Below are positions 1-64,000 of a stretch of 64,000 nt of DNA, one piece after another. A program made the position numbers and the translations under genes. Source of the stretch: Ponticaulis koreensis DSM 19734. GTDB lineage: Bacteria > Pseudomonadota > Alphaproteobacteria > Caulobacterales > Hyphomonadaceae. How positions within the stretch are numbered: position 1 is the first letter of the stretch; every line of letters begins with the position of its first letter. The stretch lies in the NCBI RefSeq assembly GCF_000420665.1, contig NZ_ATVJ01000001.1, positions 558,001 through 622,000 of the forward strand, read 5' to 3'. The notes below the pieces were generated by a model. The model was not told the origin of the DNA. It made no database searches and saw nothing but the letters and a program-made list of their open reading frames with translations.

Positions 1-125
1 ATCTTCTCCGCTATTTCCAATCAATAGAAAGTGATCGAACACTCACATTATAGTATCTCTTGAGATTTGACCAGAATTTTCTGGAATACTGCGACCGATG
101 CGCAAAGAATGACAGCGGGAAAACT

Positions 126-155
126 AAAAAGCCCCACGGAATTAACCGCGGGGCC
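126..155 (-). terminator. Rho-independent terminator of the bkd operon
   Basis: Read on the minus strand, a GC-rich inverted repeat (GCCCCGCGG ... CCGTGGGGC, 6-base loop) is followed directly by a run of five T. It lies about 55 bases after the E2 stop codon, so the operon ends here and no E3 gene follows it. Confidence 0.85.
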
Positions 156-209
156 AAGGTAGTACGCTTGGAGAATAGCGTCCGGTGATCTGTTTGAGCT
201 GAGCCCGTG

Positions 210-1505
210 TCAGATCTCACACGCCTCGATACGGCGCTTCATCGCCGCAACGAATTTGGCTGCGGCCTGACCATCGATGATCCGATGGTCAAAGCTGCAA
301 GACAGGTTCATCAGCTGGCGCGGCTCAAATCCTTCGCCATTCCAGACAGGCGCCGTGCGCACCTTGTTGACGCCGATGATCGCGACCTCTGGCGGATTAA
401 GCACCGGCGTTGAAGCAATGCCGCCGAGCGCCCCCAGAGAGGTGAGCGTCATGGTAGAGCCCACAAGCTCGTCACGAGACGCTGTACCATCACGCGCCGC
501 TTCAGCGACATGGCGGATGGCCGCCGCAGCTTCGTACACATTTTTCTTTTGAGCATTGCCAATGACTGGAACCATCAGGCCTTTATCAGTCGCAACAGCA
601 ATACCGAGACGGATTTCGTCATAGATATGCACTTCTTGACGATCGCCGTTATAGAGCGCGTTTACATAAGGCGCTTCCGGCACAGACAGGACGAGCGCGC
701 GCATAATGAACGGCAGAATGGAAAGCTTCTCACCGCCATCCGCCTTCGCGTTCATCTCACGACGCATAGCCTCCAGATCGGTGACATCGACTTCTTCAAC
801 ATAGCTGAAGTGCGGCACACCGGGCTTGGCCTGATTCATCTTCTTGGAGATCGCACGACGCATGGACGACAGGCGGTTGACCTGAATTTTGCCATGACTG
901 CTTGCAGCCACGAATGACGCAGGTTTAGGTCCAGCCGTAGGTGCTGGTGCAGGCTTCGGCGTTGGTACAGCCGGGCCAGAGCCAGATGAAGCTTCGGCGC
1001 GGATTGCCGCAATCAGGAACTGGTCGAGGTCGTAGTGGGCAATTCGACCGCCAGCGCCCGTACCCGCCACATTTCCAAGATCAATCTGCAGGGATTTGGC
1101 GCGAGCGCGAACCGCTGGAGACGTATGCACCTTAGACGAGCCGGAAAACACCGCCGCTGACGCAGGCGCTGTTTGCGGAACGGACGGCGCTTGAGGCGCG
1201 GCCTGTTTCGGTGCTGGCGCAGGCGCAGCTTTTGCAGGCTTTGCCGCCGCATCAGGCGCATCACCCTTCATATCGTCGATCTTGGCAAATTCTGCGCCGA
1301 TCGCGATCTGGTCACCCGGCTCACCGGATTTCCATGTCAGTTTGCCTGCGTAAGGAGATGGCACTTCGATATTAGCTTTATCGGTCGTGACGACAGCGAT
1401 TGCCTGATCTTCGGCAATCGTATCACCAACCTCAACCAGCCATTCAACCAGCTCGGCTTCAGCAACGCCCTCGCCCACATCAGGAAGTTTGAAAATCTTT
1501 TCCAT
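210..1505 (-). CDS. bkdB: Branched-chain 2-oxoacid dehydrogenase complex, E2 (dihydrolipoamide acyltransferase)
   Basis: E2 core of the cytoplasmic branched-chain 2-oxoacid dehydrogenase: it accepts the acyl group from E1 on a swinging lipoyl arm and passes it to CoA. Residues 1-77 form one lipoyl domain with the lipoylated lysine K43 in TTDKANIEV. An Ala/Pro-rich linker follows, then a peripheral-subunit-binding domain (about 127-164) and the catalytic domain, with the DHRIIDG active-site motif and H407 near the C-terminus. The 431-residue length and single lipoyl domain fit BkdB. It is the last gene of an E1 alpha-E1 beta-E2 operon. A pyruvate dehydrogenase E2 is less likely, because the E1 alpha has the long N-terminal extension seen in branched-chain enzymes. 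Confidence 0.93.
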   Translation of the reverse strand: MEKIFKLPDVGEGVAEAELVEWLVEVGDTIAEDQAIAVVTTDKANIEVPSPYAGKLTWKSGEPGDQIAIGAEFAKIDDMKGDAPDAAAKPAKAAPAPAPKQAAPQAPSVPQTAPASAAVFSGSSKVHTSPAVRARAKSLQIDLGNVAGTGAGGRIAHYDLDQFLIAAIRAEASSGSGPAVPTPKPAPAPTAGPKPASFVAASSHGKIQVNRLSSMRRAISKKMNQAKPGVPHFSYVEEVDVTDLEAMRREMNAKADGGEKLSILPFIMRALVLSVPEAPYVNALYNGDRQEVHIYDEIRLGIAVATDKGLMVPVIGNAQKKNVYEAAAAIRHVAEAARDGTASRDELVGSTMTLTSLGALGGIASTPVLNPPEVAIIGVNKVRTAPVWNGEGFEPRQLMNLSCSFDHRIIDGQAAAKFVAAMKRRIEACEI

Positions 1506-1506
1506 A

Positions 1507-2520
1507 TCAGGCCTCCATGATCTGGTTCAGCGCTGCGCCAAGACGCTTCGGGCCCGGGAAATAATCCCACTCCTGAGAGTGCGGATACGGGGTATCCCAG
1601 CCGGTAACGCGCTCCACTGGAGCTTCCAGCGCCCAGAAGCACAGCTCATTCACAATAGAGACAAGTTCTGCGCCATATCCGCATGTGCGTGTAGCCTCAT
1701 GAACAACAACGCAGCGACCGGTTTTCTGAACCGATTGCGCTATCGTCTCGGTATCGAGCGGCACAAGCGTACGCAGGTCGATCACTTCGGCATCAATGCC
1801 CTGATCTTCTGCGGTCTTCTTGGCGACATGCACCATAGTGCCGTAAGCGAGAATGGTAACATCCTTACCTTCACGCACGATCTTCGCCTTGCCGAGCGGC
1901 ACGGTATAATGCCCGTCCGGCACTTCGGCGTCGTCATGTTTGGACCATGGCACGATGCTTTTATCGTGTTCGCCATCGAACGGACCGTTATAAAGGCGCT
2001 TCGGCTCGAGGAAGATGACCGGGTCATTATCCTCGATAGAGGCAAGTAGAAGACCCTTCGCGTCATATGGCGTAGACGGGATGACCGTCTTCAGGCCGGA
2101 GACATGCGCAAACAAAGCTTCAGGGCTTTGAGAGTGCGTCTGACCGCCAAAAATACCGCCGCCCGTTGGCATGCGGATCACCATCGGCGCAGTGAACTGG
2201 CCACCCGAGCGATGACGCAGACGCGCAGCCTCAGATACGATCTGATCATAGGCCGGATAGGCATAGTCTGCGAACTGAATTTCAATGCACGGACGCAGGC
2301 CATAGGCCGCCATACCGATTGCCGCGCCAACAATACCGCCCTCGCAGATCGGCGCATCGAAACAGCGGGCTTTGCCGAACTTTTCCTGCAGACCGGCCGT
2401 ACAGCGGAACACACCGCCGAAATAGCCAACATCCTCGCCAAACACGACGACCTTTTCGTCAGCTTCCATCGCGATGTGGTGGGCATCACGAATGGCTTCG
2501 ATCATGGTTTTCTTAGCCAT
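1507..2520 (-). CDS. bkdA2: Branched-chain 2-oxoacid dehydrogenase, E1 beta subunit
   Basis: Beta chain of the thiamine-diphosphate E1 enzyme that decarboxylates the 2-oxoacids of Val, Leu and Ile. The start is set at MAKKTMIEAI (337 residues), because the open frame continues upstream only inside the E1 alpha gene and this ATG comes one base after the E1 alpha stop. Family motifs seen are GEDVGYFGGVFRCT near residue 28, CEGGIVGAAIGMA, and MPTGGGIFGGQTHSQSPE in the transketolase-type pyrimidine-binding half, with a C-terminal transketolase domain. The near-zero spacing to both neighbours indicates translational coupling in one stoichiometric complex. Confidence 0.94.
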   Translation of the reverse strand: MAKKTMIEAIRDAHHIAMEADEKVVVFGEDVGYFGGVFRCTAGLQEKFGKARCFDAPICEGGIVGAAIGMAAYGLRPCIEIQFADYAYPAYDQIVSEAARLRHRSGGQFTAPMVIRMPTGGGIFGGQTHSQSPEALFAHVSGLKTVIPSTPYDAKGLLLASIEDNDPVIFLEPKRLYNGPFDGEHDKSIVPWSKHDDAEVPDGHYTVPLGKAKIVREGKDVTILAYGTMVHVAKKTAEDQGIDAEVIDLRTLVPLDTETIAQSVQKTGRCVVVHEATRTCGYGAELVSIVNELCFWALEAPVERVTGWDTPYPHSQEWDYFPGPKRLGAALNQIMEA

Positions 2521-2521
2521 A

Positions 2522-3769
2522 TCAGCCTTCTCCTGCTTCTTTGAGAGACTGGGCGAACTGCTCACGTAAATGAGGCGGCATCTCCTCATACACATCTTCG
2601 AACATGTCCCGCGGTCCTGGCTTGTCGCCTTCGAGCAGCGTACCAATCGCCTCGGACTCGCGCTGCGCCGCTGCAACTTCGTCCTCGATCTGGGACGCCA
2701 TTTGCGCGTGGCGGTCTTCACTCCAGACACCCTTAGCAATCAGATAGCCTTTCAGGCGCTCGATCGGGTCTCCCAACGGCCAGCCATCAGCTTCGTCTTT
2801 TGGGCGATAAGCGGACGGATCATCTGATGTCGAGTGCGCCCCTTCACGGTAAGTCACATATTCAATCAGGGTCGGACCGAGGCGCTTACGTGCGCGCTCG
2901 ATCGCCCATTTAGCGACTGCATGCACCGCCAGATAGTCATTGCCATCGACACGCAGGGACGGAAGACCGAAGGCGAGGCCTTTAGAGGCAAATGTCGCCG
3001 CGTTGCCGCGCGCAATGCCCTGATAGGTCGAGATCGCCCACTGGTTATTCACGATGTTGAGCACGCATGGCGGCTGGTATGTAGACGCAAAGACGAGCCC
3101 TGCGTGGAAATCACCTTCCGCCGTCGAACCATCGCCGATCCAGCCCACGCCAACGCGGTCATTACCCTCAATCGCGGACGCCATAGCCCAGCCCACAGCC
3201 TGCACGAACTGGGTCGCGAGATTACCGGAGATGGAGAAAAAGCCATGCTCTTTGGAGGAATAAAGATTGCCCAGCTGGCGGCCTTTCATGGGGTCTTGAG
3301 AGTTGGAGAATATCTGGTTCATCATGCTAGTCATCGGATAACCGGACGTGATGAGCAGGCCCTGCTGGCGGTAGGTCGGGAAGTTCATATCGCCAGGTTC
3401 CAGCGCTTTCTGGAACGCACATGCGACAGCTTCCTCGCCAAGCGCCTGCATATAGAATGAAGTTTTACCCTGACGCTGCGCACGTAAGAGACGCGCATCC
3501 ATAGTGCGCAGGCGCATCATGTCTTTAAGGCCCTCAAGCGCCTCTTCGTCGGTAAGCGACGCGGCCCATTCGCCAACAGCTTCATTATCGCTGGACATCA
3601 CGCGAATGATGGTGCGGGCGAGGTCCTGAATATCATCGGGGTGAACATCCACAGGCGGACGGCGCACGGCGCCAGCCTGTGGGATAATCATTTCATCAAA
3701 TGTTGGCTTATCGCCCGGCCTGAAGCTTGGTTCAGGGACGTGGAGATAAGAACGTCCTGTATCTGTCAT
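2522..3769 (-). CDS. bkdA1: Branched-chain 2-oxoacid dehydrogenase, E1 alpha subunit
   Basis: Alpha chain of E1, which binds thiamine diphosphate and starts oxidative decarboxylation of branched-chain 2-oxoacids. The 415-residue protein has the N-terminal extension typical of BkdA1 (YLHVPEPSFRPGDKPTFDEM). It also has the FPTYRQQG motif and the thiamine-binding signature GWIGDGSTAEGDFH ... NIVNNQWAIS, followed by TYREGAHSTSDDPSAYR, a phosphorylation-loop-like segment. It is the first gene of the operon. The roughly 280 bases upstream, up to tRNA-Arg, should contain the promoter, which I could not define. E3 must come from elsewhere on the chromosome. Confidence 0.94.
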   Translation of the reverse strand: MTDTGRSYLHVPEPSFRPGDKPTFDEMIIPQAGAVRRPPVDVHPDDIQDLARTIIRVMSSDNEAVGEWAASLTDEEALEGLKDMMRLRTMDARLLRAQRQGKTSFYMQALGEEAVACAFQKALEPGDMNFPTYRQQGLLITSGYPMTSMMNQIFSNSQDPMKGRQLGNLYSSKEHGFFSISGNLATQFVQAVGWAMASAIEGNDRVGVGWIGDGSTAEGDFHAGLVFASTYQPPCVLNIVNNQWAISTYQGIARGNAATFASKGLAFGLPSLRVDGNDYLAVHAVAKWAIERARKRLGPTLIEYVTYREGAHSTSDDPSAYRPKDEADGWPLGDPIERLKGYLIAKGVWSEDRHAQMASQIEDEVAAAQRESEAIGTLLEGDKPGPRDMFEDVYEEMPPHLREQFAQSLKEAGEG

Positions 3770-4053
3770 TTTTCCTCCGGCATGCCTTATTATTTTTCGG
3801 GGCCAGAAAGGTCAGAAATTGCGCTTCATCCGAAACACGAGGCATGACCGTTCGCCCGAGGCAAGCTTTGTGGAATATTTATACACCAATCAATTTATCA
3901 ATGGAATACACGTTCTGCTTATTCGGAATAATAAGAGAAGAAATTGCGCATAGCGCTTAGCGCGCGGAAGGTTTTGCCAAAATCAGACATGGAAAACGAA
4001 ACGGCGGGAACAAAAATCCAGCCTGTCGTGACGGAATGCAATGAGCGAGGAAA

Positions 4054-4130
4054 TGGCGCACCCAAGAGGATTCGAACCTCTGACCTCTGCCTTCGGAGGG
4101 CAGCGCTCTATCCAGCTGAGCTATGGGTGC
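4054..4130 (-). tRNA. tRNA-Arg (anticodon CCG)
   Basis: Minus-strand cloverleaf of 77 bases. The acceptor stem GCACCCA pairs with TGGGTGC, with discriminator G and an encoded CCA end. The D arm is AGCTCAGCTGGATAGAGC, the anticodon stem is CTGCC/GGCAG with loop CTCCGAA (anticodon CCG), and the T arm contains GGTTCGAATCC. It reads CGG arginine codons. Confidence 0.97.
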
Positions 4131-4170
4131 TAAAATCAGCCATGATGCGCTGATATAACCGGCCCTGATT

Positions 4171-5127
4171 ATGGCGGAAGAAGGTAAAACGCAAGTGACC
4201 AGCTGGACTTTTAGAGAAATTATAAACGCCGTTTCAGCCTGCGTTGCTGCGCTTGCGGTCTCACTATCTTTCTCACCTGCGCAGGCCGCGCCTGCCGAAG
4301 TTCTCGGCGATACCCGTTTTGAAATGAGCGGCCCCGCAATGTGGATGATCGAAGACCAAGACACAGAGCTGTATCTGTTTGGCTCGGTCCATGCGCTACC
4401 ACCGCAACTCGACTGGCGACGCGATGAATTCATCGAAGTGATGAACACCGCTGACATCATTTTCTTCGAAACCACGACACGCGATTCCAGCGACGACTTT
4501 CTGGCCTTTTTTCGTATGGGGATCGCGGGGCCAGGCGAGTCCCTTCATGATGTGCTGAACACAGAGCAGCTTGAACGTCTCGCAGAAGTTCTCGCTGACG
4601 TCGGTCTCGATCTGGAAAGCTTTCGGGGCCAAAAGCCGTGGTTCGCATCCCTTATGATCAGCTTTGCTGTCATGGATATGCAGGGCGCAGCAGCAGAAGA
4701 TGGCGTTGAGGCGTGGATGGAACGCCAGCTATCTCTGGACCGCGATGTAAGGTCTCTCGAGGATGCTCTGGTTGTCGCTGAATCGTTTTCAGAGCTGACG
4801 ACCGAGGAGCAGATCGACATGTTGATGGACGGGCTCTCCGATGAAGAGCTTAGCACACCGGTGGGCGAGAACATGCTGCGCGCCTGGATGAAGGGCAATC
4901 CGGATGGGCTTTATCGCGGTTCGTTTCGCGAAATGAGTGAAGAACAGCCCGGCGTGTACGAGATCATGATTACGCGGCGCAACACGCAGTGGGCAGAGAC
5001 GCTTGATACGCTTATGGACGAACAGCCCGGCCGTATTCTGGTCGTTGTCGGCGCGGGCCATCTGGCTGGCCCGGAAAGTGTTATTCTGATGATGGAAGAG
5101 CTCGGCTGGGAGGCCGAACAATTCTAA
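4171..5127 (+). CDS. TraB/GumN family protein, exported
   Basis: 318-residue protein of the TraB/GumN (Tiki-like) family, putative metal-dependent peptidase-like proteins of unknown substrate. It has an N-terminal hydrophobic segment (about 20-37, ending SPAQAA) that looks like a signal peptide. The family signatures are both present: LYLFGSVHALP near residue 70 (GSxH) and a C-terminal VVVGAGHLAGPESV (GxxH-like). The acidic central region is helical in character. It stands alone, after the divergent tRNA-Arg and convergent with an ABC ATPase gene. In some species a homologue lies in gum polysaccharide clusters, but nothing nearby supports that role here. Confidence 0.85.
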   Translation: MAEEGKTQVTSWTFREIINAVSACVAALAVSLSFSPAQAAPAEVLGDTRFEMSGPAMWMIEDQDTELYLFGSVHALPPQLDWRRDEFIEVMNTADIIFFETTTRDSSDDFLAFFRMGIAGPGESLHDVLNTEQLERLAEVLADVGLDLESFRGQKPWFASLMISFAVMDMQGAAAEDGVEAWMERQLSLDRDVRSLEDALVVAESFSELTTEEQIDMLMDGLSDEELSTPVGENMLRAWMKGNPDGLYRGSFREMSEEQPGVYEIMITRRNTQWAETLDTLMDEQPGRILVVVGAGHLAGPESVILMMEELGWEAEQF

Positions 5128-5136
5128 GGAAAACCA

Positions 5137-6099
5137 TTAAGCCGCTGCGTTTGCGCTGCTTGTCATTGAGACGAACACATCTTCGAGATCCGGCTCTTCT
5201 GTCGCGAGATCCGCAATTGAGATGCCCGCAGCGCGCACAGTTTCCATGACACGGCCAAAGCCGGTCTCGCTGGAGCGGAAGGTGATTGCCAGCGTGCCAT
5301 CAGGGCGCAGCTTGCACTCGTAATCCTTCAGCGCCTCCGGAATGACGGTGAACGCTTCAACTGGTTCGATAACCAGTGTTTTATGATCCAGACGCTTGAG
5401 AAGCTGAGCCGTTGGCTCACATGCGATGACTTCGCCATTATTGATAATGCCAATCTCGTCGCAGAGCTCTTGCGCCTCTTCCAGATAGTGCGTGGTGAGG
5501 ATGATTGTTGTACCGGCCTTGTTGAGCTCGAGCACATATTCCCACAGTGAGCGACGCAGCTCTACGTCCACGCCCGCAGTCGGCTCATCGAGAATAAGTA
5601 CTGGCGGCGCATGAACGAGCGCCTTTGCGACCATGAGACGGCGCTTCATGCCGCCGGACAGCTGACGCACATAAGCGTCGCGTTTGTCAGCAAGCCCTAC
5701 GGCCGCCAGAATCTCGTCCGTGCGGCGCTCTGATTTCGGCACCCCGTAAAAACCCGATTGCAGCTCCACAGACTCAAACGGCGTGAAGAACGGGTCCATA
5801 TTGATTTCCTGCGGCACAACACCGATGGACGACCGCGCGGCGCGTCCGTCTGTGTCGATGTCATGTCCCCAGATACGGGCCGTGCCGCCAGACTTTGTCA
5901 CAAGACCGGATAGAATATTGATAAATGTCGACTTTCCAGCGCCATTCGGACCGAGCAAACCAAAAATCGAGCCTGTGCGAATTTTCAGATCAATCCCGTT
6001 CAGAGCCCGCTTGGCAGGCAGTTTACCGGAAGCCCGATAGGTCTTTTCAAGGCCTATAGCTTCAATTGCGTATTCAGGTTTTGAGGAAACTGAAGTCAT
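5137..6099 (-). CDS. ABC transporter ATP-binding protein (ABC-2 / drug or polysaccharide exporter type)
   Basis: Cytoplasmic ATPase subunit of an ABC-2 type exporter, 320 residues from the chosen start MTSVSSKPEY (an upstream ATG at 6141 lacks a better ribosome site). Walker A is GLLGPNGAGKST, the signature is LSGGMKRRL, Walker B is VLILDEPTAGVD, and the switch histidine is in TTHYLEEA. The C-terminal about 90 residues form the extra domain common in NodI/DrrA-like ATPases. No permease gene is adjacent on either strand, so the partner is unlinked. It is convergent with the GumN gene and divergent from the small zinc-finger gene. Confidence 0.88.
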   Translation of the reverse strand: MTSVSSKPEYAIEAIGLEKTYRASGKLPAKRALNGIDLKIRTGSIFGLLGPNGAGKSTFINILSGLVTKSGGTARIWGHDIDTDGRAARSSIGVVPQEINMDPFFTPFESVELQSGFYGVPKSERRTDEILAAVGLADKRDAYVRQLSGGMKRRLMVAKALVHAPPVLILDEPTAGVDVELRRSLWEYVLELNKAGTTIILTTHYLEEAQELCDEIGIINNGEVIACEPTAQLLKRLDHKTLVIEPVEAFTVIPEALKDYECKLRPDGTLAITFRSSETGFGRVMETVRAAGISIADLATEEPDLEDVFVSMTSSANAAA

Positions 6100-6188
6100 T
6101 AGAGCTTCTTTCAAGATTGACGTAGTGAGCGCGCTCAACATACCTAGTGTGCAATATCCATTTCACAAACGCCACAGGGGCTAAAATT

Positions 6189-6386
6189 ATGGTGAGTGAA
6201 GCAGAACTAAAGTCAGCGCCGGAAGTCCTGATCGTCGAGGACCATAAAGTGTCATGCGATGGCGGTGGTGGCGCACTCGGTCACCCGAAGGTCTGGTACG
6301 AAATGGGCGACGAGGACTATGTGACCTGCCGCTATTGCGACCGCCTGTTTATTCTGAAAGGGTCGGAGCACGATCCTAACGCGTAA
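6189..6386 (+). CDS. Zinc-finger domain protein (zf-CHCC, NDUFS6-like)
   Basis: Small protein of 65 residues from the ATG at 6189 (the open frame begins earlier, without a ribosome site). It carries the zf-CHCC pattern: VSCDGGGGALGHPKVWYEM followed by VTCRYCDRLF, giving C-x(n)-H ... C-x2-C as zinc ligands. In bacteria this domain is often a stand-alone protein, related to the complex I accessory subunit NDUFS6. Alphaproteobacteria commonly have one copy of this length. The function here is inferred only from the fold. It may be co-transcribed with the transporter gene that follows 23 bases later. Confidence 0.85.
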   Translation: MVSEAELKSAPEVLIVEDHKVSCDGGGGALGHPKVWYEMGDEDYVTCRYCDRLFILKGSEHDPNA

Positions 6387-6409
6387 AGCCAATCTGTCGG
6401 GGGGACAAT

Positions 6410-7867
6410 TTGGAGGAAACTCAAGGTCGCAGTAAAGCGCAAACAATAGGGCTGATTCTCGGCCCTGTCCTGGCGCTGCTCATCGGCTTGATACCACCGC
6501 CTGACGGCCTGTCGGTTGAAGGTCTGCGCGTGGGTGCCCTTCTGGTATGGATGGCCGTCTGGTGGTCCACCGAGGCCATCCCAATCCCTGCGACCTCGCT
6601 CCTCCCCCTCGTTGTCATTCCCATTATCGGAGCCGGCACCGCCGGACAGGCCGCGGCTGGCTATTCCAGCACAATTGTTCTTCTTCTGCTTGGCGGCTTC
6701 GTTGTCGCCATGGGCATTGAACGCTGGAATTTGCACACGCGCATCGCCCTGAACATTGTGTCTCGCGCTGGCAGCCGACGACGGTTCATCATTGCGGGCT
6801 TCATGATCGCGACCGCGCTGATCTCCGCGTGGATTTCCAATACAGCCACGACCATTATGATGGTGCCGATCGCCATTTCTGTCGCCGCAGAAACTGGCGA
6901 CGAGGAAGGCCATTTTGCGAAGGCGGTCCTGCTCGGCATTTGCTATTCCGCAAGCATTGGCGGCGTCGCGACACCGATTGGCACGCCCACAAACCTGATC
7001 GCGATTGACTGGCTGCGCACCAATACCGGCGAAGATATCGGCTATTTCCAGTGGATGATGTTTGGCGTGCCAGCCATGCTGCTACTCATCCCGCTCGCCT
7101 GGTATGTCGTGACCCGCGGCCTGCCAAAACGAGCGCTGGGTTCGACTGCCAATGACGGGCAAGCCGAAGTCAAAAAGCACCTTGATGCTCTGGGCAGTGT
7201 AACAGCGCCCGAAGCGCGGGTCGCAATTGTGTTCGGTATTGTCGCGACACTCTGGGTACTGCGCGTGCCGATGCAGGAATATCTGGCGCCCATTCCGGGA
7301 CTTGGCTGGATTTCTGGCCTTAGCGATATGGGCATTGCTGCCTTCGGCGCTGTCATGATGTTCCTCATGCCCGCAGGTGGCGGCGAAAAACGCACGCTGC
7401 TGACATGGGATGAAGCCGTTCAGCTGCCCTGGGGCGTCATTCTGCTCTTCGGGGGCGGCATTTCTCTCGGGCAGGCGGTCAGCCGGACAGGGCTTTCAGA
7501 GTGGCTGGGTAATCTGCTCACCGTGCTTGAGGGCGCGCCTGCCCTCGCCGTTGTGTTCGTCGTTGTGGCACTTGTGGTCTATCTGACCGAGCTGACAAGC
7601 AATGTCGCGACCATGACAACGCTTGCGCCGATTCTTGGTGCCTTCGCTGTGGGCGTTGGGATTGCGCCCGAAAGCCTGCTTGGCCCAGCAGCCGTGGCAG
7701 CGAGTTGCGCCTTCATGTTGCCGGTGGCGACAGCGCCGAACGCCATCGTCTATGCGTCCGGTCATATGCATGTAAAAGACATGATACGGGCCGGTTTCTG
7801 GATAAATATCGGTGCGGTAATCATCATCGCGCTGATCGGCACTTATCTGGCACCGCTCGCGCTTTAA
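6410..7867 (+). CDS. DASS/SLC13 family sodium:dicarboxylate (or sulfate) symporter
   Basis: Inner-membrane secondary transporter of 485 residues with about 11-13 hydrophobic segments. The first SLC13 signature lies around ISNTATTIMMVPIA (SNT motif, near residue 144). The second is in the C-terminal half around TELTSNVATMTTLAP (SNxA motif). PIGTPTNLIAID is also typical. Substrates in the family are C4-dicarboxylates, citrate or sulfate, which the sequence alone does not separate. The start is a TTG six bases after a G-rich ribosome site (GGGGGGAC); no ATG is available near it. The 3' end overlaps the next, convergent gene by four bases. Confidence 0.9.
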   Translation: MEETQGRSKAQTIGLILGPVLALLIGLIPPPDGLSVEGLRVGALLVWMAVWWSTEAIPIPATSLLPLVVIPIIGAGTAGQAAAGYSSTIVLLLLGGFVVAMGIERWNLHTRIALNIVSRAGSRRRFIIAGFMIATALISAWISNTATTIMMVPIAISVAAETGDEEGHFAKAVLLGICYSASIGGVATPIGTPTNLIAIDWLRTNTGEDIGYFQWMMFGVPAMLLLIPLAWYVVTRGLPKRALGSTANDGQAEVKKHLDALGSVTAPEARVAIVFGIVATLWVLRVPMQEYLAPIPGLGWISGLSDMGIAAFGAVMMFLMPAGGGEKRTLLTWDEAVQLPWGVILLFGGGISLGQAVSRTGLSEWLGNLLTVLEGAPALAVVFVVVALVVYLTELTSNVATMTTLAPILGAFAVGVGIAPESLLGPAAVAASCAFMLPVATAPNAIVYASGHMHVKDMIRAGFWINIGAVIIIALIGTYLAPLAL

Positions 7868-8274
7868 CGGAGTACGCGGCGCACGGCCAAGGCGTTCGAG
7901 TACATCATTGCAAACAAGCAAATGATCAGCGCACCAAGCAATAGCGAGAGTTCGTCGAATCCGATTTCAGGCGTTCTGCGCAAGCATGCCGCGTAGTAAG
8001 CATAAGCACTGCTACCGACGAGTGACGCCACAAAGCCGAGAAGTGCCATACGGCTACCGAGAATTAACAGCACCGCTCCCGCAAAGCCTGTCCAGACGCC
8101 GAGCGCCTGCCCCGAAGATGCCCAATGCGGCATCATGGAGAACATGATAGATTCCGGAGAGTTTGGCGGCGCTGAACGCGAGGCCACAAATTCAAGCGCG
8201 ACATATCCAAACCAGACCAACAGCAAGAAGCTGATCATCCAATCCTGAAACCGTGTTTCTGCACGCGAGAGCAT
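7864..8274 (-). CDS. Small integral membrane protein, unknown function
   Basis: 136 residues with four hydrophobic stretches (about 13-30, 57-78, 80-98 and 108-126) and a basic C-terminus (RRVLR), so probably a four-helix inner-membrane protein. I do not recognise a family. The frame is long for its composition and has clean membrane-protein codon usage. The ribosome site is weak. It is convergent with and overlaps the symporter gene by four bases. Confidence 0.7.
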   Translation of the reverse strand: MLSRAETRFQDWMISFLLLVWFGYVALEFVASRSAPPNSPESIMFSMMPHWASSGQALGVWTGFAGAVLLILGSRMALLGFVASLVGSSAYAYYAACLRRTPEIGFDELSLLLGALIICLFAMMYSNALAVRRVLR

Positions 8275-8412
8275 ATCATCACACCCGAAATGTGAAGCGA
8301 ACGAAGGATAAAACTATCTGTCAGAGAGTTTGCGCGCGAGTTTCCGAAATCGTTAAAATCTGTGAACGCAGATTTCCGGAAGGTTAAGCATGAGGGCCCA
8401 ATCGATCAGACC

Positions 8413-8742
8413 TCACCCCAGCACATCTTCCAGCTTATCGCCAACATAGGAATAGATGTTTTCAATCTGCTTGGTCGAGACAAGGCCACCGGCCACCGAC
8501 GACGCCCCTGCAAACAAGGCGACAAAGATGTATGCCAGTGCACCCCAGATATGATGGCCGAACCATTTCTTCTTTTGCTTGATCTCAGCCGGCTTAGGTT
8601 TTTCAGGCTCCGGCCAAAGCTGCGCCCGCAGGTCCTGCCCGCTGGCAGACCACCCTCTTAGCATTTCATTTCGGTTGAGTTGGCGCATGGGCATCAGCGA
8701 TAGCAGCGCAAGGTTAAGGCCGGTAAAATCCACCGCGTCCAA
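8413..8742 (-). CDS. Hypothetical single-span membrane protein
   Basis: Up to 109 residues. A proline/lysine-rich middle (PEPEKPKPAEIKQKKK) is followed by one hydrophobic segment (about residues 64-88) and a short C-terminal tail. The start is uncertain: a TTG at 8742 or ATGs at 8694 and 8688 are possible and none has a strong ribosome site. No family recognised. It is divergent from polA. I regard it as probably real because charge and hydrophobicity are organised like an anchored protein, but homologues would be needed to be sure. Confidence 0.5.
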   Translation of the reverse strand: MDAVDFTGLNLALLSLMPMRQLNRNEMLRGWSASGQDLRAQLWPEPEKPKPAEIKQKKKWFGHHIWGALAYIFVALFAGASSVAGGLVSTKQIENIYSYVGDKLEDVLG

Positions 8743-8848
8743 TTCGCGGCTTCAGAAAAAAATCGACAAGCGGCAAATTCAGCCGGAGGCCGGAATGGAC
8801 CTTGGCGCAATTGTCGTTAATTGTGGGCGCTCGAAGGAATCACTCTGC

Positions 8849-11641
8849 ATGACCGACAACTCTGCTCCTATTACCGAAGACAGCCATCTCTATCTGATCG
8901 ATGCGTCCGGTTACATCTTCCGGGCCTTCCACGCTCTGCCGCCCCTAACCCGCCCGTCAGACGGCCTGCCGGTTGGTGCTATCCAAGGCTTTTGCAATAT
9001 GCTGTGGAAGCTTCTGGAAGACCTGAAAGGTGATGAGCGACCAACCCATTTTGCATGCGTTTTTGATAAGGGCAGCTACACATTCCGGAACGACATGTAC
9101 CCGGACTACAAAGCCCAACGCCCGCCCGCACCAGAAGATCTCGTGCCGCAGTTCCCGTTGATGCGCGATGCCGCTCGCGCCTTCGGCACACCAGCAATCG
9201 AGATGGAAGGTTATGAAGCGGACGATCTGATCGCGACTTACGCCAAACAGGCTGAAGCGGCTGGCGCGCGCGTAACAATCGTCTCGTCAGACAAAGACTT
9301 GATGCAGCTCGTCTCCGACAAGGTCTCTCTCCTCGACACGATGAAAAACAAGCGCATCAGTTTTGAAGAAGTGATGGATAAGTTCGGCGTCACGCCGGAC
9401 AAGGTGATCGACGTGCAGTCGCTCGCTGGTGATAGCGTCGATAATGTTCCAGGTGCCCCCGGCATTGGCGTCAAAACAGCCGCGCAGCTCATCAACGAGT
9501 ATGGGGACGTGCTGACCCTGCTCGAGCGCGCCGAGGAAATCAAACAACCAAAACGCCGTCAGACGCTGATCGACCATGCCGAGAAAATCAAAATCTCCAG
9601 AGATCTCGTCACGCTGAAAACAGATGTGCCGGTCGAAACTCCGGTTGAAGCGCTAAAGGTCAACGATCCCGACCCGAAAACGCTCATCGACTTTCTCGAG
9701 ACGATGGAATTTCGCACCATCACACGCCGCGTAAAGGAGCAATTCGAAGCCGACGGCGAGATCGAGCCGGCGGCTGAACGCGAAGGTATCGATACCTCAA
9801 ACTATGACACGGTCATCACTGAAGAGGCGCTTCAGGGCTGGATAGAGAAAGCCTTCAAAGCAGGCGTTATCGCAGTCGACACAGAAACAGATGCATTGAA
9901 CGCCGTCTCCGCCAATCTCGTCGGTATTTCACTCGCAACCGGCCCGAATGAGGCCTGCTACATCCCTGTTGCCCATGTGAATGTGCCTGAAGGTCAGCTT
10001 GATTTTGGCGATACGGAGCGTCCGGAACAGCTCAATCTTGAGCGCGCGATTGAGCTGTTGAAGCCATTGCTTGAGGCGCCTGAAATCCTCAAAGTCGGTC
10101 AGAACTTCAAATATGATCTGGCAGTCCTGAGCCGCTACGGCGTCACCGTTGCCCCGTATGACGATACAATGCTCCAGTCATTCGTACTGCATGCCGGCAT
10201 GCACGGGCACGGCATGGACGAACTTTCAGAGCGTTTCCTCGGCCATACGCCGATCACCTTCAAAGATGTTTGCGGCACAGGCAAAAAGCAGATCAGCTTC
10301 GATCAGGTGCCGCTGGATAAAGCGACGCCTTATGCAGCTGAGGACGCGGACGTTACACTGCGTCTCTGGCAGATATTCCGACCACTGATCACTCAGCGTC
10401 AGGTCACGCGCGTTTATCAGCGCATTGAGCGCCCGCTCCCTGCCGTCATCTCCCGCATGGAGCTTGAAGGCGTCAAAGTCGACCGGGATGCGCTTTCGCG
10501 CATGTCGTCTGATTTTTCCCAGCGCATGGCTGGCCTTGAAGCTGAAGCGCATGAGACTGCAGGCCGTGAGTTCAATCTCGGCTCTCCGAAGCAGCTTGGT
10601 GAAATCCTGTTTGACGAAATGGGCCTGCCGGGCGGCAAGAAAACAAAGTCTGGCGGCTGGTCTACTGATGCAGATAAGCTGGAAGAACTGGCTGCTGCCG
10701 GCCACGAACTGCCGACAACCCTGCTAAAATGGCGCACGCTCTCTAAGCTCAAGAGCACCTATGCCGACGCCCTGCAGCAGGCGATCAACCCGAAGACTGG
10801 CCGCGTTCATACGTCATTCTCTCTTGCGGTTGCGCAAACCGGGCGCCTGTCTTCTACAGACCCGAACCTTCAGAACATCCCAATCCGAACTGAAGAAGGC
10901 CGTAAAATTCGTGAAGCCTTCATTCCTGAAGAGGGCAATGTTCTCGTCGCCGCTGACTACTCGCAGATCGAACTGCGCCTGCTTGCGCATATCGCCGATA
11001 TCGACGCGCTGAAAACAGCCTTCCGCGATGGCCTCGATATTCACGCCATGACTGCAAGCGAGATGTTCGATGTGCCGATTGAGGGCATGGATCCGATGGT
11101 TCGCCGTCAGGCGAAGGCAATCAATTTCGGCATCATTTACGGCATTTCCGCATACGGATTATCTAACCAGTTAGGCATCCCGCAGGGTGAGGCACGCGAC
11201 TATATCAAAGCCTATTTCGAGAAGTTTCCCGGTATCCGCAAATACATGGATGCGACGAAGGAATTCGCAAAAGACAATAACTTCGTCCAGACGGTTTACG
11301 GTCGCAAATGCTGGGTGCAGGGCATCAATGCCAAAAACCCAGCGCAGCGTGGCTTTGCCGAGCGTCAGGCGATCAATGCGCCAATTCAGGGTTCAGCCGC
11401 TGACATTATCAAGCGCGCTATGATCGCTATGCCATCCGCTCTCGAAAAAGCAGGCCTCAAAGGCCGGATGCTGCTGCAGGTGCATGACGAACTTCTATTT
11501 GAATGTCCGAAAGCGGAGGCTGAGGAGCTGATTCAGACAGCCGTGAAAGTGATGGAGAACGCGACATTCCCATCACTTCAATTGTCTGTCCCGCTTGAGG
11601 TCGAAGCACGGGCTGCTGGCAACTGGGCTGCAGCACACTAA
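8849..11641 (+). CDS. polA: DNA polymerase I
   Basis: Repair and Okazaki-fragment polymerase, 930 residues from MTDNSAPITE; the ATG is preceded by AAGGA and the open frame upstream is not conserved-looking. Residues 1-290 are the 5'-3' exonuclease (LIDASGYIFRAFHALP, EADDLIATYA, VSSDKDLMQLV). Residues about 330-530 are the 3'-5' exonuclease with all three motifs (VDTETDAL, NFKYDLAVL, YAAEDAD), so proofreading should be active. The polymerase domain has motif A DYSQIELRLLAHI, motif B RRQAKAINFGIIYG and motif C QVHDELLFE. It is monocistronic in appearance. Confidence 0.98.
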   Translation: MTDNSAPITEDSHLYLIDASGYIFRAFHALPPLTRPSDGLPVGAIQGFCNMLWKLLEDLKGDERPTHFACVFDKGSYTFRNDMYPDYKAQRPPAPEDLVPQFPLMRDAARAFGTPAIEMEGYEADDLIATYAKQAEAAGARVTIVSSDKDLMQLVSDKVSLLDTMKNKRISFEEVMDKFGVTPDKVIDVQSLAGDSVDNVPGAPGIGVKTAAQLINEYGDVLTLLERAEEIKQPKRRQTLIDHAEKIKISRDLVTLKTDVPVETPVEALKVNDPDPKTLIDFLETMEFRTITRRVKEQFEADGEIEPAAEREGIDTSNYDTVITEEALQGWIEKAFKAGVIAVDTETDALNAVSANLVGISLATGPNEACYIPVAHVNVPEGQLDFGDTERPEQLNLERAIELLKPLLEAPEILKVGQNFKYDLAVLSRYGVTVAPYDDTMLQSFVLHAGMHGHGMDELSERFLGHTPITFKDVCGTGKKQISFDQVPLDKATPYAAEDADVTLRLWQIFRPLITQRQVTRVYQRIERPLPAVISRMELEGVKVDRDALSRMSSDFSQRMAGLEAEAHETAGREFNLGSPKQLGEILFDEMGLPGGKKTKSGGWSTDADKLEELAAAGHELPTTLLKWRTLSKLKSTYADALQQAINPKTGRVHTSFSLAVAQTGRLSSTDPNLQNIPIRTEEGRKIREAFIPEEGNVLVAADYSQIELRLLAHIADIDALKTAFRDGLDIHAMTASEMFDVPIEGMDPMVRRQAKAINFGIIYGISAYGLSNQLGIPQGEARDYIKAYFEKFPGIRKYMDATKEFAKDNNFVQTVYGRKCWVQGINAKNPAQRGFAERQAINAPIQGSAADIIKRAMIAMPSALEKAGLKGRMLLQVHDELLFECPKAEAEELIQTAVKVMENATFPSLQLSVPLEVEARAAGNWAAAH

Positions 11642-11731
11642 ATTTTTTTTGGAACCAATGAGTGCGCGGTGCGTTCCCGCCCCACGGGCTGCATCACAAG
11701 GTGTCTCAGCCGAGTACCGCGTGGTTGTTTT

Positions 11732-13162
11732 ATGGATCAGAAATTTCGCTTCCCCGGAGCAGACGGCCTGTTCAGTTTCCTGACAGCCGGTGCACACAAT
11801 GCCTGGCTGGCAGCTATTATCCGGTCTTCAAATGACGCGATTATCTCCAAAAAACTGGACGGTTCCATAACCAGCTGGAATCCTGCGGCGGAGCGCATGC
11901 TTGGCTATACCGAAGATGAAATGCTGGATGAGTCTATTCGGAAAATTATCCCTGAGCATCTTCAAAAAGAGGAAGACGAAATCGTCGCCTCTATCAGCGC
12001 AGGCAATCCCGTCGAGCATTTCGAGACAGAGCGCATCCACAAGAACGGAAAATCCGTCGCGATCTCGGTCTATGTGTCACCAATTCTGGATGAACATGGA
12101 AAGGTAGTCGGCGCATCCACCATTGCCCGCGACCTTTCAAAAGAGATTGAAAACCGACGCCGTATCGAAGAAAGCGAATTTCGCTTCCGGATGCTGGCAG
12201 ACAATATCTCTCAATTCTGCTGGGTTGCCGACAATACCGGCCATATTTTCTGGTATAATAAACGCTGGTTTGACTATACCGGCACGACGCTGGAAGACAT
12301 GGAAGGCTGGGGCTGGAAATCGGTTCACCACCCAGATCATGTCGACCGCGTAGTCGAAAAAATTCAGCATAGTTGGGATACCGGAGAAGACTGGGAAGAT
12401 ACGTTTCCACTTCGCAGTAAGGACGGCGAATACCGCTGGTTCCTGTCACGCGCCAAGCCGATCTACGACACCGACGGCAATATAGTCCGTTGGTTTGGCA
12501 CCAACACCGACATCACAGACGAGCGCGAACGTCAGGAGCAAATTCGCTTCCTGATGCGTGAGGTCAATCACCGTTCTAAGAACATGCTCGCACTCATTCA
12601 GGGCATTGCCCGCCAGACCGGCAAGAAAGAACATCCCGAATTCATCCGCAAATTCGAGCAGCGACTGCAAGCCCTCGCAGCCAGTCAGGACCTTCTGACC
12701 AATATGGGCTGGCGGGGCATGACCATCGATGACCTGCTCAATTCGCAGCTCGGCCATCTGGCTGATCTAAAAGACATCCAGATTTTTGCTGAGGGCGAGG
12801 AGATCCGTATCAATTCGCATTGCGCCCAGAACCTCGGCATGGCGCTACACGAGTTGTCGACAAACGCCTCCAAATACGGCGCTCTGTCTACAGATGAAGG
12901 CAAGGTGTATGTGAACTGGTCGCTGGAACATCGCGACGGCGAAGACGCGCCTCGGCTTCGCATCAGCTGGCGTGAAGAGGGCGGCCCGCTCGTGACCGAG
13001 CCTGGCCATAAAGGCTTTGGCTCAACAGTGATAAACCAGATGTGCCGGAGCGCCTTTTCGGGAGAGGTGACGCTCGATTATCGACCAGAGGGCCTCTACT
13101 GGGAGCTGGTCGGATCACCTGCTCGCGGGCTCGACCTCACCTATGATGAGGATCAAGACTAG
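11732..13162 (+). CDS. PAS-PAS HWE-family sensor histidine kinase
   Basis: Soluble sensor kinase of 476 residues from MDQKFRFPGA. Two PAS domains (about 25-135 and 148-265) precede an HWE/HisKA_2 dimerisation domain. Its phospho-acceptor is H280 in REVNHRSKNML, and an ATPase domain follows with LHELSTNASKYGAL and the WREEGGP segment that gives the family its name. No membrane segment is present, so it senses a cytoplasmic or diffusible cue, perhaps light or redox as in LOV/PAS relatives; I see no NCRFLQ-type flavin cysteine motif. Alphaproteobacterial HWE kinases often feed the PhyR general stress pathway. No response regulator is next to it. Confidence 0.92.
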   Translation: MDQKFRFPGADGLFSFLTAGAHNAWLAAIIRSSNDAIISKKLDGSITSWNPAAERMLGYTEDEMLDESIRKIIPEHLQKEEDEIVASISAGNPVEHFETERIHKNGKSVAISVYVSPILDEHGKVVGASTIARDLSKEIENRRRIEESEFRFRMLADNISQFCWVADNTGHIFWYNKRWFDYTGTTLEDMEGWGWKSVHHPDHVDRVVEKIQHSWDTGEDWEDTFPLRSKDGEYRWFLSRAKPIYDTDGNIVRWFGTNTDITDERERQEQIRFLMREVNHRSKNMLALIQGIARQTGKKEHPEFIRKFEQRLQALAASQDLLTNMGWRGMTIDDLLNSQLGHLADLKDIQIFAEGEEIRINSHCAQNLGMALHELSTNASKYGALSTDEGKVYVNWSLEHRDGEDAPRLRISWREEGGPLVTEPGHKGFGSTVINQMCRSAFSGEVTLDYRPEGLYWELVGSPARGLDLTYDEDQD

Positions 13163-13632
13163 AGCACGATGTACATGCCGAGGCGTTTGTAAAACTGCAA
13201 AGCGCCGTTCGGATTATCCTTTCGCGCACGCAGATCAACTTTCGGAATTTTGCGTCGTTCGAATTCGTGGAAAATGCGCGCCATCAGGCACCGGCCAATC
13301 CCCAGCCTGCGGTGCTCGGGATGAACGGCCAGATCCTTTACAAAGCCGGTCACCCAGCATTGGGCGAAGGCAACGACTTCACCCGTTTCAGTCATTTCGA
13401 TCACAAAACAAAGCTCAGGGTCATACTCATCATCTTCGATCAGCATGTCCCACCATTCTTCGAAGGCAAGAACTTCGCCGCCACCATCGCGGAAGGACAC
13501 ATTAAGAAGCTCTCGGCCCGCCCTCGCATGACGGGACGGATTGAAGGGCGCAAACTGCATCCCTTCAGGCAGAGGCAATATAGTATTCGCACGTTCGTTA
13601 ATCAGTATACGGAAGTGCACCGCATCGTTCAT
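13159..13632 (-). CDS. GNAT family N-acetyltransferase
   Basis: 157-residue acetyl-CoA-dependent acetyltransferase. The pyrophosphate-binding motif A is VKDLAVHPEHRRLGIGRCLM (about residues 100-119), and the C-terminal NGALQFYKRLGM is the usual motif B end. The acceptor substrate cannot be told. The start codon overlaps the stop of the upstream SDR gene (ATGA, four bases), so the two are translationally coupled. The 3' end overlaps the histidine kinase stop by four bases on the other strand. Confidence 0.88.
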   Translation of the reverse strand: MNDAVHFRILINERANTILPLPEGMQFAPFNPSRHARAGRELLNVSFRDGGGEVLAFEEWWDMLIEDDEYDPELCFVIEMTETGEVVAFAQCWVTGFVKDLAVHPEHRRLGIGRCLMARIFHEFERRKIPKVDLRARKDNPNGALQFYKRLGMYIVL

Positions 13633-14432
13633 GCACCAGCCTCCCTTTTACTGTCTGCCGACTGCGCCTTCATCAGGCTTCGGGCAATGCCGCCAGGAAG
13701 CACCTGCCCGAGTACCGCCAGGCACTTGTTTACGAAGCCGGTCACAATCACAGGACGGTTTTTCTCAACCGCGCGCGCACCGAGCTCAACGACGCGGTCC
13801 GCTGTCTGCCACATTAAGCCGGGTGTTTTAGACACCCGCGCTCGCTGACCATTTACGTCATGAAACTCGCTGAATGTCAGACCTGGGCACAATGCCGTCA
13901 CATGAACACCGGTCCCCTCGGTTTCAGCGTTCAGAGACTCTGAGAACCGCATCAAACCGGACTTCACCGGCCCATACAACGTGTGCCCCACGCCGCCCGG
14001 CAGAAAGCTCACCAATGACGCGACATTGATAATCCGGCCATATCCGCGCTCGATCATGCCAGGCAGTAAGCGATGGCATAACTCCAATGGCGCGGTGAAC
14101 ATAAGCTGGATAAAATCGCGCTGATCTTCCCAGTGGGTTTCGGCGAATACACCCGGCAAGCCGAAGCCGGCGTTATTGATGAGAACATCAACATGTCGTC
14201 CCGCGCTTGACAGGTCTTCGAGAATTCGCTGGGGCGCATCCGGAGCAGACAGATCGCTCACAACGATCAAAGTCTCGATATCAAACCGGGATTTCAAATC
14301 CGCGGAAATCTCAGCGAGACGGTCACTCCGACGCGCAACAAGAGCCACGTCAAAGCCTTGTGCTGCATAGTGTTCCGCAAATGCATGGCCAATGCCCGCC
14401 GAAGCACCTGTAATCAATACAAGTTTACGCAA
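13629..14432 (-). CDS. SDR family short-chain dehydrogenase
   Basis: NAD(P)-dependent oxidoreductase of the classical short-chain family, 267 residues from the chosen TTG start, which sits right after a G-rich ribosome site (GACGAGGGGC). An ATG at 14474 would add a non-conserved leader. Cofactor motif TGASAGIG near residue 9, NNAGFG near 90, catalytic Ser in NVASLV and YGPVK for the Tyr/Lys pair. The C-terminal part (RSLMKAQ and upstream hydrophobic stretch) resembles the fatty-acid or lipid-type SDRs. It is coupled to the GNAT gene downstream, and its substrate is unknown. Confidence 0.88.
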   Translation of the reverse strand: MRKLVLITGASAGIGHAFAEHYAAQGFDVALVARRSDRLAEISADLKSRFDIETLIVVSDLSAPDAPQRILEDLSSAGRHVDVLINNAGFGLPGVFAETHWEDQRDFIQLMFTAPLELCHRLLPGMIERGYGRIINVASLVSFLPGGVGHTLYGPVKSGLMRFSESLNAETEGTGVHVTALCPGLTFSEFHDVNGQRARVSKTPGLMWQTADRVVELGARAVEKNRPVIVTGFVNKCLAVLGQVLPGGIARSLMKAQSADSKREAGA

Positions 14433-14514
14433 GCCCCTCGTCCCCCCTGCCAGCGCGTTCGCATGTGCGCACAAAACACTTGTCGAACGCGATTTGCAAT
14501 GCCAACTGAAGGGT

Positions 14515-14961
14515 ATGTCTGGTGATCTGTATCACAATCGCGTTCTTGAGCTTGCAGCCGATGTTCCAAATATCGGTGAACTTCATGCGCCTGATGGTAA
14601 GGCTCATAAGATTAGCCGGGTGTGCGGCTCGGAAATCTGGATCGAGCTTGATCTCTCTGAAGACGGCGAAACGATCACGGGCATTGCGGTTAAATCGAAG
14701 GCCTGCGCCCTTGGCGCGGCCACACTCAGCGTACTCTCCGAACATGCTGTTGGCGCATCTGTGGAAGAAGTCTACGAAGCGCGCGAAAAAATGCGCGCCA
14801 TGCTGAAAGAAGGTGGGCCACCGCCTGAAGGGCGCTTCTGGGAACTCCGCCATCTGGAAGGCGTGCGCGATTACCCGCAGCGTCATATGTCGACCCTTCT
14901 GGCCCTTGATGCAGCAGTTGCGGCTATCGAAGACGCGCTGTCGAGCCGAGAAGCTGCCTGA
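14515..14961 (+). CDS. NifU/IscU-like iron-sulfur scaffold family protein
   Basis: 148 residues from the ATG at 14515. The N-terminal region MSGDLYHNRVLELAADVP and the KSKACALGAATLSVLSEHAVG segment match the NifU N-terminal / IscU-like fold. Only some of the usual scaffold cysteines are retained (one in RVCGSEIW, one in KACALG), as in the alphaproteobacterial subgroup whose gene sits next to yidD. A role in Fe-S cluster assembly is therefore inferred from fold and not from a full ligand set. It is followed 18 bases later by yidD and then thrS, an order common in this class. Confidence 0.82.
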   Translation: MSGDLYHNRVLELAADVPNIGELHAPDGKAHKISRVCGSEIWIELDLSEDGETITGIAVKSKACALGAATLSVLSEHAVGASVEEVYEAREKMRAMLKEGGPPPEGRFWELRHLEGVRDYPQRHMSTLLALDAAVAAIEDALSSREAA

Positions 14962-14979
14962 TACAGTATAACTATCGCG

Positions 14980-15309
14980 ATGACAGTCGCGCGCCTTTCT
15001 GCTAAACGCTCTCTAATGGCTCACAAATACGCCCATATCGCCCCGGCGCCGCGCGCGCTTCTGGTCGGCTATAAAGCAACGCTCTCTGCAGCTTTGTTTG
15101 CCTTCGGCGTGCGTTGTCGCCATGAGCCAACCTGCTCGGAATACGCTGCAGAGGCCTGGACAAAACACGGCTTCCTTCAGGGCGCACGCCTTGGTGCGGG
15201 CCGCCTTCTGCGCTGCCGCCCAGGCGGCACAAGCGGCTATGATCCTGTACCGGACGAATTGCCCGCTTTCGGCACGACACCAACAACCACCACAACCACG
15301 CGAACTTAA
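14980..15309 (+). CDS. yidD: Membrane protein insertion efficiency factor YidD
   Basis: 109-residue small amphipathic protein that assists YidC-dependent insertion of inner-membrane proteins. The hallmark pattern is intact: [13 protein letters not shown] at about residue 44, then [20 protein letters not shown] and [10 protein letters not shown]. The cysteines and the GxDPVP end are those of the family. The start may be this ATG or the one at 15016 (MAHKYAH). The Thr-rich tail after PAFGTT is not conserved in the family. yidD is unlinked here from yidC, rnpA and rpmH. Confidence 0.94.
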
Positions 15310-15447
15310 CGCGCGTCCCGGTGCCATGTCTGCTGCACGCCGGGGCGCGTTAGCCCCTGCTATGTAGCCGAAAAATACCGGTCTAAGGGGGTGGTTTTGC
15401 AGCCAAGTTCAGTTAAACAGCCTTGATACTAATCAGAGAGCAAACTC

Positions 15448-17376
15448 ATGCTTGAAGTTACGCTGCCAGATGGCGCGAAAAAAGAATTCGAAGACGGCGC
15501 ATCCCCAATGGATGTGGCAGAGTCCATTTCCAAATCCCTCGCTAAAAAGGCGCTTGCTGCCAAAGTAAATGGCGAGCTGTGGGATTTGAAGCGCCCTCTG
15601 CCGGGCAATGCGGAAGTGGCAATCGTCACAGATCGCGATCCTGAAGCACTGGAGCTGGTGCGCCACGATGCGGCGCACGTTCTCGCACAAGCTGTTCAGG
15701 AGCTTTATCCCGGCACTCAGGTCACAATCGGCCCGGTAATTGAAGACGGCTTCTATTACGACTTCGCCCGCGACGAACCGTTCTCGACTGACGACTTTGA
15801 AAAGATCGAAGCCAAAATGGCTGAGATTGTCGATCGCGATCTGCCGATTGAACGTGAAGTCTGGCAAAAAGAAGACGCGATCAAGCACTTCAACGAGATA
15901 GGCGAGAAATACAAAGCGCAGATCATCGATGGCATCATTCCACCGGGCGAAGACATCACGCTCTACGGACATGCTGATCAGTGGTCTGACCTTTGCCGTG
16001 GCCCGCACCTTCCTTCAACGGGCAAACTGCCGAAAGCCTTCAAACTGATGAAGCTTGCAGGCGCTTATTGGCGCGGCGACAGCAATAACGAAATGCTTCA
16101 GCGCGTTTACGGCACTGCGTGGACAAATGAGAAAGAGCTGAAAGCCTATCTCACACGCCTTGAAGAAGCTGAAAAACGTGACCACCGCAAGCTGGGCCGC
16201 GAACTCGACCTCTTCCACATGCAGGAAGAAGGTCGCGGCATGGTGTTCTGGCACAAGAAGGGCCTCACGCTCTGGCATGAGGTTGAGAACTATGTCCGCC
16301 GTCGCCTCGACGCAGCAGACTATGAAGAAGTGCGCACACCACAGGTTCTGGATCGTAAGTTCTGGGAACAGTCCGGTCACTGGGACAAATACCGCGAGAA
16401 CATGTTCGTTGCGGAAACCGCCGAAGAAGAGGTTCTGTCTCTGAAGCCGATGAACTGCCCGGGCCACGTGCAGATCTTCAAACAGGGCCAGAAATCCTAT
16501 CGCGACCTGCCGCTTCGTATGGCTGAATTCGGCGCATGTCACCGCTATGAACCATCAGGTGCGCTTCACGGTCTGATGCGCGTTCGCGCCTTCACACAGG
16601 ATGACGCGCACATTTTCTGCCGCGAAGACCAGATTGAAGACGAGACAGCGAAATTCATCACGCTGGCCAAGTCCATTCACTCCGACTTCGGTCTCGAAAC
16701 GCATCACATCAATCTGGCGACACGACCTGAGACACGCGCCGGGTCTGACGAGTTCTGGGACAAGGCCGAAACACAAATGCTAAACGCTGCGCGTAAAGCA
16801 GGTGTTGAACCGGTAATCGCAGAAGGTGACGGAGCGTTCTATGCACCGAAGCTCGACTTCATCGTCAAAGATGCGATCGGCCGCGAATGGACATGCGGCA
16901 CCATCCAGCTGGACTATGTTCTGCCGGATCGTCTGAATGCGGAGTATGTCGGTGAAGACGGCGCCAAGCACAAGCCGGTCATGCTGCACCGTGCGATCCT
17001 TGGCTCTCTCGAACGCTTTATCGGCATTCTGATCGAGAACTGCGCGGGTGCCTTCCCGATGTGGCTCGCGCCGACACATGTGGTTGTTGCGACGATTTCC
17101 GAAGAGTCCAATGACTACGCGGAAGAGGTTGCTGAAGAGTTCCGTAAAGCGGGGCTTCGCGTCGAGACAGACATGCGGAACGAGAAGATCAACTACAAGA
17201 TCCGCGAGCATTCTCACCAGAAAATCCCTTACATCGCCGTGGTCGGCCGCAAGGAAGCAGAAGAGCGCAAAGTGGCCCTTCGTCAGTTTGGTACCAAGAA
17301 CCAGGAAGTTCTGAGCCTTGATGAAGCATTGGTCAGATTGCCTGCTGAAGCGACCCCACCCGACCTACGCGAATAA
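15448..17376 (+). CDS. thrS: Threonine--tRNA ligase
   Basis: Class II aminoacyl-tRNA synthetase charging tRNA-Thr, 642 residues. It has an N-terminal TGS domain (1-62), an editing domain ([11 protein letters not shown] ... with YYDF), a catalytic core with the zinc-ligand motif [13 protein letters not shown] and motif 2 [15 protein letters not shown], and a C-terminal anticodon-binding domain (HVVVATIS onward). The length is standard. The 138 bases upstream show no T-box-like element and no obvious operator. Confidence 0.98.
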
Positions 17377-17454
17377 AATGTATAATAAAACCTGAAATCT
17401 GTTGGTCGCGGTGCGCCGCGGCCATACAGTTTCAGCAGTGTAGGGAGTATAGGC

Positions 17455-18696
17455 ATGCTGGTAGCTGTCTGGTTCTGGCTATTTGCCTGGGTGATGTGGT
17501 GGGTCAACGTGGCGCTCGGAGTGCAAGGTGCCTCTCCGATACTCGCCATTATCGCAATCCTTTCTCTGCCCGTCCTACTCAGAAAACGCCCTGCCTTGTC
17601 TCGCGATGTTATCGCCTTTGGCGTTTTCATTATCTGGTGCGTCGCTTCCACGTTCTGGTCTCCGGGCGCTGCCAGCGGGCTGTTCGTCTTTGATCCTGAA
17701 AATTCCAATTATGCGATCTCTTCGCCGGGGCTTCGCATTGCACTTACAAGCCTGATTTGCGCCTTTGCTTACTGGGCGCTTCATCAGCTCAGTGATAAAC
17801 AATATCAGCATGGCGCACGCGCCGTGCGTATCGGGCTCGGTATTCAGGTCATTCTCACGGCACTTTGGGCGCTAACATTCCAGCTCGTTTTTCAAGTCGC
17901 TGGCGAGATGACAGATATTCCGTCAGCCTTTCAGAACATGATCCGTGTTGTGAACATCTCTGTGCTCATGGTTCCACTCGCCGCCATATCTCTTCCGGTA
18001 AAGAGTGTAGCGATCAAATGGGCGGCCGGTACTGCAATGATGCTGGGCCTCGCCACCCTCACATCTCGCGACGGTTTTGATGCGGGTGCAGCTTTGCTCG
18101 CAATTGCTGCCGTGGCCGCGACGGTTATCGCAACTGCTTTCTTTGGCCGCCAGATTTTCCGTCTTCTGGGCCTTGCAACGGCGGTTGCGGTTATGGCCAT
18201 GCCATTTGCTGTGCAACTGCTTTTAACCGCCGTCTCACACGGCTCAAATATGTCCTCCCAGTCTCGCCTCGATAGCTGGAGCTACGTGCTCGAGAAGATC
18301 AAAGAGCGACCGATCACCGGCTGGGGCGTTGAAGCCTCTAAAACCTGGGATGAAACCATTCGTATCATCGGCGCGAACGGCATGGAAGTGGACTACCGCA
18401 TTGTGCCTGGCCACCCCCACAACGGCGCATTGCAAATTTGGGCGGAAACCGGCCTGATCGGCGCGCTCCTTATTTCTGCTTTCGCACTGCTGCTCGGCGA
18501 CCGCCTCGCGCGCACCTCGTCGCCATCGAAACAGATCATGGCTGCAGGTGCTGCGCTATGGGGCGGCGGGCTTGTCTATTCTGCAATCTCCTACAGCGTC
18601 TGGAATGATGCCTATTGGGCGACCTTCCTCTTCCTCGGCACAGGCATTTACGCGCTGTCTCGCACACTTCCGAAAACGCCGGAGGCTACGGCCTAG
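17455..18696 (+). CDS. O-antigen ligase family protein (WaaL/Wzy_C type)
   Basis: Polytopic inner-membrane protein of 413 residues with about ten hydrophobic segments. The periplasmic loop carries the Wzy_C hallmark GWGVEASKTWDE ... VPGHPHNGALQIWAETGLIGA (near residue 320). It joins or polymerises undecaprenyl-linked glycans on the periplasmic side, for lipopolysaccharide O-antigen or exopolysaccharide. The stop codon overlaps the GTG start of the next glycosyltransferase gene by one base, so the two are co-translated. Confidence 0.88.
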   Translation: MLVAVWFWLFAWVMWWVNVALGVQGASPILAIIAILSLPVLLRKRPALSRDVIAFGVFIIWCVASTFWSPGAASGLFVFDPENSNYAISSPGLRIALTSLICAFAYWALHQLSDKQYQHGARAVRIGLGIQVILTALWALTFQLVFQVAGEMTDIPSAFQNMIRVVNISVLMVPLAAISLPVKSVAIKWAAGTAMMLGLATLTSRDGFDAGAALLAIAAVAATVIATAFFGRQIFRLLGLATAVAVMAMPFAVQLLLTAVSHGSNMSSQSRLDSWSYVLEKIKERPITGWGVEASKTWDETIRIIGANGMEVDYRIVPGHPHNGALQIWAETGLIGALLISAFALLLGDRLARTSSPSKQIMAAGAALWGGGLVYSAISYSVWNDAYWATFLFLGTGIYALSRTLPKTPEATA

Positions 18697-19619
18697 TGAA
18701 CTCTGAAGGCTTCCCATCTGTTTCAGCAATTGTCGTGACCTTTTTATCAGGTCCGGCGCTGAAAGAGTGCATAAATGCGCTCTGCGTGGAAACAGAAGTC
18801 ACTGAAATCATTGTCGTAAACAACGGCAACAAGGACGCGGATAACAAATGGCTAGCGCAGTTCAAACCGCCGGTGCATTGCCGCTATAAGGTCGTCGGTG
18901 GGCACGGCAATATAGGCTTCGCCGCTGCTGTAAATCTCGGCGCGCGCCACGCGACAGGTGAGCGCTATCTGATCATCAACCCGGATGCAGTCATTCGCGT
19001 GCACTCTCTGCCCGCGCTGGAAGAAGCCCGCCAGATGGGCGCTTCACCCTGCCTCGTAGGCGGCAAACTGATCTACCCGTCTGGACAGGAGCAACGCGGC
19101 GCACGGCGGGATATGCTGACGCCTTCGCGCGCGCTCGCCACCTTTACCGGCCTTCACAAATTTCAGCGCATCATCCCGCAGCTGCGCAACATGCATAAAG
19201 AGCATGAACCTGAACCAGCAACACCAGTGCCCATGCCGGTCGTTTCGGGCGCGCTCATGTACATTTCCGCAATCGACTATGACCGTGTGAACGGCTTTGA
19301 TGAAGGTTATTTCCTGCATGTCGAGGATGTCGATTTCTGCCGCCGCATCGCCGAAGCGGGCGGCCAGGTCATGTACACGCCCTTTGCCGTGGCAATGCAC
19401 TATGGATCAACGTCCGATGTCTCAGCGACTTTTGTTGAGTACAACAAGGCCAAGGGCCTGACGCGGTACTTCCACAAGAATGCCAAAACGCCGTTCGCAC
19501 GCTCAATGGCCAAAGCAAGTTTTTATGGCTTCGCACCTCTACTCGTTGTGCGTTCAGCAGTGATCCGGTGTCTCATGCAAATGCGGCAGGCTCTGCGCGA
19601 TCTGAGAGTTAAACGCTAG
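18696..19619 (+). CDS. Glycosyltransferase family 2 (rhamnosyltransferase-like)
   Basis: 307 residues from a GTG start that shares a base with the O-antigen ligase stop (TAGTG); GGAGG lies ten bases upstream. GT-A fold features: AIVVTFLSGPALKECINAL, IIVVNNGN, GNIGFAAAVNLGARHATGERYLIINPDAV (DxD-like NPDA) and the acceptor-side FDEGYFLHVEDVDFCRR. This pattern is that of family 2 enzymes adding rhamnose or related sugars to cell-surface glycans. It works in the cytoplasm on the glycan lipid that the preceding ligase would use. It is convergent with the HMG-CoA lyase gene and overlaps its end. Confidence 0.88.
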   Translation: MNSEGFPSVSAIVVTFLSGPALKECINALCVETEVTEIIVVNNGNKDADNKWLAQFKPPVHCRYKVVGGHGNIGFAAAVNLGARHATGERYLIINPDAVIRVHSLPALEEARQMGASPCLVGGKLIYPSGQEQRGARRDMLTPSRALATFTGLHKFQRIIPQLRNMHKEHEPEPATPVPMPVVSGALMYISAIDYDRVNGFDEGYFLHVEDVDFCRRIAEAGGQVMYTPFAVAMHYGSTSDVSATFVEYNKAKGLTRYFHKNAKTPFARSMAKASFYGFAPLLVVRSAVIRCLMQMRQALRDLRVKR

Positions 19620-20508
19620 GGAAACTTCCGGCTTTCAGCAGCGCAGAGGGCACGCTGTGCCCGAGCGCGCCCTCAAGCCATTTCGATACCGAAACGAGTT
19701 TTGACAGATCTATTCCCGTTTCAAATCCCGCCCGCTCCAGCATGTAAACGACGTCTTCTGTAGCAACGTTACCTGTCGCGCCTGGCGCGAACGGACACCC
19801 GCCTATACCGCCGCAACTTGCATCAATCGTATCGACTTCGCCCTCGATCGCCGCGAACACATTTGCGAGCCCTGTGCCCCGCGTATCGTGGAAGTGAGCC
19901 CTCAGATACACATCGGGCGCATAGATGCGCATTTCTTCAATTCGTGCACGGACAAGCCATGGATCAGCGACGCCAATCGTATCAGCGATGCCAACCTCGG
20001 CAACACCAGCACGCTGAGCCTGCGCTGCCAGTCCGCCAACCACGCCGTCACGAATATCGCCATCGAATGGGTCTCCGAAAGCGACCGCGATGGTCGCTGA
20101 AAGCGGAATGTTGGCCTCATGTACGATGGGCGCGCAGGCTGCTAGCTTGTCTGCACTTTCCTGCGGGCTCATACCCTGATTGCGACGACCAAAGCCCTCT
20201 CCGGCGACGAGCACGAAGTTAATCTCGTCAGCTTCTGCCTCAATCGCACGGCGGACACCCGTCTCATTCATAGCGAGCGCGATATGGCGAACGCCCGTCT
20301 TCCGGTCGACGCCTGCAAAAACTGCGTCACTGTCCGCCATTTTCGGTACAGCCTTCGGCGAAACAAAGCTCCCCGCCTCCATTCGACGGATACCGCATTC
20401 AGCCAACCGCTCGATGAATTCCAGCTTCTGCGATGTTGTAAGGTCTGACGGGTCATTCTGCAGCCCGTCACGCGGACCAACTTCAACAATGTCGATACGG
20501 CGTGTCAT
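19609..20508 (-). CDS. Hydroxymethylglutaryl-CoA lyase
   Basis: Cleaves HMG-CoA to acetyl-CoA and acetoacetate, the last step of leucine degradation. It is a 299-residue TIM-barrel protein of the HMGL-like family: VEVGPRDGLQND at residue 8, HFHDTRGTGLAN with metal-binding histidines, and GGIGGCPFAPGATGNVATED holding the catalytic cysteine. The start is the ATG that overlaps the upstream glycosyltransferase stop (ATGA). The coupling to a polysaccharide gene is odd, since no other leucine-pathway gene is near. The bkd operon at the start of the window supplies the upstream steps. Confidence 0.92.
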   Translation of the reverse strand: MTRRIDIVEVGPRDGLQNDPSDLTTSQKLEFIERLAECGIRRMEAGSFVSPKAVPKMADSDAVFAGVDRKTGVRHIALAMNETGVRRAIEAEADEINFVLVAGEGFGRRNQGMSPQESADKLAACAPIVHEANIPLSATIAVAFGDPFDGDIRDGVVGGLAAQAQRAGVAEVGIADTIGVADPWLVRARIEEMRIYAPDVYLRAHFHDTRGTGLANVFAAIEGEVDTIDASCGGIGGCPFAPGATGNVATEDVVYMLERAGFETGIDLSKLVSVSKWLEGALGHSVPSALLKAGSFPSV

Positions 20509-22451
20509 GACTGGCAAGCCTCCGGTCCCACGAGCAAAGCCTGGAATGTCGCCGCGCTTCCATTTGAGTAATTCAGCGCGTGATGCAGCTCGCTCTGATA
20601 GACGCAGCGCCCTTCCGCGTCTGCTGCCGCCCTAATATCCGGAGCGACGTCGCGGGCGGCCTCGCCATCCTCAAGATTGATGATGAAGGCTGAATAATTC
20701 GCCTCACTCAGAGGGCGTAATTCACGGCTTGAGTGCGGTTCTATCTGAACATCCGTCCCGTTCGCGAACACAAAGCTCGGTTCTGCAAAGCCGATGATCT
20801 GAATATCCGATGCACTAAGCCCTTCACATTCTTCCATGCCCGCTGATGCGCAAGCCTCTTCAAGGGAAGCGCGCGCCGTAACGCTCGCCTGCAGCCAGTT
20901 TTGTTCCGGCAGGAAGGTTGTGCGGATGTGCCAGCCAAGAAACAGGCTCGCAGCCACCGCGCACACCACCGCGAACTGATAGCGTTTCACGACAAAATAA
21001 AATGCTGAGAGCAACAGACCCGCGACAATGAAAATGAGCGGCCAGATGATGACGTTCGTCATCTCCCAGCTTTCCAGTACCAGCGCGGCGTCCGTGAAGC
21101 GATAGTCACCCGCCCCTTCAGACATAAAGATGTCGACACCAGCAGGCGATGCGATCAGCGCGAGAAGCCCGCCGCCGAGCAAGAACATCACAAGCGACGC
21201 ATAGCGCGCGATTGGCGCGCGCGCACCATCGATGAGCTTAAAGATGCCATACCCGCACAGCAAACCGAGCGCCGGATAGACCGGCATCTCATAATGGCTG
21301 AGCTTGGTCGGCAGCACCTCAAACATAAGCCATGTCGGCAAAAGCCACGCCCAGAGAAATCTTACGCCATTGGCCTCTGCCGCGGCCTCTTTAGAAGCCT
21401 TTGCCCCAATGAAGAGCGCAGGAATGAGGAACAGCGTCGCCGGGAAGAAATGCGTAAGCAAATAGAGAAGATGATATCCAGGTGGGCCGGAATGGCCTTC
21501 AGACGCGCCGCCAACTTTATCGCCAAGATCCTTACCCAGAGCCTCTGCGAGAAATTGACCATCGGTCGCTATCTGGATCGCGATCAGCCATGGCAAAACC
21601 ATCAGCACAAACAGAACAGGCCCCGGCCACCACGACAGCGCGCGGACATAACCCTTGCGCCATTCGCTTTTCGCGACCCGAACAAGACTGAAGCCAATCA
21701 GTCCTGCAGCGATGACCTTAAAGAGAATACCGCCTGCGGCGCTAAACGGACCGAGCGGCACATAAGCGTCCAGAAACACAAAGACCAGCCCGCCACAGAA
21801 CATTGCCGGTGGTTTCCAGCCCCGTTCTGAAAGTGCCGAAAACACCAGCGCGAACACAGCGACCATAGGGGTCACGGGCCCTTTGATCAGAAATCCAAAA
21901 CCGATAGCAAACCAGAATATGAGAGCGAGGCGCTTTGGTTTGTCTGCGCCCATTTTCAGATGCGCCAGCGCGCCAAGCGCCAGTGTCGTCGCCAGCAACA
22001 GCGTCGCATCGGTTTTGGCGATGTGAGCCTCGGTCGTGACAAGCAGCCCCGCCCCGAACAGAGCGGCTCCCAGAAATGCTGCACGCCGCCCGACAAGCGG
22101 CATACCTGCCCAGAACACCAGAGATGTGGTAAGAGCCGCTGCAATCCAGGACGGGATGCGATAGCTCCAGATTTCCTGCGCCTCCGCCGAAGAAAACACG
22201 GCGGTCGATACGGCCTGAAGCCAGTAAATACCCGCAGGCTTTTTATTCCGCTGTTCATCCTGATTACGAATGATCAGATAGTCGTTTGTTTCCAGCATCT
22301 GCTTTGATGCCTGCGCAAAGCGCGATTCATCGCGATCTAACGGCGCGAGATTAAAAACACCCGGCGCTGCTGCGATAAAGGTCAGCAGAAACAGAAGGAC
22401 ATAGCCGCGAACTCCGCGGCTAATCTGGTCCAGAACGGAAAAACGATCCAT
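20505..22451 (-). CDS. ArnT-like glycosyltransferase family 39 (PMT family)
   Basis: 648-residue integral membrane glycosyltransferase. The first periplasmic loop has the GT39/GT83 signature PLDRDESRFAQASKQMLE (the catalytic-type DE near residue 40) and KKPAGIYWLQ. About twelve hydrophobic segments and a C-terminal periplasmic domain (from about 510) follow. Such enzymes transfer a sugar from undecaprenyl phosphate to lipid A or another acceptor. The neighbouring DPM1-like GT2 gene, divergent at 22572, could make the lipid-linked donor. Translation runs into the HMG-CoA lyase gene through an ATGA overlap. Confidence 0.87.
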   Translation of the reverse strand: MDRFSVLDQISRGVRGYVLLFLLTFIAAAPGVFNLAPLDRDESRFAQASKQMLETNDYLIIRNQDEQRNKKPAGIYWLQAVSTAVFSSAEAQEIWSYRIPSWIAAALTTSLVFWAGMPLVGRRAAFLGAALFGAGLLVTTEAHIAKTDATLLLATTLALGALAHLKMGADKPKRLALIFWFAIGFGFLIKGPVTPMVAVFALVFSALSERGWKPPAMFCGGLVFVFLDAYVPLGPFSAAGGILFKVIAAGLIGFSLVRVAKSEWRKGYVRALSWWPGPVLFVLMVLPWLIAIQIATDGQFLAEALGKDLGDKVGGASEGHSGPPGYHLLYLLTHFFPATLFLIPALFIGAKASKEAAAEANGVRFLWAWLLPTWLMFEVLPTKLSHYEMPVYPALGLLCGYGIFKLIDGARAPIARYASLVMFLLGGGLLALIASPAGVDIFMSEGAGDYRFTDAALVLESWEMTNVIIWPLIFIVAGLLLSAFYFVVKRYQFAVVCAVAASLFLGWHIRTTFLPEQNWLQASVTARASLEEACASAGMEECEGLSASDIQIIGFAEPSFVFANGTDVQIEPHSSRELRPLSEANYSAFIINLEDGEAARDVAPDIRAAADAEGRCVYQSELHHALNYSNGSAATFQALLVGPEACQS

Positions 22452-22571
22452 AATTCAGGGCCCCGACAAACAAGTTTTCTCACTTAACGCCTTTTCTCTG
22501 CATTGTCGCCTCTCGCTTCTTGTAAAATGAACAGGTATGAGGGGCGCTGTAGGCAGACTGAGGAGAACGAA

Positions 22572-23303
22572 GTGTCTGACGCCGTTGAACTGAGTGTGGT
22601 GGTTCCCGTCCATAACGAAGCGGGTAACGCAGCCAATCTGGTCCGAGAGATCGCCAGTGCGCTTGAAGGCCGCGCTTATGAAATGCTGTTTGTGAACGAT
22701 GCGTCGACCGATTCAACCCTCGACGAGCTGGTTGAGGTGCGTAAGGAAGTGCCTCAGCTTCGAATCCTTACCCATCGCAAGAATGCCGGACAGAGCCGCG
22801 CCATCCGCACAGGGGTGATGCATGCGCGCGCACCAATCGTCGGGACGCTGGATGGTGACGGCCAGAATGATCCTGCAGACCTGCCAGAGCTTTACCGCAC
22901 GCTGACGCGTCCGGATGCACCGGAGAAGCTGGCCATGGTGATGGGACGCCGCGCAAAGCGTCAGGACACAGCCTGGAAACGCTTTGGCTCTCGCTTTGCG
23001 AACAAAATCCGCCAGAAAATTCTGAAAGATGGATGCGACGACTCCGGTTGCGGTATCAAAGTCGTCAAACGCGACGTGTTCCTACGCCTCCCATACTTCG
23101 ATCACATCCACCGCTATATGCCGGCGATCATCCGCGCAGAGGGCTTTACTGCCGAATTCGTCGATGTGAACCACCGCGGCCGTGTACATGGTGCATCCAA
23201 ATACACCAATTTCGGTCGTCTTTGGGCAGCATTTTCCGATCTTCGCGGCGTCACATGGCTGATGACACGCCGTAGACTTCCTGAAGACGTTGATGAAGTG
23301 TAA
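22572..23303 (+). CDS. Glycosyltransferase family 2, polyprenyl-phosphate sugar transferase-like
   Basis: 243 residues from a GTG start (AGGAG six bases upstream); the protein begins with SDAVELSVVVPVHNE. DPM1/ArnC-like GT-A domain: LFVNDASTDSTLDEL, RKNAGQSRAIRTG, GTLDGDGQNDPAD (DxD region) and GCGIKVVKRDVF. There are no C-terminal transmembrane helices, unlike ArnC. It probably attaches a sugar to a polyprenyl phosphate as donor for the GT39 enzyme encoded divergently. The last part is helical with VTWLMTRRRLPEDVDEV. Confidence 0.88.
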   Translation: MSDAVELSVVVPVHNEAGNAANLVREIASALEGRAYEMLFVNDASTDSTLDELVEVRKEVPQLRILTHRKNAGQSRAIRTGVMHARAPIVGTLDGDGQNDPADLPELYRTLTRPDAPEKLAMVMGRRAKRQDTAWKRFGSRFANKIRQKILKDGCDDSGCGIKVVKRDVFLRLPYFDHIHRYMPAIIRAEGFTAEFVDVNHRGRVHGASKYTNFGRLWAAFSDLRGVTWLMTRRRLPEDVDEV

Positions 23304-23340
23304 GAATTACACTTAACGAAACCTTGCAGGAGCGCTAACA

Positions 23341-23895
23341 ATGGCAGGTATGTTCGGGCCCATGTTTGCAGCGGCCCGCATGGAAGAACGGCGAGCTGCC
23401 GCTGGGGGCGGCAATAATCGGAACCGGAGGGGTGGTCCTATGATGACACTATTCAGCATTTTCCCGCTGCTCACCATACCCGTGGTGATTTACAACATTA
23501 TGGCCTTTGCCTTCACCGGTAGCGGCCCGATCGACGCTGGTGCAGCGGCGCCGATCCTGGCTAATCTCGAAGCACCAATGCTGAGCCTGCCAATGGTTTC
23601 CGGCGCGGTCTGGACGATGACAGGTGGGGACCTGCTCATTCTGCTCAGCCTTGTCTTCCTGTTTGTTGAGATCCTGAAATCAACAAGCACAGGCACAGCG
23701 ACCATCATGAACCACGCGGTATCCATGATCCTGTTCATTGTGTGCCTCGTCGAATTCCTGCTGTTCGAAAATTTCGCAACATCGATCTTCTTCATCCTGA
23801 CGATGACAACGCTTCTCGATGTGCTCGCTGGCGTGGTTGTGACGATTGTCTCTGCACGACGCGACTTTGCCGTCGGCGAAGGATTTGGCGGCTAA
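23341..23895 (+). CDS. Integral membrane protein, unknown function
   Basis: 184 residues, preceded by AGGAG. A Gly/Arg-rich cytoplasmic head (residues 1-35) is followed by four hydrophobic segments (about 37-60, 95-115, 125-145 and 150-172). No recognised motif, although the arrangement is conserved-looking. It lies 37 bases after the GT2 gene and before a terminator, so the two probably form one transcript. A link to envelope polysaccharide synthesis is possible by position only. Confidence 0.72.
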   Translation: MAGMFGPMFAAARMEERRAAAGGGNNRNRRGGPMMTLFSIFPLLTIPVVIYNIMAFAFTGSGPIDAGAAAPILANLEAPMLSLPMVSGAVWTMTGGDLLILLSLVFLFVEILKSTSTGTATIMNHAVSMILFIVCLVEFLLFENFATSIFFILTMTTLLDVLAGVVVTIVSARRDFAVGEGFGG

Positions 23896-23921
23896 GCGAT
23901 CTCGTCACTTCTATAGAATTG

Positions 23922-23951
23922 AAAAGGCGCCTCAAATGGGCGCCTTTTTTG
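23922..23951 (+). terminator. Rho-independent terminator
   Basis: Inverted repeat AAAAGGCGCC / GGCGCCTTTTTT with a seven-base loop, ending in T6, about 25 bases after the membrane protein stop. On the other strand it directly follows the stop of the 45-residue gene and may act on both transcripts. Confidence 0.9.
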
Positions 23952-24089
23952 TTATGCGAAGAACAGGATGATCAGCGCAAACACAGCAAGATCGAAGCAG
24001 AACCAGGCCAGACCGTTTCCCTTAAGAATGGCTGGCTCTGCTTTTCGATCAATCCGATGCGTCAATAGAAGTGGGTCCTGGACACGCAT
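23952..24089 (-). CDS. 45-residue single-span membrane protein (very short gene)
   Basis: A 45-codon gene on the minus strand, start ATG at 24089, stop TAA at 23952. The N-terminal half is polar (MRVQDPLLLTHRIDRKAEPA) and the C-terminal half is one strongly hydrophobic helix (WFCFDLAVFALIILFF). The ATG shares its A with the TGA stop of the gene upstream (TGATG), a typical coupling overlap, which is the main reason to believe it. No family recognised. It would sit in the inner membrane, N-terminus in the cytoplasm. Confidence 0.6.
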   Translation of the reverse strand: MRVQDPLLLTHRIDRKAEPAILKGNGLAWFCFDLAVFALIILFFA

Positions 24090-24433
24090 CAGATCAGCCC
24101 TCCGCGACGGGACTGAATAGGTTTCATTGAATTTGTGTACGCGCTCGCTGCACGCTTTGCATCGGCAGGCGCCTCATAGGCCTGTCCAATCAGGTGCGCG
24201 CTGAAGTCTGCAGTAAGCCAGACCTGCGCGTCGGTACGCGCCATGCGATCTGTTGCGCGGCGGCCTTGCGCACGGCGATCAGCCTGACGACGGTCACCCA
24301 TACGACGATTGCCATGATGACGACGGCTCTCAGTCGTCTCCGCACTCTCTTTGGCACGGCTGTACTGATCCTGCCGTGGCTGGCGTGTGAAATGTGCCAG
24401 ATTGGCACCATATGTCGGTAGAATGCGCGTCAT
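24089..24433 (-). CDS. Hypothetical arginine-rich small protein
   Basis: 114 residues from the ATG at 24433 (an in-frame start at 24454 adds seven residues). The centre is very basic (RRHHGNRRMGDRRQADRRAQGRRATDR) and the end is more ordinary (QVWLTADFSAHLIGQAYEAPADAKRAASAY). The C-terminal part resembles short conserved proteins of Caulobacterales with a QxYE/A-Y tail, but I cannot name a family. Its stop overlaps the start of the 45-residue membrane protein gene by one base, so the pair is probably expressed together. Confidence 0.55.
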   Translation of the reverse strand: MTRILPTYGANLAHFTRQPRQDQYSRAKESAETTESRRHHGNRRMGDRRQADRRAQGRRATDRMARTDAQVWLTADFSAHLIGQAYEAPADAKRAASAYTNSMKPIQSRRGGLI

Positions 24434-24584
24434 AGGCGAACAGATGCAATTCATTCGCCAATCGGGCTGAACACAGAAATGGTGTCAAAAATGACACTGC
24501 TGTGATGTTACTCATTTTTCATTTGATATTTTTCTTTTATGTGGCACATTAAACACATAAGCGATTGACTGAATTTTGCGTTGT

Positions 24585-24595
24585 CCCCCCCCCCC
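24585..24595. repeat. Homopolymer of eleven C
   Basis: An uninterrupted run of eleven C lies between the hypothetical minus-strand gene and xthA, about 50 bases before the hairpin at 24648. It is not inside a coding frame I can support. Such tracts are length-unstable and could alter promoter spacing. Confidence 0.8.
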
Positions 24596-24647
24596 GCTAG
24601 TCAGTCGTAAGCCGGTCTTTTCCCCTGCCGGCCGCGTTTGAAGCGCA

Positions 24648-24685
24648 ATCACCCGGACCCTCTCCCAAGGTCCGGGTGATTTCTT
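24648..24685 (+). terminator. Hairpin with T-rich tail upstream of xthA
   Basis: Perfect 12-base inverted repeat (ATCACCCGGACC / GGTCCGGGTGAT, nine-base loop) followed by TTCTT. No plus-strand gene ends just before it, so it may end a small RNA that starts near 24540-24590, or act as a leader structure for xthA 46 bases downstream. Confidence 0.6.
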
Positions 24686-24730
24686 ATCTGCCATCTTGTT
24701 TTCATACCGGACTCGTGGCCAAACGAAATT

Positions 24731-25531
24731 ATGAGCGATTTGTCGATTGTCACCTGGAATATCAATTCCGTCCGCCTGCGCGCGCCGCGCGTGTCTGCAT
24801 TTCTTGAGCAACACAAACCTGACGTGCTCTGCCTTCAGGAAATCAAATGCCGCGAGAGCCAGTTCCCGACCAAAGTGTTTGAAGAGCTTGGCTATAAGCA
24901 CATGCATATTGCGGGGCAGAAAGGCCTTCACGGCGTCGCAACAGTCTCCAAACTGCCAATCGAACAATTAGAGCCGCCGGAATTCTGCAATCTCGGCCAT
25001 GCGCGCATTGTAGCCTCGCGAATTGCAGGCTTTGACATTCACAATATCTATCTGCCTGCGGGCGGGGATGAAGCCGATCCGGTCATCAATGAGAAATTTG
25101 CGCACAAGCTCGAATTCCTCGACCGGATGGAACGTATCTATGGCGAGTTCGATACAAATACGCCGCTTATCGTGGTTGGCGATCTCAACATTGCTCCGCA
25201 CGAAAACGACGTCTGGTCGCACAAACAACTTCTGAAAGTTGTCAGCCACACGCCGGTTGAGACGGACGCCATGGCCCGCATCATCAAAGCTGGCAGCTTC
25301 ACCGACCTCGCACGCCGCGAGCATAGCGATGATGAAAAGCTTTATAGCTGGTGGAGCTATCGCGCGAAGGATTGGGCAGCCTCAAATCGCGGCCGCCGCC
25401 TGGACCACATCTGGGCGAACGCCGCGGCTGAACCGAAAGCAGTTGGCGGCACGTATCGTATTCACACAGATGAGCGCGGCGGCGAGAAGCCATCCGACCA
25501 CGCCCCTGTCGAAATGCACTTCAACGTCTGA
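24731..25531 (+). CDS. xthA: Exodeoxyribonuclease III
   Basis: AP endonuclease / 3'-5' exonuclease of base-excision repair, 266 residues. Endonuclease/exonuclease/phosphatase fold: TWNINSVRLR at the start, CLQEIKCRE with the metal-binding glutamate, HNIYLPAGG, VVGDLNIAPHENDVW and the C-terminal GRRLDHIWAN and PSDHAPVEM. The length and order match XthA. Start ATG at 24731. Convergent with the DUF4287 gene, with no space between the stops. Confidence 0.96.
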   Translation: MSDLSIVTWNINSVRLRAPRVSAFLEQHKPDVLCLQEIKCRESQFPTKVFEELGYKHMHIAGQKGLHGVATVSKLPIEQLEPPEFCNLGHARIVASRIAGFDIHNIYLPAGGDEADPVINEKFAHKLEFLDRMERIYGEFDTNTPLIVVGDLNIAPHENDVWSHKQLLKVVSHTPVETDAMARIIKAGSFTDLARREHSDDEKLYSWWSYRAKDWAASNRGRRLDHIWANAAAEPKAVGGTYRIHTDERGGEKPSDHAPVEMHFNV

Positions 25532-26092
25532 TCAGGCGGCTGAATAAGCCTCTTTCAGCCAGCCCTTCACCTCATCATCAAGCTCACCGGCACCGGTGAG
25601 CTTAACAACATGTGTGCACATTGCGTTCTTTGAGGCCTCAAGACGCCCCTCCGGGGCTTTGCCTTTAATGTTGATACCAAGATCAACCCGCGTCTTAGTT
25701 GCTGGTGTCACGAGCGCGAACTGCTTTGAACGCCGCAGAGACACACTCGCCTTTTTGGGCGCGATTTCCACATCACCGCCAAGCGTCTGCACATAGGCAA
25801 TCACAGCATCGTAGATTGGCTTGAGGTCCGCTTTCGCACCAGAATACCGAGCCGCCACCAGATCATCCGACGACTCATCTGTTGTTGAGGCTGCAGATTT
25901 GAGCGCCGTGTGCGCAACCAGATTAGCAAAGCCGTGCGTCATACCATGATCGGTTTTGAGCAGTTTAACGATCGCACCATGCTTTTCCAAACCGGATGCG
26001 AATACGATTTTCAACCAGTCTTCCATGGGCTTGCCGGTCTTTTCCGGCATATTGGCAATCATAGTTGCCGCCATTTCTTCAGGTGTCGCCAT
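25532..26092 (-). CDS. DUF4287 / DUF5655 domain protein
   Basis: 186 residues. The N-terminal part (TGKPMEDWLKIVFASGLEKHGAIVKLLKTDHGMTHGFANLVAH, residues 19-60) is the DUF4287 domain. The C-terminal part (VSLRRSKQFALVTPATKTRVDLGIN) is DUF5655, a domain related to DNA-uptake or transport-type small folds of unknown function. Proteins of this two-part layout occur widely as single genes and have no proven role. The open frame starts at MATPEEM with a GGGCGAA ribosome site. Confidence 0.85.
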   Translation of the reverse strand: MATPEEMAATMIANMPEKTGKPMEDWLKIVFASGLEKHGAIVKLLKTDHGMTHGFANLVAHTALKSAASTTDESSDDLVAARYSGAKADLKPIYDAVIAYVQTLGGDVEIAPKKASVSLRRSKQFALVTPATKTRVDLGINIKGKAPEGRLEASKNAMCTHVVKLTGAGELDDEVKGWLKEAYSAA

Positions 26093-26146
26093 TTCGCCCT
26101 CCTACAATTTGAGGACGATTTTACGCGATGATTTTCAACTGGCAAA

Positions 26147-26773
26147 TCAGCGCCCGGCGAAACGTGCCTTCACCTGACGCCAGAGCTCGAAGAACACATC
26201 AGGACGCATAACCGCAACAACAACCAGTCCCGCCAGCGCGCCCGCAAGGTGCGCCTCATGACCAACGCCGCCAAACGAGCCGGACCTGATCGCAAAGGTC
26301 GAAAACCCGATAAAGCCAACCGCATACAAAATGGCAGGGATCGGGATGATCCCGAAAATGAGGATCATCATAAACGGCGCGAACAGGCTGACACCGATCA
26401 TCACGCCAGATACCGCGCCCGACGCGCCAACGGCTGCGTAGTTTACATCACCCAGATTAGCCCAGACAGCATATCCACTGCCCACCAGAAGGGATACGAA
26501 ATACAAAATCAAGAAACCACGCCGACCAAGAAAACGGTCACTCTCCAGCGCAGGGCCGAAGAAGAACAACGTGAACATATTAAAAAGCAGATGGGTAAAG
26601 TTCAGATGCAGAAAGCCTGACGTCAGGAGACGCCAGATTTGCCCGTCCATAACCGCCCCGACATGCAACAGCCCCATGCCAAAGACATAAGGGCTGGCAA
26701 ATCCGGCGAGCGAGATGATCACGTTGACCGCGATGATCACATATGTCGCCGGAAGGGATTTCTGTCGGGTCAT
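26147..26773 (-). CDS. Rhomboid family intramembrane serine protease
   Basis: 208-residue, six-helix membrane protease. The catalytic serine is in VGASGAVSGVMIG (residues about 116-128) and the histidine in GHEAHLAGALAGL. The first-helix oxyanion asparagine region HLNFTHLLFNMFTLFFFG matches the family HxxxN motif. It cleaves membrane-spanning substrates within the bilayer; the natural substrate is unknown. It stands 15 bases downstream of the response regulator gene and is likely co-transcribed with it. Confidence 0.92.
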   Translation of the reverse strand: MTRQKSLPATYVIIAVNVIISLAGFASPYVFGMGLLHVGAVMDGQIWRLLTSGFLHLNFTHLLFNMFTLFFFGPALESDRFLGRRGFLILYFVSLLVGSGYAVWANLGDVNYAAVGASGAVSGVMIGVSLFAPFMMILIFGIIPIPAILYAVGFIGFSTFAIRSGSFGGVGHEAHLAGALAGLVVVAVMRPDVFFELWRQVKARFAGR

Positions 26774-26787
26774 TTAGGGCTCACCTG

Positions 26788-27474
26788 CTATGCCTGCAGG
26801 CGATACCCGCCTGTCTCGGTCAGAAGAAGTCTGGAATTGGCCGGATCCGGCTCGATTTTCTGCCGCAACCGGTAAATGTGAGTTTCTAATGTATGGGTGG
26901 TGACATTGGAATTGTAGCCCCAAACCTCAGAGAGCAGCTCCTCACGACCGACAGGCTTGCCGCTGGACCGATAGAGATACTTCAGAATGTTGGTTTCTTT
27001 TTCCGTCAGACGGACTTTGCGGCCCTCACTGTCTGTCAGCAGCTTCGTGCTTGGACGGAACTCATATGGACCGACCTGGAAGATCGCATCTTCGCTCTGC
27101 TCGAAGCTGCGCAAATGTGCACGCACACGCGCCAGAAGAACGGAGAATTTGAACGGCTTGTTGACGTAATCATTCGCGCCGGAGTCGAGGCCGAGAATGG
27201 TATCCGCATCCGTTGTCTGACCCGTGAGCATAATCACCGGGGCACGAATACCATCACGGCGCATCAGCTTGCACGCATCGCGCCCATCCATATCCGGAAG
27301 CTCTACATCCAGAAGGATAAGATCCACACGGCCAGTTTTGGCGGCCGCAATACCGTCTGCAGCATTCGCCGCCTCGATAATGGAAAATGTATCATAAAGC
27401 TCGAACTGCTCTTTCAGAGCGCCGCGCAGATCCTCATCGTCATCTACCAGAAGGATCGTTTTAGTCGCTGACAT
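26788..27474 (-). CDS. OmpR-family response regulator, CenR-like
   Basis: 228 residues from MSATKTILLVDDDED. Receiver domain 1-120 with phospho-acceptor Asp in LILLDVELPDMDG and KPFKFSVLLARVRAHLR. Winged-helix DNA-binding domain in the C-terminal half (LTEKETNILKYLYRS, WGYNSNVTTHTLETHIYRLRQK). The receiver-linker sequence closely resembles the Caulobacterales envelope regulator CenR as I remember it, so it may control envelope homeostasis, but that is recognition from memory. No kinase gene lies next to it. An inverted repeat at 27565-27586 lies upstream and could be an autoregulatory site. Confidence 0.85.
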   Translation of the reverse strand: MSATKTILLVDDDEDLRGALKEQFELYDTFSIIEAANAADGIAAAKTGRVDLILLDVELPDMDGRDACKLMRRDGIRAPVIMLTGQTTDADTILGLDSGANDYVNKPFKFSVLLARVRAHLRSFEQSEDAIFQVGPYEFRPSTKLLTDSEGRKVRLTEKETNILKYLYRSSGKPVGREELLSEVWGYNSNVTTHTLETHIYRLRQKIEPDPANSRLLLTETGGYRLQA

Positions 27475-27564
27475 GGCCAGCCTCCACAAATTGTCTCGGT
27501 CAGACTTTAATAGGGTAAGTCAAATCACATTTGTAGATTTTTATCGATAAACAGAAATGACGAC

Positions 27565-27586
27565 AACTACACATTCACGTGTAGTT
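27565..27586. promoter_or_regulatory. Inverted repeat upstream of the response regulator gene
   Basis: AACTACAC-attcac-GTGTAGTT: perfect eight-base arms, six-base spacer, about 90 bases before the start of the CenR-like gene. No T tract follows, so it looks like a protein-binding site rather than a terminator. Confidence 0.45.
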
Positions 27587-27594
27587 AAGCGTGA

Positions 27595-27822
27595 TTAATC
27601 GTCTTCGTCGAGATCGTCTTCGAAATCCTCTGCCTCGAGTTCATGGTCAATATCTTCGATATCGGCGACATAATCGCCCGCGACCGAGTTCACGCAGTCC
27701 GAATAAAGGTCCAGAAGCAGCTCTTTACCGAGATCAGTTGGCTTCAGATCCTTGCCTTCCAGAATCGTCTCCATCAGCCTCCATGCCGTGTAGGATGGTG
27801 ACCAGTTCTTCGTATCAGACAT
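27595..27822 (-). CDS. Small acidic protein, unknown function
   Basis: 75 residues. The N-terminal half is SPSYTAWRLMETILEGKDLKPTDLG and the last 25 residues are almost all Asp/Glu (IEDIDHELEAEDFEDDLDEDD). Good ribosome site context and a clean frame. I recognise no domain; similar short acidic proteins occur next to regulator genes in Caulobacterales. It lies between leuC and the response regulator on the same strand. Confidence 0.65.
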   Translation of the reverse strand: MSDTKNWSPSYTAWRLMETILEGKDLKPTDLGKELLLDLYSDCVNSVAGDYVADIEDIDHELEAEDFEDDLDEDD

Positions 27823-27904
27823 GAGGGCGCTCCAATGATTTCACATCAGGAATCATGGATGCGTTCGCGCTGTTGTGAAAGAACAGAAATGGATGGCGGA
27901 GGGG

Positions 27905-29305
27905 TTATTCTCCGCCAAGCGTTCCGGAGAGAGCAGCACGTGCAGCAATGCGTGGGCTGACAAGGTGTGTACGGCCATCACGGCCCTGGCGGCCCTCGAA
28001 ATTCCGGTTAGACGTCGACGCGCAGCGCTCGCCGGGTTCCAGCGTATCAGGGTTCATGCCCAGACACATGGAACAGCCAGGCTCACGCCACTCAAAGCCA
28101 GCCGCGGTGAAGATTTCGTCGAGACCTTCTTCTTCGGCTGCTGCGCGCACGAGACCAGAGCCCGGAACGACCATAGCGCGGACGCCGTTAGCAACTCTCT
28201 TGCCTTCAACTTCCTTCGCCGCAGCACGCAGGTCCGCCAGGCGGGAGTTTGTGCAGGAACCAATAAAGACGCGGTCGATCTTCAGGCCGGAGATCGGCTC
28301 GCCCGACGTGAGGCCCATATATCTGATTGCGCGGGCCGCAGCCTCTTTCTTCACCGGATCATCAAAATCTTCCGGCGCAGGAATGCTTGCGGAGAGAGGC
28401 AGAGCCTGCTCTGGGCTTGTGCCCCAGGTGACAGTGGGCGGAATATCGGCAGCATTAATCTCGATCACATGATCCCATTGCGCGTCATCATCAGAGAAAA
28501 GCGTTTTCCAGTGCGAAAGCGCCATTTCCCAGGCGCCACCTTTCGGCGCTGCCGGTCGGCCCTTCATATATTCAAACGTGACCTCATCTGGCGCAACGAG
28601 GCCAGCACGTGCCCCGCCTTCGATCGAGAGATTACAGAGGGTCATACGGCCTTCCATATCGAGGCCGCGGATTACGTCCCCCATAAATTCCATGACACAG
28701 CCCGTACCACCCGCCGTTCCGATCAGGCCAATCAGGTGAAGCGCGATATCTTTCGCGGTCACGCCTTCCTGAAGCTCGCCATTCACGCGCACAGCCAGAT
28801 TCTTCATCTTGCGGGCGCGCAGGGTCTGGGTCGCCAGAACATGCTCGACTTCGGATGTGCCAATGCCGTGCGCGAGCGCGCCAAACGCGCCGTGCGTCGA
28901 GGTGTGGCTGTCACCGCAAACGATTGTCAGGCCCGGTTGGGTACGCCCCTGCTCCGGCCCGACGACGTGCACGATACCATTACGGATATCGCCCATCGGG
29001 AAAAACTCGATGCCATACTCTTTCACATTGCGCGAAAGCGTTGCCAGCTGGTTCTTCGCTTCCGGGTCTGTGACACCATCAATGCCTGCCGCCTGATTTT
29101 CTGTCGGCGTATTGTGGTCCGCGACAGCCAGTGTCAGGTCAGGACGGCGCACCTTGCGGCCCGCAGACTTAAGACCCGCAAACGCCTGAGGCGTGGTCAC
29201 CTCGTGGATAAGATGGAGGTCAATGAATAGCAGCGCGTCACCATCCGGAGTTTCATCAACCAGATGTGCATCCCAGATTTTGTCGTATAGCGTCTTGCCG
29301 GTCAT
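27905..29305 (-). CDS. leuC: 3-isopropylmalate dehydratase, large subunit
   Basis: Isomerises 2-isopropylmalate to 3-isopropylmalate in leucine synthesis, as a LeuCD heterodimer. 466 residues, aconitase-type fold: [25 protein letters not shown] near residue 130. The [4Fe-4S] ligands lie in IGSCTNSR (about 345) and in [11 protein letters not shown] (about 410). [16 protein letters not shown] is the standard N-terminus. leuD and leuB are not adjacent. A palindrome overlapping the stop codon (GGCGGAG ... CTCCGCC) may help end the transcript, although it lacks a T run. Confidence 0.97.
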
Positions 29306-29502
29306 AAGTCTTTTTTACCCATAAGAGAAAAATTCACGCGCTCTTCTTTCAAGACCGAAGACGTTTGTCCAGTCATTGAGGCATAAGTTTGCGCGTGACG
29401 AACATTAGAGATAATGCCCGGTCTTACTCATGTGTAGAGTTGGTTGCATTCTGACCAACGCGTCGGCCATAAAGTAGCAGAACAAGCACAGCACGAGATA
29501 AC

Positions 29503-30342
29503 ATGCTTACCGACGCCAAGCTTAATGAGTGGACCAGCTGGGTCTGGACAAATCTGCATCGCGGGGTCTCTCCGTCCATGCTGAAAGCAGAGATGGCAAA
29601 ACAACTTGTGCCAGACAGCGAGATTGCACGCGTTTTTGGCCGCGCGCTCGAACCCACAGCTCCGGTCGATTACGAAGCCCTTGCAAATTGCGCGATCACC
29701 AGAAAATTCACCGAAACAGCCGGGCTGAAGAAAATTGCATCACGCAAGGCGCAGGTTTTCACTTGGGAAAATTTCCTGACACCGGACGAGTGCGAGAAGA
29801 CGATTGACGTCATCAACCAGCATTTGCGCCCATCTGAAGTGACTGATACGCGCGGCGACAAATATGTCCGCACATCCTCCACCTGCGATCTGGGTGATAT
29901 TGCTGATCCGCATGTCTTCATGCTCGATCGCAAGATAGCCGAAGGCCTTGGCATTCACTGGAGCTATTCAGAACCAACTCAGGGGCAAAAATACGAGGTC
30001 GGTCAGGAGTTCAAATCTCACACTGATTATTTTGAACCGCGAACAAAAGAGTTCGAACCAAATACATCAGAACGCGGCCAGCGCACCTGGACTTTCATGA
30101 TTTACCTGAACTCCACACCGGAAGGCGGCGCGACACGGTTTCCGAGGCTTGAAAAACTGTTCCGTCCAAAACAGGGCATGGCCGTGATCTGGAACAACCT
30201 CAATGCTGATGGGAGCGTAAACCCTTTTACCCTGCATCATGGTATGAAGCCGCGTCAGGGAGAGAAATACATCATCACCAAATGGTTCAGAGAACGCGGC
30301 TGGGGCCCGATGTTTGATGACCCCGGATTTTCGAAGCTTTGA
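29503..30342 (+). CDS. 2OG-Fe(II) oxygenase, prolyl-4-hydroxylase type (copy 1)
   Basis: 279 residues. The C-terminal half is a prolyl 4-hydroxylase alpha-like jelly roll: iron ligands H173 and D175 in FKSHTDYFEP and H245 in FTLHHGMKP, and the 2-oxoglutarate-binding lysine K255 in RQGEKY. Residues 1-80 are an extra helical region (WTSWVWTNLHRGVSPSMLKAEM) not needed for catalysis, perhaps for substrate recognition. It hydroxylates an unknown protein or small molecule. Copy 2 follows after 155 bases with the same layout, a tandem duplication. Confidence 0.88.
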   Translation: MLTDAKLNEWTSWVWTNLHRGVSPSMLKAEMAKQLVPDSEIARVFGRALEPTAPVDYEALANCAITRKFTETAGLKKIASRKAQVFTWENFLTPDECEKTIDVINQHLRPSEVTDTRGDKYVRTSSTCDLGDIADPHVFMLDRKIAEGLGIHWSYSEPTQGQKYEVGQEFKSHTDYFEPRTKEFEPNTSERGQRTWTFMIYLNSTPEGGATRFPRLEKLFRPKQGMAVIWNNLNADGSVNPFTLHHGMKPRQGEKYIITKWFRERGWGPMFDDPGFSKL

Positions 30343-30497
30343 TTTCGCCAAGATTCGGACCAGAAACGTTATGTCTGCTTCTGCACAGCAGACGTATCAG
30401 GTGCAGTTCGATGAATACCAGTGCGAAATGCCAATCCGATACATAAATAGATGATGTGTAGCCCACAGTAATGTCATACAGCCGGATAGGGACAGAA

Positions 30498-31361
30498 ATG
30501 TCTTTGACACAACAGCAGAGAGACTACTCCAGAAACTGGGTCTGGAGCAATTTGCACCGCGGACATTCCCCCAGATCACTCGCCAATGAATTGCGGAAGC
30601 ACGGGATGCCCGAGCATGAATTAAAGGCGATATTCGGCGAAGCTTATGAAGCTGAGACTGACGCGATCAATTATCAGGCTCTATCGCAATGCCGCCTGAC
30701 GCAGCAAATTGACCGCAAGCCGGGACTGGAAAGACTGCCCACCCCGAACGCTCAGGTCTTCACTTGGGAGGACTTTCTTTCTGGTGATGACTGCCAAAAG
30801 ACAATGGAACTCATCGATCAGAATTTGAAACCGTCAACCGTCACGGGCGCACAAGGCGAGACCCGTACGCATGTTGATACTCGCGTCCGAACCTCATCGA
30901 CCTGCACTCTGGGACTTCAGCCAGATCCGTTTGTTCTTGATCTCAACCGCAGGATTTCCGCTACACTCGGAATTCACTGGAGTTATTCAGAAGCAATACA
31001 AGGCCAGAAATATGAAGTGGGCCAGGAGTTCAAATCTCACACCGATTATTTCGAACCGGGCGCAGCAGAATATCTGCCCAATACTGCTGAGCGCGGTCAG
31101 CGCACGTGGACCTTCATGATCTACCTGAATTCCACGCCCGAAGGCGGCGAAACGCGGTTCCCGAGGCTGGAGAAATTATTCCACCCCAAACAGGGCATGG
31201 CAGTGATCTGGAATAACCTCAATGCTGATGGCAGCGTGAACCCTTTCACTCTGCATCATGGCATGAAGCCGCGTCAGGGTGAGAAATACATCATCACCAA
31301 ATGGTTCAGAGAACGCGGCTGGGGGCCAATGTTTGATGACCCTGGATTTTCGAAGCTTTAG
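30498..31361 (+). CDS. 2OG-Fe(II) oxygenase, prolyl-4-hydroxylase type (copy 2)
   Basis: 287 residues from the ATG at 30498, which has GGGAC five bases before it (the frame is open from 30471). Same layout as copy 1: N-terminal SRNWVWSNLHRGHSPRSLANEL, then the dioxygenase domain with HTD, LHHGMKP and the K of RQGEKY all kept. It differs from copy 1 by a short insertion before RVRTSSTC (TRTHVDT). The last 89 residues differ from copy 1 at only two positions, far closer than the N-terminal halves. It is convergent with purK and overlaps its stop by four bases. Confidence 0.88.
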   Translation: MSLTQQQRDYSRNWVWSNLHRGHSPRSLANELRKHGMPEHELKAIFGEAYEAETDAINYQALSQCRLTQQIDRKPGLERLPTPNAQVFTWEDFLSGDDCQKTMELIDQNLKPSTVTGAQGETRTHVDTRVRTSSTCTLGLQPDPFVLDLNRRISATLGIHWSYSEAIQGQKYEVGQEFKSHTDYFEPGAAEYLPNTAERGQRTWTFMIYLNSTPEGGETRFPRLEKLFHPKQGMAVIWNNLNADGSVNPFTLHHGMKPRQGEKYIITKWFRERGWGPMFDDPGFSKL

Positions 31362-32422
31362 AGCCTCTTGACGATATGGCCCATTTTCCGGCCGGCGCGC
31401 ATTTCCCGCTTGCCGTAGAGCGTGATCATATCGCCCGGGCCAGCTGATCCATACGCTGTCATCACATCGTCGCCGAGCAGATTCTCCATCTCAACATCCA
31501 TGAGACGGTCCGTACTACCAAGCGGCCAGCCCGCAATCGCGCGAATATGCTGCTCGAACTGACCGGTGATGCAGGCTTCTGGCGTCCAGTGCCCTGAATT
31601 GTGAACGCGCGGGGCGATCTCGTTCAGCAGAATCTCACCGGACTCCAGAACGAAGAACTCACACGCCATAACACCCACATGGCCGAGCGCCTCTGCGAGT
31701 TTTTTGGCGGCCCCGATAGCAGCCTGTTTTGTCTCTTCGGCATAACGCGAAGGCGCACGTGAAATGTGGAGAATACCGTTCTTATGGATATTCTCGGCAG
31801 GTTCGAACGTTGCCATTTCACCATCAGCGCGGCGCGCAACGATGACAGACATTTCTCCAGCGAAAGGTACGAGCGCCTCGAATACGCACGGCGCTTCACG
31901 TAAATCTTCGAAGGCCTGAACCGGGCTGTCTTCAGGCTTCAGCCGGCGCTGGCCATGCCCATCATATCCGTCCCGGCGCGTTTTGAGGATGCCGTTTCCG
32001 CCAAGTGCCTCAAAGGCAACGACCGCATCATCCACAGAGTTCACGACGTGATAATCTGCTGTCATCACGCCCGCCTCGCGTGAGAAGGACTTCTCCAGAT
32101 GGCGGTCCTGACAGATTTTAAGAGAGGTCTGGCCCGGGCAAACTGTAGCGCCCATATCCTCAAGGATTTGCAGCGCCTCAACCGGCACATTCTCAAATTC
32201 CAGTGTGATAAGATCGCAGCGGACAGACAACTCCGCCAGCGCATCACGATCTGTGTATTCTGCGACGATGGAATGTGACGCGACACGTCGCGCAGGACTA
32301 TCCTCATCCTGACCAAATACAACAACATCAAAGCCAAGCCGGGCCGCCTCACTGGCTAGCATCCGGCCAAGCTGACCGTCGCCCAGAATTCCGATCACCG
32401 AGCCGACGGGTAAAGGTGTCAT
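31358..32422 (-). CDS. purK: N5-carboxyaminoimidazole ribonucleotide synthase
   Basis: ATP-grasp enzyme of purine synthesis that carboxylates aminoimidazole ribonucleotide to the N5-carboxy form. 354 residues; nucleotide-binding N-terminus [16 protein letters not shown], central ATP-grasp domain ([43 protein letters not shown]) as in all PurK. The start overlaps the purE stop by four bases (ATGA). The product goes straight to PurE. Confidence 0.97.
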
Positions 32423-32910
32423 TGTTCTACCGGTTCCTCTGTCACCGCGGCGCTTTGCTCTTCGCGGAACGCAATCAGGCGTGCGCGGACATCTTCATCA
32501 TGAAGCGCGACAACAGACGCCGCCAGCAAAGCAGCGTTCGCAGCGCCTGCGCCGCCAATGGCCAGAGTGCCAACGGGAACGCCCTTCGGCATCTGCACAA
32601 TAGACAGAAGGCTATCCATGCCCTTGAGCGCCTTGCTTTCCATTGGAACGCCAAACACTGGCAAATGGGTCAACGCTGCGACCATGCCTGGTAAGTGGGC
32701 TGCGCCGCCTGCACCAGCGATAATGACCTGAATACCGCGCGCCTCGGCTTCCCGTGCATAGGTAAACATACGGTCTGGCGTACGGTGGGCAGACACAATC
32801 TTGCACTCGTGTGCGACACCGAGGGTTTCAAGCATGTCATGAGCGGCGGAGAGAACCGGCCAGTCTGACTGACTGCCCATAATAATCCCAACCTGAGGCG
32901 TGGTTGTCAT
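32419..32910 (-). CDS. purE: N5-carboxyaminoimidazole ribonucleotide mutase
   Basis: Moves the carboxyl group from N5 to C4 of the aminoimidazole nucleotide, working with PurK. 163 residues from [20 protein letters not shown], whose GSQSDW and the later HRTPDRM and [21 protein letters not shown] are class I PurE motifs. The first ATG upstream (32937) has no conserved sequence. The 5' region on the minus strand shows a small hairpin but no recognisable purine riboswitch. Confidence 0.96.
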
Positions 32911-33077
32911 AGCGGGTGTACTCCGGCAAAGGGACAACTTATGGATTTTGCCCTCGCTGGCAAGACCCTCTGCATTTGCAGGGTTTCTATCCGGTTTTTT
33001 AAAGAAAAAATCGCCTATCGTTAACCGTCCACTAAGCCATTCGGCGCATTCTTAATAGAATTGCGAGGAATGATTTA

Positions 33078-33815
33078 ATGTCTGACACGCCTTCGGGTCA
33101 TCAGAATTGGACATCAGGAAAGGTTCTCCAGCTCTATCCGGGCGGGGGAAACCATGACCGCACGTCCGATTCCGTTCGCGCGTCGCTCAACACATTTCTC
33201 AATGCGTCCGGCTGGTCTGTGGATGACCTGACACCAAACCAGCTTCACATGCTGGTTGGCTTGATGACCGAGCGCCAGAATCTTCTCGAAACCGTACAAT
33301 CGCTCAACGCTGCTCTGGATCAGGCACGCGACATTGCCGATCACGACCCGCTTTTGCCGGTATATAACCGCCGCGCTTTCATGCGCGAGCTCGCAAAACA
33401 GATTTCCTTCTGTGAGCGCTACGGGACGACGGTCTGCCTTGTGTATATGGACCTGGATTACTTCAAGGCTCTCAATGACTCTCTCGGTCACTCGACCGGT
33501 GACGTGGCGCTAAAATCCTTTGTCTCCATCATCAAGAAACATGTTCGCCAGTCCGACCTTGTTGGCCGCATGGGCGGAGACGAGTTTGCTGTCCTCCTTC
33601 TCAACGCGGAAGAAGAGCAAGCCGCCCAGAAAGCGGGTTTCTTTTCTGATGACCTCAAAGAGATGGAATTCGGCGAAGCAAGTGCTGCCATGACACTCGA
33701 TGTCTCATGCGGCGTCGCTGTCTGGGAACGCGGTGAGACACCGGAGCACTTCATAGAGCGCGCCGACGAGGCCATGTACATTCAGAAACGCCTGAAGAAC
33801 AAAGCACGCGCCTGA
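33078..33815 (+). CDS. GGDEF diguanylate cyclase
   Basis: 245-residue soluble protein that makes cyclic di-GMP. The catalytic loop is GGDEF (166-170) in GRMGGDEFAVLL. The allosteric inhibition site RxxD is present at 157-160, five residues before the loop, so product inhibition is expected. Metal and base contacts are in YMDLDYFKALNDSLGH. The first 85 residues form a helical region (LTPNQLHMLVGLMTERQNLLETV) with no known input domain. GAGGAATGATT precedes the ATG. Monocistronic. Confidence 0.95.
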   Translation: MSDTPSGHQNWTSGKVLQLYPGGGNHDRTSDSVRASLNTFLNASGWSVDDLTPNQLHMLVGLMTERQNLLETVQSLNAALDQARDIADHDPLLPVYNRRAFMRELAKQISFCERYGTTVCLVYMDLDYFKALNDSLGHSTGDVALKSFVSIIKKHVRQSDLVGRMGGDEFAVLLLNAEEEQAAQKAGFFSDDLKEMEFGEASAAMTLDVSCGVAVWERGETPEHFIERADEAMYIQKRLKNKARA

Positions 33816-34558
33816 ACTCCCCTAAATGCAGAAACAAAGCACCGCCCGTTTATCGTGCAGCGGCGTTTGAAAACGCGTCAGAGCTTACGTTGCGGCATGC
33901 TTTAGTATTTTTTCTGCAATTAGTGAGTTGATCGCGAAACTGTACGCGTTTAATAGCCTGCACTAAAGATGTAGCGAGCCTATCATGAAATCGCCCGGCG
34001 GGGCCATTTGGCGAGGCTTGCATTGGGGGAGTGCAGCAAGGCGCGTTCGAATAAATCGAACAGCGACAAACTCTTCCACGACAGAACTGAGCGCGGTGCC
34101 TGCCTGTGTAGTATCCGCCTCAAAACAAACGACGCGGTAGTCCCTTGTATTGCCGTCTCGTAGGAGAGTCGGCTTCCGGCGCTCCGAGGTCAGTCTCTTT
34201 TTCCCCTGTGCAAGGGTTGAGAGTCTGTCTTTTCTTTCCCAGAAGACCTGAAGGCGGTCGGTTTCCGACCGCCTCTTTTTCTGGCAAAATTGCGCATAGT
34301 GCGACCTGCATAGGTGCGACACAATCCTGCATAGCTCCCCCGAAAAATCTGTGTTCCAAATGAGAACGACAGTGTTCATGGGCATTTTTTAAGCTTTTTT
34401 ATAGCGAAATCCGATAAAAGTATGAGGTTTGCGAGCTTTCAATCACTTACATGCTGTGATCATATGCCTTGCTTGAGTCTCGGTACGGAATGTATCGGGC
34501 TCGTTATAAAAGACGAACCCGAACCAACTGGGACAAGAAAGAAAGACGGACGAAAGAC
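33816..34558. other. 743-base region without a supported protein gene
   Basis: No frame here has a ribosome site, membrane or domain pattern I can defend. The only clear element is a plus-strand terminator-like hairpin at 34252-34281. The preceding 200 bases contain several C/T-rich loops and could be a small RNA ending at this hairpin. A small inverted repeat (GTTCGA-ataaA-TCGAAC type, near 34046) is also present. Confidence 0.6.
34252..34281 (+). terminator. Rho-independent terminator, possible end of a small RNA
   Basis: AGGCGGTCGG / CCGACCGCCT with a two- to three-base loop, followed by CTTTTT on the plus strand. No protein gene ends within 430 bases upstream, so an untranslated transcript is the simplest explanation. 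Confidence 0.75.
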
Positions 34559-35206
34559 ATGACGACGAAATTTCCATTGCGTACGAAACGGAAAATGGAG
34601 ACGCGCCTGAAACTCGTCAGGTCTGCCCGTCACCTGTTTCTGAACAAAGGCTACGACAATACGACTCTGGAAGAAGTTGCGGAAGCCGCTGGCCTGCACG
34701 TTCAGACACTTTACCGTCACTTCGGTACGAAACAGGATCTCGCAAAAGCAGGCGATGAATACTGGCTTCGCCTTTTCGAAGAAGCGATCAGCAAGCGCGA
34801 CGCGTCTCAAAGCACATTTGCGTTCTGGCGCAACTGGATGTCCGAAACCGTTGATACGCTTCTGGAAGACGCCGAGGCATTTCGTTCCCACCTTCGCATG
34901 AGCTATTCAACGCCAACCATTATGGGCGCGACACTCGCGATCCGTGGCGCGTATGAAGATCTTCTGACCAAACATCTGGCGAAAGATTTCGGGATGCCGT
35001 TTGAAGGCGTGACAACACCGCGTCTGGTTGCGGGCATGCTCATGTCGGGCAACCACTATGTCCGAATGAACTTCAAAGACCATGATACAGACCTGAAAGC
35101 TGAAACACTGCAGGTCATCGATACTGTCACTGAAATGTTCTCCGATCTGGTGAAGGCACCCGCGAAAGCTCCGAAGAAAGTCAGCGCTGAATCTACACCG
35201 GCCTGA
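34559..35206 (+). CDS. TetR family transcriptional regulator
   Basis: 215 residues from MTTKFPLRTKRKMETRLKL (frame open from 34469). The helix-turn-helix is clear: ARHLFLNKGYDNTTLEEVAEAAG then LHVQTLYRHFGTKQDL (residues about 25-60). The C-terminal ligand-binding half has no known family. It lies 85 bases before the serine hydrolase gene on the same strand, and a palindrome resembling those before both PQQ genes is in that gap. It is the obvious candidate regulator of the accessory block that follows. Confidence 0.92.
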   Translation: MTTKFPLRTKRKMETRLKLVRSARHLFLNKGYDNTTLEEVAEAAGLHVQTLYRHFGTKQDLAKAGDEYWLRLFEEAISKRDASQSTFAFWRNWMSETVDTLLEDAEAFRSHLRMSYSTPTIMGATLAIRGAYEDLLTKHLAKDFGMPFEGVTTPRLVAGMLMSGNHYVRMNFKDHDTDLKAETLQVIDTVTEMFSDLVKAPAKAPKKVSAESTPA

Positions 35207-35245
35207 GCGCGTTTAAAATCACTGGCACACCTCCCGCGATTATGC

Positions 35246-35257
35246 ATAGTTCACTCT
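35246..35257. promoter_or_regulatory. Operator-like palindrome (near-match of ATAGT-N2-ACTAT)
   Basis: ATAGT-TC-ACTCT, nine of ten arm positions matching the palindrome found before both PQQ dehydrogenase genes. It lies 35 bases before the TTG start of the serine hydrolase and 40 bases after the TetR stop. Confidence 0.45.
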
Positions 35258-35291
35258 AATAAAGAGAGAACATAATCCGTGGGAGGATACC

Positions 35292-36635
35292 TTGAACACA
35301 ACCGAGACGAAGGGCGTACTGCGCCCAAAGCTGATCGCTGGAGCATGCTTTGCGGCGCTGCTTGCGCTTGGCGCATGTAATCCGACAAGTTCGGAATCCG
35401 CGCCAGCCGCTGTTGAACACACCGAAACCCATGAAAGCCGCTTCTCTGAAGAAGGCCTTCAAAACCTGGACGACGCGATGCGTCAGGCGGTTGAATCCGG
35501 CGAAGTCATCGGCCTGTCTTATGTTCTGGTATCCGGCGAAGAAGAAGTCGCACGTAATTATTTCGGTCTCGCCTCAACTCAAAGCAACGCGCCGATTCAG
35601 GAAGATACGATCTACCGCATCTACTCCATGTCCAAGCCAATAACCGGCGTTGCCATGATGATGCTGTGGGAACAGGGCCTGTGGGACCTCGACGATCCGG
35701 TCACTGACTACATTCCGGAATTTGAAAATCTGCGCGTTCTGGACGGCATGAATGAAGACGGCACACCGCGTCTTGTAGATGCGGACCGCCCGCCAACCAT
35801 GCGCGAAGTCATGAGCCATCAGGCTGGATTTGCTTACGGTCTGGGCGGCACGGACATGGCAAATGAAGCCTTCCGCGAGCGCCGCATCCTGCGAGAGCCG
35901 GATCTGGATTCCTTCATTGATGCAGTCGCTGACGTTCCCCTGCTCTTTCAGCCGGGCGAAAATTGGTATTACAGCGCAGCCGTCGATGTGCAGGGCTATA
36001 TCGTCGAAAAGCTATCAGGCCAGCGCTTTGGTGAATTCCTCGACGAAAACATTTTCACACCGCTGGGCATGGACGATACCGGCTTCTTCGTTCCGGAAGC
36101 CGATTATGACCGCCTGTCTGATGTTTTCACCTTCAGTCAGGAATATGATCGACTGGTAACTGTCCCGACGCTCGAAACGCGTTTCCGTGAAGATACGGTA
36201 CCTATGGAATCCGGTGGCGGCGGCCTCGTCGCGACACTCGATGACTATAAGAATTTCTGTCAGATGATGCTCAATGGCGGCGAACTGAACGGCCACCGCA
36301 TTATCCGCGAAGATACTGTCGAGCTGATGCGCACAAACGTACTCGGTCCGGACATGGAGCTCTGGTCCAACGGCAATGCGGGGCGCGCAACAGGCGCTGA
36401 AGGCCATGGCTTCGGTCTTGATTTCGGCATCGTTATGGACCCGTCCGCCACAGGTACAGGACAAGGCCCTGGAACATATTACTGGGGCGGTGCTGCCGGA
36501 ACATGGTTCTGGATCGACCCTGCCAGTGACCTCTATTTCATCGGCATGATCCAGCTGTTCGCAGGCGACCCTGAATCGCAGTTTGACGCGCGCGGTGCGA
36601 GCCGTGAAGCCGTCTATAATGCTCTGGTCGAGTAA
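35292..36635 (+). CDS. Serine hydrolase, class C beta-lactamase / family VIII esterase-like lipoprotein
   Basis: 447 residues, TTG start seven bases after GGGAGGAT. A lipoprotein signal with lipobox LGAC puts Cys29 at the membrane surface. The beta-lactamase-like (Pfam) fold has nucleophile S112 and base K115 in YSMSK, YYSAAVDVQGY for the conserved tyrosine, and the third motif YWGGAAGTWFW with WGGAAG in place of KTG, as in carboxylesterases such as EstB. So it is more likely an esterase or lactonase than a true beta-lactamase. Position downstream of TetR suggests that the substrate belongs to the system in this region. Confidence 0.85.
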   Translation: MNTTETKGVLRPKLIAGACFAALLALGACNPTSSESAPAAVEHTETHESRFSEEGLQNLDDAMRQAVESGEVIGLSYVLVSGEEEVARNYFGLASTQSNAPIQEDTIYRIYSMSKPITGVAMMMLWEQGLWDLDDPVTDYIPEFENLRVLDGMNEDGTPRLVDADRPPTMREVMSHQAGFAYGLGGTDMANEAFRERRILREPDLDSFIDAVADVPLLFQPGENWYYSAAVDVQGYIVEKLSGQRFGEFLDENIFTPLGMDDTGFFVPEADYDRLSDVFTFSQEYDRLVTVPTLETRFREDTVPMESGGGGLVATLDDYKNFCQMMLNGGELNGHRIIREDTVELMRTNVLGPDMELWSNGNAGRATGAEGHGFGLDFGIVMDPSATGTGQGPGTYYWGGAAGTWFWIDPASDLYFIGMIQLFAGDPESQFDARGASREAVYNALVE

Positions 36636-36672
36636 TCAGCCAGCTGGCAAATTTACCTAACTTGACATTCGT

Positions 36673-36684
36673 GTAGTTAAGTAT
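36673..36684. promoter_or_regulatory. Degenerate operator-like palindrome
   Basis: GTAGT-TA-AGTAT, matching ATAGT-N2-ACTAT at eight of ten positions. It lies about 105 bases before the lipoprotein gene that heads the paralog array. The spacing is plausible but the match could be chance; the stretch GTGTAGTTAAG also occurs at 27579-27589. Confidence 0.3.
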
Positions 36685-36787
36685 CACAAATTCAATGGCA
36701 GGCTGGCAAAGTGCGCAAAAGCGCCGCCAGCTGCCAACTTACTTGAGGAGTCAGAAAGGCGAAAATGCCTTTCGCGGGAGGATACAC

Positions 36788-37654
36788 ATGAAGGCTTTGT
36801 TTTCAGCCGCTGCAGCGATGGCGCTGCTGGCCGGCTGCGCGACTGCGCAATCAACCGGTACAGCGACAACAACCGCGGCAGCACCAGCTGTTGCTGAAGA
36901 AAGCGCTCGTCCAGACCTGAACGGCGTCTGGCGCGTCAACAATCGCGCTTACTACGACCTGGAAGCACACCATGCACGCCATGCTATGCAATTGCGTGAA
37001 GGCCCATACGGCCCTCTGCCTGATAGCCGCGTTGTCGCACTGGGCGCCATTGGCGCGGTTCCAGCGGGCGAAAGTGTCGTAAGCACTGGCGACATTCCAT
37101 ATACAGCGGACGCACTCGAGCGGCGCGATGCGAATTTTGAAAACTGGATTGATCGCGACCCGAATATCAAATGCTACCAGCCGGGCGTTCCGCGCGCGAA
37201 CTATATGCCATTCCCGTTCCAGATAATCATGAATGAGGAACAGGGCCAGATGCTGATTGCTTACGAATATGCTGGCGCAGTTCGTAACGTCTTCCTCGGC
37301 GAAGATCCGGGCGAAGCGCCAGTCGATAGCTGGATGGGTCAGAACTACGGTTACTGGGACGGCGATGATTTTGTAATCGAAGTCAAATACCAGAACGGTC
37401 AGACATGGCTCGACCGCGCAGGCAACTTCCTGCCATACGGCGCCGAAGTCACCGAGCGTTATTCCCGCATCGACGACAACCACATCCGCTACACTGCGAC
37501 AATCGTCGAGCCGGAAACCTACACAGAGCCGTGGGAAATCTCCATGGTACTCTACCGTCAGATCGAAGAAGACGCTCAGATTCTTGAATTCAACTGCGTT
37601 GAATTTGTTGAAGAACTTCTTCACGGCCACCTGCGCCGGGAGCCGCTTGACTAA
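36788..37654 (+). CDS. Secreted lipoprotein distantly related to the tandem paralogs that follow
   Basis: 288 residues from the ATG after GGGAGGATACAC. Lipobox LAGC near residue 18 gives a membrane-anchored, periplasmic or outer-membrane protein. After a Thr/Ala linker comes PDLNGVWRVNNRAYYDL. The rest follows the same plan as the next four proteins: one Cys (NIKCYQPGVPR), YWDGDDFVIEVKY (like their HWEGDTLVVETTNF), VTERYSRIDDNHIRYTATIVEP ... PWEISMVLYR and a late Cys (ILEFNCVEF). I therefore place it in the same uncharacterised family. The stop touches the next start (TAATG). Confidence 0.75.
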   Translation: MKALFSAAAAMALLAGCATAQSTGTATTTAAAPAVAEESARPDLNGVWRVNNRAYYDLEAHHARHAMQLREGPYGPLPDSRVVALGAIGAVPAGESVVSTGDIPYTADALERRDANFENWIDRDPNIKCYQPGVPRANYMPFPFQIIMNEEQGQMLIAYEYAGAVRNVFLGEDPGEAPVDSWMGQNYGYWDGDDFVIEVKYQNGQTWLDRAGNFLPYGAEVTERYSRIDDNHIRYTATIVEPETYTEPWEISMVLYRQIEEDAQILEFNCVEFVEELLHGHLRREPLD

Positions 37655-38715
37655 TGAAAGCGCTCAAACTTCTTACAGCCTCGGCGGTAGCGGGTCTTCT
37701 CGCTGCCCTGCCGGGTGCGATGGCTCAAGATGGCCCAGCCCCGTGGGACCCGGACTATGAGCCTCCGCGTATGGAAGACGGCACTCCAAGCTTTGCCGGT
37801 GTGTGGTCAAAGGCATCCCTTACCGTTCTGACACGCGGACGCCAGTTCTCCGATCTCGTGATCCCGCCTGCCATGGCGCAAGCGATCGAGTCCGGAAACG
37901 CTGCCGCAACAGAACGCGCCAATGCAGCACGCGATCCTGATGAAATACGTCAGGCACCCGAAGCGGGCGGCGCTGGCGTGGGCGGCTATAATCGTTTCTG
38001 GATGGACCCGGGCAATGCACTTGGTGTGATTGACGGTGAATACCGCTCATCCTGGATTGTTGATCCGGCAGATGGCCAGATCCCTTATACAGACGCGGCC
38101 CGCGAAGAAGCTGAAAACGCCATTTCAAACATGCGTAACAGCTTCTCTGATCCGGAAGTCCGCTCTGCAGGTGAACGCTGCACAGTCGGCTTTGGCTCTA
38201 CAGGCGCGCCGCCTATGCTGAACGTGCTTTACAACAACCACATTCAGTTCTTCCAACAGGACGACCTGATCGTCATTCTCGTGGAAATGAACCACAACGC
38301 CCGCATGATCCGCATGAATGCGGAACACCGCGGTCCGGAAATGCGGGAATGGCTTGGCGACTCCATTGGCCACTGGGAAGGCGATACGCTCGTCGTGGAG
38401 ACAACCAATTTCCACCCGGATAACTCTATCCGCACGGCTATTCGTCACGAGCTCTATTTCGAGCCGGATACAGTCGTGGAAGAACGGTTCACACGTGTGT
38501 CTGACGATGTGATTCACTATGAATTCACCGTCACAGACCCTGATCTGTTCACACAGCCTTGGCGCGGCGAGATGCCGATCTGGGCGGCTGAAGGTCCGAT
38601 CTATGAATATGCCTGCCATGAGGGCAATTACTCTTTGCCGGGCATTCTGGCTGGCGCACGACGCGAAGAACGTCTGGCAGCGGAAGCTGCTGCAAACGGA
38701 GGTGGCGGGGAATAG
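37654..38715 (+). CDS. Tandem secreted protein, paralog 1 of 4
   Basis: 353 residues; Sec signal peptide ending GAMAQ, mature part starting DGPAPWDPDYEPPRMEDG. Common core of the family: TPSFAGVWSKAS, VGGYNRFW, GVIDGEYRSSWIVDPADGQIPY, ERCTVGFGSTGAPPMLN (Cys), NHNARMIRM, GHWEGDTLVVETTNFHP, VVEERFTRVSDDVIHYEFTV and YEYACHEGNYSLPGI (Cys, His). Large uncharacterised families of this type occur in soil and marine bacteria, often near DUF6152 genes. No function is known. The start codon shares a base with the upstream stop, so it is coupled to the lipoprotein gene. Confidence 0.78.
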   Translation: MKALKLLTASAVAGLLAALPGAMAQDGPAPWDPDYEPPRMEDGTPSFAGVWSKASLTVLTRGRQFSDLVIPPAMAQAIESGNAAATERANAARDPDEIRQAPEAGGAGVGGYNRFWMDPGNALGVIDGEYRSSWIVDPADGQIPYTDAAREEAENAISNMRNSFSDPEVRSAGERCTVGFGSTGAPPMLNVLYNNHIQFFQQDDLIVILVEMNHNARMIRMNAEHRGPEMREWLGDSIGHWEGDTLVVETTNFHPDNSIRTAIRHELYFEPDTVVEERFTRVSDDVIHYEFTVTDPDLFTQPWRGEMPIWAAEGPIYEYACHEGNYSLPGILAGARREERLAAEAAANGGGGE

Positions 38716-38808
38716 ACCTGCCGCTTTCAGAGATGGCTAAACCGGTGCGCGTTTCATCAACGCGCGCCGTGCATCTCAGACTATGATAATCAATTTAGGG
38801 AGCGCGAC

Positions 38809-39873
38809 ATGACATCACCGTTAAAAAACCTGGTTTCTAAGGGCGCCATTTCCATGCTTGTGAGCGCGATGGCGCTGGCTGCTTCCGCACAGGACGCGCC
38901 GCCTGCATGGGACCCGAACTATGAACCGCCTCGCATGGAAGACGGCACGCCAAGCTTTGCCGGTATCTGGTCGAAAGCATCCCTCACCGTGCTCGAGCGT
39001 AGCCCACAATTTACCGATCTTGTTATTCCGCCGGCAATTGCTCAACGGATTGAACAGGGTCGTGCTGCGGCGACCGAAGCAGCTAACGCACCACGTGACC
39101 CGAACGAGCTGGAAGCCCCGGAAGCTGGTCAGAATGTTGGCGGCTATAATGCGTTCTGGACAGACCCCGGCACTGCGCTCGGCGTGATTGACGGCGAGTA
39201 TCGCTCGTCCTGGATTGTCGACCCGGCTGACGGACAAATTCCGTACACTGAAGCGGGCCGCGAAGAGGCTTTTTCTGCGCGTCAGGAAGCACGTGAAAAC
39301 TTCGACGATCCGGAAATCCGCATGGCTGGCGAGCGTTGCTCCGTCGGCTTCGGTTCCACGGGTACGCCGCCAATGCTGAACGTGCTCTATAATAACCACG
39401 TCCAGTTCTTTCAGGATGGCGACACAATCCGCATTCTGGCGGAAATGAACCACAATGCCCGCATCATCCGGATGAACACAGAGCACCGCGATCCTGAAAT
39501 GCGCACATGGCTTGGCGATTCCATCGGGCATTGGGAAGGCGACACGCTTGTCGTGGAAACGACCAATTTCCATCCGCAGAACTCGGTCCGTTCGGCCATT
39601 CGCCACTATCTGTATCTACAGCCGGATTCTCTTGTCGAGGAACGCTTCACCCGCGTGTCTGACGACGTGATCCACTATGAGTTCACGGTGACTGACCCGG
39701 ACCTGTTCACCCAACCATGGTCTGCTGAAATGCCGCTCTGGGCGGCTGAAGGCCCAATCTACGAATACGCCTGCCATGAAGGGAACTACTCTCTTCCAGG
39801 CATACTTGCTGGCGCGCGTCGTCAGGAAGCCCTCGCCCGCGAAGCTGCGAGCGAGAACAGCGGCGGCGAATAA
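38809..39873 (+). CDS. Tandem secreted protein, paralog 2 of 4
   Basis: 354 residues; signal peptide ends AAASAQDA and the mature chain begins with PPAWDPNYEPPRMEDG. The same core motifs as paralog 1, with GHWEGDTLVVETTNFHPQN and YEYACHEGNYSLPGI unchanged. Residues 70-115 are the most variable part. Ribosome site TTAGGGAGCG upstream. A hairpin (CGGCGAATAATTCGCCG) spans its stop codon and might slow or tune read-through into the next gene. Confidence 0.78.
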   Translation: MTSPLKNLVSKGAISMLVSAMALAASAQDAPPAWDPNYEPPRMEDGTPSFAGIWSKASLTVLERSPQFTDLVIPPAIAQRIEQGRAAATEAANAPRDPNELEAPEAGQNVGGYNAFWTDPGTALGVIDGEYRSSWIVDPADGQIPYTEAGREEAFSARQEARENFDDPEIRMAGERCSVGFGSTGTPPMLNVLYNNHVQFFQDGDTIRILAEMNHNARIIRMNTEHRDPEMRTWLGDSIGHWEGDTLVVETTNFHPQNSVRSAIRHYLYLQPDSLVEERFTRVSDDVIHYEFTVTDPDLFTQPWSAEMPLWAAEGPIYEYACHEGNYSLPGILAGARRQEALAREAASENSGGE

Positions 39874-39949
39874 TTCGCCGTACGCTATGAACGGAGCTGA
39901 CCCGACAAAAGAGGTTAGCCCGTTCGACACGAGTTAGGGAGGATATGTC

Positions 39950-41005
39950 GTGCAATCGGCATTAAAGAAACTAGCCGCAGCCACTGCGCTTACCGCAATG
40001 ACGGTAACTGGCGCCGTGGCCGCCTCGGCACAGGACGCGCCAGAAGCGTGGGATCCGAATTACGAACCGCCTCGCATGGCAGACGGCACACCAAGCTTTG
40101 CTGGTGTCTGGTCCAAGGCCTCACTCACCGTTCTGGAGCGCACGCCGCAATTTGCCGACCTGATGATTGCGCCAGCCGTGGCGCGCGCCATCGAAAACGG
40201 TCAGGCTATGGCGATGGAAGCCAGTCAGGGCCCGACTGATCCCGATGCACCTGCGCCGGAAGCAGGTCAGGATGTTGGCGGATACAATACGTTCTGGATG
40301 GATATGGGCGACCGGATCGGTGTGGTGAACGGAGAATACCGCTCCTCATGGATCGTTGATCCTGCAGATGGCAAAGTTCCGTATTCAGAAGAAGGCCGCG
40401 CGGCAATGGCAGAGGCCATGAGCCGACGCAGCTTTGATGACCCTGAAGTTCGCTCAGCCGGTGAACGTTGCACTGTGGGCTTTGGCTCTACGGGCGGCGC
40501 GCCAATGCTGAATGTGCTCTACAACAACCACGTTCAGTTCTATCAGACCGAAGATGTCGTTTCCATTCTGGTCGAGATGAACCATAATGCGCGTATGGTC
40601 CGGCTGAATGCCGAACACCGCGCGCCTGAATTGCGCCAATGGCTCGGCGATTCCGTCGGACACTGGGAAGGCGACACACTCGTCGTCGAAACAACCAATT
40701 TCCATCCTGGAAATCTGATCCGCGGCGCGATCCGTCATCGCCTCTATGTTGAGGAAGACACTGTTGTCGAAGAACGTTTCACACGCGTAGCGGATGACGT
40801 CATCTTCTATGAATTCACCGTCACCGATCCGGACCTTTACACCCAGCCATGGCGCGCAGAAATGCCGCTCTGGGCGGCTGAAGGCCCGATCTATGAATAT
40901 GCCTGCCATGAGGGAAACTATTCTCTGCCGGGCATTCTCGCCGGCGCGCGACGTGAAGAACGTCTGGCCGCCGAAGCCGCGGAAAGCGGTGCGACTACGA
41001 ACTAA
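39950..41005 (+). CDS. Tandem secreted protein, paralog 3 of 4
   Basis: 351 residues; GTG start six bases after GGGAGGA (the ATG nearby is out of frame). Signal peptide MQSALKKLAAATALTAMTV ... AASAQ. Core motifs as in the other copies, with the IGVVNGEYRSSWIVDPADG variant and a slightly shorter loop after the first Cys. The C-terminal tail EAAESGATTN is diverged, like all the tails. It is 76 bases after paralog 2 and 88 before paralog 4, so transcription is likely continuous. Confidence 0.78.
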   Translation: MQSALKKLAAATALTAMTVTGAVAASAQDAPEAWDPNYEPPRMADGTPSFAGVWSKASLTVLERTPQFADLMIAPAVARAIENGQAMAMEASQGPTDPDAPAPEAGQDVGGYNTFWMDMGDRIGVVNGEYRSSWIVDPADGKVPYSEEGRAAMAEAMSRRSFDDPEVRSAGERCTVGFGSTGGAPMLNVLYNNHVQFYQTEDVVSILVEMNHNARMVRLNAEHRAPELRQWLGDSVGHWEGDTLVVETTNFHPGNLIRGAIRHRLYVEEDTVVEERFTRVADDVIFYEFTVTDPDLYTQPWRAEMPLWAAEGPIYEYACHEGNYSLPGILAGARREERLAAEAAESGATTN

Positions 41006-41093
41006 ACCAAAATCTGCCCGTCGGCCCGTCGCATCAGTCTGATGAGCCGCCTGCAACAAGAATAAAAACGTCATAGCCCGGGGAAAAACAGCA

Positions 41094-42149
41094 ATGACAT
41101 CACGCCTGACCAAATGCCTTACGGCGACCATCAGTATCATCGCACTCGGTATGTCCGGTGCTTCGGCACAAGACGGCCCAGAACCATGGGACCCAAATTA
41201 TGAACCGCCGCGCATGGAAGACGGAACACCAAGCTTTGCTGGCGTCTGGTCCAAAGCGTCAATCACATCAATCGAGCGCAGCCCGATGTTTGATACTCTG
41301 GTCATTCCGCCGGAAGTCGCAGAAAACGCAGAAGAAATGCGTCGCCGCATGCTTGAAGCGCGGTCACAGCCAACCAACCCCGATGAAGGCGCACCTCCGG
41401 CTGGCGCAGGTGTTGGCGGTTATAACTCATTCTGGATCGATGCTGGCGACCGCCTCGCAGTCGTCAACGGCGAATACCGCTCTTCATGGATTGTTGATCC
41501 AGCTGACGGCCGCATCCCGTATTCCGAAGAAGGTCGCGCGGAGATGGAAGAAGCCGTCGCACTCGCCTGGCACAATTATGACAACCCGGAGAACCGCTCC
41601 GCAGCTGAACGCTGCACAGTAGGCTATGGCTCAACCGGCGCACCTCCAATGTTGAACGTGCTCTACAACAACCACGTCCAGTTCTTCCAGACCGAAGATC
41701 TGATCGTTCTGCTCGTCGAAATGAACCACAACGCTCGCATGATCCGGATGAATGCTGAACACCGCGGGCCGGAAATGGCGCAGTGGCTCGGGGATTCCGT
41801 CGGCCACTGGGAAGGTGACACGCTGGTTGTGGAAACAACAAACTTCCATCCGGATATGAACCAGCGCTCGTCTCAGGCGCAACGTTTCTATCTGCAGGAA
41901 GATACAGTGGTTGTTGAACGATTTACGCGCGTCGCCGATGATACGATTTTCTACGAGTACACGGTCACCGACCCGGATCTCTTCACTCAGCCATGGAGTG
42001 CTGAAATGCCTTTATGGGCTGCAGAGGGGCCAATTTACGAGTATGCCTGCCATGAAGGCAACTACTCGCTGCCGGGCATTCTCGCTGGCGCGCGTCGTGA
42101 GGAACGTCTCGCGGCTGAAGCGGCTGCCGAAGCAGATGGTGGTCAATAA
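41094..42149 (+). CDS. Tandem secreted protein, paralog 4 of 4
   Basis: 351 residues, signal peptide MTSRLTKCLTATISIIALGM then SGASAQDG. It is the most diverged copy: the variable segment is EVAENAEEMRRRMLEAR, the first Cys motif is RCTVGYGSTGAPPMLN, and the loop after TTNFHP differs (DMNQRSSQAQRF). The shared HWEGDTLVVETTNFHP and the C-terminal YEYACHEGNYSLPGI remain unchanged. The gap of about 100 bases before the DUF6152 gene shows no terminator, so both may be on one transcript. Confidence 0.78.
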   Translation: MTSRLTKCLTATISIIALGMSGASAQDGPEPWDPNYEPPRMEDGTPSFAGVWSKASITSIERSPMFDTLVIPPEVAENAEEMRRRMLEARSQPTNPDEGAPPAGAGVGGYNSFWIDAGDRLAVVNGEYRSSWIVDPADGRIPYSEEGRAEMEEAVALAWHNYDNPENRSAAERCTVGYGSTGAPPMLNVLYNNHVQFFQTEDLIVLLVEMNHNARMIRMNAEHRGPEMAQWLGDSVGHWEGDTLVVETTNFHPDMNQRSSQAQRFYLQEDTVVVERFTRVADDTIFYEYTVTDPDLFTQPWSAEMPLWAAEGPIYEYACHEGNYSLPGILAGARREERLAAEAAAEADGGQ

Positions 42150-42251
42150 CAAAACGCAGTACAACTGACTCATTCAGTTGATATTCATACTGGTCATGAT
42201 ATTAAACTAACATAAAGTGGCCCGCACACTTATAATCTGGAGGCAACGTAC

Positions 42252-42698
42252 ATGATTAAAATGGGGAAAAAGACACTCGCAGCATTCGGTACAGCGACAG
42301 CTGTAGCCCTGATTGCTGGCGCATCCTACGCCCACCACGCTTTCTCTGCCGAGTTTGACGCTGACGCGCCGGTTCTGCTGGAAGGCACAGTAACCCGCGT
42401 TGAGTGGGTGAACCCGCACACATGGATTCACATCGATGTGGAGCAGGAAGATGGCACAACCCAGCCTTGGATGGTTGAAGGTGGTACGCCAAACACTCTG
42501 CTGCGCGCTGGTCTGAACCGCCGCACGCTGTCACCTGGTACAGACCTCGTTGTTCGTGGTTACCAGTCTATCGACCGCCTTTGCGCGCCAGCTTGTAAAG
42601 CAAACGGCCGTGACGTGACCTTCCCGAACGGCGAACAGATGTTCGTAGGTTCTTCAGGCACGGGCGCTCCGGATGATGGCTCTGACCCAGGTCAATAA
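42252..42698 (+). CDS. DUF6152 family protein, exported
   Basis: 148 residues; signal peptide with MIKMGKKTLAAFGTATAVA, cleaved near ASYAHH. The mature part opens with HHAFSAEFDADAPVLLEGTV and continues TRVEWVNPHTWIHIDVEQEDG, the DUF6152 hallmark (a small beta-barrel OB-like fold, unknown function). One pair of Cys in CAPACKANG may form a disulfide. DUF6152 genes are commonly found together with the ~350-residue paralog family seen upstream. It ends at the plus-strand terminator at 42727. Confidence 0.85.
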   Translation: MIKMGKKTLAAFGTATAVALIAGASYAHHAFSAEFDADAPVLLEGTVTRVEWVNPHTWIHIDVEQEDGTTQPWMVEGGTPNTLLRAGLNRRTLSPGTDLVVRGYQSIDRLCAPACKANGRDVTFPNGEQMFVGSSGTGAPDDGSDPGQ

Positions 42699-42726
42699 GA
42701 CCAGCTCTGATCTCATCTGAAACAAT

Positions 42727-42762
42727 GCCGCCTCTGGTTCACACCTGAGGCGGTTTTCTTTT
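42727..42762 (+). terminator. Rho-independent terminator of the paralog array
   Basis: GCCGCCTC / GAGGCGG with a 12-base loop followed by TTTTCTTTT, about 30 bases after the DUF6152 stop. It ends the plus-strand run that begins at 36788. Confidence 0.85.
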
Positions 42763-42787
42763 GCCTGATCTAAAACCGTCGTAAACA

Positions 42788-42820
42788 AAGAAGCCCGGAC
42801 CAATCGGCCCGGGCTTTCCG
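42788..42820 (-). terminator. Terminator of the minus-strand PQQ operon
   Basis: AGCCCGG / CCGGGCT with a ten-base loop, followed on the minus strand by TCTTTG, 23 bases beyond the stop of the last gene. The plus strand version has a weaker tail (TTTCC). Confidence 0.75.
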
Positions 42821-42842
42821 ATTTATGACTAAGTCTAATCGC

Positions 42843-43766
42843 CTACCAGAAGGCAATCCAGCGACCAGAGATCGCCACAGAAAGCCATAGGAACATGCTC
42901 ATCATGCTAACAAATCGCATGCTCAATGGCTGAGTTTGCACTGCGCCCATACCAATCCAGGAGATCACGCCGGCGATATAAGACACCAGCATCATACCAA
43001 GGATGGACGGGTGGAAGAATGCAGCAATCCCCATCGCGTTGAGGTCAAGCTCATGGAAATACTGATAGTCGATCCGCGCCAGCAGGAATGCCGCGGAAAT
43101 CAAAGCACCAACGACAACCAAAAATCCCGGTACTGAAATATACATGGGCAGAGAGCGTAATTTCTCGACCTTCTCATTCTTCAGATACATCGGCGCGGTG
43201 ATAAAGCCCACGATGAGCAGCATCAGAATAAGATAGGCCTGACGAGCCGCGAAACGCCAGTCGGTCAGCTCAATCCATGCATACCAGAAGACCAGCATCG
43301 AGATCACGAGACCAACAATCGCGACCGGCGTGAACTTACCATTGTTCCGGATGACGCTGTCGCGCGTCGTGAAGGTGAAGACGAGCGCCGAGAACAAGCC
43401 TGCCATTTTCAGCCAGAATGGCGGACTGTTATAGATCCGCATCACTTGCCCTAACCCAAGCATAATGCCTGAGATGATCAGAGCGATTGCTGCCCCGACA
43501 AGGAACGGGTGCATTTTCCGGTTCAGTTCGACAGGTGAACGCGCCGTTACGCCCGGGCCAACAACTCGAAGGTCTGCCAGCAGAATAGCGCCGCCCAACA
43601 GAGACAATGCAACAAGGTGCACGCATCCCGCCATCGGCGTAAAATACCATGCATCTTTTACAAATCGCGCCGCAGGCCCCTGGTCGGTTGCCCGGAACAA
43701 AGGTTCAATATTATCAGAGAAGAAATCGGCATTGCCTGCGAGTTGGTAGATCAGATCAAACAACAT
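42843..43766 (-). CDS. Integral membrane protein, eight or so helices, related to the next upstream gene product
   Basis: 307 residues from the ATG that overlaps the upstream stop (TGATG). About eight hydrophobic segments. The segment VHLVALSLLGGAILLADLRVVG ... RKMHPFLVGAAIA ... PPFWLKM matches that of the adjacent 186-residue protein (THIMTLMLFVG ... DLRLLG), so the two are paralogs, here with extra C-terminal helices. The conserved His before GGAILLADLR suggests a cofactor such as heme b, by inference. It is the last gene of the operon headed by the PQQ protein at 48041. I do not know a demonstrated function. Confidence 0.78.
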   Translation of the reverse strand: MLFDLIYQLAGNADFFSDNIEPLFRATDQGPAARFVKDAWYFTPMAGCVHLVALSLLGGAILLADLRVVGPGVTARSPVELNRKMHPFLVGAAIALIISGIMLGLGQVMRIYNSPPFWLKMAGLFSALVFTFTTRDSVIRNNGKFTPVAIVGLVISMLVFWYAWIELTDWRFAARQAYLILMLLIVGFITAPMYLKNEKVEKLRSLPMYISVPGFLVVVGALISAAFLLARIDYQYFHELDLNAMGIAAFFHPSILGMMLVSYIAGVISWIGMGAVQTQPLSMRFVSMMSMFLWLSVAISGRWIAFW

Positions 43767-44326
43767 CAGTGGCCTCCCAGCTGCGGACAATCAGAGAAGA
43801 AGTAGAGGAAATCGCCTTCATTGAACGTCGCGCAATGGAACCAGTCACCATACGCGATAAGACGTCCGAGACAGACGACGATCACCCAGCTCGAAAGTGA
43901 CAGCCCGGCGATCACGCGCGCACTCATAGGCGGCTTTTCAGCATTGTCCCACTTCGCCTGACCGTGCTGAACCCGGAAGTGAAACACCATGATGTTGATC
44001 ATCGCGAGCGCGATCACGATCAGTTTCAGCCGGAAATACATATTGTTGTAATAGGTAAGTGGCTTGGCGTAGAACAGAACAACGCCCGTGATCATCAACA
44101 CCGCAAAGCCGATCATCGTCAGCGGAAGAATGCGCTTTTCAATCGCCGACACCGGCGTGTTCTTGAACAGCACACCGAGCAATCTCAGATCGACCATGAT
44201 GATGGTCCCGACAAACAGCATTAGCGTCATGATGTGTGTCGCTTCAATCGCAGACCAGACCAGGAACGACTCCCGTAAGGCGACACTTAGCTGCTGACCA
44301 TCCAGCCACAGCATTAAATCTCTCAT
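43766..44326 (-). CDS. DUF6644-like integral membrane protein
   Basis: 186 residues with four hydrophobic segments (about 25-50, 70-95, 95-120, 135-160). The helix WSAIEATHIMTLMLFVGTI and the following DLRLLG loop are the core of DUF6644-type proteins, often seen near PQQ or DUF6152 genes. H31 may lie inside the membrane. Overlaps the preceding gene (ATGA type at its start), so it is translationally coupled. A quinone- or heme-linked role for the neighbouring dehydrogenase is a guess based on context. Confidence 0.75.
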   Translation of the reverse strand: MRDLMLWLDGQQLSVALRESFLVWSAIEATHIMTLMLFVGTIIMVDLRLLGVLFKNTPVSAIEKRILPLTMIGFAVLMITGVVLFYAKPLTYYNNMYFRLKLIVIALAMINIMVFHFRVQHGQAKWDNAEKPPMSARVIAGLSLSSWVIVVCLGRLIAYGDWFHCATFNEGDFLYFFSDCPQLGGH

Positions 44327-44883
44327 TCAGTACCCTCCCCGTTTATTTGATCCTCGTAGACTCCTCCATCACGAAACAGGGTGGCTTCGTCATAGAACCC
44401 GTAAGTCAGGAGTGTAATCTCGACATCATCCGCCCCGCGGTTTTCAAAAAAGATGCCGTGAATTCCGTCATATGGCGCGACATAACTCCCTCGCGCGCCT
44501 GTACCTGCTGAGATAGCAAAGCTGTCGGACACCTCTTCGCCGTCAATCATCGCATCGGTGTGGAAGTCGTATTCAACTTCAGCCGTTGCAGACCAATCGA
44601 ACAGAAGAGATTGCCCTTCTAGCAGGTGGTACTTGTATTCAAAATTCTCATAAGGCGCGATCGTCCAGACCTGACGGTCGGAGCGGATATCGGCCTCACC
44701 TGCCTCGTTATAATTCGTGGTTTCCATCTCTTCATTGGAAAGGGCCATCAGGCCTGATGCGCGGCCGAAACCTGTCGGGTCGACACCGAACTCTGCTGGC
44801 AGAACGGCCAGCACAAGCACGACTGCCGCGACAATGATGGAAAAGAGAAGCGGAAGCAGAGTTCCGCGCGTGGTCTCATTCAT
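44323..44883 (-). CDS. 'Transmembrane anchor' family protein
   Basis: 186 residues from the ATG after GGAGGTTTCTGAG (an upstream in-frame ATG at 44937 lies inside hupE). One N-terminal membrane helix (LLPLLFSIIVAAVVLVLAV, 10-28) is followed by LPAEFGVDPTGFGRASGL, the signature of the proteins annotated as transmembrane anchor, usually next to HupE-like genes. The rest (residues 60-186) is a periplasmic beta-rich domain. It may hold or assist a partner on the periplasmic side. It overlaps hupE by no bases, with one base between, as a coupled pair. Confidence 0.82.
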   Translation of the reverse strand: MNETTRGTLLPLLFSIIVAAVVLVLAVLPAEFGVDPTGFGRASGLMALSNEEMETTNYNEAGEADIRSDRQVWTIAPYENFEYKYHLLEGQSLLFDWSATAEVEYDFHTDAMIDGEEVSDSFAISAGTGARGSYVAPYDGIHGIFFENRGADDVEITLLTYGFYDEATLFRDGGVYEDQINGEGTE

Positions 44884-44884
44884 C

Positions 44885-45616
44885 TCAGAAACCTCCTGAC
44901 TGAATGAAAGCGAAGGAATGCTGGCCGAAAAGCACAAAACCCAAGGTCATGAGCAGAACGTTCGCGTACCAGGCCTGTTGTTCGAAACCGCGCGCCTGAC
45001 GCCAGATGTTCAAAAGACTGACAATGAAGATCAGCACCAGAACCTGGCCGAGTTCGACACCGATATTGAAGCTGATCATATTGGCGATCAGCCCCTCTTC
45101 TGAGACAGAGAGCGCCTGCAGCTTAGTCGCGAGGCCTGTGCCATGCGCGAGGCCGAATGCCGCCACCGCCCATTTCGGGTTTACCCGCAGCGCACCCCAG
45201 TTCCTGAAGCCGCCAATATTATCATACGCCTTGTAAACGACAGATAGGCCGATGATCGCATCGACCAGATACTCATTCGCGTGAAAGCCGCCCAGCACAC
45301 CGCCGAGCAGCGTCAGGCTGTGGCCAATCGTGAACAGGCTCACATAAACCAGGATATCTTTGAACTGGCGCAGAAAGAAAACGACGCCAAGCAGGAAGAG
45401 CACATGGTCAGTGCCCGTCACCATATGTTTGGCGCCGAGATACAGGAATGGGATTGGCGCGAATCCGGAAATCGACTCGATATAGCGCGCATTCTGCTGC
45501 GATACGTCATGTGCGAATGACGGAAGCGCAAACAGTAAGCAAATCGCGAGGCCTGTCAGCGCAAGACGCCAGACAGCCTGTCGATCATAGCCATAAGGGG
45601 ACGAAAGAGCGTTCAT
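44885..45616 (-). CDS. HupE/UreJ family metal permease-like protein
   Basis: 243 residues from MNALSSPYGYDR (the further upstream start would overlap the cytochrome gene). A signal-like first helix ends in SFAHDVSQ; six or seven membrane helices follow. The histidine-rich family motifs are GAKHMVTGTDHVLF (about 78), TIGHSLTLLGG and FGLAHGTG. HupE/UreJ proteins are nickel or cobalt permeases or membrane chaperones of metalloenzymes. Here no hydrogenase or urease genes occur; calcium or a lanthanide for the PQQ enzyme is a possible cargo, inferred only from the operon. Confidence 0.87.
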   Translation of the reverse strand: MNALSSPYGYDRQAVWRLALTGLAICLLFALPSFAHDVSQQNARYIESISGFAPIPFLYLGAKHMVTGTDHVLFLLGVVFFLRQFKDILVYVSLFTIGHSLTLLGGVLGGFHANEYLVDAIIGLSVVYKAYDNIGGFRNWGALRVNPKWAVAAFGLAHGTGLATKLQALSVSEEGLIANMISFNIGVELGQVLVLIFIVSLLNIWRQARGFEQQAWYANVLLMTLGFVLFGQHSFAFIQSGGF

Positions 45617-46080
45617 CGAATTCTCTGAATATCCATGGCGTAGCGCTGGTGGCAGGCAAGGCACACGCGATAGACCTGACCGCCTGCATCAAACAGCTCT
45701 TCTTCGTCGCGCGCTTCAGCAGCCGCGCGCACGCGCTCAGCTGCTACAACCAGCCCTTCAGAGATCGCGATCCATTCTTCATCGTCACCTGCAAACTCCT
45801 CAGACTGCAGACGACGCGTTTGCGCAATCAGATCATCTGTCGCCTGAATTACGACAGCCCACTCTTCATCGGTTTCCGGGAAAAGAGATTCTTCTCCCTC
45901 TTCGGTGAGAATATATCCGGCATTGTCCCAGATACCGTCGGCCGTTTCATCCATTTCCTCGGACATAAACGTGGCGACAGCCGACATGCGCGCTTCGATC
46001 TCGGCTTCTTCGTTGTTGCCGCAGGCAGAGAGCATCAAGGCCCCGCCGAGTGCGAAAATCGCAAGGTTAGATTTTTTCAT
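45613..46080 (-). CDS. Cytochrome c'-like lipoprotein
   Basis: 155 residues. Lipobox LSAC at residues 17-20 marks an anchored periplasmic protein. The heme-binding motif CLACH is at 140-144, near the C-terminus, as in four-helix cytochrome c' proteins; the chain before it is helical and acidic. It probably takes electrons from the neighbouring PQQ dehydrogenase and hands them to the respiratory chain, by analogy with other quinohemoprotein systems. Its stop overlaps the hupE start by four bases; its own start lies two bases from the PQQ gene stop. Confidence 0.87.
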   Translation of the reverse strand: MKKSNLAIFALGGALMLSACGNNEEAEIEARMSAVATFMSEEMDETADGIWDNAGYILTEEGEESLFPETDEEWAVVIQATDDLIAQTRRLQSEEFAGDDEEWIAISEGLVVAAERVRAAAEARDEEELFDAGGQVYRVCLACHQRYAMDIQRIR

Positions 46081-46082
46081 TT

Positions 46083-48041
46083 TTATTCTTCCTTCCCAGT
46101 CAACCTGAAAGCGAGGAGAGCATTCCCCGGCATCTGGCTGAAACCGCTATAGCCGGACTGTACATAAAGCATGTCACCGGCGAGGAACGGCCCGGCATTA
46201 TCAATCGCGCCGCCATGGGCGGAGATCCCGTTCACCGTTTCAAATTCTCGAACCGTGTCATATTCCCAAAGGCGCTCACCCGTTTCCGCATTGAATACGA
46301 ACAGGTTTCCATCCAGCGCGCCAATGACGACCAGTTCGTCGGTAGACGCAGGCGTCGCTGAATATCCGTAAGAGAAAGAACAGTCCGGCCAGGGCTCAGT
46401 CTGCTCGTTACGCTCCGCGTAAGTGATCTCACACCCGCGCTCAGCGCTCACCGACCAGAGCAAGTCTCCTGTATCGAGATCGAGCACATAGAGCCCCGGT
46501 TGTGGGTTATATTCGGCCGGGTCCATCGGAAATTCCGGATCGGCCGCAGGCGCATAAACGCGGCCATTGGAGACGGTTACCCCCCAGTGTACACCGCCGA
46601 GAGCAGACCCTGCAGAGATTTTCCGCGTCCAGACGAGTTCGCCCGTAGCCGCATCAACGACATGCACATCGCCGGATTTCTGACCCGCCACGACGACCTC
46701 GCGGCCATCGGAGAGCTGCGTGAACGTGACGCCGCCGCCAAAGTCATAGTCCGGCCCTTCAGGTGTCGGGCAGTTTGGACCATCAGGACGGAACGCCGAG
46801 CAGGACATGTTCCACGTGTCGTGATCCCAGGCCTGATACACCCAGAGCATGTCTCCGGTTTCAAGGTCGAGTGCGATCAGCGCATCACTTGTTTCTGTCG
46901 CCGGCAGTGACGTGTTTTCGCCGGTACCAATGTAAACCCGGCCGTTCTCGAGATCGACGGCAGGCGTCGCCCAGACAGGCGCTCCGGAAGGACCCCATTG
47001 CTGGGTACCAACAGACGACACACCAGTCGGTTCCGCGTCCGGTGTCATATGTGTCGTCCAGAGGATCTCGCCGGTTTCCATGTCCAGTGCATGCACGCCG
47101 CCATGGCCTTTGCAGCATTCAAAACGCGGATCCATGGCCCGAGGCGCATCATTGTTCGACATAGGAACAATCAGGCGATCACCTGCTGGTACCACACCGC
47201 CTGTGCCCATGGATGTATTGAAAAGCGCAGCTTCAGTTGACCAGAGCGCTTCACCGGTTTCGCCGCGATAGGCGTGGACGGTTCCAATAGCATCCATCAC
47301 GAAAATAGCTGGTGCGCCGCCGACTTCGCCAAGCGACACAGCAGAACGCATCGGGCGCTCCGTCTGATTATGCCATTTGATACAGCCGGACTGACGGTCA
47401 ATTGCAAAGAGGTGACCGGAGGTCGCAGCTGTGAAAATCGTGTCTTCGGTTACGACAGGATAGGATCGCATGTCGGACGTACCCGGCATGCCGAATGCCC
47501 AGGCGAATTCAAGCCCATCAACATTCTCCGCCGTCAGGGAAGTCGATTGAGACCCGAAATATCGCTGGTTGTTCGTTGTTACGCCCCACGACCGGACGTG
47601 GACGGTATCAAAATCAATATCAGTGTTTTCACACTGCGCAGCCTCTGAGACGACAGTGCCCGCTTCACCCGCAGGGGAAAGATAATCGATCAGGTCAGCA
47701 ATTTGCGTACGGTTCAGGCCCGTCGCCATATCGCGCATTTTGCCCTGCGTGACAGCATAGCGAAGGAACGGTCCGCTCATATTCTGAAGATCAGCGAGAC
47801 TCGGCATGCGTAGGTCTCCGCCTGCATCATGACAGTCCGCACATCGTTCCTGATACACGAGTGCGCCCGGATGCGGCGTCTCTACGCGCTGTTCAACAGC
47901 CACCGTTTCAGCAACAGAATTATCCACATTATCGGAAGACGCGGTCTCGGTCTGGACGCATCCTGCCAATACCATCAGCGAAATGCCGCCTAGCAATATT
48001 CCCGCAATTGGGGTCGTTCCGCGCTTTGCTGGCATTTGCAC
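46083..48041 (-). CDS. PQQ-dependent quinohemoprotein dehydrogenase, polyvinyl-alcohol-dehydrogenase-like lipoprotein
   Basis: 652 residues. Lipobox LAGC with Cys28. The heme c site CADCH at 67-71 precedes an eight-bladed PQQ beta-propeller with repeats such as VHALDMETGEILW and DVHVVDAATGELVW. Adjacent cysteines ECCKGHGG near 309 form the disulfide ring typical of PQQ alcohol dehydrogenases. A heme c N-terminal to the PQQ domain is the layout of polyvinyl-alcohol dehydrogenase, EC 1.1.2.6. The substrate is unknown: a secondary or polymeric alcohol is plausible. It heads the six-gene operon; the operator-like palindrome is at 48116. PQQ synthesis genes are not in the window. Confidence 0.86.
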   Translation of the reverse strand: MQMPAKRGTTPIAGILLGGISLMVLAGCVQTETASSDNVDNSVAETVAVEQRVETPHPGALVYQERCADCHDAGGDLRMPSLADLQNMSGPFLRYAVTQGKMRDMATGLNRTQIADLIDYLSPAGEAGTVVSEAAQCENTDIDFDTVHVRSWGVTTNNQRYFGSQSTSLTAENVDGLEFAWAFGMPGTSDMRSYPVVTEDTIFTAATSGHLFAIDRQSGCIKWHNQTERPMRSAVSLGEVGGAPAIFVMDAIGTVHAYRGETGEALWSTEAALFNTSMGTGGVVPAGDRLIVPMSNNDAPRAMDPRFECCKGHGGVHALDMETGEILWTTHMTPDAEPTGVSSVGTQQWGPSGAPVWATPAVDLENGRVYIGTGENTSLPATETSDALIALDLETGDMLWVYQAWDHDTWNMSCSAFRPDGPNCPTPEGPDYDFGGGVTFTQLSDGREVVVAGQKSGDVHVVDAATGELVWTRKISAGSALGGVHWGVTVSNGRVYAPAADPEFPMDPAEYNPQPGLYVLDLDTGDLLWSVSAERGCEITYAERNEQTEPWPDCSFSYGYSATPASTDELVVIGALDGNLFVFNAETGERLWEYDTVREFETVNGISAHGGAIDNAGPFLAGDMLYVQSGYSGFSQMPGNALLAFRLTGKEE

Positions 48042-48115
48042 CAGACTTCCTCCCGTTATGGCTGAGGCTCTTTCGGCCTCTATCTCTTATAAACATTGCT
48101 ATATCAGAGAAAAAA

Positions 48116-48127
48116 ATAGTCAACTAT
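48116..48127. promoter_or_regulatory. Operator-like palindrome ATAGT-CA-ACTAT
   Basis: Perfect five-base arms with a two-base spacer, in the divergent gap between the PQQ operon (start 48041) and the SDR gene (start 48310). The same palindrome occurs before the second PQQ gene. Confidence 0.55.
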
Positions 48128-48309
48128 CCTAAACTGCCACAGGCTAGATAACGCGCTCTGAATCAGGGGGCTCCGGGGAAGGCAAAACTCAGTCAAGCCA
48201 AGTTTTACTTTGCACTTTGAACAGTCATGCTACACGAAACCGCATTAGACGAATACAGGACACCTGTATTCATCGGGGAAACACGAAACAAGCAAGTAAG
48301 GAGACGCCC

Positions 48310-49122
48310 ATGCAGATGGACTTTGACAATTTATTCTCGGTAGCCGGCAAAACCGTGGTCATCACAGGTGGTTCACGCGGTATTGGCGAGATGATGGCTG
48401 CAGGCTTTCTGAAAGCTGGCGCGAAAGTCATTATTTCATCCCGTAAGGCCGCTGCATGCGAAGAAGCTGTCGAGCGCCTGAAAGCGTATGGCGACGATGT
48501 CGGCGCAATCCCGTCTGACATGTCCACTATGGACGGCGTCAATCACCTCGCTTCAGAACTGGCAAAAGTCACAGACAAGGTCGACGTGCTTATCAACAAT
48601 GCTGGTGCAGCATGGGGCGCACCGATTGATGAATTCCCTGAAATGGGCTGGGACAAAGTTATGGACGTGAACGTCAAAGGCGTTTTCTTCATGACCCAGA
48701 AACTGCTTCCAATGCTCCGCGCAGCAGGCACAGCAGAAGATCCAGCACGCGTCATCAATATCGGTTCTATCGATGGCCTGCGCACACCAAAAATGCTCAC
48801 ACCATCTTACAGCGCATCCAAAGCAGCCGTTCATCACCTGACACGCGTTCTGTCTGCGCACCTGATTGGCGACAACATCACTGTGAACGCAATTGCACCG
48901 GGGCCATTCCCGACATACATGCTGTCCACAGGTGTTGGCTTTGGCGGCAAAACCGAAGGTGACGACGTAGACTGGGGCGCAATCGGCGCGCAAAATCCAG
49001 CTGGCCGCGTCGGCGCGCCATCAGATGCCGCAGGCGTAGCGATCTTCCTGTCATCTAAAGCTGGCTCTTATGTCGTCGGCCAGACAATTGCACTGGATGG
49101 CGGCATTGTTGCGACCTGCTAA
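48310..49122 (+). CDS. SDR family oxidoreductase
   Basis: 270 residues from MQMDFDNLFS, start preceded by AAGGAGACG. Classical NAD(P)-dependent SDR: cofactor motif TGGSRGIGEMM at about residue 18, NNAGAAWG near 95, INIGSIDG with the catalytic Ser, YSASKAAVHHL for Tyr/Lys, and an unmistakable C-terminal SSKAGSYVVGQTIALDGG. It probably oxidises or reduces an intermediate inside the cell, and the divergent arrangement with the PQQ operon suggests that it acts on the same compound after uptake. It ends at the bidirectional terminator at 49145. Confidence 0.92.
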   Translation: MQMDFDNLFSVAGKTVVITGGSRGIGEMMAAGFLKAGAKVIISSRKAAACEEAVERLKAYGDDVGAIPSDMSTMDGVNHLASELAKVTDKVDVLINNAGAAWGAPIDEFPEMGWDKVMDVNVKGVFFMTQKLLPMLRAAGTAEDPARVINIGSIDGLRTPKMLTPSYSASKAAVHHLTRVLSAHLIGDNITVNAIAPGPFPTYMLSTGVGFGGKTEGDDVDWGAIGAQNPAGRVGAPSDAAGVAIFLSSKAGSYVVGQTIALDGGIVATC

Positions 49123-49144
49123 GGCCTGACAATCTCATCAAACG

Positions 49145-49177
49145 AAAAGAGCGCCCCTCACGAGGCGCTCTTTTTTG
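49145..49177. terminator. Bidirectional Rho-independent terminator
   Basis: AAAAGAGCGCC / GGCGCTCTTTTTT with a loop of about six bases. It serves the SDR gene on the plus strand and the MCP gene on the minus strand, whose stop is 18 bases away. Confidence 0.88.
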
Positions 49178-49194
49178 TTGGGATCGCTGGCGTT

Positions 49195-50880
49195 CTAACT
49201 CGCCAGGAGACGCTTCACAAAGCCGTCTGCCTGCTCTTTCAAGCGGCGGGCTTCCTGAATAGCGCCATCCGCCTGATCACCGATACGGCGCGAAGACTGG
49301 CCGGTTTGCTGGGCGATGCTCGCAACTTCGCCAATGCTCGCAGATACCGAACCAGCTGACTGCGCGGCGCGGTCTACATTGCTGGCAATCTCTTGCGTCG
49401 ATGCACCCTGCTGCTCCATCGCGGCCGCAATCGCACCGGAGATGTCGTTCAGCTTCACAATCAAATCGTTGAGGCTATCCGAAGAGTGAGACACGCTGCC
49501 AACCGATGTGCGGACGCGAGATATCTGGTTAGCAACAGATTCCGTAGCAGATGCTGTCTGTGACGCCAGCGCTTTCACCTCGCTTGCAACCACCGCAAAA
49601 CCCTTACCGGCATCGCCTGCTCGTGCGGCCTCAATCGTGGCGTTTAGAGCAAGAAGATTTGTCTGTTCAGCAATGTCGGAAATCAGGCTGACGATGGACT
49701 CAATTTCTTTCACGACACTCTCAAGATCTTCGACCTCGCGAACTACATTGCTGCCCGCGGTCTCACCGGTTGCTGCAATGCTGGCAACCTGATTTACCTG
49801 CTGAGAAATATCGCGGATTGTTGCAGACATTTCTTCGGTTGCACCTGCGACTGCCGTAATATTGCCCGCTGAATCTTCGGTCGCGTGCGAGACTTCACCT
49901 GCACGGTTGCCTGTGTCTTCTGCTGCCAGCACAACCGTGTCGGATAGAGATTTCAGTTCAGCAATGACGTCTGTCAGAGAGTTGATACCGCCAGCGACCT
50001 CCTGCTCAAACTGACTAGCAATTTGTTGCAGCGTTTCCTGCTTTTCCTTCTCCGCCTGCTTGCGTGCAGCAACCTGCTCTTCTTCAAGCTGACGCGTGCG
50101 AATCAGGTTGTCTCGGAAGACCTGTAGCGCACGGGCAAGGTCTGAGACTTCATCTTTGCCTTCACCGGCGTCGACACGAACGTTGGTATTGCCTTTGGCA
50201 AGCTCCTGCGTCGCATCACGAATTTTCGAAAGCGGGCGAGAGACCACACCATTGAACAGGAAGCCTAAAGCGACTGACGCGAGAATAGATACAACGGAAG
50301 CAATCACGGACACGATCAGGATGTTGCCAAGGCCCGTCATACTCTGCTTGGACAGGTCCGCAGACTTCGCCGAGATATCCGTCAGAACGGCCTCAATTTG
50401 CTCTACCACCTGAGCCTGACGGCGACGACCTTCGCCTTCGCTTTCCAGTGCGCGGGCATAATCGATCGTCTCCAGACGACGCATCAGCGTAAACTGCTGT
50501 TCCATCCAGTCCTGAGCATATAGCTCCCAGCTGGATTTGACCGAACGAATTGCCGCGGCCGCAGCCGGATCAATTTCAGAGAACCTCTCTGCGACATGAT
50601 CAAATTCAGCCGCGAGCTGAGGGGTCTCTGCCAGAAACGCCTCGCGGTATGTCTCATCAGACGACAGAAGATACGCGTTCGCCGTGAGCGCATGCTGGCT
50701 AAGCCCACTTTCAAGGCTGGAAAGGCTGCGCACAGCGCTATTGAGTTCTTCGTTCACGACGGAATCGCGGCGTACACTGTCAGCGAAGAAGAATATGGAA
50801 AGACCAGTCGCCGCACAGATCAGCGCGATGATCGCAAATGCGGCTGCGGCTTTCAGGGTAACAGACAGAGACTTCAACAT
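49195..50880 (-). CDS. Methyl-accepting chemotaxis protein
   Basis: 561 residues from [13 protein letters not shown]. First membrane helix about 10-31, a four-helix-type periplasmic region (to about 190), second helix about 195-220, HAMP domain ([17 protein letters not shown]), then a long signalling domain with the tip [21 protein letters not shown]. No soluble kinase genes are near, so the receptor uses a chemosensory array elsewhere. It is the last gene of an operon with a periplasmic sensor-like protein and a porin. One base separates it from the upstream stop, a tight coupling. Confidence 0.94.
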
Positions 50881-50881
50881 A

Positions 50882-51505
50882 TCAAGACCCCTGATACGCA
50901 CGGCGTCGTGCGAGTTCGCTTAAATTTACTTCAACGGTACCCGCGCCAATCGGCGTACCATTCCGGTCAATCGTCAGATTGACCTGAGTCAGCCAGACAC
51001 CGACGTCATCATTGAATTCAGGCTCATCAATGAAAACCGCGCCCGTACCTTCGGGGAAGGTACGCTGGAACTTGGCCTCATCTCCTTGCCAGAAGTCACT
51101 CGTAACGCTGCTCTGCGCCACGTTCAGACCATGCCGGTCCATTACAAAGATTTCGCTCAAAAGACCTTTGGAAGACGCCTGAGCACGCAAAAGAAACGTG
51201 GATGCCGAACCACCAAGAGCAGCAGTAATAACAGGTTGCGGACCATCGGTTGTTGTTTCTTCCCGCCAGCTGCGATCAAGCGCGTCGATCTCAGCCTGAG
51301 AAATGTTTCCACGCACCTCGTTCTGGTGATCGATCGCGTGCAGCACCACTGGCGAATTGAGCAGCATTTCAAGCTCGGCAATAAACGCCCCGTCGATAAT
51401 ATCGATTGGTGGAGCCTCAGGTGCCGTCTGGGCGATTGCCCCGCCTGCCGCGCCCAGAATGAAAGCGCTGATTGCAAGAGAGCTGGATAGTTTTTTGCTT
51501 AACAT
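50882..51505 (-). CDS. Periplasmic Cache/PDC-like sensor protein
   Basis: 207 residues from [21 protein letters not shown] (signal peptide ending AIAQ). The mature part resembles the ligand-binding half of Cache domains: [31 protein letters not shown], then [29 protein letters not shown] and [14 protein letters not shown]. It has no membrane or output domain of its own. As it lies between a porin gene and an MCP gene, it may be a soluble binding protein that passes ligand information to the receptor. The start is preceded by GGACCCCCCC; the frame further up overlaps the porin gene. Confidence 0.72.
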
Positions 51506-51515
51506 GGGGGGGTCC

Positions 51516-52622
51516 TTAGTACAGCTCAATCTGGGCCCGGAAGAGCACAGAGTCGGCATCGCCACTGCCATAAGAAGGGCTGTTATCGTATTCAGTATGA
51601 GCAACGTTCACCATCAGGCGGACATACTTATCGAGATACCAAGTACCGCCAAGAATATAGGTGTCCTGAGAGCCACCATTCAGCGCAGCATCTGAAAGGT
51701 CCGCCATGTCATAGCGAGCAGACAGCTGAAATGCGCCATGACCGCCATCATGGATAGACTGGTCGATGGATGTGCGGCTGAACAGGCTGTTACGATAAAC
51801 ACGGTGACCGCCCCAGACATAAGACGCATCCACATAGAATGCTTCTGCCTGCGGGTTGCTCGTGCAGAGCGTTGGCGGGCAATCAATCTCGGTGACGCCA
51901 TACTCGCTCTGCAGCGTGAAACCGTCATTAATGTAAGCCGCTTCAACGCCAAGGAAGAGATCACTCTCGGCTGTCCCGCCCACACGAACCGTACGAGGCG
52001 CAGAAATACCCAGCGGGCGCTGCGAGTAAGAGAACAGGCTCTGGTCGTTTGAATCGCGATAACGAAGCGAACCGCCAAGATGCAGAATGCTTTCATCAGC
52101 GAACGTATTCGTCCAGGCCAGACGTGCCGACGCTCCGAACAGATCGATATCTTCCACGACATTAGCGTCCGGACCATAGACAGCACCTGAAAGGTGAATG
52201 TCGCCAAACGCCTTGTAGAGACCGATACCCAGCGAACGGCCGATGCCGTTCATGCGTGAAACCGACGATTGCTCCATGAAGGTCGTCGCATAAAGAGACG
52301 ATTGCTGCTCCAGACCATTCATGATCTTGAAGTTGCCAACCCGCACGGTCAGGTCATCTCCAAATTGCACGAACAGGTCACGGATAAACACGTCGCCGTT
52401 TTTAATGTCGAAATTGCTTTTGAATTTATAGCCGTTTGCAGACCCGCCGACATCTACACGAAACAAGCGCAGATTTGTGCCGTCGACGACGTTGTTTCCG
52501 CCTACGGAAATATTCTCGTAATCGAGGAAGGCGTGCGCGCCCAGCTTAATATTCAGATCATCTGCGGAAGCCGAGAAAGTCAGCGCGAGGCAAGACGAAC
52601 ATAAGAGAAAAAATTTATTCAT
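51516..52622 (-). CDS. Phosphate-selective porin O/P family outer-membrane protein
   Basis: 368 residues with a signal peptide ending SASADDL. Typical beta-barrel with alternating strands and an aromatic C-terminal residue (IELY). The N-terminal half follows the OprO/OprP pattern: GTNLRLFRVDVGGSANGYKFKSNFDIKNGDVFIRDLFVQFGDD, VRVGNFKIMNGLEQQSS. In alphaproteobacteria such porins are often for organic anions or neutral substrates, not phosphate. It heads the porin/sensor/chemoreceptor operon, so it could admit the substrate of the neighbouring PQQ enzymes. Only 11 bases separate it from the sensor gene. Confidence 0.85.
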   Translation of the reverse strand: MNKFFLLCSSCLALTFSASADDLNIKLGAHAFLDYENISVGGNNVVDGTNLRLFRVDVGGSANGYKFKSNFDIKNGDVFIRDLFVQFGDDLTVRVGNFKIMNGLEQQSSLYATTFMEQSSVSRMNGIGRSLGIGLYKAFGDIHLSGAVYGPDANVVEDIDLFGASARLAWTNTFADESILHLGGSLRYRDSNDQSLFSYSQRPLGISAPRTVRVGGTAESDLFLGVEAAYINDGFTLQSEYGVTEIDCPPTLCTSNPQAEAFYVDASYVWGGHRVYRNSLFSRTSIDQSIHDGGHGAFQLSARYDMADLSDAALNGGSQDTYILGGTWYLDKYVRLMVNVAHTEYDNSPSYGSGDADSVLFRAQIELY

Positions 52623-52966
52623 TGGGATACTCAGAAAGTTATGTTTGTTTTTTCTGATCGTACCCGAATAGAATTGAGACCTTGTTGCTTAAAGGATAAA
52701 CAATTAGCGCGCTGCGGTTAACCAGTCCGACGCCGCTCCCGACCGCTCAAGCGAGCCCATTGCCATCATTCATCGAAGTATGTTGTCCCAGCACAGGGCC
52801 GCACTTTTGCGTTGAATTCTGCGAACAAAAACAGTCAAGCGTCACAAGCTGCTTACCTTAACGTGTACAAAAACCCATGGACAAACCGGCTCAAAACAGT
52901 CAAGTATAGTGAACTATCTTGATGGATGCTCATAAAATCGGGCGGCATCACCCGGGAGGAAAATTA
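52623..52966. other. Divergent intergenic region, porin operon to second PQQ gene
   Basis: 344 bases between divergent starts, with no supported gene. It contains the palindrome at 52906-52917, 50 bases before the PQQ start, and a CAGTCAAG motif repeated at 52834 and 52897. Promoters for both directions should lie here, but I cannot assign -35/-10 boxes with confidence. Confidence 0.7.
52906..52917. promoter_or_regulatory. Operator-like palindrome ATAGT-GA-ACTAT
   Basis: Perfect five-base arms around GA, flanked by CAAG on the left and CTTG on the right, so the symmetry extends further with a one-base offset. It lies 50 bases before the start of the second PQQ gene, in a likely promoter position. 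Confidence 0.55.
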
Positions 52967-54868
52967 ATGAAGCTCACAATGCGCGTGGCAACCGCCACGA
53001 TCGCTCTCTTAGCAGGCTCCGCATTTTCGCCTGCATTCGCGCAGAACGCAAACCAGCCTGATGATGATCTGCCAGGCCGTATTATTTACGAAGAAAACTG
53101 CGCAGCGTGCCACGATAATCCAGCAGATACGCGAGCAGCGAGCTTTGAAACCCTGACAGGTATGACTGGGGAACAGATTTATGCGGCCATCAGCGAGGGC
53201 GGCATGATGGAAGCTATGGCTGGTCATCTAGAGATGAGCGAGAAAATCGCGCTCATTGAATATCTTGTATCCGGCCAGACCCCGACAAGCGGCGAAGGCA
53301 GCTGGGCGGAGCCTCTTATGTGCGCTGCAGACAATCGCACGGTTGATCTGACAGGCGACGCCTCATTCACGACATTTGGCGTGGATACGCGCTCCACCCG
53401 CCACGCATCTGCAGAAGATACTGGCCTCACTACCGAAGACATGCGCGACCTGCAGGTTGCCTGGGCAATCGGCTTCCCGGATTCACAGAATGTCAGCGCA
53501 GCACCTGCCACTGTCGGAAACACCACCTTCATCAATGGTGATGGCGTTCTGGCAGCGTTCGACACGCAGGATGAATGCGTGAAATGGACGTACGCTGGCG
53601 GCATGTCCCGCTCCCCGATCACCTATGGCAAGATCGATGGCGTCGACACAATACTCTATGTGACAGGCACAGCTGATGTGCACGCCGTGAACGCGCTGAC
53701 TGGCGAAATGCTCTGGGAAGCCTCTGCACAACCGCGTCGCGGTGATGGCGGACGTGTCCGCTCCGGTGTTGTCCTGCATAACGATACAATCATCGTGAAC
53801 ATCTCCGCGTCCGGTGTCGGCGGCGGTGGCAATTATTGCTGTACCGGCCACGGTTCGGTGACCGCTCTTAATGCAGCAGACGGCAGCTGGAAGTGGGAAT
53901 GGCACACTATGGAAGAGGCCACAGATAACGGTCTCATCAACAGCCTCGGTCAGATGCAACGCGGCCCGTCTGGCGCACCAATCTGGACACAGGCAACCAT
54001 CGACGAAACGCGCAATCAGGTCATCGTCACATCCGGCGAGAACACATCCTTCCCGGCGACACGTACATCTGATGCGATTATCGCGCTCGACCTCGACACA
54101 GGCGAACCGAACTGGATTTTCCAGGCGATGGAAAATGACATCTGGAACGTGCACTGCCGCGGTGACGATTCAACCGCCGGTCCGAACTGCTCATGGCATT
54201 GGGATGACGAAAATATCGGTCGCGACTTTGACTTTGGCGGCGCAGCAGCTCTGACCACCGTCGAAATCGATGGCGAACCGCGCGACGTCTTTGTTGCCGG
54301 TCAGAAATCAGGCCATGTCTGGGTACTGGACGCTGCAGCCGGCTACGTCATCTGGGAACGCCAGATCGGCAATGGCACACCGCTCGGCGGCAACCACTGG
54401 GGCATCGCGATTGATGGCGAACGTGTCTTCCTGACCATCAATGACCCTGTATCTTACGGTACAGAGAACCCGGTACCAGGCGTCTATACATTCGACATCG
54501 CAACGGGTGAACCTGTCTGGGAATATCTGGCAGAGCCTGATTGTGAGAATGGCCGCGGCGACATGGTCACGCTGTGCGAGCAGAAGTACGGCTTCTCAGC
54601 AACGCCTCTCGTAGTGGATGGTGCTCTGATCGCAGGTACGCTCGACGGTAAAGTATTCGCCTTTGATGGCGCGACCGGTGAGATCTTGTCTGTGACAGAT
54701 ACGGCCGTCGAATTTGATACGATCAATGGTGTCGAAGGTGCACGCGGCGGCTCTATCGACAGCCATGCTGTGAATGTCGGCAATGGCATGCTGCTGATCG
54801 GATCGGGCTACGCCTCCTTCCGCCAGACTGCGGGCAATGTGCTTGTGGCACTGGAACCGGCTGAATAA
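52967..54868 (+). CDS. PQQ-dependent quinohemoprotein dehydrogenase, polyvinyl-alcohol-dehydrogenase-like (second copy)
   Basis: 633 residues from the ATG after CCGGGAGGA. Signal peptide MKLTMRVATATIALLAG ... PAFAQ, no lipobox, so a soluble periplasmic protein. Heme c motif CAACH at 45-49, then an eight-bladed PQQ propeller. Adjacent cysteines in NYCCTGHGSV correspond to those of the first copy, and DVHAVNALTGEMLWE and HVWVLDAAAGYVIWE are propeller repeats. It is the same family as the enzyme at 46083, but diverged, and probably has a related yet different substrate. It is followed by a strong terminator and has no partner cytochrome gene of its own. Confidence 0.86.
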   Translation: MKLTMRVATATIALLAGSAFSPAFAQNANQPDDDLPGRIIYEENCAACHDNPADTRAASFETLTGMTGEQIYAAISEGGMMEAMAGHLEMSEKIALIEYLVSGQTPTSGEGSWAEPLMCAADNRTVDLTGDASFTTFGVDTRSTRHASAEDTGLTTEDMRDLQVAWAIGFPDSQNVSAAPATVGNTTFINGDGVLAAFDTQDECVKWTYAGGMSRSPITYGKIDGVDTILYVTGTADVHAVNALTGEMLWEASAQPRRGDGGRVRSGVVLHNDTIIVNISASGVGGGGNYCCTGHGSVTALNAADGSWKWEWHTMEEATDNGLINSLGQMQRGPSGAPIWTQATIDETRNQVIVTSGENTSFPATRTSDAIIALDLDTGEPNWIFQAMENDIWNVHCRGDDSTAGPNCSWHWDDENIGRDFDFGGAAALTTVEIDGEPRDVFVAGQKSGHVWVLDAAAGYVIWERQIGNGTPLGGNHWGIAIDGERVFLTINDPVSYGTENPVPGVYTFDIATGEPVWEYLAEPDCENGRGDMVTLCEQKYGFSATPLVVDGALIAGTLDGKVFAFDGATGEILSVTDTAVEFDTINGVEGARGGSIDSHAVNVGNGMLLIGSGYASFRQTAGNVLVALEPAE

Positions 54869-54891
54869 TCCAGCCAGACGACACGAAACAA

Positions 54892-54925
54892 GGCGGAGCA
54901 GCGAAAAGTTGCTCCGCTTTTTTTT
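54892..54925 (+). terminator. Rho-independent terminator of the second PQQ gene
   Basis: GGCGGAGCA / TGCTCCGC with a loop of about nine bases and a run of eight T, 24 bases after the stop codon. Confidence 0.9.
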
Positions 54926-55315
54926 ATGCTATGAATTTGTGGATACAGCAGTCTACGGACAAGAAGGCGCGAACGCTCAGAGTGATCTCGGGCGAAATCG
55001 GCCTCTGTGTCCCCGCGCTCACGACCTTCCCGGGTCCCCTTGCTCTTACGAGCTTGCGTTCTTCCCACCCTCGTGTGCGGAACGCCTGTCCGGTCTAGCT
55101 GAGGTTTTCACAACGAAAACTGACACGTTCATTCATATTCGGTTCAAGTAGGCCGAAATCCTGCTCTTATTCGTCCCGAATATCACTTATGATACTGAAA
55201 TAATGAGATTTTTATAGAGTCACTTATGCGTTCAATTTTCTCGAATTTTTATTCATCTAACATCATCCGTTCATCTTCGTTCCCGAACTGAACAAAATGG
55301 CGCTCTTCAGGCGCA
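54926..55315. other. 390-base region without a supported gene
   Basis: Lies between the second PQQ gene and the alanine dehydrogenase terminator. Short open frames exist on both strands but none shows a ribosome site, signal peptide or domain. The last 150 bases are AT-rich. I see no promoter I can name. Confidence 0.6.
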
Positions 55316-55353
55316 ACAAAAAAGAGCAGACCCTGGGAGGGGCCTGCTCTTTT
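55316..55353 (-). terminator. Rho-independent terminator of ald
   Basis: On the minus strand, GAGCAGGCC ... GGTCTGCTC with loop CCTCCCA, followed by TTTTTTG, about 20 bases after the ald stop codon. Confidence 0.88.
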
Positions 55354-55370
55354 CTGGGGGGAGGTTGGAC

Positions 55371-56462
55371 CTACTCAGAGAAATTCAATGAGCGGATCAC
55401 TTCGGGGTGGGTAATCTTTCCGGCTTTCACATTCAGGCCATCAGTAAGAAACGGGTTATCTGCGAGCGCTTTATCTGTGCCTTTATTCGCAAGCTGAAGC
55501 GCGAATGGCAGGGTGACATTGCTCAGCGCCTCGGTTGCAGTGCGCGCAGCCAGAGCCGGCATGTTGGTCACGCAGTAATGCGTTACGCCATCGACAATGT
55601 AAGTCGGCTCTTTGTGAGAGGTTGGCTTGCTCGTCTCGAAACAGCCGCCCTGATCAATCGCGATATCGACGACAACGCTGCCTGCACGCATCGCCTTTAT
55701 ATCTTCAGCGGAAACAATCTTCGGCGCAGACGCACCCGGAATAAGAACGGAGCCGATCACCAGATCAGAGTCACGAACCGCTTCAGAGACTGAGCTGGAG
55801 GTTGAAAAGCGAAGCTTTGCGCGGCCATCAAGGATAGCGTGCAGCTCACGTAGGCGTTCTGTAGAGCGATCCAGAACCGTCACATCTGCGCCTAGGCCGA
55901 TCGCCATCATAGCGGCGTTCGTGCCAGCGATACCGCCACCGATAACGGTGACCTTCGCTGTAGATGTACCGGTAACGCCGCCAAGCAGAATGCCCGGACC
56001 GCCATTGTTGATCTGCAGGAGCTGCGCGCCGACCTGCGTGCCAAGACGGCCTGCAACTTCGCTCATAGGCACGAGAAGCGGCAGCTTGCCTTGGCGGTCT
56101 GTTACAGTCTCATACGCGATGCATGTCGCGCCGCTTTTCATCAGACCGCGGGACTGAACAGGGTCCGGAGCCAGGTGAAGATAAGTGAACAGGGTGTGCT
56201 TTGGCTGGAGCTTTTCGATCTCGACCGGCTGAGGCTCTTTCACCTTCACGATCAGATCTGAAAACTCGAAAACGTCGTCAGCAGTGGCAGCGATAGACGC
56301 GCCTGCGGTGACGTAAGCTTCATCGCTGAAACCGATGGCATCACCCGCCATAGTCTCGATGATGACGTCGTGGCCGTTATCAACCAGTTCCTTCACGCCT
56401 GCCGGTGTAAGGCCTACGCGATATTCCTGATTTTTGATTTCCTTTGGCGAACCAACCTTCAT
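55371..56462 (-). CDS. ald: Alanine dehydrogenase
   Basis: NAD-dependent oxidative deamination of L-alanine to pyruvate and ammonia. 363 residues from MKVGSPKEIKNQEYRVGLTPAG, the standard N-terminus. The NAD-binding GGGIAGTNAAMMAIGLGADVTVLDR is near 175. Catalytic residues lie in TYLHLAP and VTDRQGKLPLLVPMSEVAGRLG, and SVLIPGASAPKIV is also typical. The divergent Lrp/AsnC gene 128 bases away is the probable regulator. Its terminator is at 55316. Confidence 0.96.
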   Translation of the reverse strand: MKVGSPKEIKNQEYRVGLTPAGVKELVDNGHDVIIETMAGDAIGFSDEAYVTAGASIAATADDVFEFSDLIVKVKEPQPVEIEKLQPKHTLFTYLHLAPDPVQSRGLMKSGATCIAYETVTDRQGKLPLLVPMSEVAGRLGTQVGAQLLQINNGGPGILLGGVTGTSTAKVTVIGGGIAGTNAAMMAIGLGADVTVLDRSTERLRELHAILDGRAKLRFSTSSSVSEAVRDSDLVIGSVLIPGASAPKIVSAEDIKAMRAGSVVVDIAIDQGGCFETSKPTSHKEPTYIVDGVTHYCVTNMPALAARTATEALSNVTLPFALQLANKGTDKALADNPFLTDGLNVKAGKITHPEVIRSLNFSE

Positions 56463-56590
56463 GTCTGCACTCCATGCTGAACATGAGGACAATCTACCAC
56501 ATAATTCGAGAAATAGGCTTCGAATTATGTTACAGTTTTAGAAATTTGACGTATAATATTTCTCTTAATTAAAAAATTGGAGAATATTTA

Positions 56591-57040
56591 ATTATAGAAC
56601 TGGATGCATATGACCACGCGCTTATCGCTTGCCTGAAAGAAGACGGACGCCTGACCAACGCCGAACTTGCCCAGCGTATCAATCTGTCGCCGTCCGCATG
56701 CCATAAACGTTTCAAACGGCTTGAAAGCGAAGGCGTGATAACGGGCTATACTGTGATCCTGAACCCAGACGCGGTAGGGCGCACTCAGAACATCTTCGTT
56801 CAGGTGACCCTCGATAAACAGGATAACCGCACCATCCAGACGTTTGAGCAGACGGTGCAATCTGTTCCGGAAATTGCCGAATGTTATCTGATGTCCGGCA
56901 GCTATGATTATCTGATGCTGGTGCAGGTGAGCGATACAGCTGCCTATGAGCGCCTTCACCGCGACGTCCTGACATCTCTGCCAGGCGTATCGCGGATCAG
57001 TTCACACTTTGCTCTGCGAGCGGTGACGGCGCAAACCTGA
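56591..57040 (+). CDS. Lrp/AsnC family regulator with a non-standard start codon
   Basis: About 149 residues if started at ATT (56591), eight bases after GGAG. The frame is open from 56573, but no ATG, GTG or TTG occurs before GTG 56735, which would delete the DNA-binding helix-turn-helix. In-frame sequence: LDAYDHALIACLKEDGRLTN then AELAQRINLSPSACHKRFKR, a normal Lrp HTH. The C-terminal RAM domain is complete (VTLDKQDNRTIQTFEQTVQ, SGSYDYLMLVQVSD). Initiation at ATT, ATA (56594) or CTG (56600) is inferred. Divergent from ald, so it is the likely alanine-responsive regulator of that gene. Confidence 0.8.
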   Translation: MIELDAYDHALIACLKEDGRLTNAELAQRINLSPSACHKRFKRLESEGVITGYTVILNPDAVGRTQNIFVQVTLDKQDNRTIQTFEQTVQSVPEIAECYLMSGSYDYLMLVQVSDTAAYERLHRDVLTSLPGVSRISSHFALRAVTAQT

Positions 57041-57046
57041 TACGGA

Positions 57047-57337
57047 CTATTTCAGCAGGTTTTCGATCGACTTTGCGAGCTTCATATCACGCTCGGTCAG
57101 CCCATCCGCATCATGCGTAGAGAGCAGGATTTCAACGCGATTATAGACATTGGACCATTCAGGATGGTGGTCCTGCTCGTGCGCGAAAAAGGCAACGCGC
57201 GTCATGAAGCCGAAAGCCTCTACAAAGTCATCAAACTCGACTTTGGCCGATACAGACTTGCCGTCCTCTGACAGTGCCCAGCCGGGCTTCAGAGCGCACA
57301 GTGTCTTGATTTCGGTCTCGGTCAGCGTTTGCATCAT
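57047..57337 (-). CDS. phhB: 4a-hydroxytetrahydrobiopterin dehydratase (pterin carbinolamine dehydratase)
   Basis: 96 residues. Recycles the pterin cofactor of phenylalanine hydroxylase. Family motif [35 protein letters not shown], with the catalytic HHPEW histidines. It is the last gene of the phenylalanine/tyrosine operon and overlaps the preceding gene by four bases (ATGA). Convergent with the Lrp gene. Confidence 0.95.
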
Positions 57338-58344
57338 ACCTCCACTACGGTCTGTTCAATGGCACCGAAGATTGAATGCCCTTTCTCGTCCAGCATCTCC
57401 ATGCGAACGACATCTCCTGCTTTCATGAACGCAGTGGATGGCTTTCCGTTCGCAATTGTTTCAATCATCCGAATTTCTGCGATGCAGGAATAGCCAAGGC
57501 CACCCTCTGCTACCGGCCTGCCAGCGCCCCCATCAGCATCCTTATTAGACACTGTGCCCGAACCAATAACCGTACCCGCCTTTAATGGACGGGTTTTGGC
57601 AGCATGGGAGACAAGTCGCGCCATTGAGAAGGTCGCATCAACACCCGCATTCGCGCGGCCAAACGGCTTGCCATTATAGTCGACATGAAACGGCAGATGG
57701 ACGAGCGCGTTCTTCCATTTATCACCCAGCTCGTCCGGCGTAACAGCGACCGGCGAGAATGAACCAGGCGGTTTGGACTGGAAGAAGCCAAAGCCTTTGG
57801 CAAGTTCCGGCGGAATGAGCCCCCGCAGGGACACATCATTACAAAGCATGATCAGCTTGATATGGTCAGCGGCATCGGCCTCACTGACGCCCATCGGCAC
57901 ATCGTCGGTGATGACGGCGATCTCGCCTTCCATGTCACACCCCCAGGCCTCATCACCCAGCGGAATATCATCACGCGGGCCCAGAAACGCATCCGAACCG
58001 CCCTGATACATGAGCGGGTCATCGTAAAAACTTTCCGGCACTTCAGCGCCGCGTGCTTTTCTCACCAGCTCGACATGATTGATGTAGGCCGAGCCATCCG
58101 CCCATTGATAGGCGCGCGGCAGCGGGCTTTCACAGTCATGCTCGTGAAAGCGGAAAGTTGGCACAGAGCCCAGCTCAACGCCTTCTGCCTGACGCATCAG
58201 ACGCGGCGCGACATGCTCCCAGTCATCCAGCGCCGCCTGCAGCGTTGCCGCAATTCGCGCGACATCCGTTGCGCGCGTGAGGTCTTTCGAGACAATGACC
58301 AGACGGCCATCGCGGCTACCATCTTTGAGTGTAGCAAGTTTCAT
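57334..58344 (-). CDS. Fumarylacetoacetate hydrolase family protein (probable fumarylacetoacetase)
   Basis: 336 residues of the FAH fold: the metal-binding residues in [16 protein letters not shown] and [27 protein letters not shown], and the N-terminal half with [22 protein letters not shown]. The last step of tyrosine breakdown, giving fumarate and acetoacetate, is the obvious role, since maleylacetoacetate isomerase and HPPD lie in the same operon. The protein is shorter than the about 420-residue eukaryotic-type FahA, as in other proteobacteria with this variant. Confidence 0.85.
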
Positions 58345-58347
58345 ATT

Positions 58348-59001
58348 TTACCTCGTATATCTGAACCAACTGCCGCCATAGTCACGGCGAAAAACTTCCT
58401 TTGAATCGAAGCGGATTTCGAGTTCGCTCGTCGCAAGCACCCCGAACTCGTCAAACGGAAGAACCTCAGCCCGCCAGCGGTCCGCAATCTGCGCCTGAAC
58501 CCCATTGTTCTCGGCAGCCAGTCTTTGCGCCTCCGTCTTGAACATCATGATCGTGCCCGCTAACAACGGCTCTAACAGCGAAAGCCCCGCAGCGGAAAAG
58601 TCTCTCAAGACCTGCTTTCGCGTTCGATCCGATACACGCGATAGCGCCTCATGGATCGCAACCGGATCAAATGGCGACCAAGCCACAAACCAGCCGTCAG
58701 TACTTTTGAGCAGGCCACACGCTCTGGCTTTTCGCAGAACGGCATCCTGTTTTTCTTCATCGCGCCCGTAAAACTCTTCTGTTTCCGTATAAAAACCCTC
58801 TGCATCCGCCCGAGTTCGCAGAACGACATGGAGCCGGTTGCGCCCATCCGGAGTGGGGTCTGAAACAGCGCTTACCGGCGTCGCAATGCAAAATTCAGCG
58901 CTCAGCCAGTCGCAAAACTGCCTTTCAGATGCAGGAATATCCTGCTCCCCCCTGAGAACAGCACAACATTGCTTGTAAAGCGGGTCTGACGGCAATTGCA
59001 T
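58348..59001 (-). CDS. Unknown protein inside the tyrosine operon
   Basis: 217 residues, no recognised domain. Features: LYKQCCAVLRGEQDIPASERQFCDWLSAEFC at the N-terminus (two Cys pairs), a helical centre DRTRKQVLRDFSAAGLSLLEPLLAG, and an aromatic end RRDYGGSWFRYTR. No signal peptide or membrane segment, so cytoplasmic. Tightly placed between maiA and the FAH gene on the same strand. The central part could be a small alpha/beta enzyme; the position suggests a job in aromatic amino-acid catabolism, by context only. Confidence 0.68.
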   Translation of the reverse strand: MQLPSDPLYKQCCAVLRGEQDIPASERQFCDWLSAEFCIATPVSAVSDPTPDGRNRLHVVLRTRADAEGFYTETEEFYGRDEEKQDAVLRKARACGLLKSTDGWFVAWSPFDPVAIHEALSRVSDRTRKQVLRDFSAAGLSLLEPLLAGTIMMFKTEAQRLAAENNGVQAQIADRWRAEVLPFDEFGVLATSELEIRFDSKEVFRRDYGGSWFRYTR

Positions 59002-59055
59002 TCAAGAGGCCTCAGGTTTCTTCTGCAGACATATTAAACCGCCACATAACAAGCG

Positions 59056-59715
59056 TCACGTGGCGGGTGCTTTGTCAGGTGCGTCAGGTTGTTCATCTGG
59101 ATGGGCGCGCTTGAAAGCGTCCAGCGTCTGGCAATGATCATCAATCGCCCGAAGCGCCTGAAACGGCGCCAGATCCACTTTCCAGCGGCGCGCATTGTAC
59201 AGCTGAGGAATAAGCAGAACTTCAAATGCTGTCGGACGCCCGAATGGAAGCTCTGCATCACCCGTCATTTCACGCGACAGGCGCCTTTCCAGCCCGCACA
59301 ATGTTTTCTGCATCCAGCGCTGGTTCCAGGCCTCTTTCGCTTCCTGATCCGCGCCGAACTCGGTTTCGAGGTAAGTCAGAACAGGCAGATTGCAGGGCGC
59401 ATGGATTTCCGTTGCAATGGCATAAGTGAGTTCGCGGCAAATCTGGCGCTCTCTTGCATTTTCAGGCCACAATGACGGTTCCGGATGTTCCTCTTCCAGC
59501 CAGTCCAGAATAGCCAGCGACTGAGCCAATACAGTTTCATCATCTGTCACCAGTGCCGGAACACCGGCATGAGGATTCAGGCGCCTGAAATCATCCGATT
59601 TCTGTTCGCCTCTGGCTATATCGACCGGCTGAATATCGTAATTCAACCCCTTGAGATTGAGTGCAATACGCACGCGATAACTGGTGGAGGACCGGTAATA
59701 GCCATATAGCCTCAT
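59056..59715 (-). CDS. maiA: Maleylacetoacetate isomerase
   Basis: Zeta-class glutathione S-transferase, 219 residues, isomerising maleylacetoacetate to fumarylacetoacetate. The zeta-class motif SSTSYRVRIALNLKGL (residues 9-24) carries the SSCSWRVRIAL-type active site with Ser. The rest of the fold has HAGVPALVTDDETVLAQSLAILDWLEEEHP. Its start overlaps the stop of the VOC gene by one base, so the order hppD, VOC, maiA is fixed in one transcript. Confidence 0.93.
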   Translation of the reverse strand: MRLYGYYRSSTSYRVRIALNLKGLNYDIQPVDIARGEQKSDDFRRLNPHAGVPALVTDDETVLAQSLAILDWLEEEHPEPSLWPENARERQICRELTYAIATEIHAPCNLPVLTYLETEFGADQEAKEAWNQRWMQKTLCGLERRLSREMTGDAELPFGRPTAFEVLLIPQLYNARRWKVDLAPFQALRAIDDHCQTLDAFKRAHPDEQPDAPDKAPAT

Positions 59716-60266
59716 TATGGTTTTGCTTCCTTCCCGAGCTCATGCAACCACGCTGCGTGGCGAGGTGCCTTTTTTGTTGCTGACCATTCGTCAATCATGT
59801 CCGGGGCGACGCGCTTAAGCTCTGTGTACTGCTCATCCGTGCCGATGTCGCAAGCGAGCTCAAGACGATGCCCGTTAGGATCAAAGAAATAGATCGATTT
59901 AAAGATACCGTGATGGGTAGGGCCCAAAATTTTTAATCCCATACCCTCAAGATGCTCCTTTGCAGCCAGCAACTCGTCCATGGTCGCAACTTTGAAAGCG
60001 ATATGCTGAACCCATTCAGGCGTGTTCTGATCACGTCCCATTTCCAGCTGTTCCGGCAATTCAAAAAAGGCCAGAACATTGCCGTTACCGGCATCCAGAA
60101 AGATGTGCATGTATGGATCGTAAGCGCCCGTAGACGGCACATGATCTTCGGCAATTGCGAGCTGGAAATCCATGCCAAGAGCCTCGCGGTAAAACTCTAC
60201 CGTCTCTTTGGCATCCTTACAGCGATAGGCGACGTGGTGTACGCCGCCAAGCTTGGGAGCAGCCAT
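59715..60266 (-). CDS. VOC-fold (glyoxalase/dioxygenase superfamily) protein in the tyrosine operon
   Basis: 183 residues with one vicinal-oxygen-chelate domain: GGVHHVAYRCKDAKETVEFYREALGM, PEWVQHIAFKV and FFDPNGHRLELACD. A probable metal triad is His (VHHVAYR), His (VQHIAFK) and Glu (HRLELA). It is translationally coupled to hppD on one side and maiA on the other, the place normally taken by homogentisate dioxygenase. It may be a non-homologous replacement for that step, or an accessory detoxifying enzyme. No direct evidence separates these. Confidence 0.8.
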   Translation of the reverse strand: MAAPKLGGVHHVAYRCKDAKETVEFYREALGMDFQLAIAEDHVPSTGAYDPYMHIFLDAGNGNVLAFFELPEQLEMGRDQNTPEWVQHIAFKVATMDELLAAKEHLEGMGLKILGPTHHGIFKSIYFFDPNGHRLELACDIGTDEQYTELKRVAPDMIDEWSATKKAPRHAAWLHELGKEAKP

Positions 60267-61372
60267 TATGCAGGCTCCTCTGTCTTATCCCCGATCACGC
60301 CGCGCGCGACCTGATCACGCTCAATACTCTCGAACAGAGCTTTGAAATTTCCTTCGCCGAAGCCGTCTTTATAGTCACCAACGCGCTGGATGAACTCAAA
60401 GAAGACCGGGCCAACCTGTGGCTCTGCAAAAATCTGCAGAAGAAGACGCGGCTGACCGCCTTCTGTTGTGCCATCAAGCAGAATACCACGGGTCTTCAAT
60501 TCAGCCTCATCACGTTCGTGACCCGGCAGACGCTCGCTGAGCATTTCATAATAGGTGTCTGGCGGCGCTGTCATGAACGGCACGCCATTGGCTTTAAGCC
60601 GGTCCCAGCACGCGATAAGGTCGTCGCAGATGAGCGCAATGTGCTGAATGCCTTCACCGTTGAATTCACGCAGGAATTCTTCGATCTGGCCACCGCCGCC
60701 CTTGCCTTCTTCATTCAGCGGAATGCGAATACGGCCATCCGGAGCCGTCAGCGCCTTGGATGTGAGGCCGGTATACTCGCCTTTAATGTCAAAATAGCGG
60801 ATCTCACGGAAGTTGAAGAGCTTCTCATAATAATCGGCCCAGTACTTCATGCGGCCACCATAGACATTGTGCGTCAGGTGATCGATCTCATTAAAGCCTG
60901 CGCCCGCCGGATGACGGTTCACGCCCGGAAGATACTCAAAATCAATGTCATAGATGGAAAGCTCGCCCTTACCGCTGTCATAACGGTCGACGAGATAGAT
61001 GATCGAATTACCAATCCCGCGAATGCCCGGAATAGACAGCTCCATCGGGCCGACATCCATGCGCACAGGCTCTGCGCCGCGTTCGATCAGGCCTTCATAA
61101 GCTTTGCGCGCATCTTTCACACGAAACGCCATGCCACATGCAGACGGACCATGCTCGCGACCGAAGAACCAGGCCGGTGAGCGCGGCTCGTAATTGGTGA
61201 TCAGATTGATCTGGCCCTGACGCCATAGCTCTACATCTTTGGTGCGGTGGGTTGCCACACGGGTAAAGCCCATCGTTTCGAAGATCGGCTCCAGAATACC
61301 TTTTTCCGGTGCGGTAAATTCGATGAATTCAAAGCCATCAAGGCCAGCGGGATTTTCAAACAGGTCGGGCAT
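60266..61372 (-). CDS. hppD: 4-hydroxyphenylpyruvate dioxygenase
   Basis: 368 residues. Converts 4-hydroxyphenylpyruvate to homogentisate with Fe(II). N-terminal VOC-like half, then the C-terminal catalytic half with His, His and Glu ligands: [57 protein letters not shown] and [23 protein letters not shown]. The start overlaps nothing upstream, 17 bases after phhA. The 3' end meets the VOC gene start (60266) in an ATGA-like overlap. Confidence 0.96.
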
Positions 61373-61389
61373 GAAAGCTTCCTCTCGTC

Positions 61390-62283
61390 TTAGTCGGTGT
61401 GTTCGGGATGGCGCGCCGCTTTGGCGCGAAAATAGTCTTGTGTGCCGCGATGGATGAGCCGGTCAGCGTCCGTGATCTCATGCGGCTCGATAGCCGGCCG
61501 ACCGCGCACATCATCATAGATCGGGTCGAAATCGCGGTAGCAGGCATCCAGAAGTGCCTGAAAATCATCGATCACGAAATAAGTCTTCTGGAAGTCGTCG
61601 ATAATGTATTTCGTGCACATGATCCGCTCCAGATCGAAGGCGATCCGGTTGGGAGCGGCATCTTCAAGCGCGAAAACGGTCTCCTTCGGCGAAGACAAAA
61701 TACCAGCACCGAAAATGCGCAGCTCGTCCGCCTCGCGGATGAGGCCGAACTCTACTGTATACCAGTAGAGACGGGCCAGATTATGCAGCTGCCCGCGCTC
61801 CATCGCACGCAGCCCGCCCTTGCCATAGGCTTCCATGAACTCGGCAAAAACAGGGTCTGCCAGCATTGGCACATGGCCGAAAATATCATGGAAAATATCC
61901 GGCTCCTGGAGGTATTCGAACTCCTCTTCAGGACGGATAAAAGCACCGGCCGGGAAACGGCGATTGGCGAGGTGATCAAAGAAAACCTCGTCCGGTACCA
62001 GTTCGGCTACAGGCACAACGCGCCAGCCGGTTTTCGTCTCCAGCTGGTCGCTCAGCTTTTCCATATTCGGGATACCGCCCTCCGACAGGCGCAGCGTCTC
62101 AATCGCGTCCAGCGCAGGCTTGCACGCACGCCCGACAACCCGGTCCGCCATGATTTTAAACAAGCGGTCCCACCGGTTGTGCTCGGCGGCTGTGTAGGTG
62201 TCCCAGCGCTGGTCAATTGTGTAGTCAGCATTGCGCGGGGCGTCAGCATAGCGGTTTTTGGTCAGTCCTTGGACTGAAGCCAT
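61390..62283 (-). CDS. phhA: Phenylalanine 4-monooxygenase
   Basis: 297 residues. Fe(II)- and tetrahydropterin-dependent hydroxylation of phenylalanine to tyrosine. Iron ligands are in [15 protein letters not shown] (two His) and [10 protein letters not shown] (Glu); [21 protein letters not shown] matches the monooxygenase core. Only the catalytic domain is present, as in bacteria. It is first in the operon and its start is 143 bases from the divergent Lrp/AsnC regulator gene. Confidence 0.96.
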
Positions 62284-62426
62284 ATTCCTCTCCCGTATTC
62301 TTTTTATTTTGAATCAGAATAACAGGAAGCCATGAAACACGTGGTCCAAAACTGACCATTCATTGTAAATTTTTGAAACATATGTTTCTATTTGTCGAAT
62401 AATTCGGAACATATTCAGAGAATACC

Positions 62427-62894
62427 GTGCTCAATAAAACCGATCGTAAAATTCTGAAAGTCCTTCAATCCGACGCCAGCCTGAGCCGTCAGGACATGCT
62501 GGATGCAACGCGCGTATCCGCGACAACGCTCTGGCGACGCATCACCGATCTGGAAGAAGCCGGTACGATCCAGAAGCGCGTTGCGCTCTTAGACCCTGTC
62601 GCCGTCGGCTTTCCAGTCTGCGTCTTCGTTTCTATTGATATGAAAAGCCATGACCGCGTGGATCGCGACAGCTTTCTGGATTTTGTCAGACGCACACCGG
62701 AAATCATGGAATGCTATTCAGTGACAGGCGCGCATGATTATTCGTTGAAGGTACGGGTCGAGAGCGTGGCCGATTTTGAAAAGCTCCTGATGGAACAAAT
62801 CCTCGCTCATAAGAGTGTGGCATCAGCGACGTCACAGATTGCGCTTCGCCAGCACAAATACTCTACAGAACTGCCAATCAGGGCGAATGACTGA
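62427..62894 (+). CDS. Lrp/AsnC family transcriptional regulator (phenylalanine/tyrosine operon)
   Basis: 155 residues from a GTG start. N-terminal HTH: RKILKVLQSDASLSRQDMLDATRVSATTLWRRITDLEEAG (residues 7-46). C-terminal RAM domain with CVFVSIDMKSHDRVDRDSFLDFVRRTPEIMECYSVTGAHDYSLKVRV. Divergent from the phhA operon, so it probably activates or represses that operon in response to an aromatic amino acid, as in other proteobacteria with this layout. Confidence 0.9.
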   Translation: MLNKTDRKILKVLQSDASLSRQDMLDATRVSATTLWRRITDLEEAGTIQKRVALLDPVAVGFPVCVFVSIDMKSHDRVDRDSFLDFVRRTPEIMECYSVTGAHDYSLKVRVESVADFEKLLMEQILAHKSVASATSQIALRQHKYSTELPIRAND

Positions 62895-62933
62895 TTAGTT
62901 TCGCTGGGTTCAGATATCAGAGAAAAAACTCTC

Positions 62934-63023
62934 TGGCGGTGAGACAGGGATTCGAACCCTGGAGACAGTTTCCCGCCTACACGCGTTCCAGGCGTGCGCC
63001 TTCGACCACTCGGCCACCTCACC
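62934..63023 (-). tRNA. tRNA-Ser (anticodon GGA)
   Basis: Minus-strand class II tRNA of 90 bases with encoded CCA. Acceptor GGTGAGG pairs with TCTCACC, D arm TGGCCGAGTGGTCGAAGGC, anticodon stem CACGC/GCGTG with loop CTGGAAC (anticodon GGA), a long variable arm GCGGGAAACTGTCTCC region and T arm GGTTCGAATCC. Reads UCC and UCU serine codons. Confidence 0.96.
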
Positions 63024-63165
63024 GGTCAGAGGTAAGCGCCGGAATATAGTCGGCAATTTCGCAGGCGCAAGTGTTGTTTTGCTTAAAACAACGTGATTTC
63101 GCACACCCCTGTTTTTTCGGCCCGAAAGCCCCTATTTTACGGGTCAGCAATTTAGGTGAAACTCC

Positions 63166-63813
63166 ATGTTCCTTTCCAAGCGTCCGACAACGCTGCCAAC
63201 GCGCGACGAAGCCCTGCAGGGCCGCGCAGAGCCGCTGCCGACAGCCGACAAACACTTCGTCACGGGCGAGCCGATCAAAGGCCCGTATCCTGACGGATTT
63301 GAAACCGCTATTTTTGCTCTGGGCTGCTATTGGGGCGCTGAGCGCCGCTTCTGGCAGACACCCGGCGTCTGGGTCACAGCCGTAGGCAATGCGGGCGGCT
63401 TTACCGAAAACCCGACCTATGAAGAGGTCTGCTCCGGCAAGACTGGCCACGCCGAAAGCGTGCTGGTTGTCTATAATCCCGATATCATAGGCTATGATGT
63501 TCTGCTGAAAGTATTCTGGGAAGCTCACGACCCGACACAAGGCATGCGTCAGGGCAATGATCAGGGGACACAATACCGATCTGCCATTTTCACGACCAAT
63601 GACGAACAGGCCGAGATCGCTAAGGCGTCACGTGATGCCTATCAAAAAGGTCTCGACGAGGCCGGATACGGTAAAATTACCACGACAATCGAACCGTTGG
63701 ATGAATTCTACTTCGCAGAAGAATACCACCAGCAATATCTGGCGAAAAACCCGAACGGTTATTGCGGCATTGGCGGCACAGGCGTGTCCTGCCCGGTCGG
63801 CCTCAACGTATAG
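63166..63813 (+). CDS. msrA: Peptide-methionine (S)-S-oxide reductase
   Basis: 215 residues. Reduces methionine S-sulfoxide in oxidised proteins. Catalytic Cys in [15 protein letters not shown] (the usual GCFWG with Tyr in place of Phe), [16 protein letters not shown] with the second region, and the ends [22 protein letters not shown] and [20 protein letters not shown] with a resolving Cys. No secretion signal, so cytoplasmic. The stop is seven bases from the convergent gene end. Confidence 0.96.
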
Positions 63814-63819
63814 AGCGCC

Positions 63820-64000
63820 TTAAGCGTTCCAGCGAATGGAGAAGCGCCGGCGGCTCTCAAGGATCTGCTCGGCGCGCTTCATGGCTGCAACGCCCATTTC
63901 AGCCTGTGCGCGGCCCTCACCGGCCTGACTCGCGTTCACGCCATCACGAATATGCGCCATGGCTTCCTGCAGTTTGGCAGATTCAAACTTCTGTTCGCAC
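63820..64000 (-). CDS. Partial unknown gene (C-terminal end)
   Basis: Open frame reaching the window edge; stop TAA at 63820. The last about 59 residues include [20 protein letters not shown] and [18 protein letters not shown], an alanine- and charge-rich helical segment. N-terminus missing, no family recognised. The frame has the codon use of a real gene and the stop lies seven bases from the convergent msrA stop. Confidence 0.6.

Follow-up and report, generated by a model that had tools for sequence, protein, structure and literature searches.

In FABPs, a helical portal lid lies between strands A and B, and enzymes built on the calycin fold are also known. Among copper uptake systems of the CopC-CopD type, fusions occur in which a periplasmic domain is followed by a membrane part. 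We compared these systems with a tandem array of secreted proteins in Ponticaulis koreensis DSM 19734, which lies in a 64,000-nucleotide stretch of contig NZ_ATVJ01000001.1 (referred to as the window). The name calycin is used here for the large, otherwise unnamed family of secreted bacterial proteins to which the four long paralogs and the short lipoprotein of this array belong, and it was taken from the predicted fold.

The first gene of the unit encodes the short calycin-family lipoprotein (36788–37654, 288 aa, with an LLAGC lipobox). It is followed by long paralogs 1 (37654–38715, 353 aa), 2 (38809–39873, 354 aa), 3 (39950–41005, 351 aa, with a GTG start), and 4 (41094–42149, 351 aa), and then by a DUF6152 gene (42252–42698; PF19649, 109 bits, cut-off 27), all on the plus strand. 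These lengths and this order agree with those given in a sequence-only reading of the locus. Upstream, on the same strand, lie a TetR-type protein (34556–35206; PF00440, 55 bits), a possible regulator of the array, and an esterase-like serine hydrolase of the beta-lactamase fold (35292–36635; PF00144, 228.9 bits), whose cluster also immediately precedes the short form in L007, L008, and L009. The stop codon of the lipoprotein gene overlaps the start codon of long paralog 1 (TAATG). When the earliest starts were used, gaps of no more than 150 bp were found between short and long genes in 14/14 cases, between neighboring long genes in 25/28, and between long and DUF6152 genes in 15/16. The intergenic spacing of the short, long, and DUF6152 genes is operon-like. 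The search for terminators and promoters between 34300 and 43000 returned 10 and 5 sites, compared with 8.6 and 4.3 in shuffled sequences, and thus gave no signal for a split array.

Paralogs 2, 3, and 4 are 76, 72, and 69% identical to paralog 1. The sequences HWEGDTLVVETTNFHP, YEYACHEGN, and PGILAGARR are unchanged in all four; of the shared motifs proposed earlier, RCTVGFG needs correction, as paralog 2 reads RCSVGFG. The short lipoprotein is homologous to the long paralogs (24% identity, E 2e-12) and scores 375.7 bits against the family profile, of which it is itself a row. The lack of a shared fold between the lipoprotein and the paralogs had been named as a refutation of the idea of substrate-specific binding proteins; at the sequence level, this refutation did not occur. 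The "same plan" ascribed to the lipoprotein holds for the two Cys, which are kept, but not for the paralog motifs, which are absent, with YWDGDDFVIE found instead. Both Cys, already singled out as conserved, are invariant in 116/116 aligned family members, and in a set of 127 sequences they are present in 127/127 and 126/127. The assumption that the short form is always a lipoprotein was discarded; a lipobox-like pattern was found in just 10/20 short ORFs, some of which are truncated or have uncertain starts.

The AlphaFold2 model of the mature form of long paralog 2 (pLDDT 89.8, pTM 0.86) showed a calycin-like barrel of the FABP/lipocalin kind, with the up-and-down antiparallel arrangement of 8–10 strands present in this predicted structure. 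The best PDB match was FABP 5bvq in Foldseek (E 8e-4) and FABP 4azq in VIA-align (Z 8.3, rmsd 3.0, 116 aligned); TM values on the FABP side were ~0.4–0.5, and Z values near 8 are common according to the tool's own note. The GxW signature of the calycin superfamily was found at the first strand (strand A), with G26 in 127/127 and W28 in 122/127 sequences. None of the 116 aligned members reached E ≤ 0.01 with any model of Pfam or NCBIfam, and the sequence search against PDB chains revealed no credible relative. As no established calycin family was matched by sequence, the proteins are described as having a calycin-like fold and are not assigned to any such family. Weak PDB matches to Shiga toxin B chains (E 0.5 to 1.7) were dismissed as chance, and identity with the Rieske alpha-subunit (Ring_hydroxyl_A) was rejected, as the hit (E 0.14) fell short of the cut-off and came from one paralog only. 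The array proteins are predicted to be secreted and are probably barrel-shaped.

Variation among the paralogs is strongest in the insertion of ~140 residues that separates strand A from strand B. Variable columns number 38/61 at residues 56–116 and 31/54 at residues 117–170, compared with 47/146 in the Cys-to-Cys barrel. The segment at residues 70–115, earlier proposed as the variable one, is indeed enriched (30/46 vs 104/282 in the rest of the mature protein, Fisher p 6e-4), but the variable part is wider than this, as the counts for 56–116 and 117–170 show. The four long copies may differ in ligand, because their differences lie mostly in the insertion at the FABP portal-lid position. The earlier suggestion of a binding-type protein is thus in line with a predicted fold of ligand-binding type and with variability concentrated at the lid. 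The near-universal polar residues E186 (119/127), R192 (126/127), E252 (126/127), and R253 (116/127) exceed the needs of a pure binding barrel, and many family members lie apart from DUF6152 and DUF6644; both observations would suit enzymes, such as calycin-fold lyases, hydratases, or isomerases, acting on a substrate or product of neighboring oxidoreductases. However, none of the 116 aligned members matches any enzyme family in Pfam or NCBIfam, and tandem near-copies with a variable lid are better explained by binding, so we consider an enzymatic role unlikely and retain the binding barrel as the preferred reading.

In the 3.4 Mb genome of P. koreensis, the five array members were the only family members found, and 12 further genomes contained from 3 to at least 102 calycin matches; the counts for the two largest genomes are lower bounds, as the best 150 of 182 and the best 150 of 152 candidates were scored. 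Phylogenetic analysis placed the short forms in a separate SHORT clade (100/100) and the 19 long proteins from Ponticaulis in one clade (100/100), within which each copy of the window has its own orthologue in L007. The dN/dS values of the five array members against L007 were 0.013–0.052. Together, the tree and these values place the expansion to four long copies in the Ponticaulis lineage and show that purifying selection acts on them. Tandem copies form easily, and the single Ponticaulis clade could also mean that the array arose recently by neutral duplication and has no particular role; this explanation is disfavored because of the purifying selection, and it also sits poorly with the separate orthologues in L007 and with the two or more calycin copies that precede DUF6152 in SAR86 and Acidobacteriota as well. 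We regard it as highly improbable.

The family recurs with DUF6152, as the sequence-only reading had claimed. In a phylum sample of 299 genomes, DUF6152 was present in 8/8 calycin genomes compared with 27/291 others (p 1.6e-8), and DUF6644 was present in 8/8 compared with 18/291 (p 1e-9); both p values ignore shared ancestry. In 79 loci chosen by their calycins, 28/29 distinct DUF6152 ORFs had a calycin gene within 1.5 kb, and all 28 were on the same strand. The order of calycin genes followed by DUF6152 was also seen in Gammaproteobacteria and Acidobacteriota (the latter in L139, L143, and L144). DUF6152 and DUF6644 form a tight gene pair whether or not calycins are present, and two DUF6644 membrane proteins are encoded next to the array on the minus strand, the second copy at 42843–43790 (PF20349, 58.1 bits vs 27) and the first at 43766–44326 (41.9 bits vs 27). 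DUF6152 and calycin are fused in one ORF in G234, and DUF6152, calycin, and DUF6644 share a single ORF of 570 aa in G306 and of 604 aa in G308, the latter carrying AHHG. These fusions stem from one genus-level group (G234 and 2/30 relatives searched). Among the 79 loci, DUF6152 was found in 31, DUF6644 in 19, and PQQ-type genes in 15. The module is not obligatory, because 45/79 calycin loci have none of the three nearby (within 10 kb on each side, some contigs being short). Homologues in unrelated contexts had been named as a counter-indication if their function was known and different; such contexts do exist in these 45 loci, but no homologue of known function was found.

In 80/81 distinct DUF6152 ORFs, His-His directly follows a signal-peptidase-compatible residue (position −1: A 72, S 4, G 4), and the lone exception begins at a contig edge. 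Cleavage before this pair, which we infer from the sequence pattern, would give a mature His-His N-terminus. H56 and H60 are invariant in 23/23 proteins of the window's DUF6152 type and, with H28/H29, form a candidate histidine brace; in the OB-fold model of DUF6152, the pLDDT is under 50 at residues 28–30. Farther along the minus strand lie a protein of ~200 aa that has no Pfam match and appears, by eye, to have one transmembrane segment (44323–44937) and a HupE_UreJ_2 membrane protein (44885–45664; PF13795, 171.9 bits), the cluster of each being present in 16 loci; in the latter cluster, several His and one Asp are conserved in 16/16. These histidines, the periplasmic-domain-then-membrane order of the fusions, and the TonB receptors that adjoin some calycin loci (by eye or annotated) could indicate metal handling, in which DUF6152 and DUF6644 take up or deliver copper or another metal in a CopC/CopD-like manner and the calycins hold a metallophore or assist in passing the metal on to redox enzymes of the periplasm. 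However, no CopC or CopD Pfam match was found among the scanned DUF6152, DUF6644, and neighbor proteins, and the neighbors of calycin loci are often catabolic (esterase-like proteins, luciferase-type monooxygenases, CoA enzymes). Moreover, the 49 to at least 102 calycin matches of the three richest genomes, compared with 12–16 for DUF6152, are hard to square with one metal. Metal handling is thus a minority reading, with a low probability similar to that of the enzymatic role.

The remaining neighbors may point to periplasmic oxidation. They comprise a lipoprotein with a C-terminal CxxCH (45613–46080, minus strand; cluster in 27 loci), which is cytochrome c'-like but below the cut-off (PF01322, 22.1 vs 26.5 bits), a PQQ-type beta-propeller with an N-terminal CxxCH cytochrome domain and vicinal Cys-Cys (46083–48041, minus strand), and another protein of the PQQ type, also with CxxCH and Cys-Cys (52919–54868, plus strand). 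Both PQQ-type proteins exceed the PF13360/PF01011 cut-offs, and their vicinal Cys lie in ECCKGHG and YCCTGHG. The adjacent PQQ enzymes had been proposed as the partners of the array. In support, 8/21 calycin loci, in 5/8 genomes, have a PQQ-type gene no more than 5 kb away, compared with 0.59 loci expected; against it, the fused partners are DUF6152 and DUF6644, PQQ-type genes occur in just 15 of the 79 loci, and in 3/8 calycin genomes no PQQ gene lies that close. The number of calycin copies correlates with that of PQQ-type copies (rho 0.77, n=20, shared ancestry ignored), and G325 has 29 PQQ-type matches vs 3 calycin matches. An apparent 1:1 ratio of the two in the two largest genomes was set aside, because scoring covered the best 100 PQQ candidates of each genome. 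In the annotated plasmid loci of TomTYG65, N. humi, and Croceibacterium, the catabolic neighbors were varied, and no one substrate emerged.

The correlation could also be read as a sign that calycins carry PQQ or act as assembly factors, handing scavenged PQQ to apo-quinoproteins. The search for pqqC found none in the window's genome or in 7/10 other genomes, the 3 positives serving as a control; PQQ would therefore need to be imported, and such import is described as common (PMC12124388). The same source already presents PqqT as a periplasmic PQQ-binding protein, just 15/79 calycin loci have PQQ-type genes, and the words "lipocalin" and "calycin" are absent from the main text of a chemical proteomics study of PQQ binders in other species (PMC13088180). 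A PQQ-carrier role is accordingly improbable.

Since the family often occurs with, and is sometimes fused to, DUF6152 and DUF6644, and often lies near PQQ-type enzymes, it may be the binding part of an undescribed periplasmic machine. We tentatively favor, as a plausible account that could well prove wrong, calycins as ligand-binding periplasmic barrels that act as subunits on a DUF6152-DUF6644 core, here serving quinoprotein oxidation. The array would supply secreted FABP/lipocalin-type barrels, each holding a small, probably hydrophobic organic ligand. In the unit, one short form leads, with one or more long forms behind it. As exchangeable subunits, the barrels would dock on DUF6152 (a periplasmic OB-fold with His-His) and the DUF6644 membrane core. 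In P. koreensis, the module would most likely serve oxidation by PQQ-type quinohaemoproteins and the cytochrome c'-like lipoprotein. A broader proposal, which is more speculative, is that DUF6152, calycin, and DUF6644 constitute a membrane-anchored machine in which a CopC/CopD-like core carries exchangeable lipocalin-like barrels and each barrel hands its own distinct ligand to an oxidase, be it a quinoprotein or another; the Acidobacteriota barrels (~100 per genome) might then be a substrate repertoire.

Literature searches for DUF6152, DUF6644, the motif HWEGDTLVV, calycin plus PQQ, and the HupE UreJ family found no paper in the library searched, and broader searches there revealed no title on the calycin family. 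A family with at least 102 matches in one genome and 0/116 in Pfam/NCBIfam represents an annotation blind spot in Acidobacteriota, Sphingomonadales, and marine Gammaproteobacteria. Through the fusions, three functionless labels (the calycin family, DUF6152, and DUF6644) come together as a single complex that is open to experiment and often encoded near quinoproteins of the periplasm, and a function assignment would probably reach a large number of hypothetical proteins.

Compared with known systems, the array family shares with FABPs and lipocalins a predicted antiparallel beta-barrel and the GxW at strand A, and it carries an extra A-B segment at the position of the FABP helical lid. Unlike them, it is bacterial and secreted, has no detectable sequence homology to them, and bears the ~140-residue insertion, a conserved Cys pair, and a long C-terminal helix. 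The resemblance to CopC-CopD copper uptake (PcoC/PcoD, YcnJ) lies in DUF6152 as a small periplasmic barrel with a predicted mature N-terminal His, in DUF6644 as a multi-span membrane partner, and in the same order of fusion, whereas the OB-fold model of DUF6152 and the lack of CopC and CopD matches set the two apart. PqqT is similar as a periplasmic accessory protein tied to quinoproteins (PMC12124388). The neighboring enzymes resemble PQQ-dependent alcohol dehydrogenases in their PQQ-type propellers, their CxxCH, and their vicinal pair of Cys; they differ in that the protein at 46083–48041 scores 99.2 bits against TIGR03075, a long way short of the 480.05 required, and has an N-terminal cytochrome domain, and in that no pqqC was found in the genome. 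Finally, if it is a substrate repertoire, the calycin expansion in Acidobacteriota, about 100 per genome, would recall SusCD arrays in spirit.

At 36788-42698 on the forward strand, the sequence-only reading had described a lipoprotein gene, four secreted paralogs and a DUF6152 (PF19649) gene, and homology searches bore this out. The four consecutive paralogs (353, 354, 351 and 351 residues, predicted to be secreted) are real, with 69-76% identity to paralog 1, and the 288-residue lipoprotein is a distant homologue in the same family (24% identity, E 2e-12). We call these proteins calycins, the lipoprotein being the short form and the paralogs the long forms. The lipoprotein stop overlaps the start codon of the next gene (TAATG), and the gaps from long paralog 1 onward are 76-102 bp; this spacing by itself suggests that the array may be co-transcribed. 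No further family member was found elsewhere in the same 3.4 Mb genome, which has one DUF6152 copy. The nearest relative among the matches listed was a Ponticaulis MAG locus (L007), 97% identical, against which dN/dS was 0.033 for the short form, 0.045, 0.013, 0.014 and 0.052 for the long forms, and 0.108 for DUF6152. A tree built on 65 proteins (24 loci) divided the short forms (n = 18) from the long forms (n = 47) with 100/100 support, the root position being unsure given midpoint rooting and one long branch; the Ponticaulis long proteins (n = 19) formed a single clade (100/100), and each window copy paired with one L007 gene. Because of this clade, the one-to-one pairing and the low dN/dS, the window copies are an expansion within the lineage that purifying selection has maintained. 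A short form lay directly 5' of a long form in 14 pairs, every gap being at most 22 bp when the earliest starts were used.

Elsewhere in the window, two adjacent prolyl-4-hydroxylase-like genes (29503-30342 and 30471-31361, forward strand; named by eye) have unlike first halves and are nearly identical over the last ~100 residues or more, as if by gene conversion. Genes at 57334-62894 resemble, by eye, phenylalanine hydroxylase, HPPD and FAH of aromatic amino acid catabolism and are accompanied by an Lrp/AsnC-like regulator.

Neither Pfam (24,736 models) nor NCBIfam (18,950) gave a match for any of the 116 aligned family members at E≤0.01, and a PDB sequence search returned no chain credible as a relative; novelty was judged against these three and open-access papers. 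Among at least 593 candidate stretches from 84,980 species genomes, at least 476 encode family relatives, and 79 loci were taken from the best of these stretches. In the phylum sample, the family was present in 8 of 299 genomes (E≤1e-10). Twelve genomes picked for holding family loci gave at least 102, 3, 15, 49, at least 94, 18, 26, 11, 10, 26, 8 and 6 matches, the three highest being those of the MAG loci L083 (Acidobacteria), L068 (Vicinamibacterales) and L067 (Sulfopaludibacter). In one Alphaproteobacterium (G257, L093:10045-10341), the calycin gene is interrupted by two stops.

Calycins aside, the neighbour clusters across the 79 loci plus the window comprised a cytochrome-c'-like lipoprotein (27 loci), DUF6152 (24), the membrane protein DUF6644 (PF20349; 18 loci, 31 genes), a ~190-aa protein (16), HupE_UreJ_2 (16) and the PQQ type (13); profile counts in the 79 loci were 31, 19 and 15 for DUF6152, DUF6644 and PQQ-type genes. 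The remaining partner genes of the window lie at 42843-48041 on the reverse strand. The expected recurrence of calycins with DUF6152 held: within these calycin-chosen loci, 28 of 29 DUF6152 genes had a calycin alongside, all on the same strand. Partners thus recur near calycins, yet they are not obligatory neighbours, because 45 of the 79 loci have no DUF6152, DUF6644 or PQQ-type gene within the stretch examined. In SAR86 (L059), one strand carries a TonB receptor (by eye), a nitrilase-like hydrolase, short, long, long, DUF6152, a cytochrome, two DUF6644 genes and an oxidoreductase fusion, and L049 has the same order. Three Acidobacteriota regions, chosen for tandem copies and so giving no rate, have calycins followed by DUF6152 (three in L139, three in L143, four in L144, the first of these four with 269 residues). 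On plasmids of sphingomonads, calycin-DUF6152 pairs are accompanied by DUF6644 or TonB receptors, and no PQQ gene is annotated there. Eleven marine gammaproteobacterial loci (L019, L020, L029-L031, L034, L035, L038-L040 and L050) have just one long calycin, always at the same position with cell-wall and lipoate genes around it, adjoining rlpA-dacA-ybeD-lipB-lipA and an Hsp70-like gene (all by eye); DUF6152 and PQQ are absent among the clusters shown.

In the phylum sample, DUF6152 was found in 35 of 299 genomes and DUF6644 in 26, of which 19 passed the curated cut-off. All 26 also had DUF6152 (p 4e-30, shared ancestry ignored), 31 of 36 DUF6644 places were within 5 kb of a DUF6152, and both were present in all eight calycin genomes (shared ancestry again ignored). 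DUF6152 regions were examined from 20 of the 27 genomes lacking a calycin match; because DUF6644 adjoined DUF6152 in 18 of these 20 and a remote calycin appeared in two (one being the fusion in G234), DUF6152-DUF6644 is the general pair, to which calycins are an addition. Single ORFs point to joint action: in G234, DUF6152 and a calycin form one 382-residue ORF, and its relatives G306 (570 residues) and G308 (604 residues), of the same genus-level group and 42-58% identical to it by segment, encode DUF6152, calycin and DUF6644 together, in the order periplasmic-periplasmic-membrane. The fusion search matched G234 and two of 30 relatives. Downstream of the G306 fusion, on the same strand, are a second DUF6644, HupE and the ~190-aa protein. 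Because the domains are fused in one ORF, there is good evidence for joint action of the parts. At L136:7462-8633, two transposase-like ORFs (an insertion element, by eye) separate the triple-fusion gene from its DUF6644 partner.

His-His directly follows the predicted signal-peptidase site in 80 of 81 distinct DUF6152 ORFs (preceded by A in 72, S in 4 and G in 4), the sole exception starting at a contig edge; a metal site at the predicted mature N-terminus is plausible, and the module may have a CopC/CopD-like metal role. DUF6152 was modelled as an OB fold (pLDDT 78.8), for which PriB and SSB were structural matches (Z up to 8.8). In L102-L118 (~5200-6700), all 17 regions have a tight DUF6152-DUF6644 unit without calycin, and all 17 DUF6152 proteins have HHGW following the signal peptide. 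The HupE_UreJ_2 neighbour (44885-45664, reverse strand) has an invariant His (16/16) straight after its apparent signal peptide (by eye), which resembles the DUF6152 His-His.

The association with PQQ enzymes was supported: of 21 calycin loci, 8 (spread over 5 of 8 genomes) lay within 5 kb of PQQ-type genes, versus 0.59 loci expected from random placement (maximum 5 in 5,000 runs). When the test was repeated for DUF6152, 8 of 21 loci had a PQQ-type gene at this distance, and 7 of 8 genomes were represented, versus 0.42 loci expected. The PQQ profile was partly built from calycin loci, so recall may favour such loci; its weakest full-length matches were still at ~E 1e-87. Across 20 calycin-bearing genomes, calycin and PQQ match numbers were correlated (rho 0.77; 0.69 on dropping two genomes with lower-bound counts), with thresholds and profiles differing between the two genome sets. 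However, G325 (3 calycins, 29 PQQ) and the loci without PQQ are counter-examples. Both window PQQ proteins retain CxxCH and the vicinal Cys pair. The pqqC search detected the gene in three of ten other genomes, which serve as the control, and not in the remaining seven or in P. koreensis itself; one report documents PQQ import by non-producers (PMC12124388). Calycins may deliver PQQ.

The AlphaFold2 model of mature paralog 2 with the 116 aligned sequences reached pLDDT 89.8 and pTM 0.86. FABP-type proteins, which are heavily represented in the PDB, filled the first 41 Foldseek rows (best E 8e-4). VIA-align gave a Z of 8.3 across 116 residues; because scores of about this size are common according to the tool's own note, the predicted fold is graded calycin-like, not proven. 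GxW, a mark of calycins, stands at strand A (G26 in 127/127, W28 in 122/127). The two Cys sites read earlier from the sequence are conserved in 127/127 and 126/127, the single miss being a gene fragment, and would fit a candidate disulphide. Calycins may have an enzymatic role; under the favoured ligand-binding reading, they would probably bind a small organic ligand inside the barrel, perhaps with a specificity of their own, and would probably dock on the DUF6152-DUF6644 membrane core, and in P. koreensis the module would feed, or be fed by, the quinohaemoproteins and cytochrome lipoprotein. Paralog differences are densest in a ~140-residue insertion (38/61 and 31/54 variable columns versus 47/146 in the barrel), which separates strand A (26-29) from strand B (171-177), at the position where FABPs carry their helical lid.
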